Positions 1-64,000 of a stretch of 64,000 nt of DNA are shown here, in pieces (positions within the stretch are counted from its first letter, which is position 1; every line of letters begins with the position of its first letter). Origin of the DNA: a virus; IMG/VR virus record IMGVR_UViG_3300033150_001135, positions 1 to 64,000 of that record; one strand, given 5' to 3'. Under the pieces are notes generated by a model. It did no database searches. It was not told the DNA's origin and saw nothing but the letters and a program-made list of their open reading frames with translations. Made by a program: the position numbers and the translations under genes.

Positions 1-85
1 ATCAATTGAAGTTAGGAAGAGAAAGATTAAGAGACTCGAAGGACATTTGCGAAATCTTAAGAAGAAGAATCCAGGACTTAGTTAA
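1..85 (+). CDS. C-terminal end of a truncated gene (partial)
   Basis: An open frame enters from the left edge and stops with TAA at 83-85. The visible 27 residues are strongly basic (many Lys and Arg) and end in NPGLS. The true start lies outside the window, so no function can be assigned. Confidence 0.5.
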   Translation, partial: SIEVRKRKIKRLEGHLRNLKKKNPGLS

Positions 86-116
86 AAATATTAAGATGAA
101 AGGAGGCAAATAAGAA

Positions 117-335
117 ATGGGAGGACGAGGAGCCGCAGGAGGCGGTGGAGGAAGTAAGAAAAGTACCGTAACCGCAAGAGAAAAAGAAATTCTTGGTAGT
201 GCTAAACGAGTTGCACGAGGTTTAGAACCAGGCGATCGTGCTTTATTTATGAGTAGTGTTAGAGGGTTTTTAAGTAAGAAAGACTATACGGGAGCAAAAG
301 CTTTCGTAAGTAATGTTGAGAATTTAGGGGTATAG
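117..335 (+). CDS. Small Gly-rich hypothetical protein
   Basis: A 72-residue protein with a Gly/Ala-rich N-terminus (residues 2-13) followed by a charged, probably helical region. It starts at ATG after a good AAAGGAGG site. I do not recognise the family. The flexible N-terminus and helical body would suit a small structural or DNA-associated protein, but nothing shows this. Confidence 0.6.
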   Translation: MGGRGAAGGGGGSKKSTVTAREKEILGSAKRVARGLEPGDRALFMSSVRGFLSKKDYTGAKAFVSNVENLGV

Positions 336-391
336 GTATAGAGTAGAGGGAGGTCAAGTAAACTAAATGAAAGGAAGTGATAACTAAGATA

Positions 392-508
392 ATGGCTAAG
401 AAAGGAGTTCCAAAGAGAGATGGTTCGGGACGTGGCACCAGGGCTAATCGTGGTCGTGGAGGATGTGGTAAGACTAGGAAGACAGGTCGTGGAAGTAATA
501 GGAGGTAG
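392..508 (+). CDS. 38-residue Gly/Arg-rich basic protein
   Basis: ATG at 392, after AAGGAAGTGA, opens a 38-residue protein dominated by Lys, Arg and Gly, with a DGSGRGT segment and a central GRGGCG. The DG-G-G-RG pattern with one Cys resembles the N-terminal signature of DUF5320-like small proteins, but the match is only a pattern seen by eye. Very basic small proteins of this kind often bind nucleic acid. Confidence 0.45.
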   Translation: MAKKGVPKRDGSGRGTRANRGRGGCGKTRKTGRGSNRR

Positions 509-525
509 AGTAGTAGGTGTAGAGG

Positions 526-774
526 ATGAGAATATTTAGAAGGAGGATAAAGTTGTTCGTTTTGCTTAACCGAGGAGTTTGTTACAGGTTATTCGTAGTT
601 TTGATGAATTTCTTATTCAATTACTTTGCTATTAAAGGATTGATAAAGTTGGTAGTAAGTAATTATTTTGGATTCGCTATTGGTTACACCATTTGTTGGA
701 ATATTGTAAATACGTTGCTTTACTACTTGTTTCATTACGTGTGGGATAGAAATTTTAAACTAGGTAAGGATTAG
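526..774 (+). CDS. Small membrane protein, DUF2061-like
   Basis: An 82-residue protein with two hydrophobic segments (about residues 20-42 and 46-68) between a basic N-terminus and a charged tail. The C-terminal pattern LLYYLFHYVWDR resembles the end of DUF2061 inner-membrane proteins, which have two helices and a conserved LYY-HERVW-R motif. AGAGG directly precedes ATG. The role is unknown; phage-encoded DUF2061 proteins are accessory genes. Confidence 0.6.
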   Translation: MRIFRRRIKLFVLLNRGVCYRLFVVLMNFLFNYFAIKGLIKLVVSNYFGFAIGYTICWNIVNTLLYYLFHYVWDRNFKLGKD

Positions 775-804
775 GGGAGAGAAAGAGATAGATACGAGTA
801 AGAT

Positions 805-1389
805 ATGAGTAAAGTTTTAGTAAGAAGTAGAATTAAGTGTAAGAAATGTGGTGATGTTATAGAAAGTAAGCATCGACATGATTTCGTTACTTGCAGGTGC
901 GGGGCGGTATCGTTGGATGGAGGATTAGATTATACTAAAATATCTGGTGTGGATGGTACTTGGGAAGATGTGTCTGTATGGAGAGAAAAAGAAGAGGAAG
1001 AGAAAGAAACGGATATGAGTAAAGAAAGAAACGAGAAGTTTGATAAATTTGTTAGGTATTGTGAGTATTGGATAGATCAGTTTGAATTGAATGAATTCGA
1101 AGTTTTCTTCAGATGCGACAAAGTGGAAGGGGCTAGAGCTTGGAATAGCGTAGAGTTAAGTGCAATGACAGCGGAAGTAGGATTGAATAGTGAGCTTTGC
1201 CCAGTAATGTCTGATAAAGAATTGAATAGTCTGGCGTTTCATGAGATTACGGAGCTTTTGCTTAGTTTTATTTTAGAGCCACTGAGGAACTACAGTAGCG
1301 AGCAAGCGGTTGATAAAGAGCTACATAGAATTGTGCATAAGCTCTGGTACTGCGTAAAGAAACAAAATAAAGGGGGTAAGTTTGAATAG
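805..1389 (+). CDS. Zinc-ribbon protein fused to an HExxE protease-like domain
   Basis: The 194 residues fall into two parts. Residues 10-50 carry CKKCG and CRCG, a small zinc ribbon of the type found in short phage proteins (DUF7695-like), including the DGGLDYTK segment. After an acidic linker, residues 71-194 form a second domain with FHEITELLL near residue 148, recalling HExx-type zincin proteins common in phages. ATG 1015 begins the second domain and is preceded by the same GATATGAGTAAAG string as the gene start, so two ancestral genes may have fused. Confidence 0.6.
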   Translation: MSKVLVRSRIKCKKCGDVIESKHRHDFVTCRCGAVSLDGGLDYTKISGVDGTWEDVSVWREKEEEEKETDMSKERNEKFDKFVRYCEYWIDQFELNEFEVFFRCDKVEGARAWNSVELSAMTAEVGLNSELCPVMSDKELNSLAFHEITELLLSFILEPLRNYSSEQAVDKELHRIVHKLWYCVKKQNKGGKFE

Positions 1390-1831
1390 TAAGCTTACAA
1401 AGCAGTTATACGAAAAGTATCCTGTAGTATTCGGACAGCATAAACTTCCAATGACAGAGACGGCGATGTGTTGGGGGTTCGATTGTGGCGATGGTTGGTA
1501 TAATATAATTGATTGTTTGGCGTTTCTTATACAGAGAGAGAACGAGAGGTTAAAAGAAGAGGATAGGAACGTTACAATACAGGCCACTCAGGTAAAGGAA
1601 AAATTGGGGACTTTGCGTTTCTATACTAACTACTCAACCGGCTACACCAGTGGTGCGATACATATGGCTGAAGCAATAAGCGGATGTATATGTGAGGTTT
1701 GTGGTTCCACTGACGGAGTATCGCAGACAGAAGGTTGGATACATACTTTATGTAAGAGATGTAAGAGGCGTTATACTAGGAGAGGATGGCTACGATCTCT
1801 TAAGTATAGGGTTAAGAAGTTAGTTAGTTAG
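1382..1831 (+). CDS. Conserved phage hypothetical with C-terminal Cys motif
   Basis: A 149-residue protein starting at TTG inside the end of the previous gene, behind AAAGGGGG. It shows a pattern common in uncharacterised phage proteins: CGDGWYNIIDCL near residue 35, QVKEKLGTLRFY near residue 71, and a C-terminal CEVCG...C..C zinc-binding-like motif (residues 104-127). No function is established for this family. The Cys pairs suggest a structural metal site. Confidence 0.65.
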   Translation: MNSKLTKQLYEKYPVVFGQHKLPMTETAMCWGFDCGDGWYNIIDCLAFLIQRENERLKEEDRNVTIQATQVKEKLGTLRFYTNYSTGYTSGAIHMAEAISGCICEVCGSTDGVSQTEGWIHTLCKRCKRRYTRRGWLRSLKYRVKKLVS

Positions 1832-1894
1832 TAGGAGAAGGAGAAAGTGTTTATAATTGTAAAGAGAAGTAAAGGAAAGGAGAGTATTGGAGAA

Positions 1895-2074
1895 ATGTTT
1901 GGATATAAGAAATTAAAGAGAAGGATTGCAAGTCTAGAAGATGGGATTGGTTTGATATGGGACGATGTTTGGAAAGTGCATGAAAAAGTAGCTGGAGGAC
2001 GTTTAGCACGTTTTGATGATATTGTTGATGAGGAAAAGAAGATAGAGAGAGAGGAGAAGTTCGAGTCCCGATGA
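1895..2074 (+). CDS. Small charged hypothetical protein
   Basis: A 59-residue, highly charged and probably helical protein. ATG 1895 is chosen because AAAGGAAAGGAG lies just upstream. An in-frame GTG at 1847 would add 16 residues and cannot be excluded. The family is not recognised. Confidence 0.45.
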   Translation: MFGYKKLKRRIASLEDGIGLIWDDVWKVHEKVAGGRLARFDDIVDEEKKIEREEKFESR

Positions 2075-2195
2075 ATGTGGTAAGAGGAGAGTAAGAAGTA
2101 TAATAATAGGTAGGTAGAGAGAGAGATAGAAAGGATCGCGGAAGATAGAAAGTATAGAAGTAATTATTAGAGTTAGGAAAGAAGAGGGCGACCAG

Positions 2196-2339
2196 ATGGA
2201 TAGGACGAAGGAGAAGATTATTCAGAGACTACGTGAGGAGAAGGACGAATATAATAAAAGATATAAGGAGTTAAATGAAAGATATAGAAGACTCGAAGTT
2301 ATCTTTCCTAAAGAAGGCTTTAGAATATTTACGATCTAG
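2196..2339 (+). CDS. 47-residue coiled-coil-like small protein
   Basis: ATG 2196 follows GAAGAGGG and opens 47 residues, of which the first 35 are almost all charged or helix-forming (repeating E/K/R with I, L and Y), consistent with a short coiled coil. It ends at TAG 2337-2339. The family is not recognised and the gene may be chance coding in purine-rich DNA. Confidence 0.4.
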   Translation: MDRTKEKIIQRLREEKDEYNKRYKELNERYRRLEVIFPKEGFRIFTI

Positions 2340-2420
2340 ACACCAGGAGGTATATATGATGGTAGAAGGTATAGAAGAGGGAGAGTATAGAGTCAGAGGA
2401 TGGATGATAGAATAGAGAGT

Positions 2421-2453
2421 ATAGAAGGAATAGAAGGAATAGAAGGAATAGAA
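2421..2453 (+). repeat. 9-bp tandem repeat ATAGAAGGA
   Basis: Three perfect copies of ATAGAAGGA plus a partial fourth lie in a purine-rich stretch (about 2340-2600). One frame (2400-2609) reads them as repeated IEG, but that frame does not look like a convincing protein. A 19-codon frame at 2356-2415 behind CAGGAGG is also open. I treat 2340-2600 as mostly non-coding or decayed. Confidence 0.7.
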
Positions 2454-2601
2454 GTACTCGGAGGAATCGTCGAAGAGATGAGAAGGAATAAAAGAAGAAG
2501 AAAAATGTTGAGCATAATTCAACTCCTTCCCCGACCGTCTCTCGTTACTTTCAACGGTGGCAGCTTTGCTTCCCTAGGAGGAGGAGAAGGAAGGTTTTAT
2601 T

Positions 2602-2730
2602 ATGTATGATGATTGGAGAGTAACGCACGTGATGGTTGATGTGATTGATTGTCTCGGAGAGAGAGGAGTAGAAAAGATAAAGGGATGGTCGGGGTCGTTT
2701 TTATTGGTTTCGGTTGTAGGGGAATGGTGA
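2602..2730 (+). CDS. 42-residue hypothetical protein
   Basis: ATG 2602 follows a strong GGAGGAGGAGAAGGAAGG site. The 42-residue product has an amphipathic N-terminal half and a hydrophobic C-terminal stretch (about residues 33-40). It stops at TGA 2728-2730. The family is not recognised. Confidence 0.4.
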   Translation: MYDDWRVTHVMVDVIDCLGERGVEKIKGWSGSFLLVSVVGEW

Positions 2731-2823
2731 TTAAACCAACGCATGCAAAAAATATATAATTTTTACAAAGAACTGACATGGCAATAATAACAAAAAAATA
2801 CTTTAAAAAGGAGTATAATAACA

Positions 2824-3006
2824 ATGCAAAAATCTAACAGTAAGGAAAGGATGAAAGGATTCCTTCTCCACATGCGCCCCTCGGACTTCGACCGAGTCCG
2901 ACGAGTGGCGAAGAGAGAGTCCCGCACGATTACATCTGTTGTGCGACAGGCACTCATGGCACTCGTGGAGAAGAAGGAACAAGAACACCAGCGGAACGAT
3001 GGATAA
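2824..3006 (+). CDS. Ribbon-helix-helix (Arc/CopG-like) DNA-binding protein
   Basis: A 60-residue protein with a short beta-like segment (GFLLHM, residues 12-17), then two helices (SDFDRVRRVAKRE and SVVRQALMALVE), the classic layout of Arc/CopG repressors, which bind DNA as dimers. AAAAGGAG lies upstream. It overlaps the next gene by 8 bases, so the two are translationally coupled. A divergent short copy is found at 6410-6550, beyond an inserted block. A small phage transcription regulator is likely; its operator was not identified. Confidence 0.75.
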   Translation: MQKSNSKERMKGFLLHMRPSDFDRVRRVAKRESRTITSVVRQALMALVEKKEQEHQRNDG

Positions 3007-3346
3007 CGATCGACTACAACAATTCCTACGTCGAAAGATATCGGTAGAACGAGTCACCGACTACATCCTCAACTCAGTAATGGTAAAAGTATTCACCGAC
3101 ATGGACTCTACCAGAGACGAGGTTACAAAAGAAGCGGTGCTAAAGTTGAAATGGGACGTGGTATATGGTACCTTGTTTCTACTAGCCCTAGATTCGGGGC
3201 TTACGGAACAAGAGGCATCCTTCGTGGCAAACTCTTACGGGATACTTTACGGGAACAGCTACCAAGAAACGAAGCGGCTACGAAGGAGTCTTCGACCTTT
3301 CTTCGTTGCACGTAACGATAAGGAGCTGGAACGATGGAAAAATTGA
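2999..3346 (+). CDS. Hypothetical 115-residue protein, partner of the RHH gene
   Basis: ATG 2999 sits inside the end of the RHH gene. The product is mainly helical and charged, with no recognised family. Its last codons (KELERWKN) lie in a 26-base string, AAGGAGCTGGAACGATGGAA and following, that recurs at 6549, just where the membrane-protein gene at 6563 begins. In the ancestral order this gene was therefore probably followed directly by the 6563 gene. Confidence 0.65.
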   Translation: MDNDRLQQFLRRKISVERVTDYILNSVMVKVFTDMDSTRDEVTKEAVLKLKWDVVYGTLFLLALDSGLTEQEASFVANSYGILYGNSYQETKRLRRSLRPFFVARNDKELERWKN

Positions 3347-3366
3347 TTCTCTAAAAGGAGGTTAAA

Positions 3367-3633
3367 ATGACAATAAAAGACAAACTTAATTCCGCCTGGC
3401 AAACCAATAAGGCTATGGACGCTGTATTTGAATTCAGGGCACAAGCTGAAAATGCTTATAACGTCCTCCAGGAGACGATTGCAAGGATTGATGAGATTAT
3501 AGCAGGTGCGAGCTTCAAGGACGTTGATTCAGAGATTAAAAGCGAAGGCTCTGCTATTCGTAGTATCTTGATTCAGTCAAAGTCTGCCCTGGATGAGCAT
3601 AAGGATTTTATAAACTGGAGGCAACCTGAATAA
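3367..3633 (+). CDS. Helical hypothetical protein, first gene of the inserted appendage block
   Basis: An 88-residue, mostly helical protein starting after AAAAGGAGG, overlapping the next start by one base (TAATG). The family is not recognised. It opens a five-gene run (3367-6381) whose products resemble virion appendage proteins and which is flanked by duplicated sequence. A small structural or assembly role is an inference from position only. Confidence 0.6.
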   Translation: MTIKDKLNSAWQTNKAMDAVFEFRAQAENAYNVLQETIARIDEIIAGASFKDVDSEIKSEGSAIRSILIQSKSALDEHKDFINWRQPE

Positions 3634-4718
3634 TGGCTAAATCCATAACAAAGCCAGGTTCCACTATAATTTGCACTGGTGGTACATCTGGTGATCCCAT
3701 TACAATGCAGGACATATGCGATGAAGACACAGCTCAAGGATGGGGGGTGGCCACTGCTTATGGTAACGGATTTTTTCAAATTGCGGCCGATTTGGATATT
3801 GGGGATGGTTCTACGTCAACTTATGTTATAATTCAGGCTGGCGAGGCTGTTGATATGACAGGGTTTTCGCCACAGATTAAAGCTAATGCTACGTTTAATA
3901 TAGGGGAGATTTCAAATATCTTCTATGCTAAAGGTGCTGCCTTCCTAAAATACACAGGAGGTTGGGTATCAAAGCCCTTTGCATCGGGTGGTGTTTTTAA
4001 TATGTATAATGCCCACCTTGTTGCAGCGGCGGGAGGAACACGAATTGAAAATTGTCCGACTACTATTTTTAATTCAACCGTTTCATCGCCAGTTTACACT
4101 TATTGGCAGATTAAAAGTACTACATATGATATTACTTCTCTTTATATATATGGAGCTCTTAATCTTGTTTTGAGTTCAGGGACTTTAGATGATGTTCATG
4201 GAGAACGTGCAGTTGAAGATGGTCTTACTGTAGGATTCGGTGATGCGTTGGTTGAAAATTTACTGATAACCAATTCCAGTGGGGCAAAAATTTATATGGG
4301 TACTGCTAATACTATAACTTTAAAAAACCCAAGATGGTTGCCAGTGCAGGGAGATTTTACTCTAGCTACCGATGCTGAGGCACATCTTGTCTATACTTGC
4401 AATATCCACATAGCCGATAAAGACGGGAATAATCTCTCTGGAGTAACTATTCTTTGTCAAGACAAAGATGGCAATACGATATTTTCTGTAAATACAGGAG
4501 CGGATGGCAAGATTGCTGAACAAACGATAACTTATAAGAAATGGGAAGACACACCTGAAACGGAAACGACTTATTCTCCCCATAAATTCACGATAACCAA
4601 AGCCGGCTATGAAACGCTTGTACTGGATAATATTACAGTGGACGAGCCGATAGACTGGCACCTTGAGTTACAGGATTCAGGAAGCCAGAGACCAAGACTT
4701 CAAATACATGGAGTTTAA
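3633..4718 (+). CDS. Virion appendage protein with beta-rich body and carboxypeptidase-regulatory-like domain
   Basis: A 361-residue protein rich in Gly, Thr, Ser and Asn with short alternating beta strands over residues 1-250, as in phage fibre or beta-helical tail proteins. Residues about 258-350 form a separate Ig/transthyretin-like domain (DKDGNNLSGVTI, TGADGKI, FTITKAGYETLVLD), the pattern of carboxypeptidase-regulatory-like repeats. It lies between a small helical protein and another structural protein. No enzymatic motif is visible. It is probably an adhesin or decoration component; the attachment site on the virion is unknown. Confidence 0.6.
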   Translation: MAKSITKPGSTIICTGGTSGDPITMQDICDEDTAQGWGVATAYGNGFFQIAADLDIGDGSTSTYVIIQAGEAVDMTGFSPQIKANATFNIGEISNIFYAKGAAFLKYTGGWVSKPFASGGVFNMYNAHLVAAAGGTRIENCPTTIFNSTVSSPVYTYWQIKSTTYDITSLYIYGALNLVLSSGTLDDVHGERAVEDGLTVGFGDALVENLLITNSSGAKIYMGTANTITLKNPRWLPVQGDFTLATDAEAHLVYTCNIHIADKDGNNLSGVTILCQDKDGNTIFSVNTGADGKIAEQTITYKKWEDTPETETTYSPHKFTITKAGYETLVLDNITVDEPIDWHLELQDSGSQRPRLQIHGV

Positions 4719-4720
4719 TT

Positions 4721-5596
4721 ATGGCTTTACATAAAAACATAGCAAATCAAAAAGTCCTGATATTTGCCTGGGATACTGTCAATAAAGAGCCAAAAACAGG
4801 GGATGCAGGTAATATTACCGCATATATTTCTAAGGATGGGGGTGCGGCGGTACAATCGAATGATGTTAATCCGGTGGAAATTGATGCCACTAATCTTAAG
4901 GGCATATATGCTTTTGATTTAACGCAAGTTGAAACCAACTGTGATTTATTTGTTTTAAAGGCAGTAAGTTCAACCTCAGATGTAGAGATAGACCCCGTAA
5001 TCGTTTATACGGTTGTGCGGGATGATTATAAGGCAGATGTGTCGAATTTGGATGTGGCTGTTTCAAGTCGAGCACCTTCTGGTGAGTATGATACGGAAAT
5101 GGCAAGAATCACAGCTAATGTAGCAACCGAAGCAAAGCAAGATATAATAGACACGGTTGTGGATGCCATTAAAGGTAAGACTGATAACCTTCCAGTCGAC
5201 CCTGCTTCGGAGAGTAATGTGGATGCAAACGAGGCTAAAATAGACACAATAGATACAATTGTGGATGCTATTAAAGTGATAGTAGAGAATCTTCCAGATT
5301 CAGGAGCTTTGACGACTCTTATTGACCATTTGACTGACATAAAGGGTGTTGGCTGGACTGATGAGAATTTGAAAACTATCGATGCTCTGATAGATGCTAT
5401 TAAAGCTAAGACCGATACAATTAGCTGGGAAGATATAACTTTTCTCAAAGATATAGAAGGCGGCAAATGGCAAATTGTTGGCAATCAGATGATTTTCTAT
5501 AAGTCAGATAATTCCACTGAGGTGGCAAGATTTAATCTATTTAACGAGGCAGGTGCTCCTGCAATGATGAATGTGTTTAAGAGGGAGCGGGTATGA
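4721..5596 (+). CDS. Phage appendage/structural protein with helical repeats
   Basis: The 291-residue product has an N-terminal beta domain (residues 1-105: VLIFAWDTVNKEPKTGDAGN, AYISKDGG) typical of proteins decorating phage tails. Residues 110-240 carry repeated helical units (IIDTVVDAIKGKTDNLP, IDTIVDAIKVIVENLP, IDALIDAIKAKTDTI) of about 30-45 residues, likely a trimeric coiled stalk. The C-terminus is a small beta segment (IVGNQMIFYKSDN) that may be a tip or assembly domain. It is adjacent to other appendage genes. Confidence 0.6.
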   Translation: MALHKNIANQKVLIFAWDTVNKEPKTGDAGNITAYISKDGGAAVQSNDVNPVEIDATNLKGIYAFDLTQVETNCDLFVLKAVSSTSDVEIDPVIVYTVVRDDYKADVSNLDVAVSSRAPSGEYDTEMARITANVATEAKQDIIDTVVDAIKGKTDNLPVDPASESNVDANEAKIDTIDTIVDAIKVIVENLPDSGALTTLIDHLTDIKGVGWTDENLKTIDALIDAIKAKTDTISWEDITFLKDIEGGKWQIVGNQMIFYKSDNSTEVARFNLFNEAGAPAMMNVFKRERV

Positions 5597-6025
5597 TTAT
5601 AACAAGAGGTTATGGGGAGCCTGATTTCCCAGCCGAAGGGGATGTTGAAAAGGGCGTCAAATACGACAATGAGACGAAAGAGGGAAATTTTGAAGCACCT
5701 GCTGAGGCCGATGTCAAAAAGGGTGTTGGCTATGGGGCTAATGGTGCAGAATTCGAGGGGGATTACGAAGCTGATTTTCCCGCAGAAGAGGATGTAGAGA
5801 AAGATGTAAGTTATGATGAAGGGGCAAAAGTCGGCAAATTCCATGTTCCCTCCCGAAGAAGAGGATGTTGAAGTCGGAGTCGGATATGGAGCTAATGGGA
5901 CGGAATTTGAAGGGACTTATTTAGGCTTGAAGGGTAATAATCTTGTGGCCTATCTTCAGAAAAGCGTTGACTTAGTCGGATACCTAGAAAATAAAGTTAG
6001 TCTTACAGGAGAATTAGAATCATGA
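5593..6025 (+). pseudogene. Repeat-containing structural protein gene with a frameshift
   Basis: Starting at ATG 5593, the product shows alternating units of the type DFPAEGDVEKGVKYD and GVGYGANGAEFEGDY. At about 5850-5857 (CCCTCCCGAAG) the frame breaks: frame 1 stops at 5871, while the same repeat pattern (EEEDVEVGVGYGANGTEFEG) continues in the +1 frame to 6025. Together they would give one protein of about 144 residues. The shift could be a real mutation, a sequencing indel, or a programmed +1 frameshift; no classical +1 signal is evident. Such repeats occur in phage tail-appendage stalks. Confidence 0.6.
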
Positions 6026-6381
6026 GCGAATGGATTATAAAAAAGGGCAATACGGTGGTTCAGGATATTCCCATAAAAGATGAAGATGGAAATCTTGTTT
6101 CTAATTTAGCCGCCGCCACAGAAATAAAGTTTCAGATAAAGGCACTTAAGACAGGAGTGGCGTTGGTTGAAAAGACGGTTGGCTCAGGGATTGAAGTCAA
6201 TACGCCTTCAACGGGCTATTTGAGATTGACTTTATCAGCTACAGATACCGATCAGACTCCAAAAATCTATTATATGGGATTGCAAATAAGATGGGGAGCG
6301 GAAGTTAGGGAAGTCATTCTTAAAGTAGGTACTACTGAGGTACAGAACCTGGAAATTACCCAGGATATAGTAAATACATAA
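6022..6381 (+). CDS. Baseplate upper protein-like (BppU N-terminal domain-like)
   Basis: A 119-residue beta-sandwich-like protein: IIKKGNTVVQDIPIKDEDGN, then EIKFQIK, and a C-terminal REVILKVGTTEVQNLEI. This pattern is seen in BppU N-terminal-like domains that attach receptor-binding proteins to phage baseplates. It overlaps the previous gene (ATGA). It is the last gene of the inserted appendage block. Confidence 0.55.
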   Translation: MSEWIIKKGNTVVQDIPIKDEDGNLVSNLAAATEIKFQIKALKTGVALVEKTVGSGIEVNTPSTGYLRLTLSATDTDQTPKIYYMGLQIRWGAEVREVILKVGTTEVQNLEITQDIVNT

Positions 6382-6409
6382 AACGAGCGAGAGAAAAGGA
6401 GAGTAAACG

Positions 6410-6550
6410 ATGACAAAAGGTAAGGAAAGGATGAAAGGATTTCTTCTTCATATGTGTTTCTTGGACTTTGACTGGTTACGGCTACTTGAAGAGAAAGTTA
6501 AGGATGAAGACATAATCGGTTCTACATTGCTTGCTTGTTTTGGTAAGTAA
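6410..6550 (+). CDS. Short divergent copy of the RHH DNA-binding protein
   Basis: ATG 6410 follows AAAAGGAGAG and encodes 46 residues. KERMKGFLLHM at residues 5-15 is identical to residues 7-17 of the RHH protein at 2824, and DFD follows at the same place, but the remainder is divergent and shorter. Just past its stop, the DNA repeats the string found at the end of the 2999-3346 gene. It is best read as a diverged or shrinking duplicate; it may still fold as a ribbon-helix-helix protein. Confidence 0.55.
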   Translation: MTKGKERMKGFLLHMCFLDFDWLRLLEEKVKDEDIIGSTLLACFGK

Positions 6551-6562
6551 GGAGCTGGAACG

Positions 6563-6913
6563 ATGGAAAAATTAGTTCTTCAAGACTTGGTAAACGGAGG
6601 GTTCGAGTTCGTTTCGAGTGCCTTTCTTTGGAACAACGTGCGAGTGTTGGTAAAAGACAAAGAGGTGCGTGGTTACTCTATCGTTACGGTCGTAGTGTTC
6701 TCTCTTTGGGGGTTTTGGAATTTGTACTACTATCCTTTCCTCCATCAAACGTTAAGTTTCGTGGCTGGAATTTCGGTGGTAGCGGCAAACACAGTTTGGG
6801 TCGTGTTGGCTTACTACTACAAGCACCGTTTCGGCGGTGACAGTAGCGATAAAAAAGGAGCAAGAGCCTGCAGACGAGGTTCTCACTCCCACCACAAGAT
6901 GCGAGATAAGTAA
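6563..6913 (+). CDS. Small phage membrane protein, PQ-loop-like
   Basis: A 116-residue protein with three hydrophobic segments (about residues 8-25, 38-58, 62-88) and a basic, His-rich tail. The pattern LWNNVRVLVKDKEVRGYS then FWNLYYYP and AANTVWVVLAYYY matches a widespread phage membrane protein family that resembles SemiSWEET/PQ-loop transporters by eye. Its first bases (ATGGAAAAATT) are duplicated at 3333, before the inserted block. Confidence 0.55.
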   Translation: MEKLVLQDLVNGGFEFVSSAFLWNNVRVLVKDKEVRGYSIVTVVVFSLWGFWNLYYYPFLHQTLSFVAGISVVAANTVWVVLAYYYKHRFGGDSSDKKGARACRRGSHSHHKMRDK

Positions 6914-6946
6914 TGATGACGTCGTATAGAGAAGAAGGATACAGTA

Positions 6947-8539
6947 ATGGCAAATAGTTTCATTAGTAAAGTTAGAAATAGGCTTGCAGCAGCCCTGGCT
7001 ACTAAACCAGAGCAAAAGGACGTTTCGAAAAGTACGGAGTATCGGCGTCCCGACGTAGGCTCAGGGTTCTCCGCCTACCTACGCTCCAAGCAGCGAGAGG
7101 AGCAATGGTTCTTTTCCAATCGAAGAGCAGACAAGTATGACAAATACCGGTACTTGGATGATCAGTTAGCAGAGGCGTCTGCTGCCCTTAACGTATACGC
7201 TGACAATGTAGTTAGTGGCTCAATAGGTGGCGATGAGAACTACCGACTAGTAGTAGATAAGAATACCCCAAACGTGAAACGAGTGGAAGAGGTAGTTCAG
7301 TTTTCCGAGCAACGTTCTGGGGTGAAAGACCAAGTCAGAGACCTGGTCAGGAATACTATGAGAGACGGAGACCTTTGGACTGAGAACGTTTTTAGCCAAA
7401 GTTCCGAGAACGGACTTTTCTATCTGTTGAAACTTAAGCCGTTGCCGGTAAAGCAAATATTTGCCGATGTTGATGAAAGGGGTGTTTTTAAAGACCCTGA
7501 GTATCCATACTATCAACGTATAGGAGACGAGTTTGGTTCCGATAGAGACGTAATTAAGTTTGAGGATTGGAGAATCACTCATTTCAAAATAGGACGAGAT
7601 GTTTACGGGGTCGATCATAGTATCTTTGCTAAAGCTCCTTCTCGTATAGGTCGTCAACTGCTTTGGATAGATGAGAGTCTGGTGCTTGCACGGCTCTCCC
7701 GAGCATACCAGCGACTGGCATACTACATAGATACCACTGGTCTAAGCCCTGAGGAGAAGTGGGCTTACGTGCGTAAGTGGGCAGAGAACATGACAAAAAG
7801 AGATATAGTAGATCGGAGTACGGGACGAGTAGATCGTAGTGATGCCCCTCCTTTGCCTGACGAAGACATCTTTCTTCCGATTGACGAGAATGTGAGGACG
7901 AAGCAAGGTATCGAAGTTATCTCTGGTGACATGAACCTTGGTCGTATCGACGACGTGAAGTATCTGGAAAACAAATTCCTTATGTCAGTCAATGTTCCTA
8001 AAGCTTATGTGTCTTTGGAGGAAGGAACTAGGTCGAAAGCAACATTAACTCAAATTGATGTACAGTTTGCTCGTCAAGTACGTCGGGTGCAACGAATAAT
8101 GATACCGGGGCTGAGGAAGGTGTATGAAACGATATTCTATCTAAACGGTATCGACCCTCATGCGTTTAAATGGGATATAGTGTTTCCCGCCATGGGTACA
8201 ATGGATGAGATGTTGAAGTGGGAAATGCTTCAAGTTAAAGCACAAGTAGCAAAGATTCTAGCATCAGATATTGGTGCGGTTAATACGAGATGGGTGTTAG
8301 AATACTTGTTAGAAATGTCGGAGAAAGAGATAGAGAAGTACTCGTTCCTGGGGCCAATGACAGGAGTGACTGAGTATGAACAACTTCCTCCGGAGGTTGC
8401 CGATAGAGTTCGTAAGGACCCGCAAGTCCGACAAATACTGACCGATCTAAAAGAGCTTCTGGTTTGGAAAATGTCGTACGACCAGAAGATGAAAGATATG
8501 GATGTTGTTAACGACGACAACAAGAAAAAGGATGAGTAA
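6947..8539 (+). CDS. Portal protein, T4 gp20-like
   Basis: The 530-residue product has the family layout: RYLDDQLAEASAALNVYADN near residue 70, repeated aromatic/charged motifs (EDWRITHFKIGRDVYGVDHS about residue 205), LAYYIDTTGLSP near residue 262 and a helical stem, then ENKFLMSVNVPKAYVSLEEG near residue 345, all typical of T4-type portal proteins. Dodecameric portals form the DNA channel at one capsid vertex. The gene heads the morphogenesis module. The charged C-terminus (DDDNKKKDE in part) overlaps the next start. Confidence 0.88.
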   Translation: MANSFISKVRNRLAAALATKPEQKDVSKSTEYRRPDVGSGFSAYLRSKQREEQWFFSNRRADKYDKYRYLDDQLAEASAALNVYADNVVSGSIGGDENYRLVVDKNTPNVKRVEEVVQFSEQRSGVKDQVRDLVRNTMRDGDLWTENVFSQSSENGLFYLLKLKPLPVKQIFADVDERGVFKDPEYPYYQRIGDEFGSDRDVIKFEDWRITHFKIGRDVYGVDHSIFAKAPSRIGRQLLWIDESLVLARLSRAYQRLAYYIDTTGLSPEEKWAYVRKWAENMTKRDIVDRSTGRVDRSDAPPLPDEDIFLPIDENVRTKQGIEVISGDMNLGRIDDVKYLENKFLMSVNVPKAYVSLEEGTRSKATLTQIDVQFARQVRRVQRIMIPGLRKVYETIFYLNGIDPHAFKWDIVFPAMGTMDEMLKWEMLQVKAQVAKILASDIGAVNTRWVLEYLLEMSEKEIEKYSFLGPMTGVTEYEQLPPEVADRVRKDPQVRQILTDLKELLVWKMSYDQKMKDMDVVNDDNKKKDE

Positions 8540-8768
8540 TAGGAAAGATGAAAAGCCTACAGTGCTTAGAATTCGTAGAAGGATGCCTCCTCCTACAGGG
8601 ATACATCGTTCGAGACGTTATTTGAAAAAAGGTAGAAGATTGCGATATGATTGGAGACAAGAACTTGAAAAAGAGTACAGAGGCAATAACTTACTTAAGG
8701 GAAGACACTTTTGTGAAGAAATGGACGGAGGACTTGTTAGTATTTTTTCAAGTATTGACCCAAAGTGA
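8532..8768 (+). CDS. Small basic hypothetical protein following portal
   Basis: ATG 8532 overlaps the portal stop and encodes 78 residues, very basic over residues 10-45 with the segment MPPPTGIHRSRRYLKKG. Many phages carry a short basic protein with a PPT-VH-K-K pattern just after the portal gene. The C-terminal third overlaps another open frame (8647-8844) and looks less natural, so the true end may be affected by a frameshift at the A6 run around 8625-8630. Confidence 0.45.
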   Translation: MSNRKDEKPTVLRIRRRMPPPTGIHRSRRYLKKGRRLRYDWRQELEKEYRGNNLLKGRHFCEEMDGGLVSIFSSIDPK

Positions 8769-8844
8769 TAGTATAAAAGAGCGAAGTAAGATGATTGAAA
8801 TGAAACTGAGAAATCTTCTAGATGAGTATAAGAGGGAGGGGTAA
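8647..8844 (+). CDS. Small helical hypothetical protein overlapping the previous gene
   Basis: A 65-residue charged helical product in the +1 frame relative to 8532-8768; the composition (KKWTEDLLVFFQVL, MIEMKLRNLLDEYKREG) looks genuinely protein-like. Its upstream frame is open back to 8626, so it may be the continuation of the preceding gene after a +1 shift rather than a separate gene. The start is uncertain; the family is not recognised. Confidence 0.4.
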   Translation: MIGDKNLKKSTEAITYLREDTFVKKWTEDLLVFFQVLTQSDSIKERSKMIEMKLRNLLDEYKREG

Positions 8845-8850
8845 GTATCG

Positions 8851-9939
8851 ATGCTCATAGCTTCCGAGTTATTGAAGTCTGCGGTACCAGAGCTTATGGA
8901 AGCCGATAAGGCTCTGACTCAGGTGTCTTATAGAGACTTAGTAACTACTGCTCAGACAAACACTTTCTTCCTTCTTGGTATGAGAGACAAAGAAATGATG
9001 CAGGCAGGGTTCGCTGCCTACCGGAAAGCTATGCAGGCGTTTGAGAATGAGGTATTTGATATTTATAGTCGTTTTAGGGCAGGGACATACAATAAACTTC
9101 AAGCAGTCAACGCCTTCAAAGAAGTTTGTGGTAGACGGTATACAGAAATGTTTGCTGCCGGTACTCAAGCAATAGGAGTTGATCCAGGAAAGACAGGAGT
9201 AAAGATTGGATTCGGAGCTAATCCTTATTATAGGGATATTGGATTAACTAGGAAAGATAAAGCTTTTCTCAATCACATGCGGAGAGAAGAGCTTCGATAT
9301 TGGAGAAATTTTCTTAATGATATCGACGATCCTAATCATATACCCCGACACCCGTATGATAAAAGGGCAATGTATTACGCTAAGTCTGGCAGAAGCGCCT
9401 TCATGAACGGTATGGTGGCGGGAGCGGGGACTGAGTTAGAAGTGCATTGGATACTAGGTGGGGGAAAACCTTGTCACGACTGTATCGATCTTGCTAGTCG
9501 TAAATGGACATGGAAAGAACTACCCACTACACCTAGAGCTGGAGGGACTAGATGTCTTATGAATTGTCACTGTCATCTTGAGTTCAGAGAACCGTCGAAA
9601 GCTGTTCATGTGGAGACTCCAGGAAGTGGAACAGTAGAGGCTCTTATGGCAGCAGGTCGTTATGCCCGTGTACTAGGACGTAAAGGAGAGGATATCACAG
9701 GACCACTACGAACAGAGTTAGAAGCAATGTATGCTCGTATGTATAAAGCACGACAGATGATGGAACTTAGTGACGATACGATGTATTGGATGAGGCAACG
9801 TAAAGCACTTAACAAAATGATTATAGATCGTATGGAGGCAGGAGGGTTTACAGTAAAACCTACTGTATCAGTAAAAGATTTGGTGGCGATGGCAAAGAAG
9901 GCAGCCGATGAAGGATACGATCTTGTAAGAAAAGTTTAG
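8851..9939 (+). CDS. Head morphogenesis protein (Mu gpF / SPP1 gp7-like)
   Basis: The 362-residue protein is helical over residues 1-200 and then has a Cys/His cluster at about residues 210-247 (KPCHDC and CLMNCHCHLEF) that matches the zinc-binding C-terminal motif of the Mu gpF/SPP1 gp7 minor head family. These proteins sit inside the capsid near the portal and some are ejected with DNA. The position right after the portal supports this. The C-terminal 100 residues form an extra helical extension. In many phages this family is fused to a toxin domain; here an ADP-ribosyltransferase follows as a separate gene. Confidence 0.8.
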   Translation: MLIASELLKSAVPELMEADKALTQVSYRDLVTTAQTNTFFLLGMRDKEMMQAGFAAYRKAMQAFENEVFDIYSRFRAGTYNKLQAVNAFKEVCGRRYTEMFAAGTQAIGVDPGKTGVKIGFGANPYYRDIGLTRKDKAFLNHMRREELRYWRNFLNDIDDPNHIPRHPYDKRAMYYAKSGRSAFMNGMVAGAGTELEVHWILGGGKPCHDCIDLASRKWTWKELPTTPRAGGTRCLMNCHCHLEFREPSKAVHVETPGSGTVEALMAAGRYARVLGRKGEDITGPLRTELEAMYARMYKARQMMELSDDTMYWMRQRKALNKMIIDRMEAGGFTVKPTVSVKDLVAMAKKAADEGYDLVRKV

Positions 9940-9964
9940 TTCCTTATCAGTAGGTGACGAGGTG

Positions 9965-10678
9965 ATGCTTCTAAGAGCCGACTACTCAGCAAAAGGAATA
10001 ATAACATCTAGAGGTGGACAACTTTTCTTCAAGAATGCTAAGGGTATGGAAATTGCTTTAGATGGTGAGAAAGATATTCTTTTTATGATCAAGAAAAGTG
10101 GCCCGGGGATATCAAAAAGTACGGTGACAAGTGAAGAAGCTTACGTGGTGGATGGATGGACAAGATTGCAGTTTCCTTGGTATAGAAAAATACTTAGTGT
10201 TCCTAAATCAGAAAGACAAAGAGTATGGGCAAAAGTTTTTAGCTCCGATAGAATAGAAGAGGCTAATATTTTAGAGGAAATGTTTTCGAAATACTCTTCG
10301 GTATCCTCTAACAAGACCCTTTGGAGAGGATTGAATAACGTAAGTGATGATGTATACGAGAGAGTTTTAGGGTTGAAACCTGGAGAGGTTCTTTCAGTAG
10401 ATACTACTGTTTCTTCTTGGTCTGCTAGAAAAACAGTAGCTGCTAGATATAGTAATAATGGTATATTATTTAAGTTAAATCCTGGTAGAACGAGAACAAA
10501 GGAGTTGGATATCTCTCTATTGTCGAGTCATCCTACTGAGCAGGAGGTAATTATACAAAATACAGAATTTAGAGTGGTAAAGGTGGAAAAGATTCCCTAC
10601 AAGTCTTTATCGTCAGTATCGTATGGTGGTAAAGAAGCTTTTAAGGATACTATAATGGTGACTTTGAAGGAGCTTTAA
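9965..10678 (+). CDS. ADP-ribosyltransferase (R-S-E class)
   Basis: ATG 9965 (AGGTGA at 9952) is preferred over the GTG at 9962. The 237-residue product has the three landmarks of arginine-type ADP-ribosyltransferases: LWRGL with R121, a VSSWSAR strand with the S-x-S-like motif at 149-154, and the catalytic E-x-E as EQE at 192-194. The fold resembles VIP2/VHH-type ART domains, which transfer ADP-ribose from NAD+ to protein targets. Placement between head morphogenesis genes suggests packaging in the head and delivery with DNA, as for T4 Alt; this is inferred. Targets are unknown. Confidence 0.75.
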   Translation: MLLRADYSAKGIITSRGGQLFFKNAKGMEIALDGEKDILFMIKKSGPGISKSTVTSEEAYVVDGWTRLQFPWYRKILSVPKSERQRVWAKVFSSDRIEEANILEEMFSKYSSVSSNKTLWRGLNNVSDDVYERVLGLKPGEVLSVDTTVSSWSARKTVAARYSNNGILFKLNPGRTRTKELDISLLSSHPTEQEVIIQNTEFRVVKVEKIPYKSLSSVSYGGKEAFKDTIMVTLKEL

Positions 10679-10980
10679 TGAATAAGAAAGAAAGAGAAGA
10701 ATTAGCAATTCGATTATCGGAGCAAGAAAGTTGGAAGGATGCTTTAGTTAAGTTGCCTCCTGAGAGACGAGATAGAGCAGTTGGCTTACCGGAGCATCCA
10801 AAGGAACGAAAGAAGGCGCTTAGAAGAATATTTAACAAAGATGAGAAGTTAGTGAATTACTTTATCAAATGTTACGACGAAGCATTGGAAACAGGTTCTG
10901 GGGTACCTTACGAGAGAGCTTGGATTATGTTTCGGGAACGGTACACAGAGAATGAAGAGGGGGAATGGGTTCTCGAATGA
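10678..10980 (+). CDS. Hypothetical 100-residue charged protein in head operon
   Basis: The start overlaps the ADP-ribosyltransferase stop (TAATG), after AAGGAGC. The protein is acidic/basic mixed and helical (LPPERRDRAVGLPEHPKERK). No recognisable family. Close coupling to the ADP-ribosyltransferase could mean a partner or antidote function, but nothing in the sequence shows this. Confidence 0.6.
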   Translation: MNKKEREELAIRLSEQESWKDALVKLPPERRDRAVGLPEHPKERKKALRRIFNKDEKLVNYFIKCYDEALETGSGVPYERAWIMFRERYTENEEGEWVLE

Positions 10981-11357
10981 GTAATACTATAAAACGAATT
11001 ATATTCTTTCAAAAATTTGCTCTTTTTACAGTTATGGCGCAAGCGTTGGGGATTAGATTCATTATAACTGCTTTTCATCGTACAAAGGAGCAACAGAGTA
11101 GACGATATGCTCAAGGGCGCACAGCACCTGGGAAGATAGTAACGGATTGTGATGGAGAGGTGAAACGATCTTTTCATCAGGATTGGCTTGCTATCGACCT
11201 TGTTATAATAAAAGATGGGAAATGTGTTTGGGAAAGAACTAACGAATACGAAACCTTAGGGAAACTTTGGAAGCAAGTCTTCAAAGGAACTTGGGGGGGA
11301 GATTGGAGGTTGAATGATATTTACCATTTTCAATACAAAGGAGAGGAAAGTAAATGA
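10977..11357 (+). CDS. M15-family peptidoglycan peptidase (L-Ala-D-Glu / D-Ala-D-Ala type)
   Basis: A 126-residue compact M15C-like peptidase: TAFHRTKEQQ-RYAQGRTAPG at 31-52, SFHQDWLAIDL with zinc ligands H67 and D74, and a GGDW...DIYHFQ ending with third ligand H117. It cleaves stem peptides in bacterial cell walls. It overlaps neighbours by ATGA at both ends. No signal peptide is visible. The location in the head operon, away from the holin-like gene, leaves open whether it is the lysis endolysin or a virion-associated entry enzyme. Confidence 0.82.
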   Translation: MSNTIKRIIFFQKFALFTVMAQALGIRFIITAFHRTKEQQSRRYAQGRTAPGKIVTDCDGEVKRSFHQDWLAIDLVIIKDGKCVWERTNEYETLGKLWKQVFKGTWGGDWRLNDIYHFQYKGEESK

Positions 11358-12745
11358 GTAAACTTAATGAGAAGGATAGAGAGTTTATCCGGACTCAAGT
11401 TTCGGAAAGAAAGGTGCATCCTTACGATTTGTGGGAGGAGTATTATAAGGATAAAGTAAGATATAGTACAATTCGTAGTATACTTTCAGATGCAGGAATT
11501 AGTTTTCAAGGATTCAAAAGAAAAATACAGAAAGAAGTGCAGGAGAAAGAAGCATTCGAGATTTCAAAAACGTCGAAAGGCTTAACGGCAGAAGTACGAA
11601 TAAAGACTGAGAAAGGGGAAGAAATAAGTTTTCAAGACTTACTTGAGAATCCAAAATTTAAACGAGTAATAGATGCAGGGGGAATTGACTTAGTTAACTA
11701 CTACGTAGACCGGTTTGTTACGAATAGTTGGGATGTAACCAACAAGAATGGGCAGACTTATACGAATCACCAGTTTAAAATATGGTGGAGACTAAGAGTT
11801 CCCGAACCTTTAGAAATAGCTATCAAGAATATAGAAAAAAATATTGCTAATCTTAAAAGACCTACTTCTAAACTTCCCACAACAAGGGTATTGGGGAGTA
11901 GAATGATTGAAGTGGCACTTTACGATGTGCATTTTGCATCACTAGCTTGGGCAGAGGAAACAGGGGAGGATTATGATCTTACTATAGGCAGGAAAGTTTA
12001 TGCAAATGCTATTGATCAACTACTACATAGAGTTGAAGGAATGGATATCGACTACTTCCTTTTTCCTATAGGGAACGACTTCTTCCATGTAAACGATTTT
12101 ACTAACCAAACCCCTACTAATAGGAATCTTTTAGATGTGGATAGTAGATTAGCGAAGATTATTGAGCAAGGGCAGTATATGTTGATTGATAGTATTGAAA
12201 GGTTAAAAGTGGTTGCGCCTGTGAAGCTTTTCTGGATTCCGGGTAATCATGACCCACAAACAAGTTTCTATCTTCTCCGTATACTAGATGCTTGGTATAA
12301 AGAAGATACTAGAGTAGAAGTGGATACATCACCCAAGATTCGAAAGTATAAAGTATATGGAAAAAACTTGATTGGTTTCCTACATGGTTGTGAATTAGTT
12401 AGAGCTAAACATTATCAGTTACCAGGACTAATGGCAGATGAAGCTTCAGACTTATGGAAACCGAACCAGTATAGAGAAATACATATGGGGCATACGCATA
12501 GTAAGAATGAAATGATTTTTAATTCTGCTAGTGCTTATGGTTCAGTAGTAGTTAGGGTAATTCCATCTATTGCTGGTACTGATGCTTGGCATTTTGCAAA
12601 AGGATATGTTAAAACAACTAAAACTGCCCAGTTCTTTGTATGGCGTAAGAATTATGGGTTGGAAAGTGTACAGGATATACATATTCCTAGTAATTTGTAT
12701 AAGGACTATACAAGAAAGAAGTATGATTCTAATAAAAGGAGATAA
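11354..12745 (+). CDS. Metallophosphoesterase with N-terminal HTH-like region
   Basis: 463 residues. The N-terminal 60 residues look like a helix-turn-helix (YSTIRSILSDAGISFQGFKR). The C-terminal 280 residues hold the calcineurin-type metal-binding motifs in order: DVHF about residue 190, GNDFFH about 240, GNHD about 296, HG about 344 and GHTH about 379. Such two-metal phosphoesterases are frequent in phage head regions; substrates are unknown (nucleic acid or nucleotide phosphoesters). All catalytic motifs are intact. Confidence 0.8.
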   Translation: MSKLNEKDREFIRTQVSERKVHPYDLWEEYYKDKVRYSTIRSILSDAGISFQGFKRKIQKEVQEKEAFEISKTSKGLTAEVRIKTEKGEEISFQDLLENPKFKRVIDAGGIDLVNYYVDRFVTNSWDVTNKNGQTYTNHQFKIWWRLRVPEPLEIAIKNIEKNIANLKRPTSKLPTTRVLGSRMIEVALYDVHFASLAWAEETGEDYDLTIGRKVYANAIDQLLHRVEGMDIDYFLFPIGNDFFHVNDFTNQTPTNRNLLDVDSRLAKIIEQGQYMLIDSIERLKVVAPVKLFWIPGNHDPQTSFYLLRILDAWYKEDTRVEVDTSPKIRKYKVYGKNLIGFLHGCELVRAKHYQLPGLMADEASDLWKPNQYREIHMGHTHSKNEMIFNSASAYGSVVVRVIPSIAGTDAWHFAKGYVKTTKTAQFFVWRKNYGLESVQDIHIPSNLYKDYTRKKYDSNKRR

Positions 12746-12750
12746 TACGA

Positions 12751-13038
12751 ATGAAAGTACAAGAAGAAACGATTGAAAAAACTTTTCCTATTGGTAAGGA
12801 GGTTGATGTAAGTAATTTCATTTACATGTTATACCGGTATCCAAAAGGAGAAAACATAAAGATTGAGCATCCTAAGATTGTGATCAACAGGGGGGACGAG
12901 CATACTATAATTGATGAAGAAGGGCAAGAGCACGTGGCTAGGTTGGAAAATTGCTTCCACATAAAATGGAAGACACAGTCGGGTACTAGAAAAAAAGACT
13001 TGAAGAAAGAACTTCTAATGGAAAAGGAGAAGATGTAA
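12751..13038 (+). CDS. Hypothetical 95-residue protein
   Basis: Starts six bases after the phosphoesterase gene (GGAGATAATACG upstream) and ends overlapping the next start by one base. It has a beta-rich centre (KIVINRGDEHTIIDEEGQEH) and a charged C-terminus. I do not recognise a family; the position suggests a head accessory protein. Confidence 0.6.
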   Translation: MKVQEETIEKTFPIGKEVDVSNFIYMLYRYPKGENIKIEHPKIVINRGDEHTIIDEEGQEHVARLENCFHIKWKTQSGTRKKDLKKELLMEKEKM

Positions 13039-13970
13039 TGCCTTTGCCTACAGTACGAGGACCTGAGAAGAGAGAAAGTTTCTTGGGTCGTTGTATGGGA
13101 GACAAAGTAATGAATGACGAGTACCCTGATAGGAGTCAGAGGTATGCTATATGTAATAGTATATGGAGAAAAGCTAAGAAGGAGGAGGATAGGAGAATGT
13201 TAGGGACAATAGTTGCGGCTTTGAGAAGGAGGAAATTGGAGGTTCAAGAAGGTGTGGTATCCTATGGAAACCTTCCTTTTGCAGATGTTAAAGTGAAGTG
13301 GGATGCTGCTGCGGCAAAGGAAAGAGTTAGAAAATGGGCAGGAGGAGACAAAGATAAAATTGACTGGGCAAAGTATAGAAAGGCATTTCTTTGGTATGAT
13401 GTGAAGGACCCTGAAAATTTTGGTTCCTATAAACTACCTATAGCTGACGTTATCGGAGGAGTGTTAAAAGTAGTTCCAAAAGCAGTGATGGCGGCTGGTG
13501 GGGTTATGCGAGGAGCCAGAGGTGGAGTTAGTATACCAAGTAGCGATAAGAGTAAAATTAAAAATATTCTACAAAAGTACTATCATAAAATGGATAGGAA
13601 AGCTCCTTGGGAAGATTCTATACAAGTTTCTGGTATCGTTTTATGGGAAGCATTTATCGTTTTATGGGAAGCATTCCCATCGTTACGACAGGCTATTAAT
13701 ACAGCAGTAGAGGATGCACTCGGGGATTCTTACTTAGTAGTGGATTTTTCAAATAAAGAAATTATTGCGCATAACTCGGAAACAGATCAGTATTACAAAA
13801 TACCGTATAGGTTTACGAAAACACAAGGAGTGGAATTTACTGGAGGAGTAAAGGAGGTAAAGAAGGTAGTTAGTTACGTAGAACAAAATCTATCCACAAA
13901 GGACCTAGTTGATACTGCAAAAGCTAACATGGATGCTTTTGAGTTTTTATTACAGGAGACTAAGAAATGA
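13038..13970 (+). CDS. Head-associated protein with C-terminal conserved phage domain
   Basis: 310 residues. Near the N-terminus lies MGDKVMNDEYPDRSQRYAIC, a motif seen in many phage prohead proteins (K-R-C...PD-Q--A-C-S-W). Residues about 80-190 contain LPFADVKVKWDAAAAKERV and YKLPIADVIGGVLKVVP, with MRGARGGVSIP, a conserved domain usually found next to prohead proteases of the XkdF type. The protein overlaps the protease gene (ATGA). A short tandem duplication (IVLWEAF twice) sits near residue 203. Probable role: capsid assembly or core protein. Confidence 0.6.
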   Translation: MPLPTVRGPEKRESFLGRCMGDKVMNDEYPDRSQRYAICNSIWRKAKKEEDRRMLGTIVAALRRRKLEVQEGVVSYGNLPFADVKVKWDAAAAKERVRKWAGGDKDKIDWAKYRKAFLWYDVKDPENFGSYKLPIADVIGGVLKVVPKAVMAAGGVMRGARGGVSIPSSDKSKIKNILQKYYHKMDRKAPWEDSIQVSGIVLWEAFIVLWEAFPSLRQAINTAVEDALGDSYLVVDFSNKEIIAHNSETDQYYKIPYRFTKTQGVEFTGGVKEVKKVVSYVEQNLSTKDLVDTAKANMDAFEFLLQETKK

Positions 13971-15358
13971 AAAGGCAAACTATACTTGAGTACCGAACAC
14001 CGGATGTAGAAGTACTTGAGGAAAAGAAAGTTTCAGAAAGTTCTGAAGATAGAGAAATACAGGTACGAGTTACCTGGCAACAGGCTGGTACAATTAATAA
14101 CAATAATCGTAGATATCGTAGAGAACTTTTGGAGAGGGAAGTTCGTAAGATTATGGAACGTATAAATCGTGGTGAGACTGTTTGGGGATGTGCTTACCAT
14201 CCATCCGACGGACTAGGGGAAACTAGTGATGTTACCCACAAGTGGAATCGTGTTTGGATAGATGAGAAAGGACATTGCGGAGGTGATCTTACAGTTCTCC
14301 CTACTCAGAAAGGTAAGGATATTCAAACTCTTATAAAGAACGGAAAAATTGGGTTAAGTTCTAGAGGGTTTGGTACAGTAACAGAAACTAAAGAAAAAGT
14401 TGGTGGAAAAGAAATCACATTTTTAGATGTGAATGATGACTATGATCTGGTTTCTCCAGGAGACTGGGTTATTAGCCCTTCTGTGACCGGTACTGGAAAC
14501 GAGAAAGTCATGGAAGAAATGCGTATACTAGAGGAACAGTTTAATAAGGCTAGTTCCTTAGAAGATATATCTAATGGAAGAGGTAGAAAAGTGGATAAAA
14601 AAGTGAAGAAAATTGAATCCATTGAGGCTTTGAGGGAAGCGTATCCTGATCTGGTTATTGAAGCTAAGAAGGATGAGTTGGAGAAAGAACTAGACGAAGC
14701 TGTTAAAGAGAAAGCTGCGAAACTTGCTGACGACTTGAAAGAGACTTATGAAGCTACTATAAAAGAAAAAGATGAAGCTATCAAAGTGAGAGATGAAAAG
14801 TTTACTTCTTTTGTAAGTGACTACAGTGCACTTGAAGGAGTTATACCAGAAGATCAGAAAAAAGATGAAGATACTAAAGGATCTGGTGACAATGATGAGA
14901 AAAAGAAGATAGAAAAGTTGGAGAAGAAATTGAAAACTATAGAGGAAGAGAAGAAGAAACTTGAAGAAGAAAAACAGGACAGGGAACTACAGGAAAAACT
15001 GTCCTCTAAGTTGGACAAGGAGTTAGAAAAAGACGAATACAAGAATTATGCTGTTCTGGTGAAAAAAGATTTACTATCAGAAGATGGTAGGATTAATATT
15101 ATTGGATCAGAAGAGGAAGTGGAAGAAGTGGTTAAAGCGACTTACAATAAAATTTCCAACTACATTACTGAAGCTAAGAAAGCCAATGCAAAGAAGAGTG
15201 GATTCGATGAAAAGGGTCACATAAAAGACCCAGAAGGTGAAAGTAAAGAGAATAAAGAAGAAAAAGAAATTAAAGATCAGAGGCAGTTCCAAGAGGCTGT
15301 AAACTCTGGATACAAAGGTACTTTCGAAGAATTCAAGAAAGATATCCTTGGAGAATAA
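13967..15358 (+). CDS. Prohead protease fused to scaffold-like coiled coil
   Basis: 463 residues in two parts. Residues 1-190 match the T4 gp21-like prohead protease layout: NNNNRRYRRELLEREV near residue 45, AYHPSDG (catalytic His) near residue 83, then KIGLSSRGFG (catalytic Ser) near residue 131. From about residue 200 to the end the sequence is nearly all Glu/Lys/Asp with long coiled-coil heptads, as expected for an internal scaffold. The fusion would deliver protease into the core and be cleaved during maturation. It directly precedes the capsid gene. Confidence 0.8.
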   Translation: MKRQTILEYRTPDVEVLEEKKVSESSEDREIQVRVTWQQAGTINNNNRRYRRELLEREVRKIMERINRGETVWGCAYHPSDGLGETSDVTHKWNRVWIDEKGHCGGDLTVLPTQKGKDIQTLIKNGKIGLSSRGFGTVTETKEKVGGKEITFLDVNDDYDLVSPGDWVISPSVTGTGNEKVMEEMRILEEQFNKASSLEDISNGRGRKVDKKVKKIESIEALREAYPDLVIEAKKDELEKELDEAVKEKAAKLADDLKETYEATIKEKDEAIKVRDEKFTSFVSDYSALEGVIPEDQKKDEDTKGSGDNDEKKKIEKLEKKLKTIEEEKKKLEEEKQDRELQEKLSSKLDKELEKDEYKNYAVLVKKDLLSEDGRINIIGSEEEVEEVVKATYNKISNYITEAKKANAKKSGFDEKGHIKDPEGESKENKEEKEIKDQRQFQEAVNSGYKGTFEEFKKDILGE

Positions 15359-15372
15359 TAGAGGGGATAAAA

Positions 15373-16593
15373 GTGTTTTTAACTGAGACTATAGAAAAGT
15401 ATTTAGAAGAGCAGAAAGATCGAATGGTCAAGCTGGATGAGAAAGAAAATGTTGCTATACCATCACCAGCACGGGATAGAAAAACTGGAAGAACTCTTTC
15501 AGTGCAAGAGGTTCTTTACGGGAACACAATCGATTGGTTGAAAGGAAAAGAAGCACACGAAGCACTTGGTATGGAATTTATGCGGTTGGACAAGCAGTTA
15601 ACTGAAACTGATTTTACGCTTTCAAGTGATGCTCCTACGTTTACTACTCAGATGCTTCCGATTGTTCGGAGAATTTATAGTCGTATGATTAGTATAGACC
15701 TTGTTTCTACGCAGCCAATGACTGGTCCTACTGGGTACATCTACTATTTGGATAAAACCTATGGTGATACTGATGGTACTAGTGGGATTACTTCAGGTGA
15801 TCGTATGGATCAAAAGACTCCTACTAATTATGTGAGAAGTAGTGAACAGGGGACAATTCGTGAAATTAGTATGAAACTTACAAGGAAACTTATTGAAGCT
15901 GGTACTGACAAGTTGAAAGCGGACTGGACATTAGAAGCTGACCAGGATTGGAAAAGTCAGTATAAAGTTGATATTGAGGGTGAATTAGTTCCTGACCTTG
16001 CAGACGAAATTCGAAGAGAGTTGGATCGTAAGATTCTAGACGCTCTTATTGCTGGTGTTGCTCATACAGTTACTTGGAATCCTACTGGTTATCTTGCAGG
16101 TGACACTGATTCTGTTTCTCGAGCAGCTTATCGTAGTACAATCTATGATACTTTAGCGGATGCTAAAGCATGGATAATGGAAAACAAAGTTCTTGATCGT
16201 ATAGATGTTGATTGGTGGTTGGTGATGAGTCCTACTACTTGGGCACGATTTGAAAAGTTAGAGAATCATAATATAGCTCCAATTAGTATTGATCGTACAA
16301 CTGCAGTTGGTAGGAGATTCGAAGGAGTTATTGATAATCGTTGGAAAGTGTATATTAGTAACTATATTGATGACAACAAAATACTTGTTGGAATCAAAGG
16401 TGGGTGGAAGTACGCAGTTGGTTACTATGCTCCGTACATTCCTATGTACACTTCTCCACGATACATTGTTAGTGACGATTTTACTCAGTATGCAAGAGGG
16501 GCTATGTCTCGTTATGCCTATGGTGTAATTCCTGAGACTAGTACTGGAACAACCAACAATGGTTTAGTTCTAATTAATCTTGCCTCAAGCTAA
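15373..16593 (+). CDS. Major capsid protein, T4 gp23-like
   Basis: 406 residues beginning at GTG 15373 behind GAGGGG. Typical HK97-fold/gp23 features: MLPIVRRIYSRMISIDLVST near residue 94, TGPTGYIYYLDKTYG, then KLKADWTLEADQDWKSQY and the helix VPDLADEIRRELDRKILDAL near residue 205, closing with IPMYTSPRYIVSDDFTQ. The terminator immediately downstream (16633) fits strong, independent expression. It carries no obvious extra immunoglobulin-like decoration domain. The first 80 residues probably include the portion cleaved by the prohead protease. Confidence 0.87.
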   Translation: MFLTETIEKYLEEQKDRMVKLDEKENVAIPSPARDRKTGRTLSVQEVLYGNTIDWLKGKEAHEALGMEFMRLDKQLTETDFTLSSDAPTFTTQMLPIVRRIYSRMISIDLVSTQPMTGPTGYIYYLDKTYGDTDGTSGITSGDRMDQKTPTNYVRSSEQGTIREISMKLTRKLIEAGTDKLKADWTLEADQDWKSQYKVDIEGELVPDLADEIRRELDRKILDALIAGVAHTVTWNPTGYLAGDTDSVSRAAYRSTIYDTLADAKAWIMENKVLDRIDVDWWLVMSPTTWARFEKLENHNIAPISIDRTTAVGRRFEGVIDNRWKVYISNYIDDNKILVGIKGGWKYAVGYYAPYIPMYTSPRYIVSDDFTQYARGAMSRYAYGVIPETSTGTTNNGLVLINLASS

Positions 16594-16632
16594 GCCTAAA
16601 CTGAGTGACGTTGGAGAAGAGCTAAGAGCTAA

Positions 16633-16661
16633 GGAGGGGCTTAAAGCCCCTCCAAGGCTTT
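16633..16661 (+). terminator. Terminator after the major capsid gene
   Basis: GGAGGGGC (16633-16640) pairs with GCCCCTCC (16646-16653) around a five-base loop, followed by AAGGCTTTTG. It is a strong GC stem with a short T-run in an AT-rich genome, 40 bases after the capsid stop, so it is a convincing intrinsic terminator or transcript-end stabiliser. Confidence 0.8.
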
Positions 16662-16690
16662 TGTAAAATGGAATAGAAAGAAATAAGTAA

Positions 16691-17719
16691 ATGAAGTCGT
16701 TATTTCAGACAGCAGTAAACGACACAGAAATGTCCCGAGGTTACTATGACCGTATGGGGGAGTGTGTAGTGGTACCTAAGAATACATTTATTAATACTTC
16801 AGAGTTACCATATACCCCAGAACTTACGAAGGTGAACAGTATTTATAAATTTTTAGAAAAAGAAGGGACGAAGAAGATACGGATACATCGTACTATAGCG
16901 TTGGGAGATACTTTAATGGTAGTTCCTGTAGTACGGTATCTTGAGAAAAAAGGATTTAATGTTTTAGTTACAACAAAGAGAGAGTTTTTGCCTATACTAC
17001 GAGCTTTAGATATTCAAGCACTACCATATAAGAAATACGTGGGTAGCTCTAATGGATCTTATAGTATTAACTTGGATGGTACTGTGGAACAAGACCATCA
17101 CCGTCCTAAGTTACAGAAATTACCTAGAGTATACATCTACTTCAACATGTTGGGGGTGTTTACCCCTCCTAAGTTTTTGGATTGGAGTTACAACAGTAAG
17201 AATTTTCCAGTCACTAATGAAAAGAAACCGTATATAGTGTTTCAAGGACAAGGGTCTACGAATGCAAAGTCTTTGTCCCGTGGTGTAATACAAAAGGTTT
17301 TGAAACTTCTTTCTGATCAGAAGTATAACGTAGTATACGTTGGGGATAAGATTCCTTTACGACCTCCAAAAAATGTACGGTTACTATTTAAGAAATGTTC
17401 TATTCTTGAACTTTTTTCACTTATAGAGAGGGCGGAATGCCTTATAACAATGGATTCTGCCCCACTTTGGATATCACACTTTACGAAGACGCCGGTAGTA
17501 GGTATTTTTGGACCAACTGATGGTAGAAACAGACTAAAGTTACATCCATTGTACCCGCATAAAGTAACGGCTATACAGTTAAGTAAACGATTTAGTTGTC
17601 CTTGTTGCTTTGAAGTAGCTAAACGATGTAATTATAACTATAGATGTTTACGTGAGTTAACTGGTGACGAATTATTCGGGTTGATTAAGTTTAAATTGGA
17701 TGTGTTAAAGAAAGGATAG
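16691..17719 (+). CDS. GT9-like glycosyltransferase (heptosyltransferase family)
   Basis: 342 residues with the two Rossmann halves of GT-B enzymes. RTIALGDTLMVVPVVRYLEK near residue 68 corresponds to the N-terminal GxGD motif, and ECLITMDSAPLWISHF near residue 253 plus TPVVGIFGPTDGRNR to the donor-binding C-terminal motif of ADP-heptose:LPS heptosyltransferases. Four Cys near the C-terminus (CPCC...C) are also found in some phage and LPS GT9 proteins. The start has only a weak ribosome site. It is the first gene of the glycan cassette. Confidence 0.78.
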   Translation: MKSLFQTAVNDTEMSRGYYDRMGECVVVPKNTFINTSELPYTPELTKVNSIYKFLEKEGTKKIRIHRTIALGDTLMVVPVVRYLEKKGFNVLVTTKREFLPILRALDIQALPYKKYVGSSNGSYSINLDGTVEQDHHRPKLQKLPRVYIYFNMLGVFTPPKFLDWSYNSKNFPVTNEKKPYIVFQGQGSTNAKSLSRGVIQKVLKLLSDQKYNVVYVGDKIPLRPPKNVRLLFKKCSILELFSLIERAECLITMDSAPLWISHFTKTPVVGIFGPTDGRNRLKLHPLYPHKVTAIQLSKRFSCPCCFEVAKRCNYNYRCLRELTGDELFGLIKFKLDVLKKG

Positions 17720-17724
17720 TAGTA

Positions 17725-20562
17725 ATGGGAGTAGTTACGAGTCTTTTTGAGAATGGGAAGTATTTGAGAAGAGATATAGTAGGATGTACTTTCTACGACC
17801 AAGGTGATCCTGTTAAGTTGGAACCAGGGCAGTTTGTTACGAATAGAGAAATAAGTAGACTTAACATACCGTCTCATTATTTTGTACATCCTGATAGTCT
17901 TCGTATACAAGGCGCTTTTGAGTTTGCGAAGAAAAAGAAAGGAAAGTTTTCAGTAGGAATAATACGGTATCGTCAAGGAAGGGGTGATGTTATTCTAGCA
18001 ACTGTTCTTGCTAAAGCATTAAAAAGTAAGTATGGAAACGATGTATCTGTTTGGTATTTAGTACTTCCTGAACATAAGGAACTACTGCTACATAATCCAT
18101 ACATTGATCGTATTTTTACTGAGAAATCTTCTTTTAAAGCAGCAAAGCCAGATATTGAATTTAGTACTAATGACTTGGATTTTAAAGTTGAGAGGAAAGA
18201 GTTTGAAAAGAATGATAAAGTATTGAGGAACCGTACCTCTATCTATTTGGAAAATATTGGTCTTTCGTTGCAGGACAAAACTCCTGTGTATACGGTTACT
18301 AGTAACGAGAGACGGTGGGCTAAGAAGGAGTTATCTAAGTTGGGGTACTCTTTAGAAGAACCTATTGTAGGAGTACAAATATATAGTGCCAGTCCTTCGA
18401 GGACTTATCCTAAAATGAAGCAGGTGGTGAAAAAACTAAAAGAAACCTACCAGGTTTTAGTGTTGGATGAAAAAGAAGAAGATAGCTGGAAATATACTAT
18501 AAGAGAAAGTGTTGCTTTGTTGGAACAAATGGATGTATTAGTAAGTTCGAATAGTTTCTTCTTTCATATAATGGGAGCGTTACGAAAGAAGGGGGTTGTT
18601 TTATTTGGTTCTGTTGATGGTAGGATATGGACACAAGACTACGAGAAAATAGTACCGGTTGAGATACCTTGTCCAGATGGTGGGGAGAAATGTTGGTGGA
18701 ATCTTCGGTGTTTGCCTGGTGATAGTTATGAAGAAAAGCAAGCTAGTGGTACTCCTAAATGTCTTAGTAATATAGAAGTTGATCAAGTAGTAGAAGAAGT
18801 CCAAAAACGTCTTTCGGTTAAGAAAGTTTTAGTGGTTGTTTTAACTTACAACCTTCTTGATCTTACAAAGAAAGCTATTAGTTCTATACGAAGCTCTTAC
18901 GACTACGATATCTTAGTAATTGATAATGATAGTATTGACGGTACACAGGACTGGTTGAGAAAGAGAGGGATAGAATGTATCTCATACAAATGTACTATTC
19001 CAGAGGCATGGAATCGAGGTATGAAAGAAGCGTATGAAAGAGGTTACGATTACTGTATGCTTTGTAACAATGATATTGTTTTGGCAGATAACTATATAGA
19101 TACTGTTATAGAAACAGCAGAAAGAAGACAGGCGTATGCGGTTACTGGTAACGTTATTTCAAAAGGGCACTTGACTAAAGCTAGGACTTTTGATTTTTCT
19201 CACTTCTTCATTGATGTAGAAAGTTATGTTACTATACAGAAAGCGGGAGACTACTCAGCTTTACTGCTTTCTAGAGAATGTATAGAAAAAATTGGACGGT
19301 TTGATGAAAGATTTGGTCCTCGTTACCAAGCGGATGAAGATCATCTACTTAGACTACGGTTAGCAGGAAGAGCACCTGTAAAAACTTACAATACTTGTTT
19401 TCTTCATCTACTTGGACAAGTCGTTGAATTCGATGCTGAAGCAAAAAAGAATCATCAAAAGGATTGGGATCGTAATGTTCGTTTGTTTAGAAAGCTTTGG
19501 GGTATTGACCCTTATACTGAGAGAGGAAAATTAAAAACATTGGATGTCGTAAAGCGGCGAAATAAAGGATGGAAGGATAGGATTCGTTTACCTATCGATG
19601 GTAAACCATACAAACTGTATACGGAGAATAGTATACCAACTCTTGTAGAGGTGTTTAAGGAAACTATAAAAAAGAAAAAGAAAGTATCAGTATGTATATT
19701 GAGAAGAATGGGGGGGTACGGAGATATCCTTTTCATTACTGTAATTGCTAGGGCATTGAAAGGCAGGTTTGGTAGTAGTATAATACTTAGTTACAGCGTT
19801 CCAGAGCAGTTTGTACCTCTTCTCCAAGGAAACAGATTCATAGATAATATAGTACCAGAAAAAAATGTGGAAAGGGTTGGATACGACCATATTATTGATG
19901 TTACAGATTATGCTTACCGTAAGGAACTTAGAGAGATAGAGGAGTTGGGGGAAGTTAAGTCTTGTAGAACGAAGTTATATTTAGATATGTTAGGTATTGA
20001 AAAAGGTACATTAAAGCCGGACTATTTTGTAGACCCCCAGGAGATAAAGTGGGCTGAGGAAAGGTGGAAGTTTGCAGATGGTAGAAAAAAACTTGTAATA
20101 GTTTGGAGAGGAAGTAACCTTATGAAAGTGTGGCCGTATATGGGAACTTTGGTTAACAAACTTAGGCAGTCAACAGATTATGCAATTACTATACTAGGGA
20201 ACCCAGAAAATAATAACTTTAAGTATACATTTAGAGAGGCTGCTGCTATCGTATCACAAGCCGATCTAGTTGTTTCACCAGATACGGGACTTTCTAACTT
20301 AGCGGGTTCTTTGAATGTACCTGTACTTACTATTTTCGGTAACCGTAATGGTAAGGTTTTTGCTAAAATGTTTGATACTATGATTCCTATACAAGGTAGT
20401 TGTCCCATGCTAAGAAAGAACTACTGTGACTTTAGTGCTCCGTGTAGACCGGGTATTTTAAGACAGTATAGGAGGAAGGAGAATATAGCTATTCCCGATT
20501 GTTTGAGGAATCTTTCCGTTGACGAAGTTTATACAAGAATTAAGGAGACTATAAAAGAATGA
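17725..20562 (+). CDS. Three-domain glycosyltransferase: GT9-GT2-GT9
   Basis: 945 residues. Domain 1 (about 70-365) is GT9-like: RQGRGDVILATVLAKALK near 83 and SSNSFFFHIMGALRKKG near 275. Domain 2 (about 366-600) is a GT-A family 2 transferase: VVVLTYNLLDLTKKAISSI, VIDNDSIDGT, LCNNDIVLAD (DxD-like, near 445) and GPRYQADEDHLL near 530. Domain 3 (about 655-945) is again GT9-like: RRMGGYGDILFITVIA and VSPDTGLSNLAGSLNVPVLT near 845. The two GT9 domains are not close copies. The enzyme may add three sugars in sequence to one acceptor; donors and acceptor are unknown. Confidence 0.8.
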   Translation: MGVVTSLFENGKYLRRDIVGCTFYDQGDPVKLEPGQFVTNREISRLNIPSHYFVHPDSLRIQGAFEFAKKKKGKFSVGIIRYRQGRGDVILATVLAKALKSKYGNDVSVWYLVLPEHKELLLHNPYIDRIFTEKSSFKAAKPDIEFSTNDLDFKVERKEFEKNDKVLRNRTSIYLENIGLSLQDKTPVYTVTSNERRWAKKELSKLGYSLEEPIVGVQIYSASPSRTYPKMKQVVKKLKETYQVLVLDEKEEDSWKYTIRESVALLEQMDVLVSSNSFFFHIMGALRKKGVVLFGSVDGRIWTQDYEKIVPVEIPCPDGGEKCWWNLRCLPGDSYEEKQASGTPKCLSNIEVDQVVEEVQKRLSVKKVLVVVLTYNLLDLTKKAISSIRSSYDYDILVIDNDSIDGTQDWLRKRGIECISYKCTIPEAWNRGMKEAYERGYDYCMLCNNDIVLADNYIDTVIETAERRQAYAVTGNVISKGHLTKARTFDFSHFFIDVESYVTIQKAGDYSALLLSRECIEKIGRFDERFGPRYQADEDHLLRLRLAGRAPVKTYNTCFLHLLGQVVEFDAEAKKNHQKDWDRNVRLFRKLWGIDPYTERGKLKTLDVVKRRNKGWKDRIRLPIDGKPYKLYTENSIPTLVEVFKETIKKKKKVSVCILRRMGGYGDILFITVIARALKGRFGSSIILSYSVPEQFVPLLQGNRFIDNIVPEKNVERVGYDHIIDVTDYAYRKELREIEELGEVKSCRTKLYLDMLGIEKGTLKPDYFVDPQEIKWAEERWKFADGRKKLVIVWRGSNLMKVWPYMGTLVNKLRQSTDYAITILGNPENNNFKYTFREAAAIVSQADLVVSPDTGLSNLAGSLNVPVLTIFGNRNGKVFAKMFDTMIPIQGSCPMLRKNYCDFSAPCRPGILRQYRRKENIAIPDCLRNLSVDEVYTRIKETIKE

Positions 20563-21065
20563 CACGAGTAGAGCAATTACTACTAAATTGTCCAGATATT
20601 TTATGTTACAATACTTTACTGTATGTTGGAGCAAGGGATAGAAAACAAATGGTAAAGTATTTTGTGGCAGCTGGGTATGATATAACAATACTTGAAATTT
20701 GGCCTCCAAATGTTAGAAAACTAAAGAAGCAAGGATGGAATGTTATTGAAGGGGATGTTCGTAAGTTAGATGAATATTTCGTAAACAAATTTGACGTAGT
20801 AATGTGGTGGCATGGTCCGGAGCACTTACAGAAGGATGAGTTATCGGATGCTTTGATGAAATGTTATAAAACGTCTAATATAATGTCTGTTGTGGCGTGT
20901 CCTTGGGGGGTGTACAAACAAGGTGTGGTAGCGGGAAACCCTTATGAACGTCACCTATCTTACTTATATCCTGAATTTTTTCACGAGCTAGGTTGGAATA
21001 CGGACACTATTGGAACAAAGGATTGTGAAGGATCTAACTTGTTAGCGTGGAAGGTTGTGGAGTAA
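20559..21065 (+). CDS. SAM-dependent methyltransferase-like protein
   Basis: 168 residues overlapping the previous gene by four bases. LLYVGARDRKQMVKYF near residue 20 occupies the place of the SAM-binding glycine loop, ITILEIWPPN supplies the acidic end of strand 2, and DVVMWWHGPEHL near 77 resembles motif IV of class I methyltransferases (D-EHL). It is shorter than usual. Probably methylates a sugar in the glycan assembled by neighbouring enzymes; this is inferred from context. Confidence 0.6.
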   Translation: MTRVEQLLLNCPDILCYNTLLYVGARDRKQMVKYFVAAGYDITILEIWPPNVRKLKKQGWNVIEGDVRKLDEYFVNKFDVVMWWHGPEHLQKDELSDALMKCYKTSNIMSVVACPWGVYKQGVVAGNPYERHLSYLYPEFFHELGWNTDTIGTKDCEGSNLLAWKVVE

Positions 21066-21883
21066 TGGTGTACATTGGGATGATAGTCCATAACGAGGAA
21101 TGGATAGTAGAATATGCCTTGAAAAGTACATACGAGTTTGTGGACAAGATTATTGTTGTTGATGGGTCTCCCACGGGACCATCAACAGATCGTACAGTAG
21201 AAATTGTAAAGTCTATAGGACCAAAAATTAAAGTAATACAAGGAACTTACAAAAATAAACTTTTTCAGAGACAAGCATACATTGACGAAATGGAGAAAGG
21301 ATACGACCACTGGTGTATTCTCCAGGATGCTGATGAAGTATATAAGAAATCTGACATAAAGAGACTGGTTAACTATTTGCATACAGCTAGTAATAGAACT
21401 AAACTATTTAGTTGGCAATGGATTCATTTTTATGGTGATTGTTGGCATATACTTCGTGGAGATTCTTGGGATAGACCTCGGGATGTAGGGGCGTTTCGAC
21501 TAGTTCCTGGAATTAAGCAGTTGAAACATCACTGGGTTGGTAGAGAAAAAGATAGTAAGGAAGGTAGAAAAACTGGCTTTTCTGGTTTGAAATTTCCTGA
21601 AAGAATAATTTTGAAGGACGTTTGTTTTTTTCATTACACAGGGTGTGATCCTTTTGAGCATTTTGTAGAGAAACGTAAGTTATACTTTCATCGTGATCGT
21701 GAAATGCGGAACCGTAATGGTAAGGAATATAGTAAAGAAGATTGGGGCAGTTACTATGTTGAAGTTGTATTACCTGAATGGGAGAATAGAAAAATTCCTC
21801 AGGCATTGGGTTCTAAGGTGGAGAAGTTTGCTGGAACCCATCCGGAAGTGATGAAATCGTTTATAGAAAGGAACGTGAAGTAA
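21065..21883 (+). CDS. GT2-like glycosyltransferase
   Basis: ATG 21065 overlaps the previous stop (TAATG) and gives 272 residues. VYIGMIVHNEEWIVEYALKS at the N-terminus, IIVVDGSPTGPSTDRT near residue 33, and LQDADEVY (DxD) near residue 87 mark a GT-A family 2 fold. The C-terminal half holds a conserved aromatic/His-rich acceptor region (FFHYTGCDPFEHFV). Donor sugar unknown. Confidence 0.78.
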   Translation: MVYIGMIVHNEEWIVEYALKSTYEFVDKIIVVDGSPTGPSTDRTVEIVKSIGPKIKVIQGTYKNKLFQRQAYIDEMEKGYDHWCILQDADEVYKKSDIKRLVNYLHTASNRTKLFSWQWIHFYGDCWHILRGDSWDRPRDVGAFRLVPGIKQLKHHWVGREKDSKEGRKTGFSGLKFPERIILKDVCFFHYTGCDPFEHFVEKRKLYFHRDREMRNRNGKEYSKEDWGSYYVEVVLPEWENRKIPQALGSKVEKFAGTHPEVMKSFIERNVK

Positions 21884-22588
21884 ATGATTACGTCGGAACG
21901 ACGAAAGTTTATATTTAAGCATACTCCTCGTACGGCGGGTAAGACAATTATATATGCATTGAGAAACTATATTGATTTCTATAAGGGTGGGCATTCCTCT
22001 CTTCCCTCTGTAATTAGTGGTATGAAAGATGTTTATAAGATAGATAAGAATGGGGGAACGATTGGTAAAGGTAAAGATGGAGTGTTTACTAAGTTGATGG
22101 GGTTACGTGGAACTAAGTTAGATTATTGGAAACTGTCTGACGATATAAGTAACTACTTTGTTTTTACGTTTGTTAGAAATCCTTTTGTTCGGTTGGTATC
22201 TGGGTTTTTTCATAGAAAAAATAATGGAAATTTTGGAAAGTATGAGTTTAGTAAGAAGGGGTTTAAAAGACTGATTCAAGACCAATTTGAAGGTAGGCGA
22301 CCCGTTATTCCTCAACTTTGCCCTCTTGTAGATGAAGAAAACAAGTTGTTGTGTGATTTCGTTGGTAAGTATGAAAGGTTACAAAGTGACTTTGACTTAG
22401 TATGTGATCAGTTAGGTATTCAAAGAATTAAGTTGGAGGAGGTTATTGATTATCTTAACCCTAGTATTAGAGATAGAAGAGAATATGGAAACTACAAAGA
22501 CTACTACGATCAAGAAACTATAAAAATGGTGCAGAAGATGTATGAGAAGGATTTTGAAGTGTTTGGTTATGATAAGGAGCTACAGTGA
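21884..22588 (+). CDS. Carbohydrate sulfotransferase (Sulfotransfer_2-like)
   Basis: 234 residues. IFKHTPRTAGKTIIYAL (residues about 10-26) is the PAPS 5'-phosphosulfate loop, and FTFVRNPFVRLVSGF near residue 92 is the 3'-phosphate-binding motif with the RNPF-R signature of Golgi-type carbohydrate sulfotransferases. It would transfer sulfate from PAPS to a sugar hydroxyl. It abuts the GT2 gene. The key motifs are intact and length is normal. No APS kinase or sulfurylase is in the window, so PAPS would come from the host. Confidence 0.77.
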   Translation: MITSERRKFIFKHTPRTAGKTIIYALRNYIDFYKGGHSSLPSVISGMKDVYKIDKNGGTIGKGKDGVFTKLMGLRGTKLDYWKLSDDISNYFVFTFVRNPFVRLVSGFFHRKNNGNFGKYEFSKKGFKRLIQDQFEGRRPVIPQLCPLVDEENKLLCDFVGKYERLQSDFDLVCDQLGIQRIKLEEVIDYLNPSIRDRREYGNYKDYYDQETIKMVQKMYEKDFEVFGYDKELQ

Positions 22589-22603
22589 GTGATGTAGAAT
22601 TAC

Positions 22604-23348
22604 TTGTTGGCAATGCTTCAAGAAAGGAAACTACGAAGAATGATACATGGTAAGTACGTATTAAAGTCAACCGATATAATGCTAGGAAGCTATCCTAGGT
22701 CAGGAAACACTTGGCTCCGGCATCTTATAACATTGGTTAGGTATCCTGGTAAGAACATTGAGAAAGAGGATCTTGTGAATAGAACTGTTCCTGACCTTCA
22801 CTCTCCTATTACTACTGAAGAAATGGTGGATACATTAACTAACCCTAGAGTGTTTAAAACTTCTCTACAGAGATCCCCGTGACGTGGCGATTTCATACTT
22901 TCATTTCAATAAAAAATTGAACAAATATAGTGGTACCTTTAATACTTGGTTAAGGATGTTTCTTAATTCTTACTTTCCTTTTTTTCCTATGGTTAATTGG
23001 AGACAACATACAGAGTCATGGTTGAAAGGTAAGGAAAGAAATATTAATAGTATTTTAGTTGTTAAGTATGAGGATATGGTTGCAAACATATACGATACAG
23101 TAGCTGAAGTATGTAAATTTATAGGGTTGCAGGCTGATAAGCAGGTTGTAGTGGAAGCTATAAAAGGTTCTAGTTTTGAAAGAATTAATAGAATATATAG
23201 TAGATCGAATCGTCTTACCTGGGTTGGTATTCGAGGAGGTCCTGGTCAGTGGAAAGAAACATTAACAGACCCCCAGAATGATGAATTTTGGAAACGGTGG
23301 GGGAATTTTATGTCTCAACTTGGTTATAAGAAAGAAAGAAATTCGTAA
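22604..23348 (+). pseudogene. Second sulfotransferase (Sulfotransfer_1-like), broken
   Basis: The first frame (22604-22882; ATG 22613 likely) has the PAPS loop SYPRSGNTWLRHLI and PRVFKTS, then hits TGA at 22880-22882. The second half continues in another frame: YRDPRDVAISYFHF, the 3'-phosphate motif, is encoded from about 22868 through 22912, followed by WRQHTESWLKGKE and a C-terminal GGPGQWKETL, to 23348. Between KT and YRDPRD the usual family has about 10-15 more residues (KTHLPY... and a strand), so a small deletion plus frameshift is likely. A sequencing error alone would not explain the missing segment. Confidence 0.72.
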
Positions 23349-24031
23349 TGGTAATGACTAACTATAAACCTAGAGAAGTCAGATCAAATAAAGATTTTTT
23401 CGACTCTAACTACTGGGAAAAGTACTGGAAAGACCGGTTTAATGTTACACCGAGTTTAGACAACAAAGTAGCTAATAGAGAAAGTAACAAGAAACTGAAT
23501 TACTTGAAAAGGTATGTATTTCCAGTAGAAAATGCTTTGGATGTAGGATGTGGATACGGGTTCTTAGTTAACAAGTTAAGAGAGGAGAAAGTAGATGCGT
23601 ATGGGATAGATGTTTCTACAGCTGCTGTTGCTCGTAGTCCCGTTAAGAAATTTCTAAAGGTAATGGATGTGAAAAGTAACGATAGTAATAAGTTTGAATT
23701 GGTTACCTGCTTCGATCTTCTTGAACATCTTTTTATTGAAGAAATTTTTAAGGCAGTAAAACAGATTAATAGGGTGGCTAGTAAGTATATTCTTATTCGT
23801 CTTCCGGTTCTAGCGTGGAACGATGATCGTGATGTAAATGACTTTTCGTATAAAAGTTTAGATAAGTCACATGTTTCTATTTATCCTCAAGAGTTTTGGG
23901 TAAGAAGGTTTTGTGAATTAAAAAAGTTTGATTGGTGTTTTTCTCACTTGTGGAATTCTAAAGGTGGGGGAAACGATGGATGTGAAGCTTGGATAACTTT
24001 TAAAAGGATTAGTGATGGAACTAAGAAATAA
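23348..24031 (+). CDS. Class I SAM-dependent methyltransferase
   Basis: 227 residues. VENALDVGCGYGFLVNKLRE near residue 59 is the SAM glycine motif, VDAYGIDVS the acidic strand 2 and LVTCFDLLEHLFIEEI near 120 motif IV, as in Methyltransf_11/23 enzymes acting on small molecules or sugars. It overlaps the broken sulfotransferase by one base and the reductase by 17 bases. It is most likely a sugar methylase in this glycan cassette. Confidence 0.78.
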   Translation: MVMTNYKPREVRSNKDFFDSNYWEKYWKDRFNVTPSLDNKVANRESNKKLNYLKRYVFPVENALDVGCGYGFLVNKLREEKVDAYGIDVSTAAVARSPVKKFLKVMDVKSNDSNKFELVTCFDLLEHLFIEEIFKAVKQINRVASKYILIRLPVLAWNDDRDVNDFSYKSLDKSHVSIYPQEFWVRRFCELKKFDWCFSHLWNSKGGGNDGCEAWITFKRISDGTKK

Positions 24032-24956
24032 GAAAATACTAGTTACTGGTGCCTTTGGGTTCTTAGGTACACAGGTAATGAAAGTACTATCAAGAAAAGG
24101 ATGTAAAGAATACGTTGGAGTAGGAAGTGACTATGATCTTAGAAACGAAGACATTACAAACTCTATAATTGCTGGTCAGGATGTTGTAATACATCTTGCT
24201 GCTAACTGTGGTGGTATAGGGTGGAACAGGAGGTATCCTGGATCCTTATTCTACGATAATATGAAGATGGGTATGAATGTAATAGAAGCTTGTAGAAAGA
24301 ATAAAGTTCAAAAACTACTGATTACTGGTACAGTATGTTCGTACCCTAAATATACTAGAGTTCCTTTTAGTGAGGAAGCTTTATGGACTGGATATCCAGA
24401 AGAAACAAATGCTCCGTATGGGATATCCAAGAAAGCGTTGCTTGTCATGGCTAACTCGTACAGAGACCAGTATGGATTAAATATTATATTTCTACTGCCC
24501 TCGAATCTTTATGGAGTTGGAGATCCTGGGTTTTTTAATGAGAAGAAAGCACATGTAATTCCTGCAATAACTAGAAAAGTTTTTGATGCTAAAGTTACTA
24601 GTAGAAGTGAGATAACGTTGTGGGGGGATGGTACCCCTACAAGAGAATTTCTTAACGTTAAGGATTGTGCTGAAGCTATTTATCTAGCTTTAAAGAACTA
24701 TAATGGAGCAGCTCCAGTTAACGTAGGTACTGGAGAAGAAATTTCTGTAAAGGATTTAGCTTCGAAAATAAGTGGGTTGGTAGGTTATGCTGGAAGGATA
24801 CGTTGGGATACAAGCAAACCGAACGGACAGCCACAAAGAAAACTTGCAGTAGATAAGGCGAAACAGTTGTTTGGATTTGAGTCCCAGGTATCTTTCGACC
24901 AAGGATTGAAGGAAACTATAAACTGGTATACTAAAGAGAGAAATACAAATGGCTGA
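24015..24956 (+). CDS. fcl: GDP-L-fucose synthase-like NAD(P)-dependent epimerase/reductase
   Basis: ATG 24015 is preferred to GTG 24012. The 313-residue short-chain reductase has VTGAFGFLGTQVMKVL (NADP-binding GxxGxxG), HLAANCGGIGWN, LLITGTVCSYPK with the catalytic Ser region, and YGISKKALL (YxxxK). CGGIGWNRRYPGSLFYDNM closely follows the GDP-fucose synthase pattern. That enzyme makes GDP-L-fucose from GDP-4-keto-6-deoxymannose; the partner dehydratase Gmd is not in this window, so the host or another part of the genome must supply it. Confidence 0.75.
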   Translation: MELRNKKILVTGAFGFLGTQVMKVLSRKGCKEYVGVGSDYDLRNEDITNSIIAGQDVVIHLAANCGGIGWNRRYPGSLFYDNMKMGMNVIEACRKNKVQKLLITGTVCSYPKYTRVPFSEEALWTGYPEETNAPYGISKKALLVMANSYRDQYGLNIIFLLPSNLYGVGDPGFFNEKKAHVIPAITRKVFDAKVTSRSEITLWGDGTPTREFLNVKDCAEAIYLALKNYNGAAPVNVGTGEEISVKDLASKISGLVGYAGRIRWDTSKPNGQPQRKLAVDKAKQLFGFESQVSFDQGLKETINWYTKERNTNG

Positions 24957-25203
24957 AACTTTAGGAAGTCTTGTGGATAAGTTAACCATTGTTAATCTAA
25001 AGATTTGGAATAAAGAGGTAGTAGCCCATAATAACGACTTAGATGATCATACAGTAGCAGAGGCAAAACGGGCAATAAATGTACTAAATAACCAAAGAAG
25101 TGAGCTAAAAGCGGAAATTGATCAGTTGTTTTATGAAGTGACTAGGGGGGAGAGGAACCCTCCAAAGGTTTGGTATGAGTTTAAAGACTATAAAAAGAAA
25201 TGA
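24949..25203 (+). CDS. DUF4254-like small protein
   Basis: 84 residues, overlapping the reductase gene end. The segment ETLGSLVDKLTIVNLKIW followed by AEAKRAINVLNNQRSELKAE is the pattern of DUF4254 proteins, short helical proteins that occur among LPS and glycosyltransferase genes. The function is unknown. Its location at the end of the glycan cassette agrees with that association. Confidence 0.7.
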   Translation: MAETLGSLVDKLTIVNLKIWNKEVVAHNNDLDDHTVAEAKRAINVLNNQRSELKAEIDQLFYEVTRGERNPPKVWYEFKDYKKK

Positions 25204-25355
25204 GAATACGAAAAAGAGTTATCCGGAACAACAGTTCAGTAGACAAGTATATCGTTGATGCTTTTGGGGAAATTCATACTATATATCCTAAGAAATCAAA
25301 GCGAATTAGAATGATTGAGAATGAAGGCGAGAAAGGAGGAGGTACAAAGATATGA
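25200..25355 (+). CDS. 51-residue basic hypothetical protein
   Basis: ATG 25200 overlaps the previous stop (ATGA), and the reading frame ends at TGA 25353-25355 overlapping the next start. The product is basic, with a central IVDAFGEIHTIYPKKSKRIR. It bridges the glycan cassette and the connector genes. The family is not recognised. Confidence 0.5.
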   Translation: MRIRKRVIRNNSSVDKYIVDAFGEIHTIYPKKSKRIRMIENEGEKGGGTKI

Positions 25356-26038
25356 CAGAAGTACAGTTAATTAGTTATGTTCGTTCTAAGTGTGGGGGAA
25401 TTACAAGTAATATGGGTGAACTTGATGATACTGATATAACTAGTAATGCTAGTTGGATACTACAGAAACTTGAGGAACGAATAACCGTAAGAAAGATAAA
25501 ATCAATTACTTCAGTTAAGAACCAAAGAGAATATGATGTATCATCTAGTACGCTACGGGTACAGGAAATACTTCCTTGGGATGCATGCGCAGAGAAGGAA
25601 AGTATGGTGTTAGGTGGGTATGAAACTAGTGAAATAGATGCGAATGAGAACTATAATTTTCCATCACTATGGAAGATTAGAATGATGAAACGTATGCGAG
25701 GTCTCGCAAACATAACTTGTGACTTTGATCCTATAAATAGAAAGATTCGTATTGATCCGGCACCTGATGAAGGGGGGAAGAAGTATTGGTATGTGTCGAT
25801 AGAGAAGTCACAGTGGACTTTAGAAAAAGTACCTCCTGATTTCGAAGACATGGTAGTAACTGGGGTAAGTTGGCGATGTTTGAATAAGATAGCTTTGAAA
25901 CGAAGCCGTCTTGGGGGGATACAACGTTCGGGAGGAATGGTTGACTATCCGGAGGCACGGTTAGAGTCGTTTATTGAACGATGGAAAAAAGAATTTTTCG
26001 ACGAACTTAACATAAAGGCAAAACTGTATAGTAGGTAA
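25352..26038 (+). CDS. Probable head-tail connector protein
   Basis: 228 residues with an N-terminal helical stretch (residues 1-45) and a beta-rich middle (residues 50-150), behind GGAGGAGG. It is the first of four consecutive genes that match the usual order connector, tail completion, tail terminators, tail tube. I have no family-specific motif, so the call is based on position, size and helical/beta pattern. Confidence 0.5.
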   Translation: MTEVQLISYVRSKCGGITSNMGELDDTDITSNASWILQKLEERITVRKIKSITSVKNQREYDVSSSTLRVQEILPWDACAEKESMVLGGYETSEIDANENYNFPSLWKIRMMKRMRGLANITCDFDPINRKIRIDPAPDEGGKKYWYVSIEKSQWTLEKVPPDFEDMVVTGVSWRCLNKIALKRSRLGGIQRSGGMVDYPEARLESFIERWKKEFFDELNIKAKLYSR

Positions 26039-26040
26039 AT

Positions 26041-26529
26041 ATGTTAGATTTGAAAGTTTCTGTTGATTCATCCGTAATGTTTCGACGTTTAGGGTCAATT
26101 AATAATAGAATTATTCCTTACGTAGGGATTAGTTTCAAGAAATTCGTTGAATTAGCAGAAGCGAAGATAGTAGCCTATACTCCTAGAACTCAAGAAGGAA
26201 GAACTGATATAAAGAAGTTATGGAGAGTTACGCATTCTAGGAAAGGACGTGTAGAGAGTTTTATAATTCATAACATTTACCCTAAGAAAGAAGTTCTTAT
26301 TTTCATTGAAGAAGGAACTCGTCCACATACTATATTTCCAGTGCGTACGAAAGCATTACATTTTTATTGGAGAGGTTCAGAAGTATTTACTAAACGAGTA
26401 GACCATCCAGGAACGGAAGGGGCAGAAATGGTTGGGCGTACAGAAAAGGAACTTAATAGTATGGTGAATTTTTACATCAACGACACAGAGAGGCAAATAG
26501 ATAAGTTGTGGAAGGAAGGACTTAGATAA
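26041..26529 (+). CDS. Tail completion protein, HK97 gp10-like
   Basis: 162 residues. EEGTRPHTIFPVRTKALHFY near residue 96, preceded by a helical N-terminal half (VELAEAKIVAYTPRTQEGRT), followed by DHPGTEG, is the signature of HK97 gp10-like neck/tail completion proteins. Overlaps the next gene by one base. Confidence 0.8.
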   Translation: MLDLKVSVDSSVMFRRLGSINNRIIPYVGISFKKFVELAEAKIVAYTPRTQEGRTDIKKLWRVTHSRKGRVESFIIHNIYPKKEVLIFIEEGTRPHTIFPVRTKALHFYWRGSEVFTKRVDHPGTEGAEMVGRTEKELNSMVNFYINDTERQIDKLWKEGLR

Positions 26530-26954
26530 TGGCTTATACAAAAAGTACTAAAGAGGCTATACTAGATAATCTTGCTACTGCTATTAGTGGAATATCTGGT
26601 ATAGGGTTTGTAGACTATCAGAGAGTTTACAATTCTTCGATAACTCAAGATAAGTATCCCGGGGTGTTCATAAATGATATACGAACTGATAAAGTTCGGT
26701 TATTGAAAGATATTGTAAAGAATTTGTTTTCTGTGGAACTTGTTTGTTGGGTTTGGGCGTCAGATACACAGGATCTTGGTACTGAAATGAATAGTTTTAT
26801 GGAGAAAGTAAAAAGTGCAGTCCTTAACGATATTACTAGAGGTGGAAATGCTTTCAATACTAAACTAACTATTGTTGAGACGGATGCAGGAAGTAGACAT
26901 CCTCAAGGGCTTTTTGTATGCGCAGTAGAGATAACCTTTTTTAGTAGTAATTAA
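26529..26954 (+). CDS. Tail terminator-like protein
   Basis: 141 residues with a helix (KSTKEAILDNLATAISGI), a beta strand pair (YPGVFINDI), and a long strand (NLFSVELVCWVWA), the layout of tail terminators (lambda gpU / SPP1 gp17 class), which cap the tail tube. It lies between the gp10-like gene and the tube protein; the family is assigned by pattern and synteny only. Confidence 0.6.
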   Translation: MAYTKSTKEAILDNLATAISGISGIGFVDYQRVYNSSITQDKYPGVFINDIRTDKVRLLKDIVKNLFSVELVCWVWASDTQDLGTEMNSFMEKVKSAVLNDITRGGNAFNTKLTIVETDAGSRHPQGLFVCAVEITFFSSN

Positions 26955-26963
26955 GGAGGCGGT

Positions 26964-27395
26964 ATGTCACAGAATAGAAGAGACCTTTTAGCAGAGCTTA
27001 AAACTGTATTAGAAGAAATTTCGGAAGTAAAAACTGTAAGAAGAAGCTATACCGATGTTGATGTTTCCGCGTATTACTTAGAAAACGAGCTACCGTTGAT
27101 AGTAATAAAAGAGCCTGCTGAAGATGTGAATGAGGATCTTACGAGTCAAAGAGACATGATGAATCTTGACCTGAAGCTACAAGTTTACTTTGTGACTTGG
27201 GAAAATGAACCTAGTTCCACCTACGAAACTTTGGTAAAGGTTATACGGAATAAGATTGGCAACAACTTTAATCTAAACAATAAAGCGACAGGTATGTGGA
27301 TTAATACTATTTCCACAATAAGTGGTGAGTTACCAGTGTATTGGTTTGAGATAGGACTACTTGCACGGTATTACCTGAATGAGAAATCAACTTAA
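26964..27395 (+). CDS. Second tail terminator-like protein
   Basis: 143 residues with the same arrangement as the preceding gene (helix, then LPLIVIKEPAEDV, then MNLDLKLQVYFVTW), preceded by AAGGAGGC. It resembles the previous product in layout rather than in sequence. One of the two is presumably the terminator, the other a neck protein; which is which cannot be told from the sequence. Confidence 0.6.
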   Translation: MSQNRRDLLAELKTVLEEISEVKTVRRSYTDVDVSAYYLENELPLIVIKEPAEDVNEDLTSQRDMMNLDLKLQVYFVTWENEPSSTYETLVKVIRNKIGNNFNLNNKATGMWINTISTISGELPVYWFEIGLLARYYLNEKST

Positions 27396-27417
27396 AAAGT
27401 ATGGAGGTAAAAGAAAC

Positions 27418-27615
27418 ATGGTAAGAAGAAGAGGAAAAAGAAAGTACAAGTATCTTGCTACATATGTTGGTAAGAATAAGAATATTAAATACTCGGGAGT
27501 AGGAAGAGTTATTCCTGGGGAAACTTACGAAGTAAGTGAAAGCATAGCTAAAACTTTTTCACATGATCCTAACTGGAGTGTTAAGAAGACTTATAGTTAT
27601 GTTTACGACGAATAA
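27418..27615 (+). CDS. Small basic protein before major tail gene
   Basis: ATG 27418 follows GGAGG at 27403; 65 residues, basic N-terminus (VRRRGKRKYKY) then a beta-rich segment with RVIPGETYEVSE, a pattern often seen in small phage proteins preceding the tail tube gene. The function is unknown. Confidence 0.5.
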   Translation: MVRRRGKRKYKYLATYVGKNKNIKYSGVGRVIPGETYEVSESIAKTFSHDPNWSVKKTYSYVYDE

Positions 27616-27629
27616 AAGGAGAGTAGAAA

Positions 27630-28784
27630 TTGGCTAATGTATCATATAATTTTGCTTTTGCAAACGAGGAAGAAAACTTTGCTGTTATTGAAGACGTAGG
27701 TGGTACGGTAAAGAAGATAACATCGTCTGATAGGATATACTCCATCGGACCAGTGGATTTTGGGCAGGAACGGGAGTTTCTAGATGACGAGCAAATTCGG
27801 GCGAATGCCTCTGCTTATTCACCTATTAAAGGACGGAAAAATCCCGGTGACTGGGGTATGGAGACGTATGTTAAGCCTAGTGGAACACCAGGTACTCCTC
27901 CAGAACAAGACGTATTGTTTCAAGCTCTTATGGGAACTAAAACAGTTAATTCGGGAGTTGATGTTCAGTACACTTTAGCGAATCAGTTGGATTCCTTCAC
28001 ACTTTGGTCGAAGAAAGGACATACTGTGTATATTTTTAGAGGAGCTACAGTTCAAACAGCTGGGTTTTCTATAGCTGGGAACGATGTTGCTAGAATCAGT
28101 TGGGGTGGAAACTATATAGAGCAGCATTATGCTAGTGAAGGAATCGTGACAAGTATTGCTGGTAACGTACTAACGATGAAAGGAAACCACGTGTTGCGGT
28201 ATACAGAAGGTACGTATGTTGAAGTTGGTGACGACGATAACAGTGGGGCGGGGTTCAAAATTACTAGTATTAACTATACTACGAATAAGATTACCTTAGA
28301 TGGTAATCCTAGTCCCGGAGGGGGAACCCCTGCTACTGTTACTCCTTGGTGGCCATCTTCTGGTTCAGAGGTTGGAACACCTGGACATGGAAAACTTGGG
28401 TTGGTTACTGTTGATGGTTCGAACGCTATTATTATGGAAGCTAGTGTGGATGTTAATAACAATATTAAGTATTACGAAGAGGAAAAGAATAATCAGTGGA
28501 CAGCAGAACGTTTTGCTCGACCTACGAAACGAGGAATAGAAGGTTCCTTACGGTTAAAGTTCTTGGATGAAGGTAATTCGTATTTCTATAGAGCTGACTA
28601 CCAAATTTCCGATGCTTTGATCATTCCTGTGGGGAATGTGTCTGGGTATATTATGGAACTTCAGATTCCTTATGCGGAGTATAGAACTCCTTCCATTTCT
28701 GGTGGCGAGGAGTTTGAGCAGGAGATTCCTTTTGTGGCAGTAGCTGGTTCGGGAAACGATGAGTTTAAAATCGTTTTCAAGTAA
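27630..28784 (+). CDS. Major tail (tube) protein
   Basis: 384 residues starting at TTG 27630 behind AAAGGAGAG. The body is beta-rich with Gly/Ser/Thr strands and closes with a FKIVFK strand, like tube proteins; residues around 45-90 (GMETYVKPSGTPGTPPEQDV) have the typical long loop between tube strands. It is followed by its own terminator and then by the tail chaperones, the usual place for the major tail protein. The middle third (about 170-250) may be an inserted surface domain. The unusual TTG start is clear because no ATG lies nearby. Confidence 0.75.
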   Translation: MANVSYNFAFANEEENFAVIEDVGGTVKKITSSDRIYSIGPVDFGQEREFLDDEQIRANASAYSPIKGRKNPGDWGMETYVKPSGTPGTPPEQDVLFQALMGTKTVNSGVDVQYTLANQLDSFTLWSKKGHTVYIFRGATVQTAGFSIAGNDVARISWGGNYIEQHYASEGIVTSIAGNVLTMKGNHVLRYTEGTYVEVGDDDNSGAGFKITSINYTTNKITLDGNPSPGGGTPATVTPWWPSSGSEVGTPGHGKLGLVTVDGSNAIIMEASVDVNNNIKYYEEEKNNQWTAERFARPTKRGIEGSLRLKFLDEGNSYFYRADYQISDALIIPVGNVSGYIMELQIPYAEYRTPSISGGEEFEQEIPFVAVAGSGNDEFKIVFK

Positions 28785-28835
28785 TAGTTACTAAGTTTGA
28801 GGAGTTAAGAAGAGAATTTGTGAAAAATAAAAGAC

Positions 28836-28875
28836 TAAGGGGTGGGATTAGTAGTATTCCACCCCTTATCTTTTA
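28836..28875 (+). terminator. Terminator after the major tail gene
   Basis: TAAGGGGTGG (28836-28845) pairs perfectly with CCACCCCTTA (28859-28868), extended by two further pairs into the loop, and is followed by TCTTTTAAATT. It lies 52 bases after the tail protein stop. It is the second strong GC-rich stem in the structural region. Confidence 0.85.
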
Positions 28876-28908
28876 AATTATAAAAAATTTATGGAGGTAG
28901 TAAAGAAA

Positions 28909-29391
28909 ATGTCTAATGAAAAGGTAATGACTAGTCAGGAACTTGCTAGTTTAATTAGAAAAGCTGGTGAGAAGGAACGAGTAAACGAGTTTGAGTTTCC
29001 AGAGATTTCAGGGTTTAGGGTTAAACTTGCTTATGCGAGTAAAATGCTTATGTCTCAAATACGGGAAGTGGCAAGGGTTGTTAGGAAGAATTTTAGAACA
29101 GGACGTATAATTGAAGACTTTGATGAGGAAAAACTTAGAGATGCCTACGCAAACTATATTGTTAAGGGTTGGAAAGGTCTTACAGTAGACCGGTTAAGAG
29201 AATGTATACCTGGTATAAAGATTACGGGTAAGAGAGGAAGTGAAGAAATACCCTATTCTGTTGAAGTGGCAACAGCTCTAATGGATGTTTCTGCCGAGTT
29301 TGAGAATTGGATTGTTGAAGTAGCAGGAGATGTACACAACTATAAAGATGTTGCTATTAAGAAAAAGGAACAGCAAGAAAATTTAGACTAG
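28909..29391 (+). CDS. Tail assembly chaperone, short form (gpG-like)
   Basis: ATG 28909 is chosen because GGAGG at 28893 is well spaced; an ATG at 28891 overlaps that site. 160 residues, charged and helical, with no enzyme motif. Position between the tube and tape measure genes identifies it as the first chaperone. It ends with a canonical -1 slippery heptamer (29379) two codons before its stop, so part of the protein should be extended into the next frame. Confidence 0.7.
   Translation: MSNEKVMTSQELASLIRKAGEKERVNEFEFPEISGFRVKLAYASKMLMSQIREVARVVRKNFRTGRIIEDFDEEKLRDAYANYIVKGWKGLTVDRLRECIPGIKITGKRGSEEIPYSVEVATALMDVSAEFENWIVEVAGDVHNYKDVAIKKKEQQENLD
29379..29385 (+). promoter_or_regulatory. Probable -1 ribosomal frameshift site A AAT TTA
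   Basis: In the frame of the chaperone gene the codons read GAA AAT TTA GAC TAG, giving the X XXY YYZ heptamer A AAT TTA at 29379-29385. A one-base backward slip continues as AAA TTT AGA CTA GTG GCG into the next open frame, which is open from 29361. The downstream frame has no Shine-Dalgarno sequence at its GTG start. No clear downstream stem-loop was found. Confidence 0.7.
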
Positions 29392-29849
29392 TGGCGTGGT
29401 GGTGGGTACATGATGTAGAAAAAAAGTATGAGGATTGTAAAAAGTTAGCTTCTCAATCCTCATTCGAGAAAGGGTCGAGAGTACGAGTAAAGAGTATAGA
29501 GGATTGTGAAAAAATACTAGAAGAGTCTCAACCTACAGATGAAAACTATCCTATTGTTATCCTCTACAATGAAATGCCTAGAAAATTTAATCCAGTATCC
29601 GGTATTAGAGAAATCTCTGTTGAGGATATTAGATTTGTATTTAAGTTGTATAATGTACCTGAGGAACTATATTATGACTACTACCACCGGTTGCTTTACT
29701 TTCATGACCAGGTAGTTAAGTATGGGGTAGAGCTTGAGAAGAAGAAAGCGAAGAAGAGAAAAGAAGACAATGAATGGAGAGAAAATGTCAGAAAGAATCG
29801 TTTTTCTCTACCACCAAAAAGGAGTATTCATAGGAGATCATACAAGTAA
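29391..29849 (+). CDS. Tail assembly chaperone, frameshift extension (gpT-like)
   Basis: An open frame in the -1 phase relative to the previous gene; GTG 29391 is a nominal start but lacks a ribosome site, so translation most likely comes from the -1 frameshift. 152 residues, charged, with a basic C-terminus (KKKAKKRKEDNEW). In lambda-like tails such an extension binds the tape measure protein, which begins immediately after (overlap by one base). Confidence 0.68.
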   Translation: MAWWWVHDVEKKYEDCKKLASQSSFEKGSRVRVKSIEDCEKILEESQPTDENYPIVILYNEMPRKFNPVSGIREISVEDIRFVFKLYNVPEELYYDYYHRLLYFHDQVVKYGVELEKKKAKKRKEDNEWRENVRKNRFSLPPKRSIHRRSYK

Positions 29850-32800
29850 TGCCTAGTAAAGACCTTGTACTAGTTCTTGAGTTCGACGATAAAGGTAGCG
29901 CAAAGGTAAAGAAAGTTATTAGTGTTACCAGAGACGAACTACGAAAACTTGAGAAACAATCAGACTCTACGGGTAAGTCTACTCGTGAGATGGGAGACTA
30001 CGTAGAGAAAACTACTAGTCGTTTTGAGAAGTTAGCTAAGAAGCTTACAACTGTTGGTGACGGAATGAAGAGGGTAGGTAAAACTTTATCTATGCGTGTT
30101 ACGTTACCAATCATGGCTCTTGGTACTGCAGTGGTAAAGATGGGTGCCGATTTCGAGCAATCGATGATGAATGCAGCATCTATTTCTGGTGCAACTGGAG
30201 AAGAGTTAAAAATGATGACTGAGGTTGCACGTGATATGGGGGAAAAGACAGTTTTTTCTGCGAAGCAGGCGGCAGATGCATTCTACTATATGGCATCAGC
30301 AGGTTGGGGTGCTAACAAAATGGCAAAGGCGATTGAGCCTACCCTAAACCTTGCAGCTGCAACTCAAGGTGACTTAGCGTTTACTACTGAAACTGTTATT
30401 GCTGCTTTGAATCAGTTCCAACTAACTGAAAACGAGGTGGGAAGAGTAACAAATGTTTTTGCTTCAGCTATTGGTGGGTCACAAGCAACATTAGAGAAAC
30501 TTGGTACTTCGATGACTTACGTTGGTCCGATTGCTCACAGTATGGGTATGGAGATCGAAGAGGTTTCAGCACTGCTGATGTCACTATATAATGCGGGTTA
30601 CCAAGCCTCTACAGCTGGTACATCATTAAGAATGGGGTTTGCTAAACTTATGAAAGGAACTGGTGAAACGGAGAAGGCTTTGAAAGGGTTAGGACTTTCT
30701 TTAGAGCAAATTGATCCACAAACTCATAAACTTGCAGATACTATTCGATTACTAGGGGAACGGGGTGCAACCACTAAAGACTTGATTGAGATTTTTGGAA
30801 TAAGAGCCGGTCCTGCTTTTGCAGCACTTATCGCACAAGGCAGTGATTCTATAAAACAATTCGAAGCTAGATTACGTAGTGCTGGTAATGCTGCAGGTGA
30901 AATGGCGGAGAGACAGATCAATACAGTAAGTGGAAGCTTTAAACTATTAACTTCAGCGTTAACTGAAACAGCGTTATCTTTTAATGAGATTCTTGGACCA
31001 GCAGTAAAGAAGGTCCTTGATAATACCCTAATTCCCCTTATCAAGCAACTAAATGCGACTAGTAAAGAAACAAAACTAATGATTTCTGTTATTGCTGGAC
31101 TGGTTGCTGGGGTAGGTCCTTTGCTGACTGTTTTTGGTACTCTTCTCACTTTTATTCCAAAAGCAATTTTTGGGTTTAAATTGCTAGGGGTTGCGATAAA
31201 GTCTTGCTTAGGTCCAGTTGGTTTAATTGTGGCATCACTTGGGTTTCTTATTGAAAGAGGGATCGTAGCACGAAAAACATTTCTTAATTTAACTGATGCA
31301 ATAGAAGAGTATGAAGCGGTAACAAGTGAGAAGGTTGGTTGGTTAAAGAAAACGTGGACTAGTTTGAATGCAACAATTAATGAAATGACAACAGGCTACC
31401 ATGATGCTAAAGTTGTTGCTGCCGCATATAGACGAGAAACTATACAAGTTAGAAAAGAGCAGGCAGCCCTTGGTAAGAAAGTTATTGAGCAGGTTACCAG
31501 TACTGAACTATATACACAAACAATAGGAAAAGCGAAGGACGTTTTGAATATTTTTAGAGGTGTTCTTGGAATGCAGACTCTTGAAGAAAAGAAAGCTAAA
31601 GAGGTTGCATTGGAAATGGTAGCACAGTACCAGAGAAGAATTGAGGAAACGACTGATTTGATTGAAAAACAAGAGTTAATGGAAGCAACAATAAACAAGA
31701 TTTCTAGCGCTTTAGAAACCAATAACTTGTTAACAGACGAACAAAGAGCTATACTTACAAACTATATGGAAGGTTTAAAAGCAACGATAGGTGCTGAAAA
31801 AGAGACTGAGAAAGTAGTAGAAGGACATGGACAGAAAATAAAGGAGTTGACTGAAAAGTATATGCAGATGTTACCTTCTTCACAGAACGTAACTATGTCA
31901 TTACAAGCTATGCAATCGGCTTTGTCAGAAATTGAAGCCAAAGGTGGTGACACTTCTGTTGCTATGAGTATGATGGAAGACGGAATACGGTCTCTTTATG
32001 AGGAAGCACAAAAGGCTGAACAACTTTTTGATACTCCTATTCCTGAGGCTCTACAGAAGTTGTATGACAAACTTAAGAAAGTAACTGAAGAAGTAGTTCT
32101 TCTAAAAATGGAGTTGCCTGGTGCTACGGAACAAGGAAAACTATTAGCCAATACTGTTGCTTTGATGGGAGGATCTTTCGTAGGAGCACAGTCTGCTGCT
32201 GAGTTCTTTGGGATTAGTTTACGATCGAATGCGAACCAAGCGTTGAGTGAAGCTAAGTTGAATTTTGATGCATTAAGGCAGTCAGGAGAGTTTGCAAAGC
32301 TAACTATAGAGGAACAATCTGCTGTTGTAAAGAAGATGGCTGAGATGTATAAGGCTGCTGGTAAGGAAGTTCCTTCTAGTTTACAGAGTATTATTGATAA
32401 GTTGAAGCAGACAGACAATACTGTAGTTAATTTCATTTCTAAGAATGAGAAAAACTTTGCGACTCTTGCTACTGGTATCATTGGGCTTGGGGAATCAATA
32501 GGAGGAACTTGGGGAGGTATACTTTCGGAGTTAGGTGGTACTGTTAGTCAGTTTGTTTCCAACTTATCTAATAACTTAGAGGGTGGAATTGGTGCTGCTC
32601 TTGGCTCTATTTCTGGTATGTTAGGAAGCCTTGGAGGCATGATAGGTTCGGCTATCAGTGGTGCGTCAAAAGAAGGGCGAGAAACTTTTGCAAAGATGGG
32701 TGCAAGCCTTGGGCAGTCAATCGGAGGCATGTTTGGTCCTATCGGTAGTGCTGTCGGTTCAATAGCCGGGGGGTTGCTCGGAGGGCTTTTTAAGAAACCG

Positions 32801-34555
32801 AAAACAGAGGCAGAAAAATTTGCAGATTCGGTTGAAGGTGTTACAAAAAGTCTTGAGAGATATGGTGAGGTTTCCGAAGCTACAGCTAAAGTAATAGCAG
32901 AGGATATGAAGGATGGTATGAGCCAGGCTGCTGCTGAAGCAAAACATTTCGATGAAATCTTAGAAGATATAGAAATAACTGAAAGTAATTTAGATTCACT
33001 TTGGAGTGATGCGACGAATACGTTAGATGCAATAGCTTCTGGGGAACTATCTGCGGCAGAGGGGGCGGAAACTCTTGGCAATTCGTTTAGTACTCTTCTT
33101 GAGAATGCTCAAGAGTTTGGCACAGAAGGGTCTGCTGCTATGGTCGATTTTATCAATCAGGTGAAAGCGTCTGGTCTCGAGGTTGCTGAAGTAACAGACT
33201 ATATTAACGACCAGTTAGGTGTAATTGATTCCGGGACGATGAATGCGGCTCAAGGTCTTGAGGCTATGGCGGAAGGTGTGGGCAATAACCAGGAAGCATT
33301 AGCAAGACTAGAAACCCAAAGTCTTGCTGTATTTAACGCAATGATTGAAAACGGAGCGACTTATGCTCAAGCTATGGAATCCATCGGGGGAACGTTGGAT
33401 GCGATTATAGCGAAACACGAAGAAATGGGAACAGAAGCAGGAGCAGACATTCAAGAACTTATGAAGATACGTGAAGTGACTGAGTCTCATAAAGGTCTTT
33501 TTAATGCTATAGAAGGTAACCTCGCTGTAATGGATGCTTTAGCGAATACTGGTTCACTAACTCAAGAAACATTTATGAACTCACAGAAAGAGGCAGTCAA
33601 CTATTTCAATCAGTTGAAAAATGCAGGATTATCACAGAATCAATCTCTCGCTCAGATGGCTCCTACGTTAGAAAGAATAGCGTATCTTGCAAGAGAACAC
33701 GGATTAGCAGTTGATGAAACAACTCAGAAACTGATCAATCAGGCAGAAGAGCAGGGACTGATTGATACGAAGGTGATGTCAATGCAGGATACTATGATGG
33801 CTGGGTTTGGAGAAATAATAAAAGCACTCGGAGGAGATGTCCCAGCTGCGTTTCAAGAAGCTATGGACGCTATGAATGAGATGACTAATGCTAGCGTACA
33901 GAACGCTACTACAATGACTTCGTATTATAATCAGTCAGCCGTAGATATTAGTAGTAAGTTTGGGGAGGTAGCAGGAGAGATGAGTTCTGAGTTTGCTCGT
34001 TTGCGGGACGATACAAAGATAAAGTCAGAAGAAATGACTAACCATTGGGAAGAGAGAATTCGGTCAGTTGGCGAGACACAGAGAGAGATAACAGGAAAGA
34101 TGATAGAGAATGTTCAGTCACTATCTGAAAAGACTGGAAAACAATTTGAAAAAATGGATAAGTCCGCAAGGGAGAAGTTTATGAGTATGACCGATGCTGC
34201 AAAGGGTTCGATGGAGCTAATGGCTAAGACATTTGGTACTGGTGCGGAGGCTATGAGTAAAGCTCTTGGCGGAATACAATTCCCAACACCTCCAGGTGGA
34301 GGAAAGGGAACTCCTGCAATCGCTGCTCAAGGTGGTTTGGACATGATAGTCGATAGACCTGTACAGCCTATTCTTGCTCACCAAGGCGAACACGTTAAAA
34401 TAACCCCCAAAAGTGAAGTTACAAAAGAGAAGCAGGGTACTAGAAATATTTATATTAGTATGAATATTTATGCCCAAAAGCTTGATGATAGAACAATTTA
34501 TGAGGCAAAGGAAAAACTATATCGCGCAATAAAGATGGAAGAACGGAGAACGTAA
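29849..34555 (+). CDS. Tail tape measure protein
   Basis: 1568 residues, the longest gene. Residues about 85-260 contain the TP901-type tape measure domain: MMNAASISGATGEELKMMTE, ALNQFQLTENEVGRVTNVFA and SLYNAGYQASTAGTSLRMGF. Two hydrophobic stretches near residues 410-465 and a long Gly-rich hydrophobic patch near 900-980 (GGIGAALGSISGMLGSLGGM) may help DNA ejection through membranes. The rest is long helix. If 0.15 nm per residue holds, the tail would be about 235 nm. Its length agrees with a long flexible tail. Confidence 0.9.
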   Translation: MPSKDLVLVLEFDDKGSAKVKKVISVTRDELRKLEKQSDSTGKSTREMGDYVEKTTSRFEKLAKKLTTVGDGMKRVGKTLSMRVTLPIMALGTAVVKMGADFEQSMMNAASISGATGEELKMMTEVARDMGEKTVFSAKQAADAFYYMASAGWGANKMAKAIEPTLNLAAATQGDLAFTTETVIAALNQFQLTENEVGRVTNVFASAIGGSQATLEKLGTSMTYVGPIAHSMGMEIEEVSALLMSLYNAGYQASTAGTSLRMGFAKLMKGTGETEKALKGLGLSLEQIDPQTHKLADTIRLLGERGATTKDLIEIFGIRAGPAFAALIAQGSDSIKQFEARLRSAGNAAGEMAERQINTVSGSFKLLTSALTETALSFNEILGPAVKKVLDNTLIPLIKQLNATSKETKLMISVIAGLVAGVGPLLTVFGTLLTFIPKAIFGFKLLGVAIKSCLGPVGLIVASLGFLIERGIVARKTFLNLTDAIEEYEAVTSEKVGWLKKTWTSLNATINEMTTGYHDAKVVAAAYRRETIQVRKEQAALGKKVIEQVTSTELYTQTIGKAKDVLNIFRGVLGMQTLEEKKAKEVALEMVAQYQRRIEETTDLIEKQELMEATINKISSALETNNLLTDEQRAILTNYMEGLKATIGAEKETEKVVEGHGQKIKELTEKYMQMLPSSQNVTMSLQAMQSALSEIEAKGGDTSVAMSMMEDGIRSLYEEAQKAEQLFDTPIPEALQKLYDKLKKVTEEVVLLKMELPGATEQGKLLANTVALMGGSFVGAQSAAEFFGISLRSNANQALSEAKLNFDALRQSGEFAKLTIEEQSAVVKKMAEMYKAAGKEVPSSLQSIIDKLKQTDNTVVNFISKNEKNFATLATGIIGLGESIGGTWGGILSELGGTVSQFVSNLSNNLEGGIGAALGSISGMLGSLGGMIGSAISGASKEGRETFAKMGASLGQSIGGMFGPIGSAVGSIAGGLLGGLFKKPKTEAEKFADSVEGVTKSLERYGEVSEATAKVIAEDMKDGMSQAAAEAKHFDEILEDIEITESNLDSLWSDATNTLDAIASGELSAAEGAETLGNSFSTLLENAQEFGTEGSAAMVDFINQVKASGLEVAEVTDYINDQLGVIDSGTMNAAQGLEAMAEGVGNNQEALARLETQSLAVFNAMIENGATYAQAMESIGGTLDAIIAKHEEMGTEAGADIQELMKIREVTESHKGLFNAIEGNLAVMDALANTGSLTQETFMNSQKEAVNYFNQLKNAGLSQNQSLAQMAPTLERIAYLAREHGLAVDETTQKLINQAEEQGLIDTKVMSMQDTMMAGFGEIIKALGGDVPAAFQEAMDAMNEMTNASVQNATTMTSYYNQSAVDISSKFGEVAGEMSSEFARLRDDTKIKSEEMTNHWEERIRSVGETQREITGKMIENVQSLSEKTGKQFEKMDKSAREKFMSMTDAAKGSMELMAKTFGTGAEAMSKALGGIQFPTPPGGGKGTPAIAAQGGLDMIVDRPVQPILAHQGEHVKITPKSEVTKEKQGTRNIYISMNIYAQKLDDRTIYEAKEKLYRAIKMEERRT

Positions 34556-34556
34556 T

Positions 34557-34907
34557 ATGGCTTCTGTAAAACTTGGCGTTAAAGATAGTGAAACAACACT
34601 TGTTAAGGTTCAAGTTTCTCGTCCTACAGGTATTGTTAAAGGGTACTCCCGAAGAGTTATGATTGATCATTCAAAAAGAGTTGGAATGTTTAATTCATAT
34701 CGTACATGGACTTTAAATTTTCTACATCTAACTAAAGCAGAACTAGATGATATTATAACCGAAGTACAAAGAAAACAACAACTCCGTTTTCAGGATTCTT
34801 GGGAGTCAGATACGTGGTATGATGTAATTGTTACTTCCTTTTCTTACGACTACGAGACGATTACAGCATCCCATTACGTTGCGACTTTAGAATTAGAGGA
34901 GGTGTAG
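34557..34907 (+). CDS. Distal tail-like small protein
   Basis: 116 residues in the slot after the tape measure gene. Beta-rich with RTWTLNFLHLTKAELDDIIT, a pattern that recurs in small proteins after tape measure genes that link tube to tip. No catalytic motif. Its function as part of the tail tip is inferred from position. Confidence 0.55.
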   Translation: MASVKLGVKDSETTLVKVQVSRPTGIVKGYSRRVMIDHSKRVGMFNSYRTWTLNFLHLTKAELDDIITEVQRKQQLRFQDSWESDTWYDVIVTSFSYDYETITASHYVATLELEEV

Positions 34908-34909
34908 TA

Positions 34910-36256
34910 ATGCAAAGCCTTCAAGGACTGTCTTCATCAGATTTTAAAGAAAAAGTTTCTCAACCTGTTTCCAAACTAGAAATCTACCATGACGAGGATA
35001 AAGAATGGAAAAACCTTTGTGCTTTAGGAGGCAAAAACTATCTTATTTCTATAGATTACTCAAGTGGGCAAAAAGAACTGGGGTATAAACCTGTAGCCGC
35101 TTCTATTACAATTGAACTTGATGATACAGATGGGGACTTGAACCCTAAATGTGAAAGTGGATTATATACTGACTACTTAAAAGTTGGAAGAAAAATTCGT
35201 TTCTATACTGGACTTTATACTAATGATACTGAATATTTCTGGCAGCAGTTTATTGGAGTTATTGAGGAAATTACTGTAAACAGAAAGGAGGAAACTATAA
35301 CTATTCGGGGTTCAGACTATACACAGCGTCTTATAGAGACAAAACTTCTAGGTTCTGACAGTTACTGGGGGACCTCTACTACAAAATCCACGGTAGATGG
35401 TCAGACTGAATACGAGTTACCTGCTGACTGTAAAGGAGTTTACTTAGTTTACCTTGATGGCGAACCAATTTACGATCAAGATTACTGGACTTACGATTAC
35501 TCGTCAAACAAATTATATTTCTTCCCATCGAAAGCTCCTGGGAATGGGACAGATAATTTAGTCATTTACTACTTTATAACCCAGAATGTTGAGGATGTAG
35601 TTGCTGATATTCTAGTAACCGCAGGAATTCATGAAAAAGTTAGTAATAGTAATTTTGAAAACTGGTCGGATGGTCCGGCTTCTAACCCTGACGATTGGGA
35701 AACTTGGAGTTCGGGTGACTCTCATAGTATAGCTCGTGAAGGAACAATAACAAAGTATGGGTCATATTCCGCAAAACTAACAAGAGCAGGGGAAGACGCT
35801 AGTATATTCCAAGATATTCATGCAACCAAAGGGATAAGTTACTGGCAAGGAAAAATTATAACTTTGTCAGCTTGGGTCTATGCTACAGTTGCAAATCGGG
35901 TTAGATTACGAATTGGGGATGGGGTTGGGGTTGCTTATTCAAATTACCATACTGGTGATTCAACATGGCAGTTACTTTCAGTTTCAGCAGAAATTGATTC
36001 TAGTGCTACAAGAGTTCGATGTGGTGGATGGATTAGTGGAGGAGATACGTCTGGATATTTCGATGGACTTACTGTAGTTAAAGGAGATGTAAGCATTCCT
36101 TACTTGGATTATACGGTTACAGGAGTAACTATTGACAGAGTTCGTTTTAACTCAGGAGTTTCCGCCCTTTATGCAATTCAAAAACTTTGTGAAAGAGTTA
36201 ACTATCAATTTTTTTTCAAATACGATGGAACGCCTTATTTTAAAGCAGTTCCATAG
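34910..36256 (+). CDS. Tail hub / tip protein, N-terminal fragment with carbohydrate-binding-like insert
   Basis: 448 residues. Residues 1-240 show the N-terminal half of a tail-associated hub (KLEIYHDEDKEWKNL, ITIELDDTDGDLNP, LKVGRKIRFYTG, ITIRGSDYTQRLIE). Residues about 245-395 are a beta-sandwich resembling carbohydrate-binding CBM4_9-type domains (NSNFENWSDGPASNPDDWET, TKYGSYSAKLTRAGED). It then resumes the hub (ALYAIQKLCERVNYQFFFKY) and stops at TAG after YFKAVP, a position where homologous hubs continue with F-F-F. The rest of the hub appears in the two downstream genes. Confidence 0.65.
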   Translation: MQSLQGLSSSDFKEKVSQPVSKLEIYHDEDKEWKNLCALGGKNYLISIDYSSGQKELGYKPVAASITIELDDTDGDLNPKCESGLYTDYLKVGRKIRFYTGLYTNDTEYFWQQFIGVIEEITVNRKEETITIRGSDYTQRLIETKLLGSDSYWGTSTTKSTVDGQTEYELPADCKGVYLVYLDGEPIYDQDYWTYDYSSNKLYFFPSKAPGNGTDNLVIYYFITQNVEDVVADILVTAGIHEKVSNSNFENWSDGPASNPDDWETWSSGDSHSIAREGTITKYGSYSAKLTRAGEDASIFQDIHATKGISYWQGKIITLSAWVYATVANRVRLRIGDGVGVAYSNYHTGDSTWQLLSVSAEIDSSATRVRCGGWISGGDTSGYFDGLTVVKGDVSIPYLDYTVTGVTIDRVRFNSGVSALYAIQKLCERVNYQFFFKYDGTPYFKAVP

Positions 36257-36295
36257 GAACATATATATATAGGAATATATAAGAAGGAGATAAAA

Positions 36296-36649
36296 ATGGG
36301 TTATTCAACAGTCGGAAAAAACAAAATGCTTGATGAATTGGCAGCAGTTGCTGTTTATGTTTCACTTCATAACGATGCTCCTGGTGACAACGGAGCTAAC
36401 GAGATTTCAGGTGGTTCTCCCGCATACGCAAGGAAAGCTATTACTTGGAACGCTGCTTCTGGTGGAGCTATTGATTCATCAAACCAACCGGAATTTGATG
36501 TACCAGCAGGGGAAACAGTTAAGTATGTAGGATTTTGGTCTGCATTGACTGGAGGAATTTTCTACGGTTATGCGGATGTAGATGATGAAGTTTTTACTAA
36601 CCAAGGAAAATACACTCTTGATGATGTCGACCTTGACTTGAATGGATAA
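36296..36649 (+). CDS. Small virion tail protein (actinophage minor-tail-like)
   Basis: 117 residues. VSLHNDAPGDNGANEISGG, SPAYARKAITWNAASGG and FDVPAGETVKYVGFWSA match the small phage tail protein found in many actinophages and other phages (LHT-DPG-TGANEVSGGSPAYAR pattern). It follows AGAAGGAG. It sits in a gap that splits the hub gene and is probably an acquired decoration/tip protein. Confidence 0.65.
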   Translation: MGYSTVGKNKMLDELAAVAVYVSLHNDAPGDNGANEISGGSPAYARKAITWNAASGGAIDSSNQPEFDVPAGETVKYVGFWSALTGGIFYGYADVDDEVFTNQGKYTLDDVDLDLNG

Positions 36650-36659
36650 GTTTTAAAAA

Positions 36660-38486
36660 ATGGCTATATCATTCGACGCATCGAGCCACGACAAAGACAG
36701 TGACGTCTCATCGCTGACTTTTTCACACACAGTAGGTTCTGGAAGCAACAGAATTCTGGTCGTCGGAATCTATAATAAAAGCGGAGGTGACCTTGTTACT
36801 AGCGTAACGTTCAATGGAACCGCACTCACTAGGCTAGGGACAGCAAGCGGAGGGAGTCTTAACCAAGGATACTTATACTATCTTCTGAATCCGGACACAG
36901 GGACTCATAACATTGTCGTAACGCTTTCTGGTGAAACGACAGCACTTCATGCGGCAGCGGCGTCGTTTTTTGGTGTTGATAGTTTAGATAACTTAGATAC
37001 CGATAGCGGGACTAATGGGTATCGTTCTTTAAGTATTTCTGGTCTAGGAAGCGGCGATTGGTGTGTAGGGATTTGCGCTCATACGTCAGGGACAAGCTGT
37101 ACGTTGGATGCTGGAGACGACAAAAGAGCCGAGGAATGGGGGGTCACGGTCGCTACGGATGATGACGGAAGCCTTGGTTTTACTTTCACTGATAGTCAAT
37201 CATCAGCGGTGGGTGGACGTTTAGTATCATTTATTGAAGAACATTCTGGTTCAGGAACAATATCTGGAACCGGTAGTCTTGTTGTATCTGGAATAAAAGA
37301 AGGAATTGGAACTGGTACAATATCTGGAACCGGTAGTCTTGTTGTATCTGGAATAAAAGAAGGAATTGGAACTGGTACAATATCTGGAGGTGGTTCCTTG
37401 ACCGGTAGCGGTATAGCTTGTATTCCTGTTTTTGTTTTTGAAAAGGAGCTTACAAGTAACTTTCAATACATAGAAAATATTGATGAAGTTCGAAACCATA
37501 TTGTTGTAGAGGGCGAAAAGTATACAATTCTTGACGATATAGTTAGACTAGCAAGTGGTGAAGATATGATGGATGAAAGTATTGAAGACCGTCATCTTAA
37601 GCAAGTGGTGACTGAGTTACCTTACGAGGCTCAGGAGGTAGTAACTCCATCTAGAGATGTTATAGTGCCTTTCTATCTTCCTAGTAGTTTGTTAACAGTT
37701 AACTACGTAGAAATGAATCTTTATTTCCCTGGTTTGCAGGATGGGGACTATCCGAAAAACAGTCCGAATATTTATTTGACACCGACGAATTGGATGATGC
37801 TGGTTAAGAAAAATGGAAGTTTTGTTGATCCTGGAAATGAAATTGATTTTGAGGTTGGAACGGGAGCGAATGGGTCAGATTACTGGTGGTATCGGGGATT
37901 TTTAAGGTATCATTTGGCCTCATTATTTGGGTTTAAGGTTGATAAGGCGGAGTTACATTGGAGCCTCAGAAATAAGGCGTTTCGAGGTTCGGGGGCGAAT
38001 GCTCAGCATTCTATTGATTTGGATTCTATCAATGATTTTGGGACACCGAGCAGTTCTATGTGGGGTATGGCGACGGAGGTCGATCATGGAGTGATTCAGG
38101 AGTATACAGATAGTAATTATGGTTCGTATTTAAAAGCGGTGACAGAGAGAGTTTCTAGTTTAGTAGGTGAGTTGACGAGTTATGCTTGTTTTAGACTGAG
38201 AAGTGATAGTGAGCCTACGGATGTCAATAATGCGAATAATTATCGCTACCAGATTCCTTGGACACTTTATGTGGAACTTTCAGAAGATACATCGGAGAGT
38301 GTATCGGTGTATGCGGATAATGGTTCAGGGTTTGGTTCATGTTTAGGGTCCTATAATTCAGACCAAGAGGAGATTGATCTGACTTCTCAATTCTCGGGAA
38401 GTGGTAGAAAGAGGATTAAACTGACCTGCTCAAAAACGAGGCGGGTCGATGTATTGATTCGAGTGGGGTTAACAATAAGCCGATGA
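36660..38486 (+). CDS. Mosaic tail protein: adhesin domain, internal repeats, hub fragment, beta-domain
   Basis: 608 residues assembled from unlike parts. Residues 1-195 form an adhesin-like beta domain (LTFSHTVGSGSNRILVVGIY, HNIVVTLSGETTALHAAAAS). Residues about 200-245 are the 20-residue repeat SGTGSLVVSGIKEGIGTGTI. Residues about 255-315 match the middle of a hub (FVFEKELTSNFQYIENIDEV, RNHIVVEGE), the part missing from the previous gene. The remainder is a DNRLRE/beta-jelly-roll-like region (VTPSRDVIVPFYLPSS, SSMWGMATEVDHGVIQEY) ending in a sheet often seen in phage fibres (GSGRKRIKLTCSKTRRVDV). The gene therefore joins inserted adhesion domains to a hub core. Confidence 0.6.
   Translation: MAISFDASSHDKDSDVSSLTFSHTVGSGSNRILVVGIYNKSGGDLVTSVTFNGTALTRLGTASGGSLNQGYLYYLLNPDTGTHNIVVTLSGETTALHAAAASFFGVDSLDNLDTDSGTNGYRSLSISGLGSGDWCVGICAHTSGTSCTLDAGDDKRAEEWGVTVATDDDGSLGFTFTDSQSSAVGGRLVSFIEEHSGSGTISGTGSLVVSGIKEGIGTGTISGTGSLVVSGIKEGIGTGTISGGGSLTGSGIACIPVFVFEKELTSNFQYIENIDEVRNHIVVEGEKYTILDDIVRLASGEDMMDESIEDRHLKQVVTELPYEAQEVVTPSRDVIVPFYLPSSLLTVNYVEMNLYFPGLQDGDYPKNSPNIYLTPTNWMMLVKKNGSFVDPGNEIDFEVGTGANGSDYWWYRGFLRYHLASLFGFKVDKAELHWSLRNKAFRGSGANAQHSIDLDSINDFGTPSSSMWGMATEVDHGVIQEYTDSNYGSYLKAVTERVSSLVGELTSYACFRLRSDSEPTDVNNANNYRYQIPWTLYVELSEDTSESVSVYADNGSGFGSCLGSYNSDQEEIDLTSQFSGSGRKRIKLTCSKTRRVDVLIRVGLTISR
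37261..37388 (+). repeat. 60-bp perfect tandem repeat
   Basis: 37261-37320 and 37321-37380 are identical, with a third partial start (TATCTGGA) to 37388. The repeat encodes a 20-residue Gly/Ser-rich linker in frame. Perfect identity indicates a recent expansion and probably variable copy number. Confidence 0.9.
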
Positions 38487-38629
38487 ATATTATATTGTTT
38501 ATTGTACTAGTAATACTTTCTTTAATTGTTTTAGTATTACTTTGGAGTCTTTGGAAAGTTGGATGGGATATAGTAGCTTATGTTTTGACGCAGTTTAAGA
38601 ATGAGTTGAAGGGGGGGAAAAGGCAATGA
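38483..38629 (+). CDS. 48-residue single-span membrane protein
   Basis: ATG 38483 overlaps the stop of the previous gene (ATGA) and its own stop overlaps the next start (ATGA). Residues 3-30 are almost all hydrophobic (IILFIVLVILSLIVLVLLW) and the tail is basic. It is a membrane anchor with no recognised family. It falls within the mosaic tail region, between hub fragments. Confidence 0.6.
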   Translation: MNIILFIVLVILSLIVLVLLWSLWKVGWDIVAYVLTQFKNELKGGKRQ

Positions 38630-39000
38630 CAGAAAACAATTTTGAAGAAGTTGAGAAAACAGTAAAAAAGAAGTATCAAGGAGAAGCTACTGCAACACAA
38701 GTTGAGATTGATGCTGTTGGTGGAGAGAAAACCTTGCTAATTAGTAATGTTCTTTTTCAAACAAATACTGTAGCACAAAGTATGGCTGACTTACTTCTTA
38801 ATCGATTGAAGGAAAGAAAGGATTACTTTGAAGTATTTATCGAATTTTGTCCTGTACCAATTGAAATAGGAGATATTGTTCGTATCCAAGAGTATGTAAG
38901 GCATGATAGATTAATTTGGCATATTTGTCGAGTTCGACAAATAAGGTTATCTATAACATCTAGTAATCAATCAATGAGTTTGGTTGTAGAGGAGGTTTGA
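38626..39000 (+). CDS. Tail hub / tip protein, C-terminal fragment
   Basis: 124 residues with an arrangement found at the end of hub proteins: LLISNVLFQTNTVAQSMADL, LLNRLKERKDYFEVFIEF and CPVPIEIGDIVRI. The start overlaps the small membrane protein (ATGA) and has a GGGGGGGAAAAGG site. The N-terminal 35 residues look like a new leader. In the inferred ancestral gene this segment would directly follow the part at 37430-37620. Confidence 0.6.
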   Translation: MTENNFEEVEKTVKKKYQGEATATQVEIDAVGGEKTLLISNVLFQTNTVAQSMADLLLNRLKERKDYFEVFIEFCPVPIEIGDIVRIQEYVRHDRLIWHICRVRQIRLSITSSNQSMSLVVEEV

Positions 39001-39094
39001 ATGTATTTAAGTTTTCGTAAAAGGTGGAAAAGGAGTAGGAAGGGGGTAAAGAATATTTTTTATGGGTTTTAGTTTGGATAGGAGGTTAAGTAAA

Positions 39095-40312
39095 ATGATA
39101 TTTCTAATAAGTATTTGTATTATTGTTCTTGTAGGAGTAGTAGGCTACTTCTATTGGCGTAGCCACACGTATACGCCTGAACCCCAACCCATTCCACCTG
39201 ATCCTTTAGAACCTTCTGAGCCTGAAACTAAAACGGTTGTAAAGGAACTTCAACCACAAGAGATCAAGAAGAAGATAGGACGTCCTTTCTATCTAGCGAA
39301 TCTATTTGTTCCAGAATTGTTATGGTCTAGTCGAATTTCTTCTAAACAGAGAAAAGAATTACTAGATACTTATGTTACGAAAGAAGCGGGTAACTCTATG
39401 AGGGTGTTTCTATTCAGTCAGTGCTGGGGGTGGAAGTATTGTAAGTGGAATCTTGAGCCGTTTAGAAGGGACGATAATGGTAAGTATATTATGCCTCAAC
39501 CTTACCAAGCTTCTTCTACTATAGGTAACTTTATAAACGTTGACTGGGAAAGTAAAGTTATAGAGGTTATAAATGATATTACTGAGAGAAAAATAACAGT
39601 TATTATTTCGTTGTGGGATAATTGTGGATTTCATCGTAGAAGTAACTCTGCTTGGGGACGGCATTTCCTGAATCCTAGTAACAGTTATATTTCCTTAAGT
39701 AGTAAAAATTATGCTTACTACTTGTACGCCGACCAACAACAAGTTGACCAAGAAATGAAGAACACTGGTAAGGTTGTTGAGGCAATGACCGAGTACATGC
39801 TTCGGCAAATTTGGAACTCTTTGAATGAGGAGCAAAAGAAGTATGTTACTATTGAGTTATGTAATGAAGGACAAGCAGGACAATCGTGGCACGATCGAAT
39901 GTATAATGTTATTAGGGAAGCATTAGGGGGAGTTGCTCTATCCAAATATAGACTTTTTACATCTACTGCTAAACGAATACGTGACAAGTTTACTCCTGTT
40001 ATACACCAAGTGGGAACGGTAGATAGGTACACCAATAAAGTACCTAGTTATGTATGTGGGATTTCTACTGATGGATATAGAAAGTATGATGAAAGTGGTA
40101 ATAGGATACCGATAGATACAACAGTTGCTAGGAAGATACTGACGAAAACCTTCGATGATGGGCATATTTTGTTTGAAGACTTGCATGGGCATTGTCAGGA
40201 TCACGTAAGACTTCCCAAAGCTGGGCAGTTTTGGTATGATTTTTCGGCAATAAGGTGGGATTCTATGCAAGTGGTAGCTGATCGGTTACGGGAGAAGATA
40301 GAAACTCAGTAA
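39095..40312 (+). CDS. Membrane-anchored glycoside hydrolase-like protein
   Basis: ATG 39095 with GGAGG at 39080 is preferred to ATG 39062. 405 residues: a hydrophobic segment at residues 3-22 without a lipobox Cys, a Pro-rich linker (PEPQPIPPDPLEP), then a domain with VTIELCNEGQAGQSWHD near residue 260 and TVIISLWDNCGF near residue 165. NE after a strand recalls the acid/base of GH-A clan TIM barrels (GH5-type). HGHCQDHVR near residue 380 is a possible metal or substrate site. The target could be host surface or exopolysaccharide. Enzymatic activity is not proved by the motifs. Confidence 0.55.
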   Translation: MIFLISICIIVLVGVVGYFYWRSHTYTPEPQPIPPDPLEPSEPETKTVVKELQPQEIKKKIGRPFYLANLFVPELLWSSRISSKQRKELLDTYVTKEAGNSMRVFLFSQCWGWKYCKWNLEPFRRDDNGKYIMPQPYQASSTIGNFINVDWESKVIEVINDITERKITVIISLWDNCGFHRRSNSAWGRHFLNPSNSYISLSSKNYAYYLYADQQQVDQEMKNTGKVVEAMTEYMLRQIWNSLNEEQKKYVTIELCNEGQAGQSWHDRMYNVIREALGGVALSKYRLFTSTAKRIRDKFTPVIHQVGTVDRYTNKVPSYVCGISTDGYRKYDESGNRIPIDTTVARKILTKTFDDGHILFEDLHGHCQDHVRLPKAGQFWYDFSAIRWDSMQVVADRLREKIETQ

Positions 40313-40340
40313 CTGGAATACATTAAGGAGACGTGACAAT

Positions 40341-40757
40341 ATGAAGGACAAAATTAATGGTTATAATTCTAAGAGTAGAGAGTGGGAGGGGAAAGTTAAT
40401 GAGTTCAGAGGCTATATGTGTGAGAAAGTAGAGGATCTTGATCACAAGATTGAAAAGAATGATGAAAGGATTCATAAGATTCTACAACAACAAAGCTCTG
40501 ACATAAAAGATATAAAGAACTGCTTAATAAATCTAAAAACAGAGTTTCTTAAGCGCCCTGCTGAGTGCCCTTTAAATAACCGTATTGAAAAATTAGATGA
40601 AAAGATTACAGAAACTAACGAAAGAGTCGATCCTATAGAAGTCTACGTTATAGAGAAGAAGGGACTAAGAAGGGCAAAGGAAGTTTTACTAAGTTTTGTT
40701 AGTAGCATTATTGGTGGTATCGTTACGTTGGTCTCTTATCTTTTTATTAGACAGTAA
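40341..40757 (+). CDS. Holin-like coiled-coil protein with C-terminal membrane segment
   Basis: 138 residues. The first 110 residues are a coiled coil (KVEDLDHKIEKNDERIHKIL). Residues about 114-135 are one hydrophobic span (VLLSFVSSIIGGIVTLVSYL). This matches the XhlA/phi29-type haemolysin-like holin architecture often next to endolysins. GGAGACGTG precedes the start. Its neighbour is the glycoside hydrolase-like gene, but no endolysin is adjacent. Confidence 0.55.
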   Translation: MKDKINGYNSKSREWEGKVNEFRGYMCEKVEDLDHKIEKNDERIHKILQQQSSDIKDIKNCLINLKTEFLKRPAECPLNNRIEKLDEKITETNERVDPIEVYVIEKKGLRRAKEVLLSFVSSIIGGIVTLVSYLFIRQ

Positions 40758-40788
40758 CGAGGAAAAGAATTGAAGAGGGATGAGAAGA

Positions 40789-41076
40789 ATGAGTGATGAG
40801 ATATCGTTGGCTAGTGTAGAGGAAGCTATACTAGATCAAGTTAAGTTTGTGGATATAGTGCTAGAAGAGGCACGAAAACGTGACAAGATTCTTAAAAAGA
40901 AACTAGGTATGAGCTATGCTAAATACGTTGGCTTAGCAGCTCCTTTTGAGGAATTGATCTGCTCTACTAGAAAAGTGAAAGCAGAGTTTGACAGCTATCT
41001 TCGAATAGTTAGAGAACAAATTACAGTTACAGAGAGTAAACGACAAAAACGTAAGCGAAGAAGTAAGAAGTACTAG
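40789..41076 (+). CDS. Hypothetical 95-residue charged protein
   Basis: ATG 40789 is well placed behind AAGAGGG; the earlier in-frame ATG 40780 is part of that site. Helical with a strongly basic tail (KRQKRKRRSKKY). It is the last gene before the promoter-containing gap, so it ends the structural module. The family is not recognised. Confidence 0.55.
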   Translation: MSDEISLASVEEAILDQVKFVDIVLEEARKRDKILKKKLGMSYAKYVGLAAPFEELICSTRKVKAEFDSYLRIVREQITVTESKRQKRKRRSKKY

Positions 41077-41112
41077 AAGCAAAACAAGACCTACCTTATT
41101 TTGATCTTATAC

Positions 41113-41141
41113 TTGATTTTTCTAACAAAGTTCCTTATAAT
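41113..41141 (+). promoter_or_regulatory. Promoter: TTGATT-17-TATAAT
   Basis: TTGATT (41113-41118), a 17-base spacer TTTCTAACAAAGTTCCT, and a perfect TATAAT (41136-41141). Almost the same sequence, including the spacer, is found at 57246-57274. It fires to the right into the early small-gene region. The downstream space is very AT-rich. Confidence 0.82.
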
Positions 41142-41210
41142 ATAAAGGAATATGAGAATAGAATTAGTAGTTCTGATAACAACATCAATGTATTCTATTT
41201 TTCATAACTT

Positions 41211-41333
41211 TAACTCTTTTATTATTAATGGTTTACAAAATGAGTTCGAATTTTTTATAGGAACTTGGAATTTTTTAAAAAATTTTAAAAATTTTTTTCC
41301 TTCTAACTCTTTTATTATTAATAATTTACAAAA
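41211..41333 (+). repeat. 30-bp imperfect direct repeat around an AT-rich palindrome
   Basis: TAACTCTTTTATTATTAATG with following GTTTACAAAA (41211-41240) recurs with two changes at 41304-41333. Between them an A/T palindrome (AATTTTTTAAAAAATT) and a T7 run lie at about 41269-41298. The stretch 41077-41425 carries two promoters and this repeat. A 70-residue open frame through it (41152-41364) has an unnatural composition and I do not call it as a gene. Confidence 0.55.
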
Positions 41334-41360
41334 AACTTGTAAAAAAATTCAAAAAAAGTC

Positions 41361-41389
41361 TTGATTTTTGTAAAAAAGTATCCTATTAT
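41361..41389 (+). promoter_or_regulatory. Second promoter: TTGATT-17-TATTAT
   Basis: TTGATT (41361-41366), 17-base spacer beginning TTTGTAAAAAAG, and TATTAT (41384-41389). It shares TTGATTTTT and the A-rich core of the other two promoters. It lies 37 bases before the first ATG of the early genes (41426), giving a short leader with a GGAGG site. Confidence 0.7.
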
Positions 41390-41425
41390 ATTATTGAAAT
41401 GATCAAAATAGGGAGGAAAGAAACA

Positions 41426-41650
41426 ATGAGAATACGAACTAAGTTACGGCGACTTGAGCCAGAGGCAGCGGTAAACTATCTTTGGACAGAGATTGACCCA
41501 GAGACGATCCCGTTGGAAGATGTAAAGTCTCTGGCACTGATTGTAAGAAACCGTAGGCGAGATCCTTTAGGATTCTTGGGATTAGAGATCGCATGGTGGT
41601 TGCGAGCCAACCAGTCTTTAATCAGGAAAAGAATAAAAAAGGAATTATAA
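41426..41650 (+). CDS. Small early protein
   Basis: 74 residues from ATG 41426 (GGAGG at 41412) with a high content of Arg/Leu/Glu and a short hydrophobic segment (PLGFLGLEIAWWL). First gene after the early promoters, the place where phages put host-takeover proteins; no family recognised. Confidence 0.6.
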   Translation: MRIRTKLRRLEPEAAVNYLWTEIDPETIPLEDVKSLALIVRNRRRDPLGFLGLEIAWWLRANQSLIRKRIKKEL

Positions 41651-41661
41651 AGGAGGAAAGA

Positions 41662-41871
41662 ATGACAAAAACAAAACAAATCGTAAGTTACGAACTTCTC
41701 AAAGAAATCAGTGACCGAACGTATCAGAGACGAAGAGAAGCCGAAAGAGAATGTAGACGAAGAGAGAGGTTAAGGAAGGAAGCACAAGGAGTAGACAAAA
41801 GAAAACTTAGGAATATTTATAAGGATATTGAAAGGAAAGGGATATCAAGGAGCTCGAACCAGATGAAATAG
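41662..41871 (+). CDS. Small basic helical protein, probable first part of a frameshifted gene
   Basis: 69 residues from ATG 41662 behind AAAGGAGGAAAG. It is dominated by Arg/Glu helix (RRREAERECRRRERLRKEAQ). The last 12 residues (GISRSSNQMK and before) look unrelated to the rest; the -1 frame over the same DNA reads ERDIKELEPDEIVDFGAGSY and runs on to 42383. A -1 shift or deleted base near 41830-41845 would join the two. Confidence 0.5.
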   Translation: MTKTKQIVSYELLKEISDRTYQRRREAERECRRRERLRKEAQGVDKRKLRNIYKDIERKGISRSSNQMK

Positions 41872-42383
41872 TAGACTTTGGTGCAGGTTCTTACCAGGAT
41901 GAATGTGCTTGTGTTAGAGTGGAAAGAACTTGGCTTGACGAGAACAAGAATACTCCATTATTTCTTGTTGACGATGAAGATCCTATGACATCAGTACCTA
42001 GAATTGTAGCCCACGTCTATCGTACAATCATTGATGACGTACTACAGTATGGTTATACTCCAGAGTTTTTCCAAAAGAGAGAAAGAGAGATGAGGGATAA
42101 CAAAGACAGAGAATGGCTTATGGTTACCGACCGTTTCCATCTAACGGTGGAAATGATTGGAGGTAAACCTTGTTATGATATCCGAGAACACAGTAGTACA
42201 TCAGATGATCTCGATGGACGTAAAATTGGTGAGATCAAACAAGGCTACCGAGGAGCAGACGTATTATTTACTAAACGGATAATGTTCAATTCCTCGGAAT
42301 TGAAAGAGATCGTAAAACTAATTGATAAAGCACGGATTCATTTTAGAAGTTGGCTAAATAGAAAATCAAACAAAAATGACTGA
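41832..42383 (+). CDS. Hypothetical protein without a clear start codon
   Basis: The frame is open from 41832 to TGA 42381-42383 and reads as natural protein from its first codons (ELEPDEIVDFGAGSYQDECA). There is no ATG/GTG/TTG in the first 87 bases; GTG 41919 is the first possible start but would drop conserved-looking sequence. It is probably continuous with 41662-41871. The body contains IREHSSTSDDLDGRKIGEIK and is about 180 residues. I do not recognise it. Confidence 0.45.
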   Translation, partial: KERDIKELEPDEIVDFGAGSYQDECACVRVERTWLDENKNTPLFLVDDEDPMTSVPRIVAHVYRTIIDDVLQYGYTPEFFQKREREMRDNKDREWLMVTDRFHLTVEMIGGKPCYDIREHSSTSDDLDGRKIGEIKQGYRGADVLFTKRIMFNSSELKEIVKLIDKARIHFRSWLNRKSNKND

Positions 42384-42396
42384 AAGAAGGAGAGAG

Positions 42397-42615
42397 ATGA
42401 GGGATAACCAATTCAATACATCTACAGAGCTTCAACGCCTAAAAAAAATCATTCGGAGGAGACGATTCGATCTAGTTGAGAGAATCACAAACGAGATCGG
42501 AGCCATAGTTGATGAGTTGATGGAAAGGGAAGGAGTTGAATACGGTGCAAATTATCCACACTTTGTGGATGAGGGAATTGAAGAAATATGTCAAATTTTA
42601 AAAGAGGAATTATAA
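42397..42615 (+). CDS. Small helical early protein
   Basis: ATG 42397 behind AAGGAGAG (an upstream in-frame ATG at 42376 is possible). 72 residues with long helices and a motif MRDN shared with the end of the preceding gene (KREREMRDNKD), suggesting a small DNA duplication. The C-terminus (LKEEL) is followed by TATAAAGGAGGAAAGAAATG, much like the end of the 41426 gene. Confidence 0.55.
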   Translation: MRDNQFNTSTELQRLKKIIRRRRFDLVERITNEIGAIVDELMEREGVEYGANYPHFVDEGIEEICQILKEEL

Positions 42616-42627
42616 AGGAGGAAAGAA

Positions 42628-42816
42628 ATGAAAGAAACGAAAACCAGGTGTTCTGGGATAAATGTAGGTATTTACAGGATTGATTTTAAAGTTGACGACG
42701 AGGGGAATAATTATTTTGATTTCTTGTTGGAGCAACTAGCGATTCCAGTGGAACAACAAAAAAACATTGAAGAAATAGAATTAACGGTCACTAAGTATGA
42801 GGTATATCATAACTAA
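42628..42816 (+). CDS. 62-residue early protein
   Basis: Starts after AAAGGAGGAAAGAA. The product is acidic with a mixed alpha/beta pattern (VGIYRIDFKVDDEGNNYFDF). No family recognised. Confidence 0.55.
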   Translation: MKETKTRCSGINVGIYRIDFKVDDEGNNYFDFLLEQLAIPVEQQKNIEEIELTVTKYEVYHN

Positions 42817-42830
42817 TGAAACTAAAAGCA

Positions 42831-42860
42831 AAGACCAGAGGAACTGATTCTTCTGGTCTT
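42831..42860 (+). promoter_or_regulatory. Hairpin in the leader of the 42894 gene
   Basis: AAGACCAGA (42831-42839) pairs with TCTGGTCTT (42852-42860) around a 12-base loop, upstream of AGGAGG and ATG 42894. Without a long T-run it looks more like a processing or stability element than a terminator. Confidence 0.55.
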
Positions 42861-42893
42861 ATGGTAAGTAACAAAACAAGGAGGAAAGAAACA

Positions 42894-43202
42894 ATGACAG
42901 AAAAGTACTACTATTACCAAACTTTACCTTTGGAGGAGAAGATTCGGCTTCTTGACGAAGCTCAGTCGATCCTTCACGAGGAAAAGGAGTCGATTGAGGA
43001 ATCGCTTCATGGCATAGAGGTGACACTTAGAGACCTCGATCGTATGTATGGCACTTCAATGCTCACGAGAGCCGAGAGTTACTGGCTCTCTCACATCAAG
43101 GAGGCTCTGGGCAACGGGTCGTCTTCAATATGTTCGCTTGACGACACACTCAAAGAAGTTCGTAAGCTTCATTCCAGTGAAATGTCGAAAGTGAGGTGGT
43201 AA
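42894..43202 (+). CDS. Hypothetical 102-residue early protein
   Basis: ATG 42894 (GGAGG at 42880) is preferred to the in-frame ATG 42816, which would read through a hairpin. Helical, acidic, with LDEAQSILHEEKESIEESLH. The base composition in its second half is richer in GC (TCGCTTCATGGC) than in its neighbours. Unknown function. Confidence 0.6.
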   Translation: MTEKYYYYQTLPLEEKIRLLDEAQSILHEEKESIEESLHGIEVTLRDLDRMYGTSMLTRAESYWLSHIKEALGNGSSSICSLDDTLKEVRKLHSSEMSKVRW

Positions 43203-43204
43203 GG

Positions 43205-43453
43205 ATGCGAAGTAGTAAGAAAGAAGAAATCATTGAGTTTGTAAATTCACCCAGAGGAAACTACATTATCAGTCAGGCACTCTGTATCGCTGTGGATAAA
43301 CTAAGATCAAAACCAGCGAAGGAACGTGAGGAATCAAACATCATGGACATGGAGTACTTGATCGAACATGCATTTCCTATATACAGGGATGTTACTGGTT
43401 GGAAGGAAGCGATGGATGAACTCTTATTGAAGGAGAGGAAACGAAGTGACTGA
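43205..43453 (+). CDS. Conserved phage hypothetical
   Basis: ATG 43205 is used because GAGG at 43193 spaces well; GTG 43196 is inside that site. 82 residues with NYIISQALCIAVDKLR and ESNIMDMEYLIEHAFPIY, a pattern I associate with small uncharacterised phage proteins. No known activity. Confidence 0.6.
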   Translation: MRSSKKEEIIEFVNSPRGNYIISQALCIAVDKLRSKPAKEREESNIMDMEYLIEHAFPIYRDVTGWKEAMDELLLKERKRSD

Positions 43454-43676
43454 GAGAAAGTGTCCAGTTTGTGACAAGGAAAATATGACCTATCCAGAAT
43501 GTGATTGGAGTACGGGATTCATTTTCTGTGACGGTTGTATGAGGAAAGCTGAAAAAATTTACCTTAACAAAGTAAAAGGAATGGATGAATCCGATAACTT
43601 TGTATGCTGGCTACGCAGTATAGCCGAAGCTAGAGAAGCAACTATGGCTATAAAAAAAGGAGGAAAGAAAGAATGA
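43446..43676 (+). CDS. Small zinc-binding protein
   Basis: GTG 43446 overlaps the previous gene. 76 residues with CPVCDKENMTYPEC at residues 6-19 and FCDGC at about 28-32, a four-Cys zinc-binding pattern, followed by a helix. Likely a small nucleic-acid or protein-binding factor. Confidence 0.6.
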   Translation: MTERKCPVCDKENMTYPECDWSTGFIFCDGCMRKAEKIYLNKVKGMDESDNFVCWLRSIAEAREATMAIKKGGKKE

Positions 43677-43846
43677 AAAAATTAACTGAAATGGATAAGC
43701 AAGAAATTATGAGTTATGTGGCTAGGTGCCGGAAACGGCAAGAGAAGTTCCAACCTGGTAGCAGAAACCATCAGAAAGAATCTAAAAGAATTAGAAATGC
43801 AGCAAAGCAAATGAAAAAACTTCAAAGGCAAGAGGCAGAAATATGA
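43673..43846 (+). CDS. 57-residue basic protein
   Basis: ATG 43673 follows AAAGGAGGAAAG and overlaps the previous and next genes (ATGA at both ends). Highly Lys/Arg/Gln-rich helical product with no recognised family. Confidence 0.55.
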   Translation: MKKLTEMDKQEIMSYVARCRKRQEKFQPGSRNHQKESKRIRNAAKQMKKLQRQEAEI

Positions 43847-44145
43847 AATCTAACCAGGAACTTAGAAAGGAGTGGGGAAAGTTAGTAAGGGAAACTTTAC
43901 GTGATCCTTGTGAATCTGAGATCAGAAAGAAACTTGAGTCGATCAATTTTAGTTACGAGAAAGTAGTTATGAATGAGAAGGGGCGGTACACAGTGAGACA
44001 TTATCCTAATCTCCTTAAACGTTTCTATCAACTAGCAGGTATGGAACCAGAAACGATTAGTCGACAAAGACAGAAAATGTTTCTACATGAATACAAACTA
44101 GCTACAGCAGAGGAAAAGAAACGATTCAGAAGCAAATTCAAATGA
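43843..44145 (+). CDS. Hypothetical 100-residue protein
   Basis: Overlaps both neighbours by four bases. A mainly helical, charged protein with a central RHYPNLLKRFYQLAGMEPET segment and an Arg/Lys-rich end. Not recognised. Confidence 0.55.
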   Translation: MKSNQELRKEWGKLVRETLRDPCESEIRKKLESINFSYEKVVMNEKGRYTVRHYPNLLKRFYQLAGMEPETISRQRQKMFLHEYKLATAEEKKRFRSKFK

Positions 44146-44165
44146 CAATACTAAATGGTGAGTCA

Positions 44166-44228
44166 AGAGGAAATGAAGCAAGCATCATTTCCTCTGTAAA
44201 CCACAATGAAGAGGGTGACAAGTCCCTC
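44166..44228 (+). promoter_or_regulatory. Two hairpins in the leader of the GHKL gene
   Basis: AGAGGAAATGA (44166-44176) pairs perfectly with TCATTTCCTCT (44185-44195) around AGCAAGCA. A second stem, GAGGG (44212-44216) with CCCTC (44224-44228), follows; AAAGGAGGAAAG and ATG 44250 come right after. They sit in a region that also reads in frame from ATG 44142, but the hairpins and strong site argue for a non-coding leader. Confidence 0.6.
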
Positions 44229-44249
44229 ACAAAGGAGGAAAGTAAAACA

Positions 44250-45656
44250 ATGAAAAAGAATTGGTTTGAAGTTTCCAGAGAAGGGCTTAAGGAACTTCAA
44301 GCAGGAAAACCTAAGGATTTTGTAGTACGTGAGTTAGTTCAAAATGCTTGGGACGAGGAGACCACGAATTGCTATCTTAGAATTACACGACTTGGAAACG
44401 GAGTCACTGAAATCACAGTAGAAGACGACAGTCCAGAAGGATTTAGAGACATTACTCATGCCTTTACCTTGTTCGCTCCCACTTACAAAAGATCAGATCC
44501 AGAGAAACGAGGTAGATTTAACATTGGGGAAAAGCAAGTGTTGGCTATCTGTGATGAAGCTGTTGTTTCTACTACAAAAGGAACAATAGTATTCTCATCA
44601 GAAGGAAGAGAGCAGAAACCGTTGAAACGTAAGGCAGGTAGTACTATTCAAGTAAAGTTGCGAATGAACAAAGAAGAATACGAACAAATGCTAAACTCTA
44701 CTCTTCTATATCTGCCTCCGAAAGGAGTGAATTTCCAAGTGAACGATCGTCGTATTCTATACAGAGAGCCATACAAAGTGCTTGATGCTTTGTTACTTAC
44801 AGATATCCAAAAAGAGCAAAGAGTGATCAGAGACTACAGAAAAACTAAGGTACATCTTCATAAGGTTGAGGATGGTATTGCTTATCTTTACGAATTAGGT
44901 CTTCCTGTTTGTAAAATTGATTGTCCCTATCACGTGGATGTTCAGCAAAAAGTACCCATGTCAGTAGACCGAAACAAAATATCCAGAGGCTACTTACAAA
45001 AGTTGCTCACTTACGTCCTTAACGAAGTTTACGATGATGTTGATTCTAGTAGTACTTCGGAGCTTTGGATTAGAGAAGCATTGAGTAGTAAAATAATTAA
45101 AGAGGATGCCGTTCGCTCTATCATTAAGAAACGTTATGGAAGTAAGGTTGTTGTAGCAACACCAGGAGATCGAAGATCAGTTGATGCTGCATTATCCCAC
45201 GGATACCGAGTATTATATGGTAACGAATTGTCCAGTCCTGAGTGGGAAAACATTCGTAAAGCAAATGCTATCAAGTCTGCTAGTACAATGTTTCCTTCCG
45301 ATCCTACTGATAATGCTGTTGCGGTAGAGAGGGACGAGAACATGGTTAAAGTTAAGGAACTTGTTAAAAGGATTGCTCGTCGGTGCTTAGGGGTAGATGT
45401 AAAAGTTAGTTTTATGAGTTGGGACAGTAAAGTTTACGCACAATACGGGCATCGAACCATTACGTTTAATGTCAAACAGTTAGGTAGACAATTCTTTAAC
45501 CCTCCTCTTAGCGCTAGGATTATTGATCTAGTAGTTCATGAATTGGCACATGAGAAAGGATACCACACAGAAACCAGCTACCAAGATTGTATTACTAGAA
45601 TGGCAGGCGAGTTGGTAATGGTTGCTTTAAAAGAACCAGAGTTTTTTAAGAGGTAA
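44250..45656 (+). CDS. GHKL ATPase fused to an HExxH metalloprotease-like domain
   Basis: 468 residues from ATG 44250. The N-terminal part has the Bergerat ATP-binding motifs: ELVQNAWDE (E28, N32, D35), VEDDSPEGF in the G1 place and RGRFNIGEKQVLAIC as the G2 lid. The middle resembles a transducer domain. Residues about 380-460 contain VVHELAHEKGYHT, a zincin HExxH motif with a third His five residues on. Phage proteins of this type are known as hypothetical ATP-binding proteins; the combination of ATPase and zincin suggests an ATP-gated effector or chaperone, which is inference. Confidence 0.72.
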   Translation: MKKNWFEVSREGLKELQAGKPKDFVVRELVQNAWDEETTNCYLRITRLGNGVTEITVEDDSPEGFRDITHAFTLFAPTYKRSDPEKRGRFNIGEKQVLAICDEAVVSTTKGTIVFSSEGREQKPLKRKAGSTIQVKLRMNKEEYEQMLNSTLLYLPPKGVNFQVNDRRILYREPYKVLDALLLTDIQKEQRVIRDYRKTKVHLHKVEDGIAYLYELGLPVCKIDCPYHVDVQQKVPMSVDRNKISRGYLQKLLTYVLNEVYDDVDSSSTSELWIREALSSKIIKEDAVRSIIKKRYGSKVVVATPGDRRSVDAALSHGYRVLYGNELSSPEWENIRKANAIKSASTMFPSDPTDNAVAVERDENMVKVKELVKRIARRCLGVDVKVSFMSWDSKVYAQYGHRTITFNVKQLGRQFFNPPLSARIIDLVVHELAHEKGYHTETSYQDCITRMAGELVMVALKEPEFFKR

Positions 45657-45688
45657 GAGAGAGAGAAAACTTAAAAAAGGAGAAAACA

Positions 45689-45865
45689 ATGACACCGATA
45701 CCAAAAGAAACCTTAAAAGTAGAAAAAAGAACGTGGAAATATACAAATCAATCTTTTGCTGACTGGTTTATCTATGAAAACAAGGACGATCTAGCTTTAG
45801 TTAGTCAGGAAGGTAAGATTGAACGGGTACTGCGAGGTGCTAATAAACCGGAGGAAAGAAAGTGA
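45689..45865 (+). CDS. 58-residue hypothetical protein
   Basis: ATG 45689 behind AAAAAGGAG. The product has RTWKYTNQSFADWFIYENKD and a charged C-terminus. Its stop overlaps the next start (GTGA). Unknown. Confidence 0.5.
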   Translation: MTPIPKETLKVEKRTWKYTNQSFADWFIYENKDDLALVSQEGKIERVLRGANKPEERK

Positions 45866-46101
45866 GAAAGAGTATTACAGAAATTAGAAAAGGATTTCAA
45901 AAACATTTCGATACCAACAACATCTTTCCAAGTATTCTAAGTACTACGGCTAATTACGACTTCGACATTATCGAGTTTGACAAATGGTTACACAGTAAAG
46001 GCTACACTGAAGAAAAGCATGGAAGTATGAAGGATTTTGTTAATCAACGTTACGGGAAAGAAGCCAGACGGTTTATTGAATCCTTACTAAAGAGTAACTA
46101 A
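45862..46101 (+). CDS. 79-residue hypothetical protein
   Basis: GTG 45862 overlaps the preceding gene and follows CCGGAGGAAAGAAA. Helical with aromatic residues (FDIIEFDKWLHSKGYTEE). No family recognised. Confidence 0.55.
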   Translation: MRKSITEIRKGFQKHFDTNNIFPSILSTTANYDFDIIEFDKWLHSKGYTEEKHGSMKDFVNQRYGKEARRFIESLLKSN

Positions 46102-46131
46102 GTAGTGGGAAACAAGAAGGAGGTACAAAGA

Positions 46132-46680
46132 ATGGAAGAACTTAATTTAGAGATGCTATATAGAATATTCCAACCAACACCGAAACGACTTGACATTAAT
46201 ACAAATGGATATCGGACTTTACAAACTATTGGTGAGTGGTGGACACAAGGGTTTTGGGCACTTAAGGATTCCTTTGTTCCAGAGTTTATTAGAAAACAAG
46301 CTAGTACTAGCGCTCCAGAAAAGGAAGAAGTTATGCAAGGAGTTTTAGCCAAATTTCATAACAGTAGAATCACCTACAAAATTGAGAATCATATATACGT
46401 TAGCGACAATCGTCAGGATGGTATTCCAATTATTAGACTCGTTCCTGAAGGAGTATATCTTCATGAGCCAAACAAGATTTCTGAGGAAGCCGTTTACTTG
46501 AACATATACTATTTGAATATGCTACTAAAGGCAATATTTCAACATTCAAACTGTGAGAAAAACCATGAGAAACTTTTCTCATTGACTGGTAACGGTAAAC
46601 TAAACCACATGTTTGTGTCACGAGTTACTACGGATGGCAAAGAACTTGTTGGAGTCGTAATGCCCTACAACTTTGGGTAA
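46132..46680 (+). CDS. Hypothetical 182-residue protein
   Basis: ATG 46132 behind AAGGAGG is preferred to the upstream in-frame codon at 46105. Mixed alpha/beta product with no recognised motif. It is followed by a poorly coding stretch before the helicase. Confidence 0.55.
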   Translation: MEELNLEMLYRIFQPTPKRLDINTNGYRTLQTIGEWWTQGFWALKDSFVPEFIRKQASTSAPEKEEVMQGVLAKFHNSRITYKIENHIYVSDNRQDGIPIIRLVPEGVYLHEPNKISEEAVYLNIYYLNMLLKAIFQHSNCEKNHEKLFSLTGNGKLNHMFVSRVTTDGKELVGVVMPYNFG

Positions 46681-46950
46681 GGAGACTAATTTTTAATGAA
46701 ATCAACTCAAACTAATAAAACTTTAAGTAAGTTAGAAGCAGAATGGTAGAAAAAATGCCTACTACTTATATGGTTAGTATCAAGTTTCTTTATGATACGA
46801 AGGAATATGAGGTAATTTTTTATTTTCTTTCATATATGTCGGGAGTTTCTAGGGGTGTGGGTTTTCCTTTTTCTTTCCTCCTTGATCGAAGAGTATCCTG
46901 CACCCCGCTTCCGACTACCAAGCTAAACAATATAATAAATAAGGATAAGA
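46681..46950 (+). other. Poorly coding gap before the helicase
   Basis: Contains a 17-codon frame (46696-46749, after AAGGAGA) and a 75-codon frame (46743-46970) whose composition is pyrimidine-rich and unconvincing in its second half. GGGGTG near 46853 could pair at long range with CACCCC near 46901. A TATAAT-like string lies at 46931. I see no reliable gene here. Confidence 0.4.
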
Positions 46951-48336
46951 ATGCTACAAATTACAACTAGAAACGTATACTCGTTTCTAAACGATTATAC
47001 AGAAGAGTTAGAAAAAATACTTACAGTTCCTTATCCTAACTACTGGTTTTCACCCCGGTATCGTCAAGGACTTTGGGATGGTAAGCATCACTTCCTAAAA
47101 ATACCGTCGTGTAAGTTTCCTACGGGACTTTTGTTTATTGTTGAAAACTACTGTAAGAAAACCAGTACAAAGTATGAAGTAGTGGATCGTAGAATCGCTA
47201 CTACTATAAGTAAGAAGGAATCAGTAGTACCAAACGATCTACTAGATGGGATAACTTTACGACCTTACCAAGTAGAAGCAGTACAAGCAGCTTTACGAAG
47301 TGGTAGAGGTATTATAGAAGCTCCCACAGGGTCAGGGAAAACAGAAATTGCTATAGCTATTGTAAAAAAGATAGGAGCTAGAACTTTGTTTATGGTTAAT
47401 TCAAAAGATTTGTTGTATCAGACAGCAGAGCGCTTTGAGAAACGGTTACCAGGTACTACGGTGGGCAGAATAGGAGAAGGACTACTTGAAATAGAACCAA
47501 TAACTATAGCTACTGTACAAAGTCTGCTTTCAATTCTAAAACGAGTACCAAGGGAAGGAAAAGACTTGTTAAACTTCTATGAAGTAATGATACAGGATGA
47601 ATGCCATCATTCAAGTTCCATGAATTTCTATAAACTTGCTATGTTTATGCATAATGCTTACTGGAGGTTTGGGTTTTCTGGTACTGCTCTTCGTAGAGAT
47701 GTGTTATCGAATATGAAAGCTATGGCGATAACCGGTCCTGCTATCTACAACATAGAAACTTCTGATCTGATCAAGAAAGGATATCTTTCAGACATTCAGA
47801 TTAAAGTATTAGAGAATTCTGAGATTGTTCATGAAGCTACATGGCAAAAGATATACGAGGCTGGTGTAGTAACCTCTACTACACGGAACGAACTAATAGT
47901 GCAACAGGTTGTAAAAGAATTTAAGAAAAAGAAGAAGGTGATAGTTCTAGTTCGTTACGTAGAGCATGGAAAAATTCTACAAAAGTTGTTGGAAGATCGT
48001 AGTACTCCTGCGTTATTTGTTTGGGGTACCCATGATGGAGGGTATCGTACAGAGGTAAAGGATAAGTTTAATCGTAAAGGAAAGTTCGTACTTATTACTT
48101 CCGACATTTTCTCTGAAGGAGTAGATATTCCAGCTATAGATGTACTTGTAATAGCTTCTGGCGGTAAGTCGGAATGGAAAACTATTCAAAAAGTGGGGAG
48201 AGGCTTGAGAAAGAAAGGAAAAAATGATATACTATTAGTATATGATATTCAGGACAGTAGTAAGTATTTGAAAACTCATAGTAAAGAACGTTTAGAGATA
48301 TATAAGAAAGAAGGTTGGATGGAAGACGAGCAATGA
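46951..48336 (+). CDS. SF2 DNA helicase, UvsW-like
   Basis: 461 residues. Motif I APTGSGKTE near residue 124, motif II QDECHH near 215, motif III SGTALRR near 243, and motif VI QKVGRGLRKK near 415 define a DEAD-type superfamily 2 helicase. The N-terminal 110 residues (NYWFSPRYRQGLWDGKHHFL) match the double-stranded DNA-binding domain of T4 UvsW. Such enzymes remodel forks and D-loops in recombination-dependent replication. Confidence 0.85.
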   Translation: MLQITTRNVYSFLNDYTEELEKILTVPYPNYWFSPRYRQGLWDGKHHFLKIPSCKFPTGLLFIVENYCKKTSTKYEVVDRRIATTISKKESVVPNDLLDGITLRPYQVEAVQAALRSGRGIIEAPTGSGKTEIAIAIVKKIGARTLFMVNSKDLLYQTAERFEKRLPGTTVGRIGEGLLEIEPITIATVQSLLSILKRVPREGKDLLNFYEVMIQDECHHSSSMNFYKLAMFMHNAYWRFGFSGTALRRDVLSNMKAMAITGPAIYNIETSDLIKKGYLSDIQIKVLENSEIVHEATWQKIYEAGVVTSTTRNELIVQQVVKEFKKKKKVIVLVRYVEHGKILQKLLEDRSTPALFVWGTHDGGYRTEVKDKFNRKGKFVLITSDIFSEGVDIPAIDVLVIASGGKSEWKTIQKVGRGLRKKGKNDILLVYDIQDSSKYLKTHSKERLEIYKKEGWMEDEQ

Positions 48337-48524
48337 GATGGCGTAGGTTAAGAGAGAAATATAACGAAGGTAAGCAAGATCATTTCTCCGATCCTTACGA
48401 TTATATTCGGTATCTAAGGAGTATAGGGCAGAGGAGTGAAGCTAGAGAAGTAGAAAAAATACTAAATAGAAAAGCAAAAGAGGCAAACGACGATGAAGAA
48501 GCAACCAAAAATACAAGTATTTAG
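48333..48524 (+). CDS. 63-residue hypothetical
   Basis: Overlaps the helicase stop (ATGA). Charged, helical product. The sequence RYLRSIGQRSEAREVEKILN could be a short helical bundle. Unknown. Confidence 0.55.
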   Translation: MRWRRLREKYNEGKQDHFSDPYDYIRYLRSIGQRSEAREVEKILNRKAKEANDDEEATKNTSI

Positions 48525-48684
48525 TTTACCTCAGTTTAAGTATCCTTTTGTAGTTATCGAATTGAGAAATAGGACTTACTGCGGTTTCTATTTTGAGCCC
48601 GAGATTCACCTATGGGAAAGTATAGAGACTAACGTGATGGGGAGGAAGCTGAAGTTTCATGGGAGGGAAAACAACTATGACTAA
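48493..48684 (+). CDS. 63-residue hypothetical
   Basis: ATG 48493 lies inside the end of the previous gene; the product is beta-rich (QFKYPFVVIELRNRTYCGFYF). Its end overlaps the start of the Lar-like gene, where GGGAGGGAAAACAACT acts as the ribosome site. Unknown. Confidence 0.5.
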   Translation: MKKQPKIQVFSLPQFKYPFVVIELRNRTYCGFYFEPEIHLWESIETNVMGRKLKFHGRENNYD

Positions 48685-49048
48685 ACAAATTAAACTCAAG
48701 CCCTGTCCATTTTGTGGCAGTAGTAAGCAGAAATTATTTAATTTTTTCTTGGAGCCACAAATCGAGCCGATTCAAATTCGTTGTGAATATTGTGGAACTC
48801 TTGGCCCGGAAGCACATTCAAGCCAGGGTGCTAAAGAGGCGTGGAATGAAAGGGTAAAGAGAAAAAGGATGAGTAAACAAAGAAGCAAAGAGGAAATAGT
48901 AGGCGATTTTTTACAAAGAACTTCCTATAGAACAAACACTGCCGATATGGCATGGATTTTACGATGGGGTTTTGAATCCTTCCTAGAAGTCTTTTGTGAT
49001 ATTCGGGACAACCTCAAGGGGCAATCCAACGAAGGAGATAAAGAATGA
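48677..49048 (+). CDS. Lar-like zinc-ribbon protein with C-terminal extension
   Basis: ATG 48677. Residues 1-52 have LKPCPFCGSS, IRCEYCGTLGPEAHSS and KEAWNERV, the restriction-alleviation protein Lar-like zinc ribbon (TIGR03655 pattern). A helical C-terminal part (to residue 123) is extra. Lar-type proteins are associated with easing host restriction in Rac prophage; in most phages the role is untested. A second copy is at 49507 with the same upstream sequence. Confidence 0.75.
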   Translation: MTKQIKLKPCPFCGSSKQKLFNFFLEPQIEPIQIRCEYCGTLGPEAHSSQGAKEAWNERVKRKRMSKQRSKEEIVGDFLQRTSYRTNTADMAWILRWGFESFLEVFCDIRDNLKGQSNEGDKE

Positions 49049-49221
49049 GATTAAAGTTTGAAAATATGTGGAAAGGAAGTTCATTGAAAGCTGGCGGGGT
49101 TTTCCCTATTGATATTATTGAGGTTTATTTTGATATTAATCCAGGTTGTAAATATTTCCGTTTAGTCATTTTAAATTTCGTTTTTTCAGTACAGTTTAGG
49201 GGAGGAGATATGATAAAATGA
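49045..49221 (+). CDS. 58-residue hypothetical
   Basis: ATG 49045 behind AAGGAGATAAAGA overlaps the end of the previous gene and ends at 49221 over the next start. Contains two beta-rich hydrophobic segments (DIIEVYFDI, LVILNFVFSVQF). Unknown. Confidence 0.5.
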   Translation: MRLKFENMWKGSSLKAGGVFPIDIIEVYFDINPGCKYFRLVILNFVFSVQFRGGDMIK

Positions 49222-49421
49222 CCATAAAGAACCTTTCAAAAAGAAAATGTCCTTACTGTGGTAAGGAGTTTGAGCCTAAAGTTTTTTGGCAAAAGTTTTG
49301 TTGTCCCGAACACCAAAAAGCTTATTGGAATGACATGAGAAAAGGGAATCGTGCCCTAAGGCAAAAAATAATTGAACTAGATAAAGAAATAGAAGAACTA
49401 AAACAAAAAATAAGCAATTAG
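49218..49421 (+). CDS. Zinc-finger protein with coiled-coil tail
   Basis: 67 residues. KCPYCGKEFEPKVFWQKFCC at residues 9-28 plus PEHQKAYW gives a C-x2-C...C-x-x-H zinc site of the DUF2116 / FYDLN type, followed by a heptad coiled coil (IIELDKEIEELKQKI). Starts inside the previous gene (ATGA), after GGGGAGGAG. Confidence 0.65.
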   Translation: MTIKNLSKRKCPYCGKEFEPKVFWQKFCCPEHQKAYWNDMRKGNRALRQKIIELDKEIEELKQKISN

Positions 49422-49506
49422 TAAGTAGAGCAATTAGCCGGAATGCTTATCATCCCAAAGGAAAAACTTTGACGAAATGGTCTAAAAGATATTGGGAGGG
49501 AAAACT

Positions 49507-49689
49507 ATGACTAAACAAACCAGCTTCAAACCTTGCCCATTTTGTGGGAGTGAGAAAGCGATTTACATGAATAATGTAAGTGAAGGAGTTTATTGGGTTT
49601 TTTGCTTTAGATGTAATGCAACAGGACCACCGAAGGATACCGAAGCAAAAGCATTCGAAGCATGGAATGAAAGGACAGAGAAGGAGTAA
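49507..49689 (+). CDS. Second Lar-like zinc ribbon
   Basis: ATG 49507 behind GGGAGGGAAAAC. 60 residues: FKPCPFCGSEK, FCFRCNATGP and EAWNER, the complete Lar-like pattern without extension. Its leader and first codons (MTKQ) match the gene at 48677, so this is a duplicated cassette. Confidence 0.75.
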   Translation: MTKQTSFKPCPFCGSEKAIYMNNVSEGVYWVFCFRCNATGPPKDTEAKAFEAWNERTEKE

Positions 49690-49693
49690 TCCA

Positions 49694-50101
49694 ATGAAAA
49701 ATAAATCAGAAGAGATTGTTTTAGAGGACCTTACTTGTGGATATAAGCGAATAGCAAAAAAGTTAATCATCCCATCTACAGAAGAAGCGGAAGAAATCAT
49801 CTATATCAGAAGTTTTTACAAGAACTTAGATGGCGAGTGGATTGAAAAGAACGATTCTCCAACATCCCTTGAATTTTCTGATATCATCAAAATTTACGAA
49901 GCCTGGGGGAAGAAAAAAGAAGTCACGGAAAATGATGTGTGGATATTACTTTTTGGACTTCGTGCAATAGAAGATAAGATAGTTACAGAAGAAAACATAA
50001 CGAAATTTCAAACCAATTTTATCACTAACTGGCTTTCTAAACTAGGTATAGAGGTAAAGTCAGAAGGAGAGGCAAATGAAAATAACAAAGGCATGGATTA
50101 A
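49694..50101 (+). CDS. Hypothetical 135-residue protein
   Basis: ATG 49694 follows AAGGAGTAATCC, one copy of a repeated junction sequence in this region. Acidic and mainly helical (ENDVWILLFGLRAIEDKI). Not recognised. Confidence 0.55.
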   Translation: MKNKSEEIVLEDLTCGYKRIAKKLIIPSTEEAEEIIYIRSFYKNLDGEWIEKNDSPTSLEFSDIIKIYEAWGKKKEVTENDVWILLFGLRAIEDKIVTEENITKFQTNFITNWLSKLGIEVKSEGEANENNKGMD

Positions 50102-50582
50102 AAAATGGAAGCCTTGTGACGAAGCTATAGAGTGGATCGAAGAGCAAGATACGAAAGATGTGTTTGAGTTAATTAGAAAGCTCAGACATTCAAACGTATC
50201 GAACAAGTATGACTGGTTGTTTTGGGCTATACCAAGATTGATAAAGACAAAGAAGGATAAAATCAGATTTGCCTTATATTGTATTGAGTTTGTTACGTTA
50301 CCTATAGTTGAGGAAGAATGTCTTTATGGCAAATGTCATCAAGAAGCAACGAGAGATGTTAAAGATGCTGCTATTCGATATGCCGTTTGGTCTATTGTTG
50401 AGATGACTGAGGCTATTCATTGGGCAACTACTAAAAAAAATAAAATTAGGACTACTAAAGCTGTCACTAAGGTTGTTGCTATAGCCACTAAGGCTGTTAC
50501 TAAGGCTGGTAAGTATGTTGATGAAAAAAGAGATGCGATAGTAGATTATGGGGTTAAGTTATTAAAGGAGCAATCTAACTAA
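50076..50582 (+). CDS. Putative immunity-protein-like helical repeat protein
   Basis: 168 residues starting inside the previous gene. MKITKAWIKKWKPCDEAIEW and VFELIRKLR, DWLFWAIPRL recall a helical family annotated as putative immunity proteins in bacterial and phage genomes (pattern K-W-K---C-EA--W). The C-terminal 60 residues contain TTKAVTKVVAIATKAVTKAG, a short repeat. The family has no demonstrated activity in phages. Confidence 0.5.
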   Translation: MKITKAWIKKWKPCDEAIEWIEEQDTKDVFELIRKLRHSNVSNKYDWLFWAIPRLIKTKKDKIRFALYCIEFVTLPIVEEECLYGKCHQEATRDVKDAAIRYAVWSIVEMTEAIHWATTKKNKIRTTKAVTKVVAIATKAVTKAGKYVDEKRDAIVDYGVKLLKEQSN

Positions 50583-50594
50583 GAGAGATAAGAA

Positions 50595-50924
50595 ATGAAT
50601 ATGTATCCAACGAAAGAACAATTAGAGAAGATACACGAGATTGACAAACTAAAACTTCCGATAAAGGAAAAAGTCCCTAAAATGCTTTCTCATCTCAAAT
50701 CTATATGGTACTATAATAATTTTTTCATTGACAACGGAAAAGATGGCTTTGAACTCCATACTGGTGGCTGGTCTGGTAACGAGGATATTATATCAGAACT
50801 AAGAAAAACAGCGTTTTGGATTTTTTTCTGGCAGAAGACAGAAAGGGGAGGGCATTATTACTTTGACTATCAAATGGTGAGAATGGATGAAAAGGAACAA
50901 TCCAATGAAGGGGGTAGGAGATGA
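50595..50924 (+). CDS. Conserved phage hypothetical (LHTGGWSGNE family)
   Basis: 109 residues. FELHTGGWSGNEDIISELRK and a later TERGGHYYFD pattern recur in small phage proteins of unknown function. The C-terminus lies in one of the repeated junctions (AAGGAACAATCCAATG). Confidence 0.6.
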   Translation: MNMYPTKEQLEKIHEIDKLKLPIKEKVPKMLSHLKSIWYYNNFFIDNGKDGFELHTGGWSGNEDIISELRKTAFWIFFWQKTERGGHYYFDYQMVRMDEKEQSNEGGRR

Positions 50925-51181
50925 GAGAAAATTTAAACCCAATGTCTAAGGGGCAAGCTATACTACTAAGCAAGTCAAAATTCTACGAAGATTGGATAGA
51001 TGGGGATATTGTGGCATTTCAATTATTCACAAGCAAACTTTGTATGCCGTTTGGAATACTTCATAAAGCAACGGAAACGGTTTTGAACCGCCCTATATGG
51101 ATTCATGAGTTTGGGTCTAGGGGACATTTACAAGAAGAATTTATTATAAAACTCAAATCTAAAAAAGGAGCAATCCAATAA
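50921..51181 (+). CDS. Hypothetical 86-residue protein
   Basis: Overlaps the preceding gene (ATGA). Mixed alpha/beta with IWIHEFGSRGHLQEEFII. Ends in a copy of the repeated junction AAGGAGCAATCCAATA. Not recognised. Confidence 0.55.
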   Translation: MRENLNPMSKGQAILLSKSKFYEDWIDGDIVAFQLFTSKLCMPFGILHKATETVLNRPIWIHEFGSRGHLQEEFIIKLKSKKGAIQ

Positions 51182-51193
51182 AGGAGGTAAAAA

Positions 51194-51442
51194 ATGAGTA
51201 GTTATACATATTATCCAGAGGACAGGATTCCTTTTACAAAGAATTCGCCTAGATGTCCTAAGTGCGGTGGAAAAACACAACGAACATACCAGATTGGTGG
51301 GGGAGTGTTTAGTCCTTATCGTGATTCTGATTGGTCAGGGGTTGAGTTTCTAAACGTATATTGCCAAGACTGCACCTACAGATTTCCGCAGTATGTTAAA
51401 ACTCCCAAGAAGGAGCAATCCAACCAAAGGAAGAGTAAATGA
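51194..51442 (+). CDS. Zinc-ribbon protein
   Basis: 82 residues after AAAGGAGG. CPKCGGKTQRTY near residue 21 and VYCQDCTYRFPQY near residue 54 form a C4 zinc ribbon. Overlaps the next gene by four bases. Confidence 0.6.
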   Translation: MSSYTYYPEDRIPFTKNSPRCPKCGGKTQRTYQIGGGVFSPYRDSDWSGVEFLNVYCQDCTYRFPQYVKTPKKEQSNQRKSK

Positions 51443-51648
51443 AAAAGAAAATGGAACCCGCTGAAGTATGGGTTTATTGTCCCTACTGCGGTACTAAGAG
51501 CTGGTTTGTACTTTCATTGTCTGATACTATGGAACCTGTGTGTCAAAAATGTGGGAGAGAACTGAAGCCTCTTCAGTTACTTAAAGAAGTTATAGGAAAA
51601 AGAGGTAGTAAGAACTTAAATTATAATAGGATAGGAGGTAAGAAATGA
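51439..51648 (+). CDS. Second C4 zinc ribbon
   Basis: 69 residues with YCPYCGTKSWFVLSL and VCQKCGRELK. Overlaps both neighbours (ATGA). A tail of basic residues suggests RNA or DNA contact. Function unknown. Confidence 0.6.
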   Translation: MKKKMEPAEVWVYCPYCGTKSWFVLSLSDTMEPVCQKCGRELKPLQLLKEVIGKRGSKNLNYNRIGGKK

Positions 51649-51851
51649 TAGTTATAACAAGAAACAAAGTGTTTGTTTGGGTATCAACTGTGGGATTTGT
51701 TTGTTTCATACTAGGTTTTTTTCTGGGACTTTATGTGCAACAGAATTATTGTAAATTCCAAATGGAGAGGAGTATGGAAAAAAGTCAAGAACTAGCTACC
51801 TCTTACCATGTACCAGAATCAAGCCCAGATATAGAGAGATTATCAAGATAG
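51645..51851 (+). CDS. Single-span membrane protein
   Basis: 68 residues; residues 8-30 are a hydrophobic helix (VFVWVSTVGFVCFILGFFLG) with a short charged C-terminal tail. Overlaps the zinc ribbon gene and follows TAGGAGG. Could be a spanin- or inner-membrane accessory protein; no family is recognised. Confidence 0.6.
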   Translation: MIVITRNKVFVWVSTVGFVCFILGFFLGLYVQQNYCKFQMERSMEKSQELATSYHVPESSPDIERLSR

Positions 51852-51939
51852 ATAGAGAGCAATGGAAAAGATACAAAAAAAAGTAAGGGTAGAGGTAAGT
51901 AACCTATATTAACCGTATATGTAAGGAGGATACAAAGTT

Positions 51940-52179
51940 ATGGAACAAAAGTTAAAAGAAAAAATCGATGAGTGGGCAAACAAAGAACCTCGTTCATTAG
52001 TTGAACTTATGCCCGACTATCTAGTGGAAACGATACGAAGAACTCCTGACCTCTTCGCAGCTTCTCGTAATCAGTCAGTAGAAAGATTTCTACGAGACAT
52101 AGGATTCGATGAACCTGCGGTACGGGAAATACTGAGACAAAGGAGAAGGGAGAAAAAGTGTTATGACACAAGTATGTAG
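51940..52179 (+). CDS. Hypothetical 79-residue protein
   Basis: ATG 51940 behind AAGGAGGATACAA. Helical, charged, with ASRNQSVERFLRDIGFDEPA. Unknown. Confidence 0.55.
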   Translation: MEQKLKEKIDEWANKEPRSLVELMPDYLVETIRRTPDLFAASRNQSVERFLRDIGFDEPAVREILRQRRREKKCYDTSM

Positions 52180-52213
52180 AAGGGTATATAAGATTACTGG
52201 TTAGTATCGAGTT

Positions 52214-52241
52214 CACTCGTGAGACCACGAGAGAACGAGTG
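52214..52241 (+). promoter_or_regulatory. Alternative hairpins in an intergenic leader
   Basis: CTCGTG (52216-52221) pairs with CACGAG (52226-52231), while the overlapping CACTCG (52214-52219) can instead pair with CGAGTG (52236-52241). The two stems exclude each other. They lie between the 51940 gene and ATG 52289 (AAGGAG at 52278). A switch or a weak terminator is possible. Confidence 0.45.
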
Positions 52242-52288
52242 CTTTATACCCCAAAAACAACTATTCAACCATTACGAAGGAGTTTCGT

Positions 52289-52555
52289 ATGAAGAGTTCA
52301 CTCAAAGACTTCATCAGTAAATACCAAGAAAAAGAAGTTTCCGAAATACTAAACTCTTGTCTTGGCGGAAGTAACGATCTAGTAAAAGAACTTCTAGAAG
52401 TGCGAGAAATTAAGGAAGCTATCTACAACATATGGGTAGATGGGGTAGTAGGTGGTATTTACTATACGATTGCACGGTCTACCGACCTAGATATACTGGA
52501 GGAGAAGACCGGAACATTTGTGGAGGAAGTAAATGCTTATAACACGAAAACATAA
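52289..52555 (+). CDS. Hypothetical 88-residue protein
   Basis: Starts after CGAAGGAG. Acidic helical product overlapping the cupin gene by 23 bases. Contains EKEVSEILNSCLGGSNDLVK. Unknown. Confidence 0.55.
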   Translation: MKSSLKDFISKYQEKEVSEILNSCLGGSNDLVKELLEVREIKEAIYNIWVDGVVGGIYYTIARSTDLDILEEKTGTFVEEVNAYNTKT

Positions 52556-52910
52556 GGAAGTTCGGAAACCTTGGGGTAAAGAAATATGGTTTGCTAATGG
52601 TCCTTACTACTTGGGAAAACTGCTGATCATAGAACCAGAGCAGAAAAGTAGTTACCATTACCATAAGAATAAGGATGAAACATTCTACGTACAAGAGGGA
52701 ATACTACAACTAGTAACAGATAACAACAAAATATCTATTGTTGGTAAGGGGTATTCAGTTCACATGCCTGCGGGAACTAAACATAGTTTACAAGCATTAA
52801 CGCGTCGAGTAATACTACTTGAGGTTTCTACTTATCATCCTAATGATTCAATACGAGTCAGAGACTACTATGGACGAGAGACTACGATAAGTGATGAAGA
52901 AGAAAGGTAG
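52533..52910 (+). CDS. Cupin protein, mannose-6-phosphate isomerase-like
   Basis: 125 residues. RKPWGKEIWFANGPYYLGK leads into the first cupin motif SSYHYHKNKDETFYVQEG (H-x-H...E) and the second, VHMPAGTKHSLQAL. This matches ManC C-terminal-like/PMI-type single cupins that bind a metal and sugar phosphates. It might supply an isomerase for sugar metabolism, but many phage cupins are uncharacterised. Confidence 0.75.
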   Translation: MLITRKHKEVRKPWGKEIWFANGPYYLGKLLIIEPEQKSSYHYHKNKDETFYVQEGILQLVTDNNKISIVGKGYSVHMPAGTKHSLQALTRRVILLEVSTYHPNDSIRVRDYYGRETTISDEEER

Positions 52911-52916
52911 AAGCTA

Positions 52917-53795
52917 ATGTTTAAAGAAGAGAAAATCAAAAAGTTAGAAGACTACTGTATTTTGGAAGGTTATAGAGGCAGTATAGCTCACGGGACTTAC
53001 GATCCTGATTCAGATTTTGACGACAAAGATGTTATGGGAGTTTTTATTCCACCACGTGATGTCGTATTTGGTATCAAGCACATGGGAACCGTAAGTGCTA
53101 TGTGGAGTGAAAAAATTTCGCAGAAAAAAACAATACTGTGGGATTACGTTTACTATACTTTGCCTAAGTACTTGTCGTTACTGGTTAAGCAAAACCCAAA
53201 CGTTATTATGTTGTTGTGGCTGTCCGAAAAGCATTACATCAAAAGAACGCCTCTGGGCAACAAATTAATTGAAAATCGAGAAAAACTCCTATCAAAAGAC
53301 TGTTACCATTCTTTTTGTGGTTATGCTTATGGTCAGCTGCACAGAATGACCCACCATTCATCTACAGGCAGAATGGGTAGTAAAAGAAAAGCTCTTGTTA
53401 AGAAATTTGGATATGATGTAAAGAATGCTAGCCATCTTATTCGGCTTCTTAAGATGGGACTTGAAACGTTAGCCACAGGTGAAATGATTGTAGAACGACC
53501 TGATAATAATATGCTTCTAGAAATCAAACGAGGGGAATGGAGTTTAGATAGAGTAGTAAAGAAATCGGACGAGTTGTTTAAGAGACTAGACGAGGCTCTA
53601 CTAGTTTCAAAACTTGAAAATCACGTAGACCGTGATTTCGTAAACAGGTTGTGTATGGAAATAATGACTGAGTTTTACCACGTTGGAAAGTATAATAAAT
53701 TAGAAGACCTTACAAATAAGAAAGTATTCTTTACTCCAGATACTCTAGAGTTTACTAGAAGAGAGATGCTAAAACTTAGGAAGAGAGGTAAGTAG
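52917..53795 (+). CDS. Nucleotidyltransferase of the Pol beta superfamily (DUF-type, PF10127-like)
   Basis: 292 residues. YRGSIAHGTYDPDSDFDDKD near residue 20 is the GS-x-D-x-D minimal nucleotidyltransferase motif with three acidic residues. The rest is helical with a conserved YAYGQLHRM and KNASHLIRLLKMG (about residue 175), as in PF10127 predicted nucleotidyltransferases found in T4-like phages. Substrate unknown; a role in tRNA or protein nucleotidylation is possible. Confidence 0.78.
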   Translation: MFKEEKIKKLEDYCILEGYRGSIAHGTYDPDSDFDDKDVMGVFIPPRDVVFGIKHMGTVSAMWSEKISQKKTILWDYVYYTLPKYLSLLVKQNPNVIMLLWLSEKHYIKRTPLGNKLIENREKLLSKDCYHSFCGYAYGQLHRMTHHSSTGRMGSKRKALVKKFGYDVKNASHLIRLLKMGLETLATGEMIVERPDNNMLLEIKRGEWSLDRVVKKSDELFKRLDEALLVSKLENHVDRDFVNRLCMEIMTEFYHVGKYNKLEDLTNKKVFFTPDTLEFTRREMLKLRKRGK

Positions 53796-53798
53796 AGA

Positions 53799-53960
53799 AT
53801 GATTATCTACGTTTGCAACTGTGGTTCAAAACTTGTAGTTGAGGAGAATACTGAAAAAAGTAGACGTAACAAGGTTCGATGGAAGAGGAAACATAGTAAA
53901 GGATCGCATCGTTGGGTTAGACGAACGGTTCGAGAAAAACAAAGCAGAGGAGAAAAGTAG
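53799..53960 (+). CDS. Small protein with Cys pair, probably frameshifted
   Basis: ATG 53799 opens a frame of 53 residues (YVCNCGSKL at the start); after ENTEK it becomes Arg/Lys-rich. The +1 frame after the A6 run at 53844-53849 reads VDVTRFDGRGNIVKDRIVGL, a more natural protein that continues to ATG 53962. A one-base change in that A6 run is a plausible cause. Confidence 0.4.
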   Translation: MIIYVCNCGSKLVVEENTEKSRRNKVRWKRKHSKGSHRWVRRTVREKQSRGEK

Positions 53961-53961
53961 A

Positions 53962-54144
53962 ATGACAAAACCTATATATACTCAACTTTGGTTTCGTAAA
54001 AACCTTGAAAGTAGAATAGAATACCGTAAGTATTTGTATGGATTTTTCCCACTATGTCGTAAATGTAAGCATTCCTGTAAAGTAGTACAAGAACCGGAGG
54101 TTAAGTTTATATGTACCAGGTTCGAATCTATGGAGAAGAAATGA
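53962..54144 (+). CDS. 60-residue Cys-containing protein
   Basis: ATG 53962 behind GAGGAG. PLCRKCKHSCKVVQ and later ICTRF provide four Cys for a possible zinc site. It overlaps the next start (ATGA). The frame is open upstream to 53839, so it may be the second half of a larger protein. Confidence 0.5.
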   Translation: MTKPIYTQLWFRKNLESRIEYRKYLYGFFPLCRKCKHSCKVVQEPEVKFICTRFESMEKK

Positions 54145-54428
54145 ACATTACAATTAATAAGTCATCAGTTACTGAGAACCGAGTTTTGAAGAAGTTAAGA
54201 AACGTTCATACAGCAGCATTACCAGTTTTAATTTCTTTGTTTGTTCACTCGGAGAATGGTAGATTAGTTACTATAAAAATTGATCAACTTTGTTTCGAGA
54301 CTGGATATTCTTGGGGAGCGGTATGTGATGCGTTGAAGTGTTTACAAGATGCTGAAGTAGTGGAAGGTGCACGATTCGAAAAAGAGGGTGGCAAAACCTA
54401 CTTGCTAAAAGATATTAATAAGTTATAG
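54141..54428 (+). CDS. Winged-helix DNA-binding protein
   Basis: 95 residues. TAALPVLISLFVHSENGRLV followed by TIKIDQLCFETGYSWGAVCD and LKCLQDAEVVE is a winged helix (helix, helix-turn-helix, wing). It lies just before the hairpin-rich region, where an initiator or replication-related regulator would be expected; this is inferred. Confidence 0.6.
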   Translation: MNITINKSSVTENRVLKKLRNVHTAALPVLISLFVHSENGRLVTIKIDQLCFETGYSWGAVCDALKCLQDAEVVEGARFEKEGGKTYLLKDINKL

Positions 54429-54445
54429 AGAAGGAGTAGAAAACG

Positions 54446-54709
54446 ATGCATTTAACGAAAGATCAAGAAAAAAGAAGGAAGCAAATGTACTTAGACTTAG
54501 AGGAGGATAGAAAGTGGTTTGAGGCAAAAGTTAGTAATGAAATTATACAAAAAATGGGACGAGTTTCTTTGTATAAGAAAGCAATAGCAGAAATTAAGAA
54601 AGTTATGAGTAAGGAATGGATGGAAGAAAATTTTTCAGAACTTGTAGAATTTACGAAGAAACGACCGTATATGGAACAGTTAACTAGTATACAAAGAAGG
54701 AAGAAATAA
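54446..54709 (+). CDS. Helical hypothetical protein
   Basis: 87 residues after AGAAGGAG, with nearly unbroken amphipathic helix (MYLDLEEDRKWFEAKVSNEI). The last gene before the putative origin region. Unknown. Confidence 0.55.
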   Translation: MHLTKDQEKRRKQMYLDLEEDRKWFEAKVSNEIIQKMGRVSLYKKAIAEIKKVMSKEWMEENFSELVEFTKKRPYMEQLTSIQRRKK

Positions 54710-54715
54710 TGGGTG

Positions 54716-55080
54716 ATAGAATATATATTTTATATTCTATACTCTGGAAAAATATAGAATATAAGTTCTATATTCTATCTTCTTCACTTGTCAGAGGCGA
54801 AAATGAAAAATAGAATATACATGCTATATTCTATGCTTTGGAAAAATATAGAATATAAGTTCTATATTCTATCTGTAGCTAGAAATTTTCGTTTTCACCC
54901 CCCCGTTTTAACCTCTTATAATATATATAATAAACGATACAATGAACGTTTACCACTCGTGGTAAACGTTTTATACGTTACTAACTATTCCTCCTATCCT
55001 CTTATATACACATTTAGAATATCTAAAGATATTCTTCTTTTAGTATATAAGAGGAGCGAAGTGAACTTTCGTCACTTCGC
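54716..55080 (+). repeat. Repeat- and hairpin-rich non-coding region, candidate replication origin
   Basis: Two direct repeats of about 63 bases (54716-54779 and 54811-54873) each contain two inverted repeats with arms ATAGAATATA/TATATTCTAT (or close). They are followed by AACGTTTACCAC (54945-54956) against GTGGTAAACGTT (54959-54970), then CCTCTTATATAC (54998-55009) against GTATATAAGAGG (55043-55054) enclosing AGAATATC (55016-55023) against GATATTCT (55028-55035), and GCGAAGTGA (55056-55064) against TCACTTCGC (55072-55080). A 121-residue open frame crosses it but has no convincing protein character. The DnaB-like helicase lies downstream. Confidence 0.65.
54894..54922 (+). promoter_or_regulatory. 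Candidate promoter TTCACC-17-TATAAT
   Basis: TTCACC (54894-54899), 17 bases including a C-run, and TATAAT (54917-54922), within the repeat-rich region. The -10 is perfect, the -35 only four of six. It would drive the 55134 and helicase genes. Confidence 0.4.
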
Positions 55081-55133
55081 ATATCTACTACCACCACTTA
55101 AAAAAGAGCTTCTTAGAAAAGGGAAACAAGACG

Positions 55134-55886
55134 ATGGACATACAACTAAGTAAAGAACAAATAGAAACATTCGAAACAATTCGTGACCTCTTATGGTTCT
55201 ACTCACGAGAGTACTTTAGAGCGGAACCTTTACTTCCTTCGTTACCAAAGCAGGAACGGTTGAACGTATACTGTAAGAAACGTAGAAGAAAGAAACTGAG
55301 TAAAGTTTCTAAGATGGAACGAGACAAGTTGAGGAAGTTTACTCGTATACTTGCTTTAGTAGAGGAACTCGACGTACCTCTTCGAACTTTTATCCATGTA
55401 CAAGTTAGAGCTCTTGCAACTATTCAACCTACCACACTTCCACGGTTAGGTAATCTTTCCTCCGAGTTGTCGAAGAGTAGGTTCCACCAGTTCTCTACAG
55501 AGAAGGAACGTTCCATCGGAGCAGACGGGAAAAGAAAACAACTTGAATCTAAAGAACCGGAAGTTAAGTATCTTATCGCGGCATCGGTAAAATTACTTCT
55601 ACGTCGTCTCTGCTTGATTATGGAAGAACAAGGACAAGTTCCCCCTCTTCACGTAGTTATAGAGGAGTTACGACTTCTTCTTTCATCACGAAGAATTTCG
55701 AAACTTTACTTGCTAGTTTCACCAGTAGTAGAACATGATCTTGAGTTACGAAAGGAACGAATAAAACTAAGTGAACGAGTAAGTAAGAAAACTATAGAAG
55801 AGATAGAAAGTGCAACTAAGTCGTTAGAGTTAGAAAACGAGTTAAACGATACTAAAGTGAAGGAGTTACTACAATATGTCATCTAA
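55134..55886 (+). CDS. Basic protein next to the replicative helicase
   Basis: 250 residues with a basic patch (CKKRRRKKLSKVSKMERDK, about residues 47-65), then helical segments and a long coiled-coil C-terminus. It overlaps the DnaB-like gene by 11 bases. Position between the hairpin region and the helicase suggests an origin-binding protein or helicase loader. No family motif was recognised. Confidence 0.55.
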   Translation: MDIQLSKEQIETFETIRDLLWFYSREYFRAEPLLPSLPKQERLNVYCKKRRRKKLSKVSKMERDKLRKFTRILALVEELDVPLRTFIHVQVRALATIQPTTLPRLGNLSSELSKSRFHQFSTEKERSIGADGKRKQLESKEPEVKYLIAASVKLLLRRLCLIMEEQGQVPPLHVVIEELRLLLSSRRISKLYLLVSPVVEHDLELRKERIKLSERVSKKTIEEIESATKSLELENELNDTKVKELLQYVI

Positions 55887-57237
55887 TCAACAACAAGATA
55901 GAAAATCTTACGGGTTCACGGAGTCAATACAAAAAAGAATAGTAGCGATGTTGCTACATGAATCCGACTCTGTTGTGGAAAACATTGAAATTATACGACC
56001 AGAATACTTTGACTATAAGGTCTTGTCCGACTTTGTTCGTATCATTGAACAGTTTTATACGTCATATAGTAGAGCACCAAACTACGATGAATTTATAGAA
56101 GAAGTAAGTAGGTATCTTTCCTCAGAATCCGAGTTACCAAAGGAGCAGTATTGGAAAACGATTGAAGAGTTGGTTGAAATAGGGGAAGAAGGTGAGTTTG
56201 AATATGTAAGAGATCAAGTAGTAAACTTTGCTCGTTACCAAGCGGTTAAACGTGCAATGGTTGAATCAGTTGACGAGTTACGAACTTCTCGTAACTACAC
56301 AAGTATTGTTGAAAAGATACGAATCGCTACAATGGTAGGGGAAGAGTTGGAAAGTTTAGGGACTTTTTATATTCAGAATTTGGAGGAACGTCTCCGACAT
56401 CGGGAGGAACGAGGAGATCGGGCGGAACGAGCTATTCCAACTGGTCTTAGTCAACTTGACTATAGGTTGGGGGGAGGAGTAGCCCCACCGGAACTAGCCA
56501 TTCTTCTAGCTCCTATGAAAAGAGGAAAAACTATAACGGTAGCTAACTTTGGTTTTAGTGCCGTTTTAGACGGGAAGAATGTTCTTCATTATCCGTTAGA
56601 GGGGAGTCAAGAGAGTATGGAGGAAATATACGACTCCTTGGTATCAGGTATTGAGCGTGAGAATCTAAAGGGACGAAGCGAAGAGATTCGAGAACATTTG
56701 TATTCCAAAATAAAAGGACGAGGGGCGGGAGACCTGGTAATAAAACATTTCCCTCCAAACTACTTGTCACCAGCGCGGATGGAGAAACATATACAACTTC
56801 TTAAGTTTAGACATCACTTCATCCCTGACTTAGTTATTATCGATTACTTGGGGCTTATGATATCGTCACAAAGAAAGGCTGATATTTCAGATAGATACCA
56901 GTATTTGGGTCTTATAACTAAGGAGTTGTTGTCTTTAGCACATAAGTATCATTTTGCTATCTGGCTTCTTCACCAGGGAACTAGAAAATCGAAGACTAAG
57001 AATCTGGTGGATATTACGGATGCAGCTGATTCCATAGAGCCAATGCGGGATGCCGACCTTATTGTTTCCATTAATCAAAGTGACGTGGAGGCTAAGAAAG
57101 AGGGGGTGCAAGGTATGGAATTCTTCATAGCGGGTGGTCGTATGGTTAGAGATCGGGGTAGTAATATAGTAGTGTCCATCGACAAAGCAAAATGTCAAGT
57201 ATTCGAGGCTATAGGAGAAGAATATGAGAAGAAATAA
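55876..57237 (+). CDS. Replicative helicase, DnaB-like (RecA-fold)
   Basis: 453 residues. Helical N-terminal region (1-170) then the RecA-like core: TGLSQLDYRLGGG near residue 195, APMKRGKTIT (Walker A, residues about 212-221), DLVIIDYLGLM (Walker B, about residue 316) and LLHQGTRKSK. The first Gly of the Walker loop is replaced by Ala-Pro-Met, an acceptable variant. It unwinds DNA at the phage fork as a hexamer. Confidence 0.8.
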   Translation: MSSNQQQDRKSYGFTESIQKRIVAMLLHESDSVVENIEIIRPEYFDYKVLSDFVRIIEQFYTSYSRAPNYDEFIEEVSRYLSSESELPKEQYWKTIEELVEIGEEGEFEYVRDQVVNFARYQAVKRAMVESVDELRTSRNYTSIVEKIRIATMVGEELESLGTFYIQNLEERLRHREERGDRAERAIPTGLSQLDYRLGGGVAPPELAILLAPMKRGKTITVANFGFSAVLDGKNVLHYPLEGSQESMEEIYDSLVSGIERENLKGRSEEIREHLYSKIKGRGAGDLVIKHFPPNYLSPARMEKHIQLLKFRHHFIPDLVIIDYLGLMISSQRKADISDRYQYLGLITKELLSLAHKYHFAIWLLHQGTRKSKTKNLVDITDAADSIEPMRDADLIVSINQSDVEAKKEGVQGMEFFIAGGRMVRDRGSNIVVSIDKAKCQVFEAIGEEYEKK

Positions 57238-57245
57238 AAAAAATG

Positions 57246-57274
57246 CTTGATTTTTCTAACAAAGTTCTTTATAA
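57246..57274 (+). promoter_or_regulatory. Third promoter: TTGATT-17-TATAAT
   Basis: TTGATT (57246-57251), spacer TTTCTAACAAAGTTCTT and TATAAT (57269-57274). The 29 bases differ from the promoter at 41113 by a single base. It reads into the lytic transglycosylase gene and the nucleobase operon. Confidence 0.82.
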
Positions 57275-57315
57275 TAAAGAGACAAACAAAATAGAAGAAA
57301 AGGAGACCTAGTAAT

Positions 57316-58029
57316 ATGAAAGGGATTAAAACATTGTTTTTCATTATCTTTTGTATGTTGTTGTCGATACTAGTTTCTGTGTTTTATACTAGATCAGAAC
57401 TAGTTGTATTGAAGAGAGGGTTAGCAGATACTAATTCTAAGATTGAAACGGTTGGAATAGTATCGAAGCAACTTTTGCTGTACCAGAAGATTGAAGATGT
57501 TTGGTTTGAGAAGGGTAGTAAGTACATGAACTATGACGAGCTTCGAGAACTCGCACGTCAGACATATCGTTACCATCAAAAGTATGGTTCTGAAGGAGAG
57601 TTTCCTATAGGACTTGACTACTGGAAAATATTCGCTATAATAGAAGTGGAAAGTAATTTTAATCCGATGGCGGAAAGTTATGCAGGTGCGATTGGTTTAA
57701 TGCAAGTTATGCCGCTAACAGCAACAGGAGTGTTAGAGAGGGAGTTTGATTTGAGAGGATTAACTAGACGACAAGTTTTAGAGAAACTTAAGAATCCTGT
57801 GATGAATTTTCGAATAGGGGTGGCACGACTAATAGAATTACAAAGACGATACATAGCATTCGGGTCAGCAGGAAAAGATGACTGGAAGCTTGCTTTGAGT
57901 AGTTATAACTGGGGAACTAGGGCTGTTTCCTCCTTAATGGAAGCTTACGAGAAAGAAACCCCTAAAGCATCATTACGGTATGCTATTTTGGTTGAGCAAC
58001 GGATGAAAAGATACAAAGAGGAGAAGTAA
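57316..58029 (+). CDS. Membrane-anchored lytic transglycosylase (SLT-like)
   Basis: 237 residues. Residues 5-26 form a hydrophobic anchor. DYWKIFAIIEVESNFNPMAE around residue 110 holds the catalytic Glu of GH23 lysozyme-like transglycosylases, with GAIGLMQVMPLTA following and ALSSYNWGT near the end. It cleaves peptidoglycan glycan strands. It overlaps the next start. It is under an early-type promoter rather than with the tail genes, which is unusual for an entry enzyme. Confidence 0.82.
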   Translation: MKGIKTLFFIIFCMLLSILVSVFYTRSELVVLKRGLADTNSKIETVGIVSKQLLLYQKIEDVWFEKGSKYMNYDELRELARQTYRYHQKYGSEGEFPIGLDYWKIFAIIEVESNFNPMAESYAGAIGLMQVMPLTATGVLEREFDLRGLTRRQVLEKLKNPVMNFRIGVARLIELQRRYIAFGSAGKDDWKLALSSYNWGTRAVSSLMEAYEKETPKASLRYAILVEQRMKRYKEEK

Positions 58030-59051
58030 TGGAAGATAAAGTGACAAAAGTAGTTACTTGGGATTGGGAAGTAGTTACTTGGGACGAAATTAGAAAGAAA
58101 ATAAGTAAGTGGGTGGAAACTGTACTAAACGACTCACTAAATGACCCAAAACATTACTTACCAGATGTTGTATTAGGAGTAGATAGAGGAGGGGTTCCCC
58201 CAGCAATAATACTATACAACGAACTTTGTTATTCTAACGTAGGAGATAGTATTGAATATAGGACTGTAAGTCCTTTTGTAACGGATGTTATGGAAGAGTT
58301 TTCTGGTAGACGAGTTATCTTGGTCGATGATATTAGTGATACAGGAGCTACGATAGATTTTTTGAAAAAGGATGCAAAGAAACATAATGTTGATCTACTT
58401 CACGTGTTTACTTTAGTGAAGAGAAAGGAAGGAGATAGAGCTACTTGGTATGTATTTCCTTGGGAAACTGCGAAAGATACTATAGGGGGACGAGAACAAG
58501 CAGCTGTTGCTATTCTACGTAGTATAGGTGAAGATCCATTGCGTGAAGGACTTTCTAAAACTCCCTACCGTGTAGCTAAAATGTATGATGAACTTTGTAT
58601 GGGGTATGGTCAGGATCCAAAAGAGGTTCTTAGTACAACATTTAACGCTAACTCCTACGATGAAATGATTATTTCAAAAGATATTCGATTCTTTTCTTTA
58701 TGTGAGCATCATATTCTACCATTCTATGGAAAAGTCCATTTCGGATACATACCAGACAAGAGAATAGTAGGGGTATCTAAAATAGCACGTCTGGTGGATG
58801 TGTTTGCTCGTCGTTTACAAATACAAGAACGTATGACAATGCAAATAGGGCAAACTTTTGAAAAAACTATTAAACCAAAAGGAGTAGGGGTAATTGTGGA
58901 AGGAGTACATTTGTGTGAAATGATGCGAGGTGTTCGAAAGGAAAATGCTCCTATGATTACTAGTTACTTAGGAGGTACTTTTAGAGATAATGAAACGAGA
59001 AGTGAGTTTTTGAGACTAGTAAAATTTGGTTGGCAAGGAGGGGAAATATAA
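58029..59051 (+). CDS. Phosphoribosyltransferase-GTP cyclohydrolase I fusion
   Basis: 340 residues. The N-terminal half (about 1-150) is a type I phosphoribosyltransferase: VDRGGVPPAIILYNEL and VILVDDISDTGAT (PRPP loop, residues 98-109). The second half (about 155-340) is FolE-like: EDPLREGLSKTPYRVAKMYD, SLCEHHILPFYGKVHFGYIP with zinc ligands Cys and His near 223-226, RLVDVFARRLQIQERMTMQI and VEGVHLCEMMRGV with the third Cys. FolE turns GTP into dihydroneopterin triphosphate, first step to 7-deazapurines and folate. I know no common free-living enzyme with this fusion. Confidence 0.85.
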   Translation: MEDKVTKVVTWDWEVVTWDEIRKKISKWVETVLNDSLNDPKHYLPDVVLGVDRGGVPPAIILYNELCYSNVGDSIEYRTVSPFVTDVMEEFSGRRVILVDDISDTGATIDFLKKDAKKHNVDLLHVFTLVKRKEGDRATWYVFPWETAKDTIGGREQAAVAILRSIGEDPLREGLSKTPYRVAKMYDELCMGYGQDPKEVLSTTFNANSYDEMIISKDIRFFSLCEHHILPFYGKVHFGYIPDKRIVGVSKIARLVDVFARRLQIQERMTMQIGQTFEKTIKPKGVGVIVEGVHLCEMMRGVRKENAPMITSYLGGTFRDNETRSEFLRLVKFGWQGGEI

Positions 59052-60088
59052 TGATGGAACCACTTTCTTGTATTTATTTAACAAGAGCTTGTCCTATGAG
59101 ATGTAAGTATTGTAGGATTCGGGACGCAATTAACATAGGTAAGCAACTAAGTTTACCTCAGTGGTTAGATGCGTTTCAGATATTGAAGGATTTAGGAGTG
59201 GTATTTCATTTAGTTTTAGGAAATGAAGTGTTGATGCTAGGTAAGGACTTTGTGGAACTTGTTAAGTTTTGGGAGAAGAATAGTATCAGATATGCCGTAT
59301 ATACCACATTCCCGCCAAAGTTGTGGGAAAAATATAAAGAACTACTAGTTGATGCTGGATTGAGAAATATTAGTTGCGGATTTGACTACTACCCGTTTTC
59401 TTCTAGTCATGACCGTTCTAAGGAGTTGGGGGATATAGCAACAAAGTCAATACGAGGATTTGAAGGAGTGAAGTGGGCAAGGAAGCATGGAATTTTAGAT
59501 ACTCAGCTTACTACTACTCTTTCCCCTATAAACTATAACATTGTACCTTCTATGATAGAACTAGTGAATAAGTATGGTATATGGGCAGCATTTAATATAA
59601 TTCATTACGATAGAGATGGTGAGTTTGATTTCTTCCCTCCTAAAGAGGAAATTCTAGAACTTTTACCAACTTCCTCTAGGGATCGTCGTAATCTTAGACG
59701 TATGGCGGATGTGGTTAAGGAGATGATAGTTTCTGGAAAGCATAGAATTCAAAATCCTCCTGCCTTTTTTGATGCGTTTAAGGAGTATGGAATAAGTTTG
59801 GATTGGCATTGTTCTTTGGATTCTTTTATGTATACGGTGGATGCAGACGGACGAATGCGAGCATGTGGCTATAGGAGGGGTAAACGGTCTCCTCAGTACT
59901 CAGTTTTCGACTTGCCGAAGCATTTAGATTCTTTTCTTGAGGACAATAGAAAAGATCGGAAGGAGTGCCCAGGGTGCTTTTGGAGCTACTGGTATATGGC
60001 GGAATACTACGAGAAGAAGACCGAGTTTAGAAAAGAATTTTTTACTGATCATGCTTCAGAATTTTATATAGAAGGAGATAAGAAATGA
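59051..60088 (+). CDS. Radical SAM enzyme with SPASM-like C-terminal cysteines
   Basis: ATG 59051 overlaps the previous stop. 345 residues: CPMRCKYC (C14, C18, C21) is the radical SAM iron-sulfur motif. C-terminal DWHCSLDSF (about residue 252), MRACGYRRG (about 270) and ECPGCFWSYW (about 305) add Cys resembling SPASM/twitch auxiliary clusters. It is larger than QueE and lacks its short form. In this operon it may do a ring or side-chain rearrangement; substrate unknown. Confidence 0.78.
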   Translation: MMEPLSCIYLTRACPMRCKYCRIRDAINIGKQLSLPQWLDAFQILKDLGVVFHLVLGNEVLMLGKDFVELVKFWEKNSIRYAVYTTFPPKLWEKYKELLVDAGLRNISCGFDYYPFSSSHDRSKELGDIATKSIRGFEGVKWARKHGILDTQLTTTLSPINYNIVPSMIELVNKYGIWAAFNIIHYDRDGEFDFFPPKEEILELLPTSSRDRRNLRRMADVVKEMIVSGKHRIQNPPAFFDAFKEYGISLDWHCSLDSFMYTVDADGRMRACGYRRGKRSPQYSVFDLPKHLDSFLEDNRKDRKECPGCFWSYWYMAEYYEKKTEFRKEFFTDHASEFYIEGDKK

Positions 60089-60798
60089 AATATATAGTAA
60101 TTACAGGGGCAAGTAAAGGAATAGGACATAAGTTATTAAGTGATCTTGTAGCAACTTTACCAGAGAGCGACTATAGAATCATACATATAAGTCGTACCCC
60201 TTCTAAGTTGCTATCTTCCTCTACTTGTACTTGGATAGAAGCAGACTTAAGTACTGAAGAAGGGCTTCTAGACTGTCAGTTTCGTTTAACACGACAGATC
60301 GAAGAAGAAGAATTAGTTGTTTTAGTAAACAATGCGGGAGCTATGCCTTTGGGGCAAAGTTTTACAGAAACTACGTTTAAACGGTATAACGAGGTTATGG
60401 ATTTGAATCTAAAAGCGGTGTTCTTTATGTGTAAGTTTTGTATACCACTGATGTTGGACGGAGGGAGAATTGTTAACGTATCCTCTACTTCAGGAGTGAG
60501 AGCGGAGGAGGATGAGCATATAGTTCCTTACGGGGTAGCGAAAGCAGGAGTAATAATGCTAACTAAGTATCTTGCTCGTCTCTATCCTAGACTTTGCATT
60601 AATTCTGTGTCACCAGGATTTGTGGCTCCTACGGAGTTGGTACCAGGGGAAACCCCTAAATCCTTAATTGAAAGTATACCAAAGCAGCGGGAAGCAACAA
60701 CGGGAGAAATATCCTCTATTATTCAGTATCTTTGTTTTGGTGACTCCGACTATATAACTGGCCAAAATTTTGTAATAGATGGAGGTAGTTCATTGTGA
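60085..60798 (+). CDS. Short-chain dehydrogenase/reductase
   Basis: 237 residues. ITGASKGIGHKLLSDL (NAD(P)-binding, residues 6-21), VVLVNNAGAMP (about 86), VNVSSTSGVRA (catalytic Ser) and YGVAKAGVIML (Tyr-x3-Lys), closing SVSPGFVAPTEL; all catalytic residues of classical SDRs are present. Overlaps neighbours by 4 bases. Its substrate, sugar or modified base, is unknown. Confidence 0.83.
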   Translation: MKYIVITGASKGIGHKLLSDLVATLPESDYRIIHISRTPSKLLSSSTCTWIEADLSTEEGLLDCQFRLTRQIEEEELVVLVNNAGAMPLGQSFTETTFKRYNEVMDLNLKAVFFMCKFCIPLMLDGGRIVNVSSTSGVRAEEDEHIVPYGVAKAGVIMLTKYLARLYPRLCINSVSPGFVAPTELVPGETPKSLIESIPKQREATTGEISSIIQYLCFGDSDYITGQNFVIDGGSSL

Positions 60799-61766
60799 GA
60801 CGTAGTACAGATAAGAAAATTTTCGTTATAGGGGACGTAATGTTGGATCGTTATATCTACGGAACTACCACTCGTTTGTCTCCTGAGGCACCAGTTCCTG
60901 TAGTAGATATAAGCAGAGAGTCCCACTCGCTAGGGGGAGCAGGTAACGTATACCAGAACTTAAAAGCACTTGGGGCACGAGTTGCTCTTTTCGGAGTTGT
61001 TGGGGCGGATTTACAAGGGAAGTTAGTTAAGGATTTAGTAGTGGGAGAACCGGTAGGTCTTCAGATTTCTCGTAGTAAACCCACGACTACAAAGACTCGT
61101 ATCGTAGCGCGTCAACAACAACTTATTCGTTTGGATAGAGAAGATAGAAGTGAAATAGAGTGGGAAGCAAGAGAAGCTATTAAAAGTTACGTAATAAGTA
61201 ACTGTAAAGATGTAGATGGTATTGTTTTTTCAGACTATAACAAAGGGGTTGTTACAGATGCTTTAGTTACTCCTATTTTGGAACTTGCTAAGAAACGAGA
61301 TATTCCAGTATTTGTAGATACTAAGAGAAAGGATGTATCCCTTTTCAATCCTATTACTTTTATTACCCCAAACCACGTGGAACTGGGGAGAGTTACTTTT
61401 TGGGACGAACGTCCATGTGAGACAGAAGAGGAAATAAGAAGAGGGGTAGAACGGTTGTTTAAAGCGATCGATACTAAGTATGTGATTGTAAAAAGAGGGG
61501 AGAATGGGACAATGTCCTTTGAGAAGAGAAAAGATAAAGTAGTGAGTTTCAGAGCTCTCGTACAGACTAGGAAAGTATACGATGTAACAGGAGCTGGGGA
61601 TACTGTGTTAGCGGTGGTGGTACTAACTTATCTTATGGGATATTCTATAGAGGAGATAACAAAATTCGCTAACAAGGCGGGTGGTATGGTAGTAGAAAAA
61701 ATGGGTACTGCCCAGGTAAAGAAGGAAGAACTATTTAACTTAGAAAAAGAAAAGGAGAGTAAATGA
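60795..61766 (+). CDS. PfkB-family sugar kinase, HldE N-terminal domain-like
   Basis: 323 residues from GTG 60795. FVIGDVMLDRYIYGTTTRLS and PEAPVPVVDISRESHSLGGA, GNVYQNLKALGARVALFGVV closely follow RfaE/HldE heptose-7-phosphate kinase; IVFSDYNKGVV and VYDVTGAGDTVLAV provide the PfkB anion-hole. HldE phosphorylates heptose-7-P at C1; the cytidylyl/adenylyltransferase half of HldE is missing. Neighbouring heptosyltransferase-like genes are in the glycan cassette, and this kinase could serve them or phosphorylate a ribose or nucleoside in this operon. Confidence 0.82.
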   Translation: MRRSTDKKIFVIGDVMLDRYIYGTTTRLSPEAPVPVVDISRESHSLGGAGNVYQNLKALGARVALFGVVGADLQGKLVKDLVVGEPVGLQISRSKPTTTKTRIVARQQQLIRLDREDRSEIEWEAREAIKSYVISNCKDVDGIVFSDYNKGVVTDALVTPILELAKKRDIPVFVDTKRKDVSLFNPITFITPNHVELGRVTFWDERPCETEEEIRRGVERLFKAIDTKYVIVKRGENGTMSFEKRKDKVVSFRALVQTRKVYDVTGAGDTVLAVVVLTYLMGYSIEEITKFANKAGGMVVEKMGTAQVKKEELFNLEKEKESK

Positions 61767-61767
61767 A

Positions 61768-62580
61768 ATGAGAGTATTAGCAGTAACATCAGGTGGTATG
61801 GATTCTATGGCAATGGGGGTAAAAGCTAAGCATGATGGACATGAAGTAGTTTTATTTCATGGCGATCTTGGGCAGAAGGCTGAACTACCTGAAAGGCGCG
61901 CAGTAAGAGTTTGTGGGGAAATATTAGGAGTGTCTACATACTTTGTTGATTTGTCGTGGGTTGGTAAGCTAAAAGGTAGTGTACTGACTGATCCAGCATT
62001 GGAGGTACCAAAAGGAATCGAATCACTTCGTGAAAGTAACCTTATCACAAAAGACTATAGAAAGAAACAACATAAAGGGAAAGGTCTTTGGACTCCTGCT
62101 AGAAATGTCATTCTATTGGCGTCGGCTTCGGTATACGCAGAGAGATATGGGTTTGATATGCTTACTTTGGGTGCTAACCAAAGTGAAACGGCTTATCCAG
62201 ACAATAGACTTGAGTTCTTGAAACGGTTTGAATACATGTTAGAATATGGTACTTTAAGAGACATTGAAGTTTCTGCACCATTGTATGAAATGGACAAAGT
62301 TGACTTGGTAGAATGGGAATGGAAGAACGGCTATTCTAAAATACTTGCTCATACGTGGAGTTGTGACTTAGGAGAAGTGTATCAATGCGGAGAATGTGGA
62401 TGTTGTATGAACCGGAGGTTGGCTTTCTACATAGCAAAACAAAGAGTGCCTGGAATAGAGGACAATCAGAGGTATGAGAATGAGAACTACTTTAGAGAGG
62501 TCTATCTACCAGCGATTCGGAAACCTGGTGCTATGAAAGGAATGTGGTTTGAAAAATATAGTGAACTTATTCTAAAGTAG
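61768..62580 (+). CDS. queC: QueC-like 7-cyano-7-deazaguanine synthase
   Basis: 270 residues. SGGMDS (residues 8-13) is the PP-loop; WTPARNVILLASASVYAE (about residue 110) and GANQSETAYPDNRLEFL (about 133) match QueC, which converts carboxy-deazaguanine to preQ0 with ATP and ammonia. SCDLGEVYQCGECGCC (about 199-214) holds the four-Cys zinc site. The sequence departs from canonical QueC in the YPD region (usual YPDCRP...). All motif residues needed for ATP and zinc are present. Confidence 0.78.
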   Translation: MRVLAVTSGGMDSMAMGVKAKHDGHEVVLFHGDLGQKAELPERRAVRVCGEILGVSTYFVDLSWVGKLKGSVLTDPALEVPKGIESLRESNLITKDYRKKQHKGKGLWTPARNVILLASASVYAERYGFDMLTLGANQSETAYPDNRLEFLKRFEYMLEYGTLRDIEVSAPLYEMDKVDLVEWEWKNGYSKILAHTWSCDLGEVYQCGECGCCMNRRLAFYIAKQRVPGIEDNQRYENENYFREVYLPAIRKPGAMKGMWFEKYSELILK

Positions 62581-62599
62581 TGAGGGGAGGCGCTTAGTT

Positions 62600-63301
62600 A
62601 TGAGGAGAAAAAAAGATGTATTGATGTGGTCAGGTGGATTAGATTCGACGATTGCATACTTCTACTTGGGAAAGCCTCGTACTGTGTTTGTAGATTTGGG
62701 ACATCGTTATGCTAACATAGAACGACTTACCACAGCTACGTTGGCTAAAGAGTTGGATATGGATTACGTTGTTGATACGAGATTGTTTCTAGGTGATATG
62801 GAGAAGGAAGATGCTGAGATACCAATGCGAAATATGTTTCTAGCTATGGTGGGTGCTTTGTATGGAGACAATGTTTATATGGTTTTTCAGAAAGGGGAAC
62901 AGAGTTTACCTGATCGTAGTATAAGGTTTGTTAAAGGAGCATCTCGTCTTCTATCGTACTTGAATAGTAGAACAGTGGAAGTTTGTAATGTTTTTCCACA
63001 TCTTACTAAGGCACAAATGATTAGTTGGTATCGTAGTAAGGGATATTCTGTAGATATACTATACGAAACTGTTAGTTGTTTTTCTGAGGATGAGTCAGAA
63101 ATACCATGCGGACGGTGTAAAGCATGCTTTAGAAGATGGATAGCATTCGAATGCAATCATTTACCAGTAGGATTCAATAACGATATAACAAAGTGGGATG
63201 GAATTCAAGAGTATGTGAAGAAAATGAAGGCAGGGGAATACGATCAACAACGAGTTAAAGAGACAAAAATAGTATTGGAGCGATATGGATTATGGAAGTA
63301 A
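62600..63301 (+). CDS. Second, divergent QueC-like PP-loop ATPase
   Basis: 233 residues. WSGGLDST (PP-loop, residues 10-17), VFVDLGHRYANIERLT, IPMRNMFLAMVGAL (cf. QueC PARN) and CFSEDESEIPCGRCKACFRR, the four-Cys zinc site. The substrate loop is different from the first copy (FQKGEQSLPDRSIRF). It could be a variant making another amide/nitrile, or act on a different acid. Overlaps the next gene start. Confidence 0.7.
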   Translation: MRRKKDVLMWSGGLDSTIAYFYLGKPRTVFVDLGHRYANIERLTTATLAKELDMDYVVDTRLFLGDMEKEDAEIPMRNMFLAMVGALYGDNVYMVFQKGEQSLPDRSIRFVKGASRLLSYLNSRTVEVCNVFPHLTKAQMISWYRSKGYSVDILYETVSCFSEDESEIPCGRCKACFRRWIAFECNHLPVGFNNDITKWDGIQEYVKKMKAGEYDQQRVKETKIVLERYGLWK

Positions 63302-64000
63302 AATGGGAATTTAGAAAGTTTTGTAGAATATTTGAAATAGTGAACAAGTTTTCTTCTCCTAATGATATTTTTCCTCCTAGTAATTATATTTTTGTAGATG
63401 CAAAGTTAGGAGGGGTTGCTGTGATATCCTTAGTTGGTGGTGTTCTATACTACGGGGGGGTGGATACTGCATTGGAAAATGGAGTTTTTCCTATTTCTGT
63501 CTTTAGTAAAGTTAGTTCTTTTGTTTCGAAACATGAAAATTTAGTGGTTAAGAAATTGGAGGATGGTCGTTGGAAATTGACTATAGGACGACTTCGAGTT
63601 TACATGCCTTCTATACAAGAAGTTGAATGTGGGTTACCAAGTATAGAAAATGATGCTATTGTAGCGTTTTCTAACGATGTATTTAATACCATGGGGCGTA
63701 TGTTATTTTCTGTATCAAAAGATATGAATCGTGTAAATCTTTACGGTATATGGTATTCACATAAAGATGGTAGACTTTACTGCTCTGATAACTACCGTAT
63801 CGTGCGAACTGTTCAAGACCACTTGCTAGACAACGTTTCAAACGATGTATTTTTTCCTAGAAGATTTCTTGAGCGTACATTTAGTTTAGATGTTTCTCCA
63901 GAAGGATTTTCAAGTGGAAACGTTCTTACTTTCTATTATAGTGGAAAGGAGGAATTTATTTGTTATACTAAGCTCCCCGAACCTAAGATGCCTCCATTCT
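63292..64000 (+). CDS. Sliding clamp-like protein (beta-clamp family), 3' truncated
   Basis: ATG 63292 lies inside the QueC-like stop. The frame is open to the window edge (236 residues). It is beta-rich; SVSKDMNRVNLYGIWYSHKD followed by GRLYCSDNYRIVR resembles the conserved -R--L-G----GRL-A-D--R- pattern of bacterial beta clamps. It continues beyond the window. A DNA polymerase processivity factor fits the adjacent replication genes. Confidence 0.6.
   Translation, partial: MEVKWEFRKFCRIFEIVNKFSSPNDIFPPSNYIFVDAKLGGVAVISLVGGVLYYGGVDTALENGVFPISVFSKVSSFVSKHENLVVKKLEDGRWKLTIGRLRVYMPSIQEVECGLPSIENDAIVAFSNDVFNTMGRMLFSVSKDMNRVNLYGIWYSHKDGRLYCSDNYRIVRTVQDHLLDNVSNDVFFPRRFLERTFSLDVSPEGFSSGNVLTFYYSGKEEFICYTKLPEPKMPPF

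What the first reader, a model, noticed from the sequence alone, without database searches (positions are those of the whole stretch)
16691..25203. Sulfated, methylated glycan cassette embedded in the virion module
Between the capsid terminator and the connector gene lie nine genes: GT9 and GT2 transferases, a 945-residue GT9-GT2-GT9 protein, two sulfotransferases (one broken), two methyltransferases, a GDP-fucose synthase-like reductase and a DUF4254-like protein. Placement immediately behind the major capsid gene suggests decoration of virion proteins with a sulfated deoxysugar glycan, although modification of the host surface cannot be excluded. Phage-encoded sulfotransferases are rare, and a sulfated capsid glycan would be new to me.
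Basis: partly seen in the sequence, partly recalled or inferred. Interest (0 to 1): 0.85.

Follow-up and report, generated by a model that had tools for sequence, protein, structure and literature searches.

The report
Capsid-linked sulfated glycan gene cassette
A group of uncultured viruses with T4-type heads carries, directly behind the gene for the capsid protein, a conserved pair of sugar-transferring enzymes plus a changing set of sulfate-, methyl- and sugar-modifying enzymes, so these viruses probably coat their own particles with a custom, often sulfated, sugar chain.

Summary
Between the Gp23-type capsid gene (15373-16593) and the next head gene (25352) lie nine genes: GT9; a 945-aa GT9-GT2-GT9 protein; two methyltransferases; GT2; an intact Sulfotransfer_2; a Sulfotransfer_1 split by a 41-bp gap (intact in a sister contig); a GDP-fucose-synthase-like reductase; DUF4254. 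New here: the order capsid - GT9 - GT9-GT2 protein recurs in about 15 distinct IMG/VR viruses (capsid identity down to about 34%), while the enzymes behind it vary; 7 of 15 carry a sulfotransferase. Only 1 of 28 other Gp23 contigs has a GT9 and 1 of 28 a Sulfotransfer_1. The transferase pair was not found in 50,697 cultured phages or GTDB genomes. The first GT9's closest solved structure is TibC, a protein O-heptosyltransferase, and it has an invariant four-cysteine cluster. Both conserved transferases share an N-terminal module. They are under purifying selection like the capsid, and no cassette protein looks membrane-bound. Best reading: soluble enzymes glycosylate a virion protein, probably the capsid, and decorate the chain with sulfate and methyl. 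Acceptor, sugar and sulfation are untested; host-surface modification is not excluded. A new variant of known virion glycosylation.

The parts
13967..15358 (+). head maturation protease (Gp21-like), upstream boundary of the module
   Evidence: PHROG 207 E 4e-23; conserved upstream of the capsid gene in relatives
15373..16593 (+). Gp23-type major capsid protein, likeliest acceptor of the glycan
   Evidence: Pfam Gp23 E 5e-39
16623..16663 (+). hairpin directly behind the capsid gene (terminator-like, no T-run)
   Evidence: z -3.46 for the intergenic stretch; a strong hairpin at the same place in 9 of 10 relatives
16691..17719 (+). GT9, 342 aa, TibC-like fold; N-terminal beta module (about residues 1-50), G72-D73, four invariant Cys (303, 306, 313, 319); proposed protein-priming transferase
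17725..20562 (+). 945-aa GT9-GT2-GT9 protein with the same N-terminal module; proposed chain extender
20559..21065 (+). small methyltransferase-like protein
   Evidence: Methyltransf_11 E 0.002, below cut-off; 42% identical ORF in L007
21047..21883 (+). GT2
   Evidence: E 4e-9; relatives in L007, L013, L014 at 34-36%
21884..22588 (+). Sulfotransfer_2 protein, intact
   Evidence: E 3e-19; HTPRTAGKTI and FVRNPFVRLVSGF motifs read in the translation
22604..23348 (+). Sulfotransfer_1 gene split into ORFs 22604-22882 and 22884-23348 by a 41-bp gap relative to the sister contig
23348..24031 (+). SAM-dependent methyltransferase
   Evidence: Methyltransf_23 E 3e-11
24012..24956 (+). NAD-dependent sugar epimerase/reductase, GDP-fucose-synthase-like
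   Evidence: Epimerase E 3e-50; GDPFucSynFcl 274 bits, cut-off 500; homologues at the 3' end of the cassette in L005, L008, L014, L017, L020
24949..25203 (+). DUF4254 protein (84 aa)
   Evidence: 43.5 bits, cut-off 27
   Evidence: present in six viruses; module match only weak
25352..26038 (+). next head/neck gene (connector by position only), downstream boundary
   Evidence: 43-53% identical in L005, L015, L017, L020; no family model
60795..61766 (+). HldE-domain-I-like heptose-7-phosphate kinase, possible donor supply (not conserved in the relatives)
   Evidence: TIGR02198 324 bits, cut-off 345; only this record of 20

Best explanation
The cassette is a virion glycosylation system inserted in the head operon. 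(1) Late in infection the cytosolic GT9, a relative of TibC, puts the first sugar on a virion protein, most likely the Gp23-type capsid protein encoded just upstream. (2) The 945-aa GT9-GT2-GT9 protein, which shares the N-terminal module and may dock on the same particle, extends the chain, and the separate GT2 adds to it. (3) The variable enzymes behind the pair supply or finish the sugars: methyltransferases, sulfotransferases (using host PAPS) and the GDP-fucose-synthase-like reductase. The first two genes are the fixed core; the rest is exchanged between viruses, so related viruses would carry different coats. Shown: gene content, conserved order, selection on the core, TibC-like fold prediction, shared module. 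Inferred: the acceptor, the sugars, the order of steps, sulfation, and the function of the coat (evading or tuning binding to host surfaces, antibodies or grazers).
For: GT9 lies directly behind the capsid gene in 17 of 18 fetched loci, followed by the GT9-GT2 protein wherever the contig reaches. Outgroup Gp23 contigs: 1 of 28 has a GT9 and 1 of 28 a Sulfotransfer_1. The one outgroup contig with a GT9, L078, again has two GT9-type genes and a GT2/GT1 protein right behind its Gp23 gene, with the same N-terminal module. L079, without a cassette, shows capsid - 174 aa - 65-aa module protein - next head gene. GT9 model pLDDT 91; the 19 best PDB matches are TibC chains; four invariant Cys in 15 sequences, as in TibC's iron finger (PMC4358343). 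GT9 and GT9-GT2-GT9 N-termini align with score 46.6, best of 150 shuffles 13.6. dN/dS 0.06 and 0.08 against 0.11 for the capsid protein. No membrane segment in the window cassette.
Against: No acceptor site is identified; the capsid model was too poor to use (pLDDT 57). Gene order alone does not prove a functional link. L164 carries the GT9 and DUF4254 in a phage without a capsid gene upstream. Sequence-wise the GT9s do not reach the cut-off of the TibC family (14.8 of 200 bits). Ready ADP-heptose supply is not conserved: heptose kinase in this record only, no GmhA.
Confidence: 0.7

Rival explanations
1. The cassette changes the host's surface (LPS core, O-antigen or S-layer glycan) during infection, for example to block superinfection or to free progeny, and sits behind the capsid gene because that is a tolerated insertion site with late expression.
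For: GT9 enzymes are mostly LPS heptosyltransferases: 14 of 15 members match an LPS heptosyltransferase model, all far below cut-off. Variable GT2, sulfotransferase, methyltransferase and epimerase sets resemble surface-polysaccharide loci. A DUF2061 membrane protein occurs in the L017 cassette.
Against: No flippase, polymerase or polyprenyl-phosphate transferase was seen, and no window cassette protein has a membrane segment. The pair is fixed behind the capsid gene over great divergence. The fold is closest to a protein glycosyltransferase. Placement among head genes suggests late expression, late for a superinfection block.
Confidence: 0.17
2. A variant of the best explanation: the enzymes glycosylate another virion protein (tail tube, fibre or neck protein) rather than the capsid protein.
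For: The module shared by both transferases also begins a 226-aa protein and lies in a 107-aa ORF upstream of the capsid gene in L013, and, more weakly, in a 65-aa protein before the next head gene in L079; these could be partners or acceptors. Mycobacteriophage tail tubes are glycosylated too (PMC12363180).
Against: Direct adjacency is to the capsid gene, not to tail genes.
Confidence: 0.2
3. The transferases act on phage DNA, as known for other virus-encoded glycosyltransferases.
For: Phage DNA glycosylation is common, and this genome also encodes a 7-deazaguanine (preQ0) pathway.
Against: The cassette sits among head genes, and its core resembles TibC and LPS heptosyltransferases, not known DNA glycosyltransferases; sulfotransferases acting on DNA are unknown to me.
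Confidence: 0.04

Closest known systems
Mycobacteriophage virion glycosylation (Che8, Corndog, Myrna; Freeman et al. 2023, as cited in PMC12363180 and PMC12619734)
   Same: phage-encoded glycosyltransferases modify capsid and tail tube proteins (what I propose here)
   Different: different phages; here a fixed capsid-linked GT9 pair, a three-domain transferase and sulfotransferases; no glycan demonstrated here
TibC/AAH bacterial autotransporter heptosyltransferases (PMC4358343)
   Same: GT-B fold closest of all solved structures, N-terminal beta domain, four-cysteine cluster, GD motif
   Different: about 16% identity, below the NCBIfam cut-off, shorter cysteine spacing; donor, acceptor and ring assembly unknown; neighbour is a capsid gene, not an autotransporter
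Chlorovirus PBCV-1 capsid glycosylation, A064R three-domain transferase (PMC9614988)
   Same: a virus building its own capsid glycan with a multi-domain transferase plus methyltransferases
   Different: eukaryotic virus; GT-GT-methyltransferase against GT9-GT2-GT9 here; no common origin tested
Mimivirus glycogene clusters with sulfate-metabolism genes (PMC9614988)
   Same: clade-specific variable glycan clusters, some with sulfate metabolism
   Different: giant viruses of amoebae, fibril glycans; no homology tested
Phage sulfotransferases of unknown role (PHROG 3347; Stenotrophomonas phage DLP_6; OM43 phages, PMC10580990)
   Same: sulfotransferase families in phage genomes
   Different: DLP_6's gene lies among replication genes; here they sit in a capsid-linked glycan cassette

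Membership tests
GT9 glycosyltransferases (PF01075) | match over the curated cut-off | tested here: met
   35 and 56 bits, cut-off 22, for 16691-17719 and the C-terminal domain of 17725-20562; N-terminal domain by homology to the C-terminal one
TibC/AAH autotransporter heptosyltransferases (TIGR04414) | match over the curated cut-off | tested here: not met
   14.8 of 200 bits
TibC/AAH autotransporter heptosyltransferases (TIGR04414) | TibC-like fold | tested here: met
   top 19 PDB matches, TM about 0.6, E 1e-12; large rmsd, so whole-chain superposition is loose
TibC/AAH autotransporter heptosyltransferases (TIGR04414) | four metal-binding cysteines | tested here: inconclusive
   four invariant Cys, but spacing 2-6-5 against 2-15-11 in TibC; metal not testable
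TibC/AAH autotransporter heptosyltransferases (TIGR04414) | ADP-heptose donor, protein acceptor, dodecamer | not testable with these tools
   needs biochemistry
PAPS-dependent sulfotransferases (PF03567, PF00685) | match over cut-off with both PAPS-binding motifs | tested here: met
   PF03567 70.5 bits, cut-off 22, motifs read by eye in the translation; PF00685 copy intact only in the sister contig
Phage virion glycosylation systems | glycan on a virion protein, dependent on a phage transferase | not testable with these tools
   needs mass spectrometry and a knockout
GDP-L-fucose synthase (NF047922) | match over the curated cut-off | tested here: not met
   274 of 500 bits
Gtr-type O-antigen modification cassettes | membrane flippase and membrane-anchored transferases | tested here: not met
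   no membrane segment in any window cassette protein; no such family beyond a weak GtrB-like match of the GT2 domain

The most novel reading that the evidence does not exclude
A lineage of tailed phages primes its capsid protein with a TibC-type protein heptosyltransferase and builds on it a chain that is sulfated and methylated by an exchangeable enzyme set, with a shared N-terminal module docking the two core transferases on the particle: a sulfated, serotype-like phage coat.
Probability: 0.3. Interest if true: 0.85.

Novelty: new variant of a known kind. Interest (0 to 1): 0.66.

Why it matters
The role of phage sulfotransferases is described as unclear (PMC10580990); a cassette fixed behind a capsid gene gives them a concrete, testable job. 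If the coat differs between close relatives, as the variable genes suggest, phages would have surface serotypes of their own, bearing on adsorption, antibody recognition, persistence and grazing. A capsid-linked TibC relative would also be a new setting for protein heptosylation.

Tried and rejected
Capsid structure prediction, to look for acceptor loops: pLDDT 57, not used. Linking the 51-aa ORF to the N-terminal module: only suggestive (one of 150 shuffles as good; E 0.004), not claimed. Host assignment: GT9-GT2-GT9 and GT9 scans of GTDB genomes found nothing; no tRNA in the window; host unknown. Heptose supply as a general feature: rejected, since the kinase occurs only in this record and GmhA in none. 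'Broken sulfotransferase' as a fixed lesion: rejected by the intact sister contig. 'Rare chance neighbours': rejected by conservation and outgroup controls. Near-identity DNA search against phages: no match.

Full report
WHAT IS THERE. The window is the first 64 kb of a 92,145-bp IMG/VR virus record. It encodes a T4-type head: Gp20-like portal, Gp21-like protease and Gp23-like capsid protein. The 945-aa protein is GT9-GT2-GT9: Pfam sees only the GT2 and the C-terminal GT9, but the two GT9 domains are 28% identical over 291 aa (E 6e-40), so the N-terminal one is real. The second sulfotransferase is split by a 41-bp gap in this contig only; a sister contig with no mismatch over 19.5 kb has it intact.

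IS IT MORE THAN CHANCE. Scans of viral contigs with the capsid, GT9 and GT9-GT2-GT9 proteins brought in related loci. In 17 of 18 GT9 loci the GT9 lies directly behind a Gp23 capsid gene; where the contig reaches, the long transferase follows (for L008 the capsid gene was seen by tblastn). Counting near-identical contigs once, this is about 15 viruses, with capsid identity down to about 34% and G+C of the fetched stretches from 0.31 to 0.54. In L161 the long protein is only 630 aa, lacking the C-terminal GT9. Behind the pair the content changes: radical SAM enzymes, GT2s, sulfatase-fold proteins, LicD-like proteins, nucleotidyltransferases, epimerases. A sulfotransferase of one of three families occurs in 7 of the 15; several of the others are cut off early, so this is a lower bound. 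Outgroup control: of 28 other Gp23 contigs, one has a GT9 (L078) and one a Sulfotransfer_1. L078 itself repeats the pattern in another form: Gp23 gene, GT9-like gene, GT9, and a 1224-aa GT2/GT1 protein. L079 shows a Gp23 locus without a cassette. The transferase pair has no match in 50,697 cultured phage records and none was found in 84,980 GTDB genomes, although those two scans rest on one or two short patterns each.

SELECTION AND EXPRESSION. Between L006 and L007, dN/dS is 0.06 for the GT9 and 0.08 for the long transferase, against 0.11 for the capsid protein and 0.16 for the protease, so the pair is functional. A strong hairpin lies between capsid gene and GT9 here (z -3.5) and in 9 of 10 relatives, with different sequences. 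I infer that it lets the capsid gene be expressed more than the enzymes behind it; it lacks a T-run and did not appear in the terminator scan.

WHAT THE CORE ENZYMES RESEMBLE. The GT9 model is confident (pLDDT 91). The nineteen best matches in the PDB are all chains of TibC, ahead of a Veillonella GT9 and the LPS heptosyltransferases WaaC and HepII. TibC is a protein heptosyltransferase with an N-terminal beta-barrel and an iron finger of four cysteines (PMC4358343). The phage GT9s have an N-terminal beta-rich segment and four cysteines invariant in 15 sequences, though with shorter spacing, and they fall far below the cut-off of the TibC family model. So the enzyme looks like TibC but is not filed as a member. 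By sequence alone it is a general GT9. The N-terminal module of the GT9 is homologous to that of the long transferase (hhalign score 46.6; best of 150 column shuffles 13.6), and also occurs at the start of a 226-aa protein and in a 107-aa ORF upstream of the capsid gene in L013, in both end proteins of the L078 cassette, and more weakly in a 65-aa protein of L079 and in the 51-aa ORF here. I propose, without proof, that it docks the enzymes on a virion protein.

MECHANISM. Most likely: late in infection the GT9 primes a virion protein, probably the capsid protein; the GT9-GT2-GT9 protein and the GT2 extend the chain; methyl- and sulfotransferases finish it. No window cassette protein has a membrane-like segment, as expected for chain building on a soluble protein and unlike Gtr-type surface modification. 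Sulfate would come from host PAPS; I saw no PAPS-synthesis gene, but did not search for one systematically. The sugar is open. Three GT9 domains and a heptose-kinase-like gene at 60795-61766 suggest heptose here, but that kinase is absent from the relatives and GmhA from all; an HldE-II/TagD-like nucleotidyltransferase is in five records, below cut-off. The GDP-fucose-synthase-like reductase is below its cut-off.

NOVELTY. Glycosylated phage capsids are known from mycobacteriophages (cited in PMC12363180, and PMC12619734), and viral capsid glycan clusters with multi-domain transferases, methyltransferases and sulfate genes are known from chloroviruses and mimiviruses (PMC9614988). TibC-like domains are already annotated in a few uncultured phage proteins. 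What I did not find described is a clade in which a TibC-like GT9 and a fused GT9-GT2-GT9 are fixed behind the Gp23 gene with an exchangeable, often sulfotransferase-bearing set. Hence a new variant of a known kind. The literature library is open-access only, so this is not an exhaustive search.

LIMITS. No acceptor, glycan or sulfation is shown; host and habitat are unknown; counts come from incomplete contigs; gene order is suggestive, not proof. The capsid model was unusable.

Noticed in passing
window 58029-59051, 61768-63301; L010 13495-14561: A 7-deazaguanine (preQ0) pathway: GTP cyclohydrolase I fused to a phosphoribosyltransferase, two QueC-like proteins, a QueD-like and a QueE-like radical SAM protein; possible DNA modification. 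L009:14393-15361 looks TGT/DpdA-like by eye but has no Pfam match.
   Followed up: partly
window 6947-8539, 15373-16593, 27630-34555: T4-type portal and capsid proteins combined with a Phage_tube_2 tail tube and a PhageMin_Tail tape measure; no tail sheath was noticed among the genes examined.
   Followed up: no
window 7076-26543 against L003: Two contigs with zero mismatches over 19.5 kb yet about six short indels (41, 21, 6 and 3 bases among them), several in coding sequence; odd for natural strains, perhaps assembly related.
   Followed up: partly
L013:2354-3034 and L013:4345-4665: Proteins upstream of the capsid gene that begin with or contain the N-terminal module of the transferases.
   Followed up: partly
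L164:5995-10531: The same GT9 and DUF4254 in an unrelated phage contig without a capsid gene upstream, among several short proteins that share an N-terminal MSKTFTNKEVFG motif.
   Followed up: no
L013:13618-14853, L014:16369-17604, L016:15671-16918: Sulfatase/phosphodiesterase-fold proteins inside the glycan cassettes; the first two, tested, match Sulfatase.
   Followed up: no
window 52917-53795: RlaP-type (RNA repair pathway) nucleotidyltransferase-like protein.
   Followed up: no
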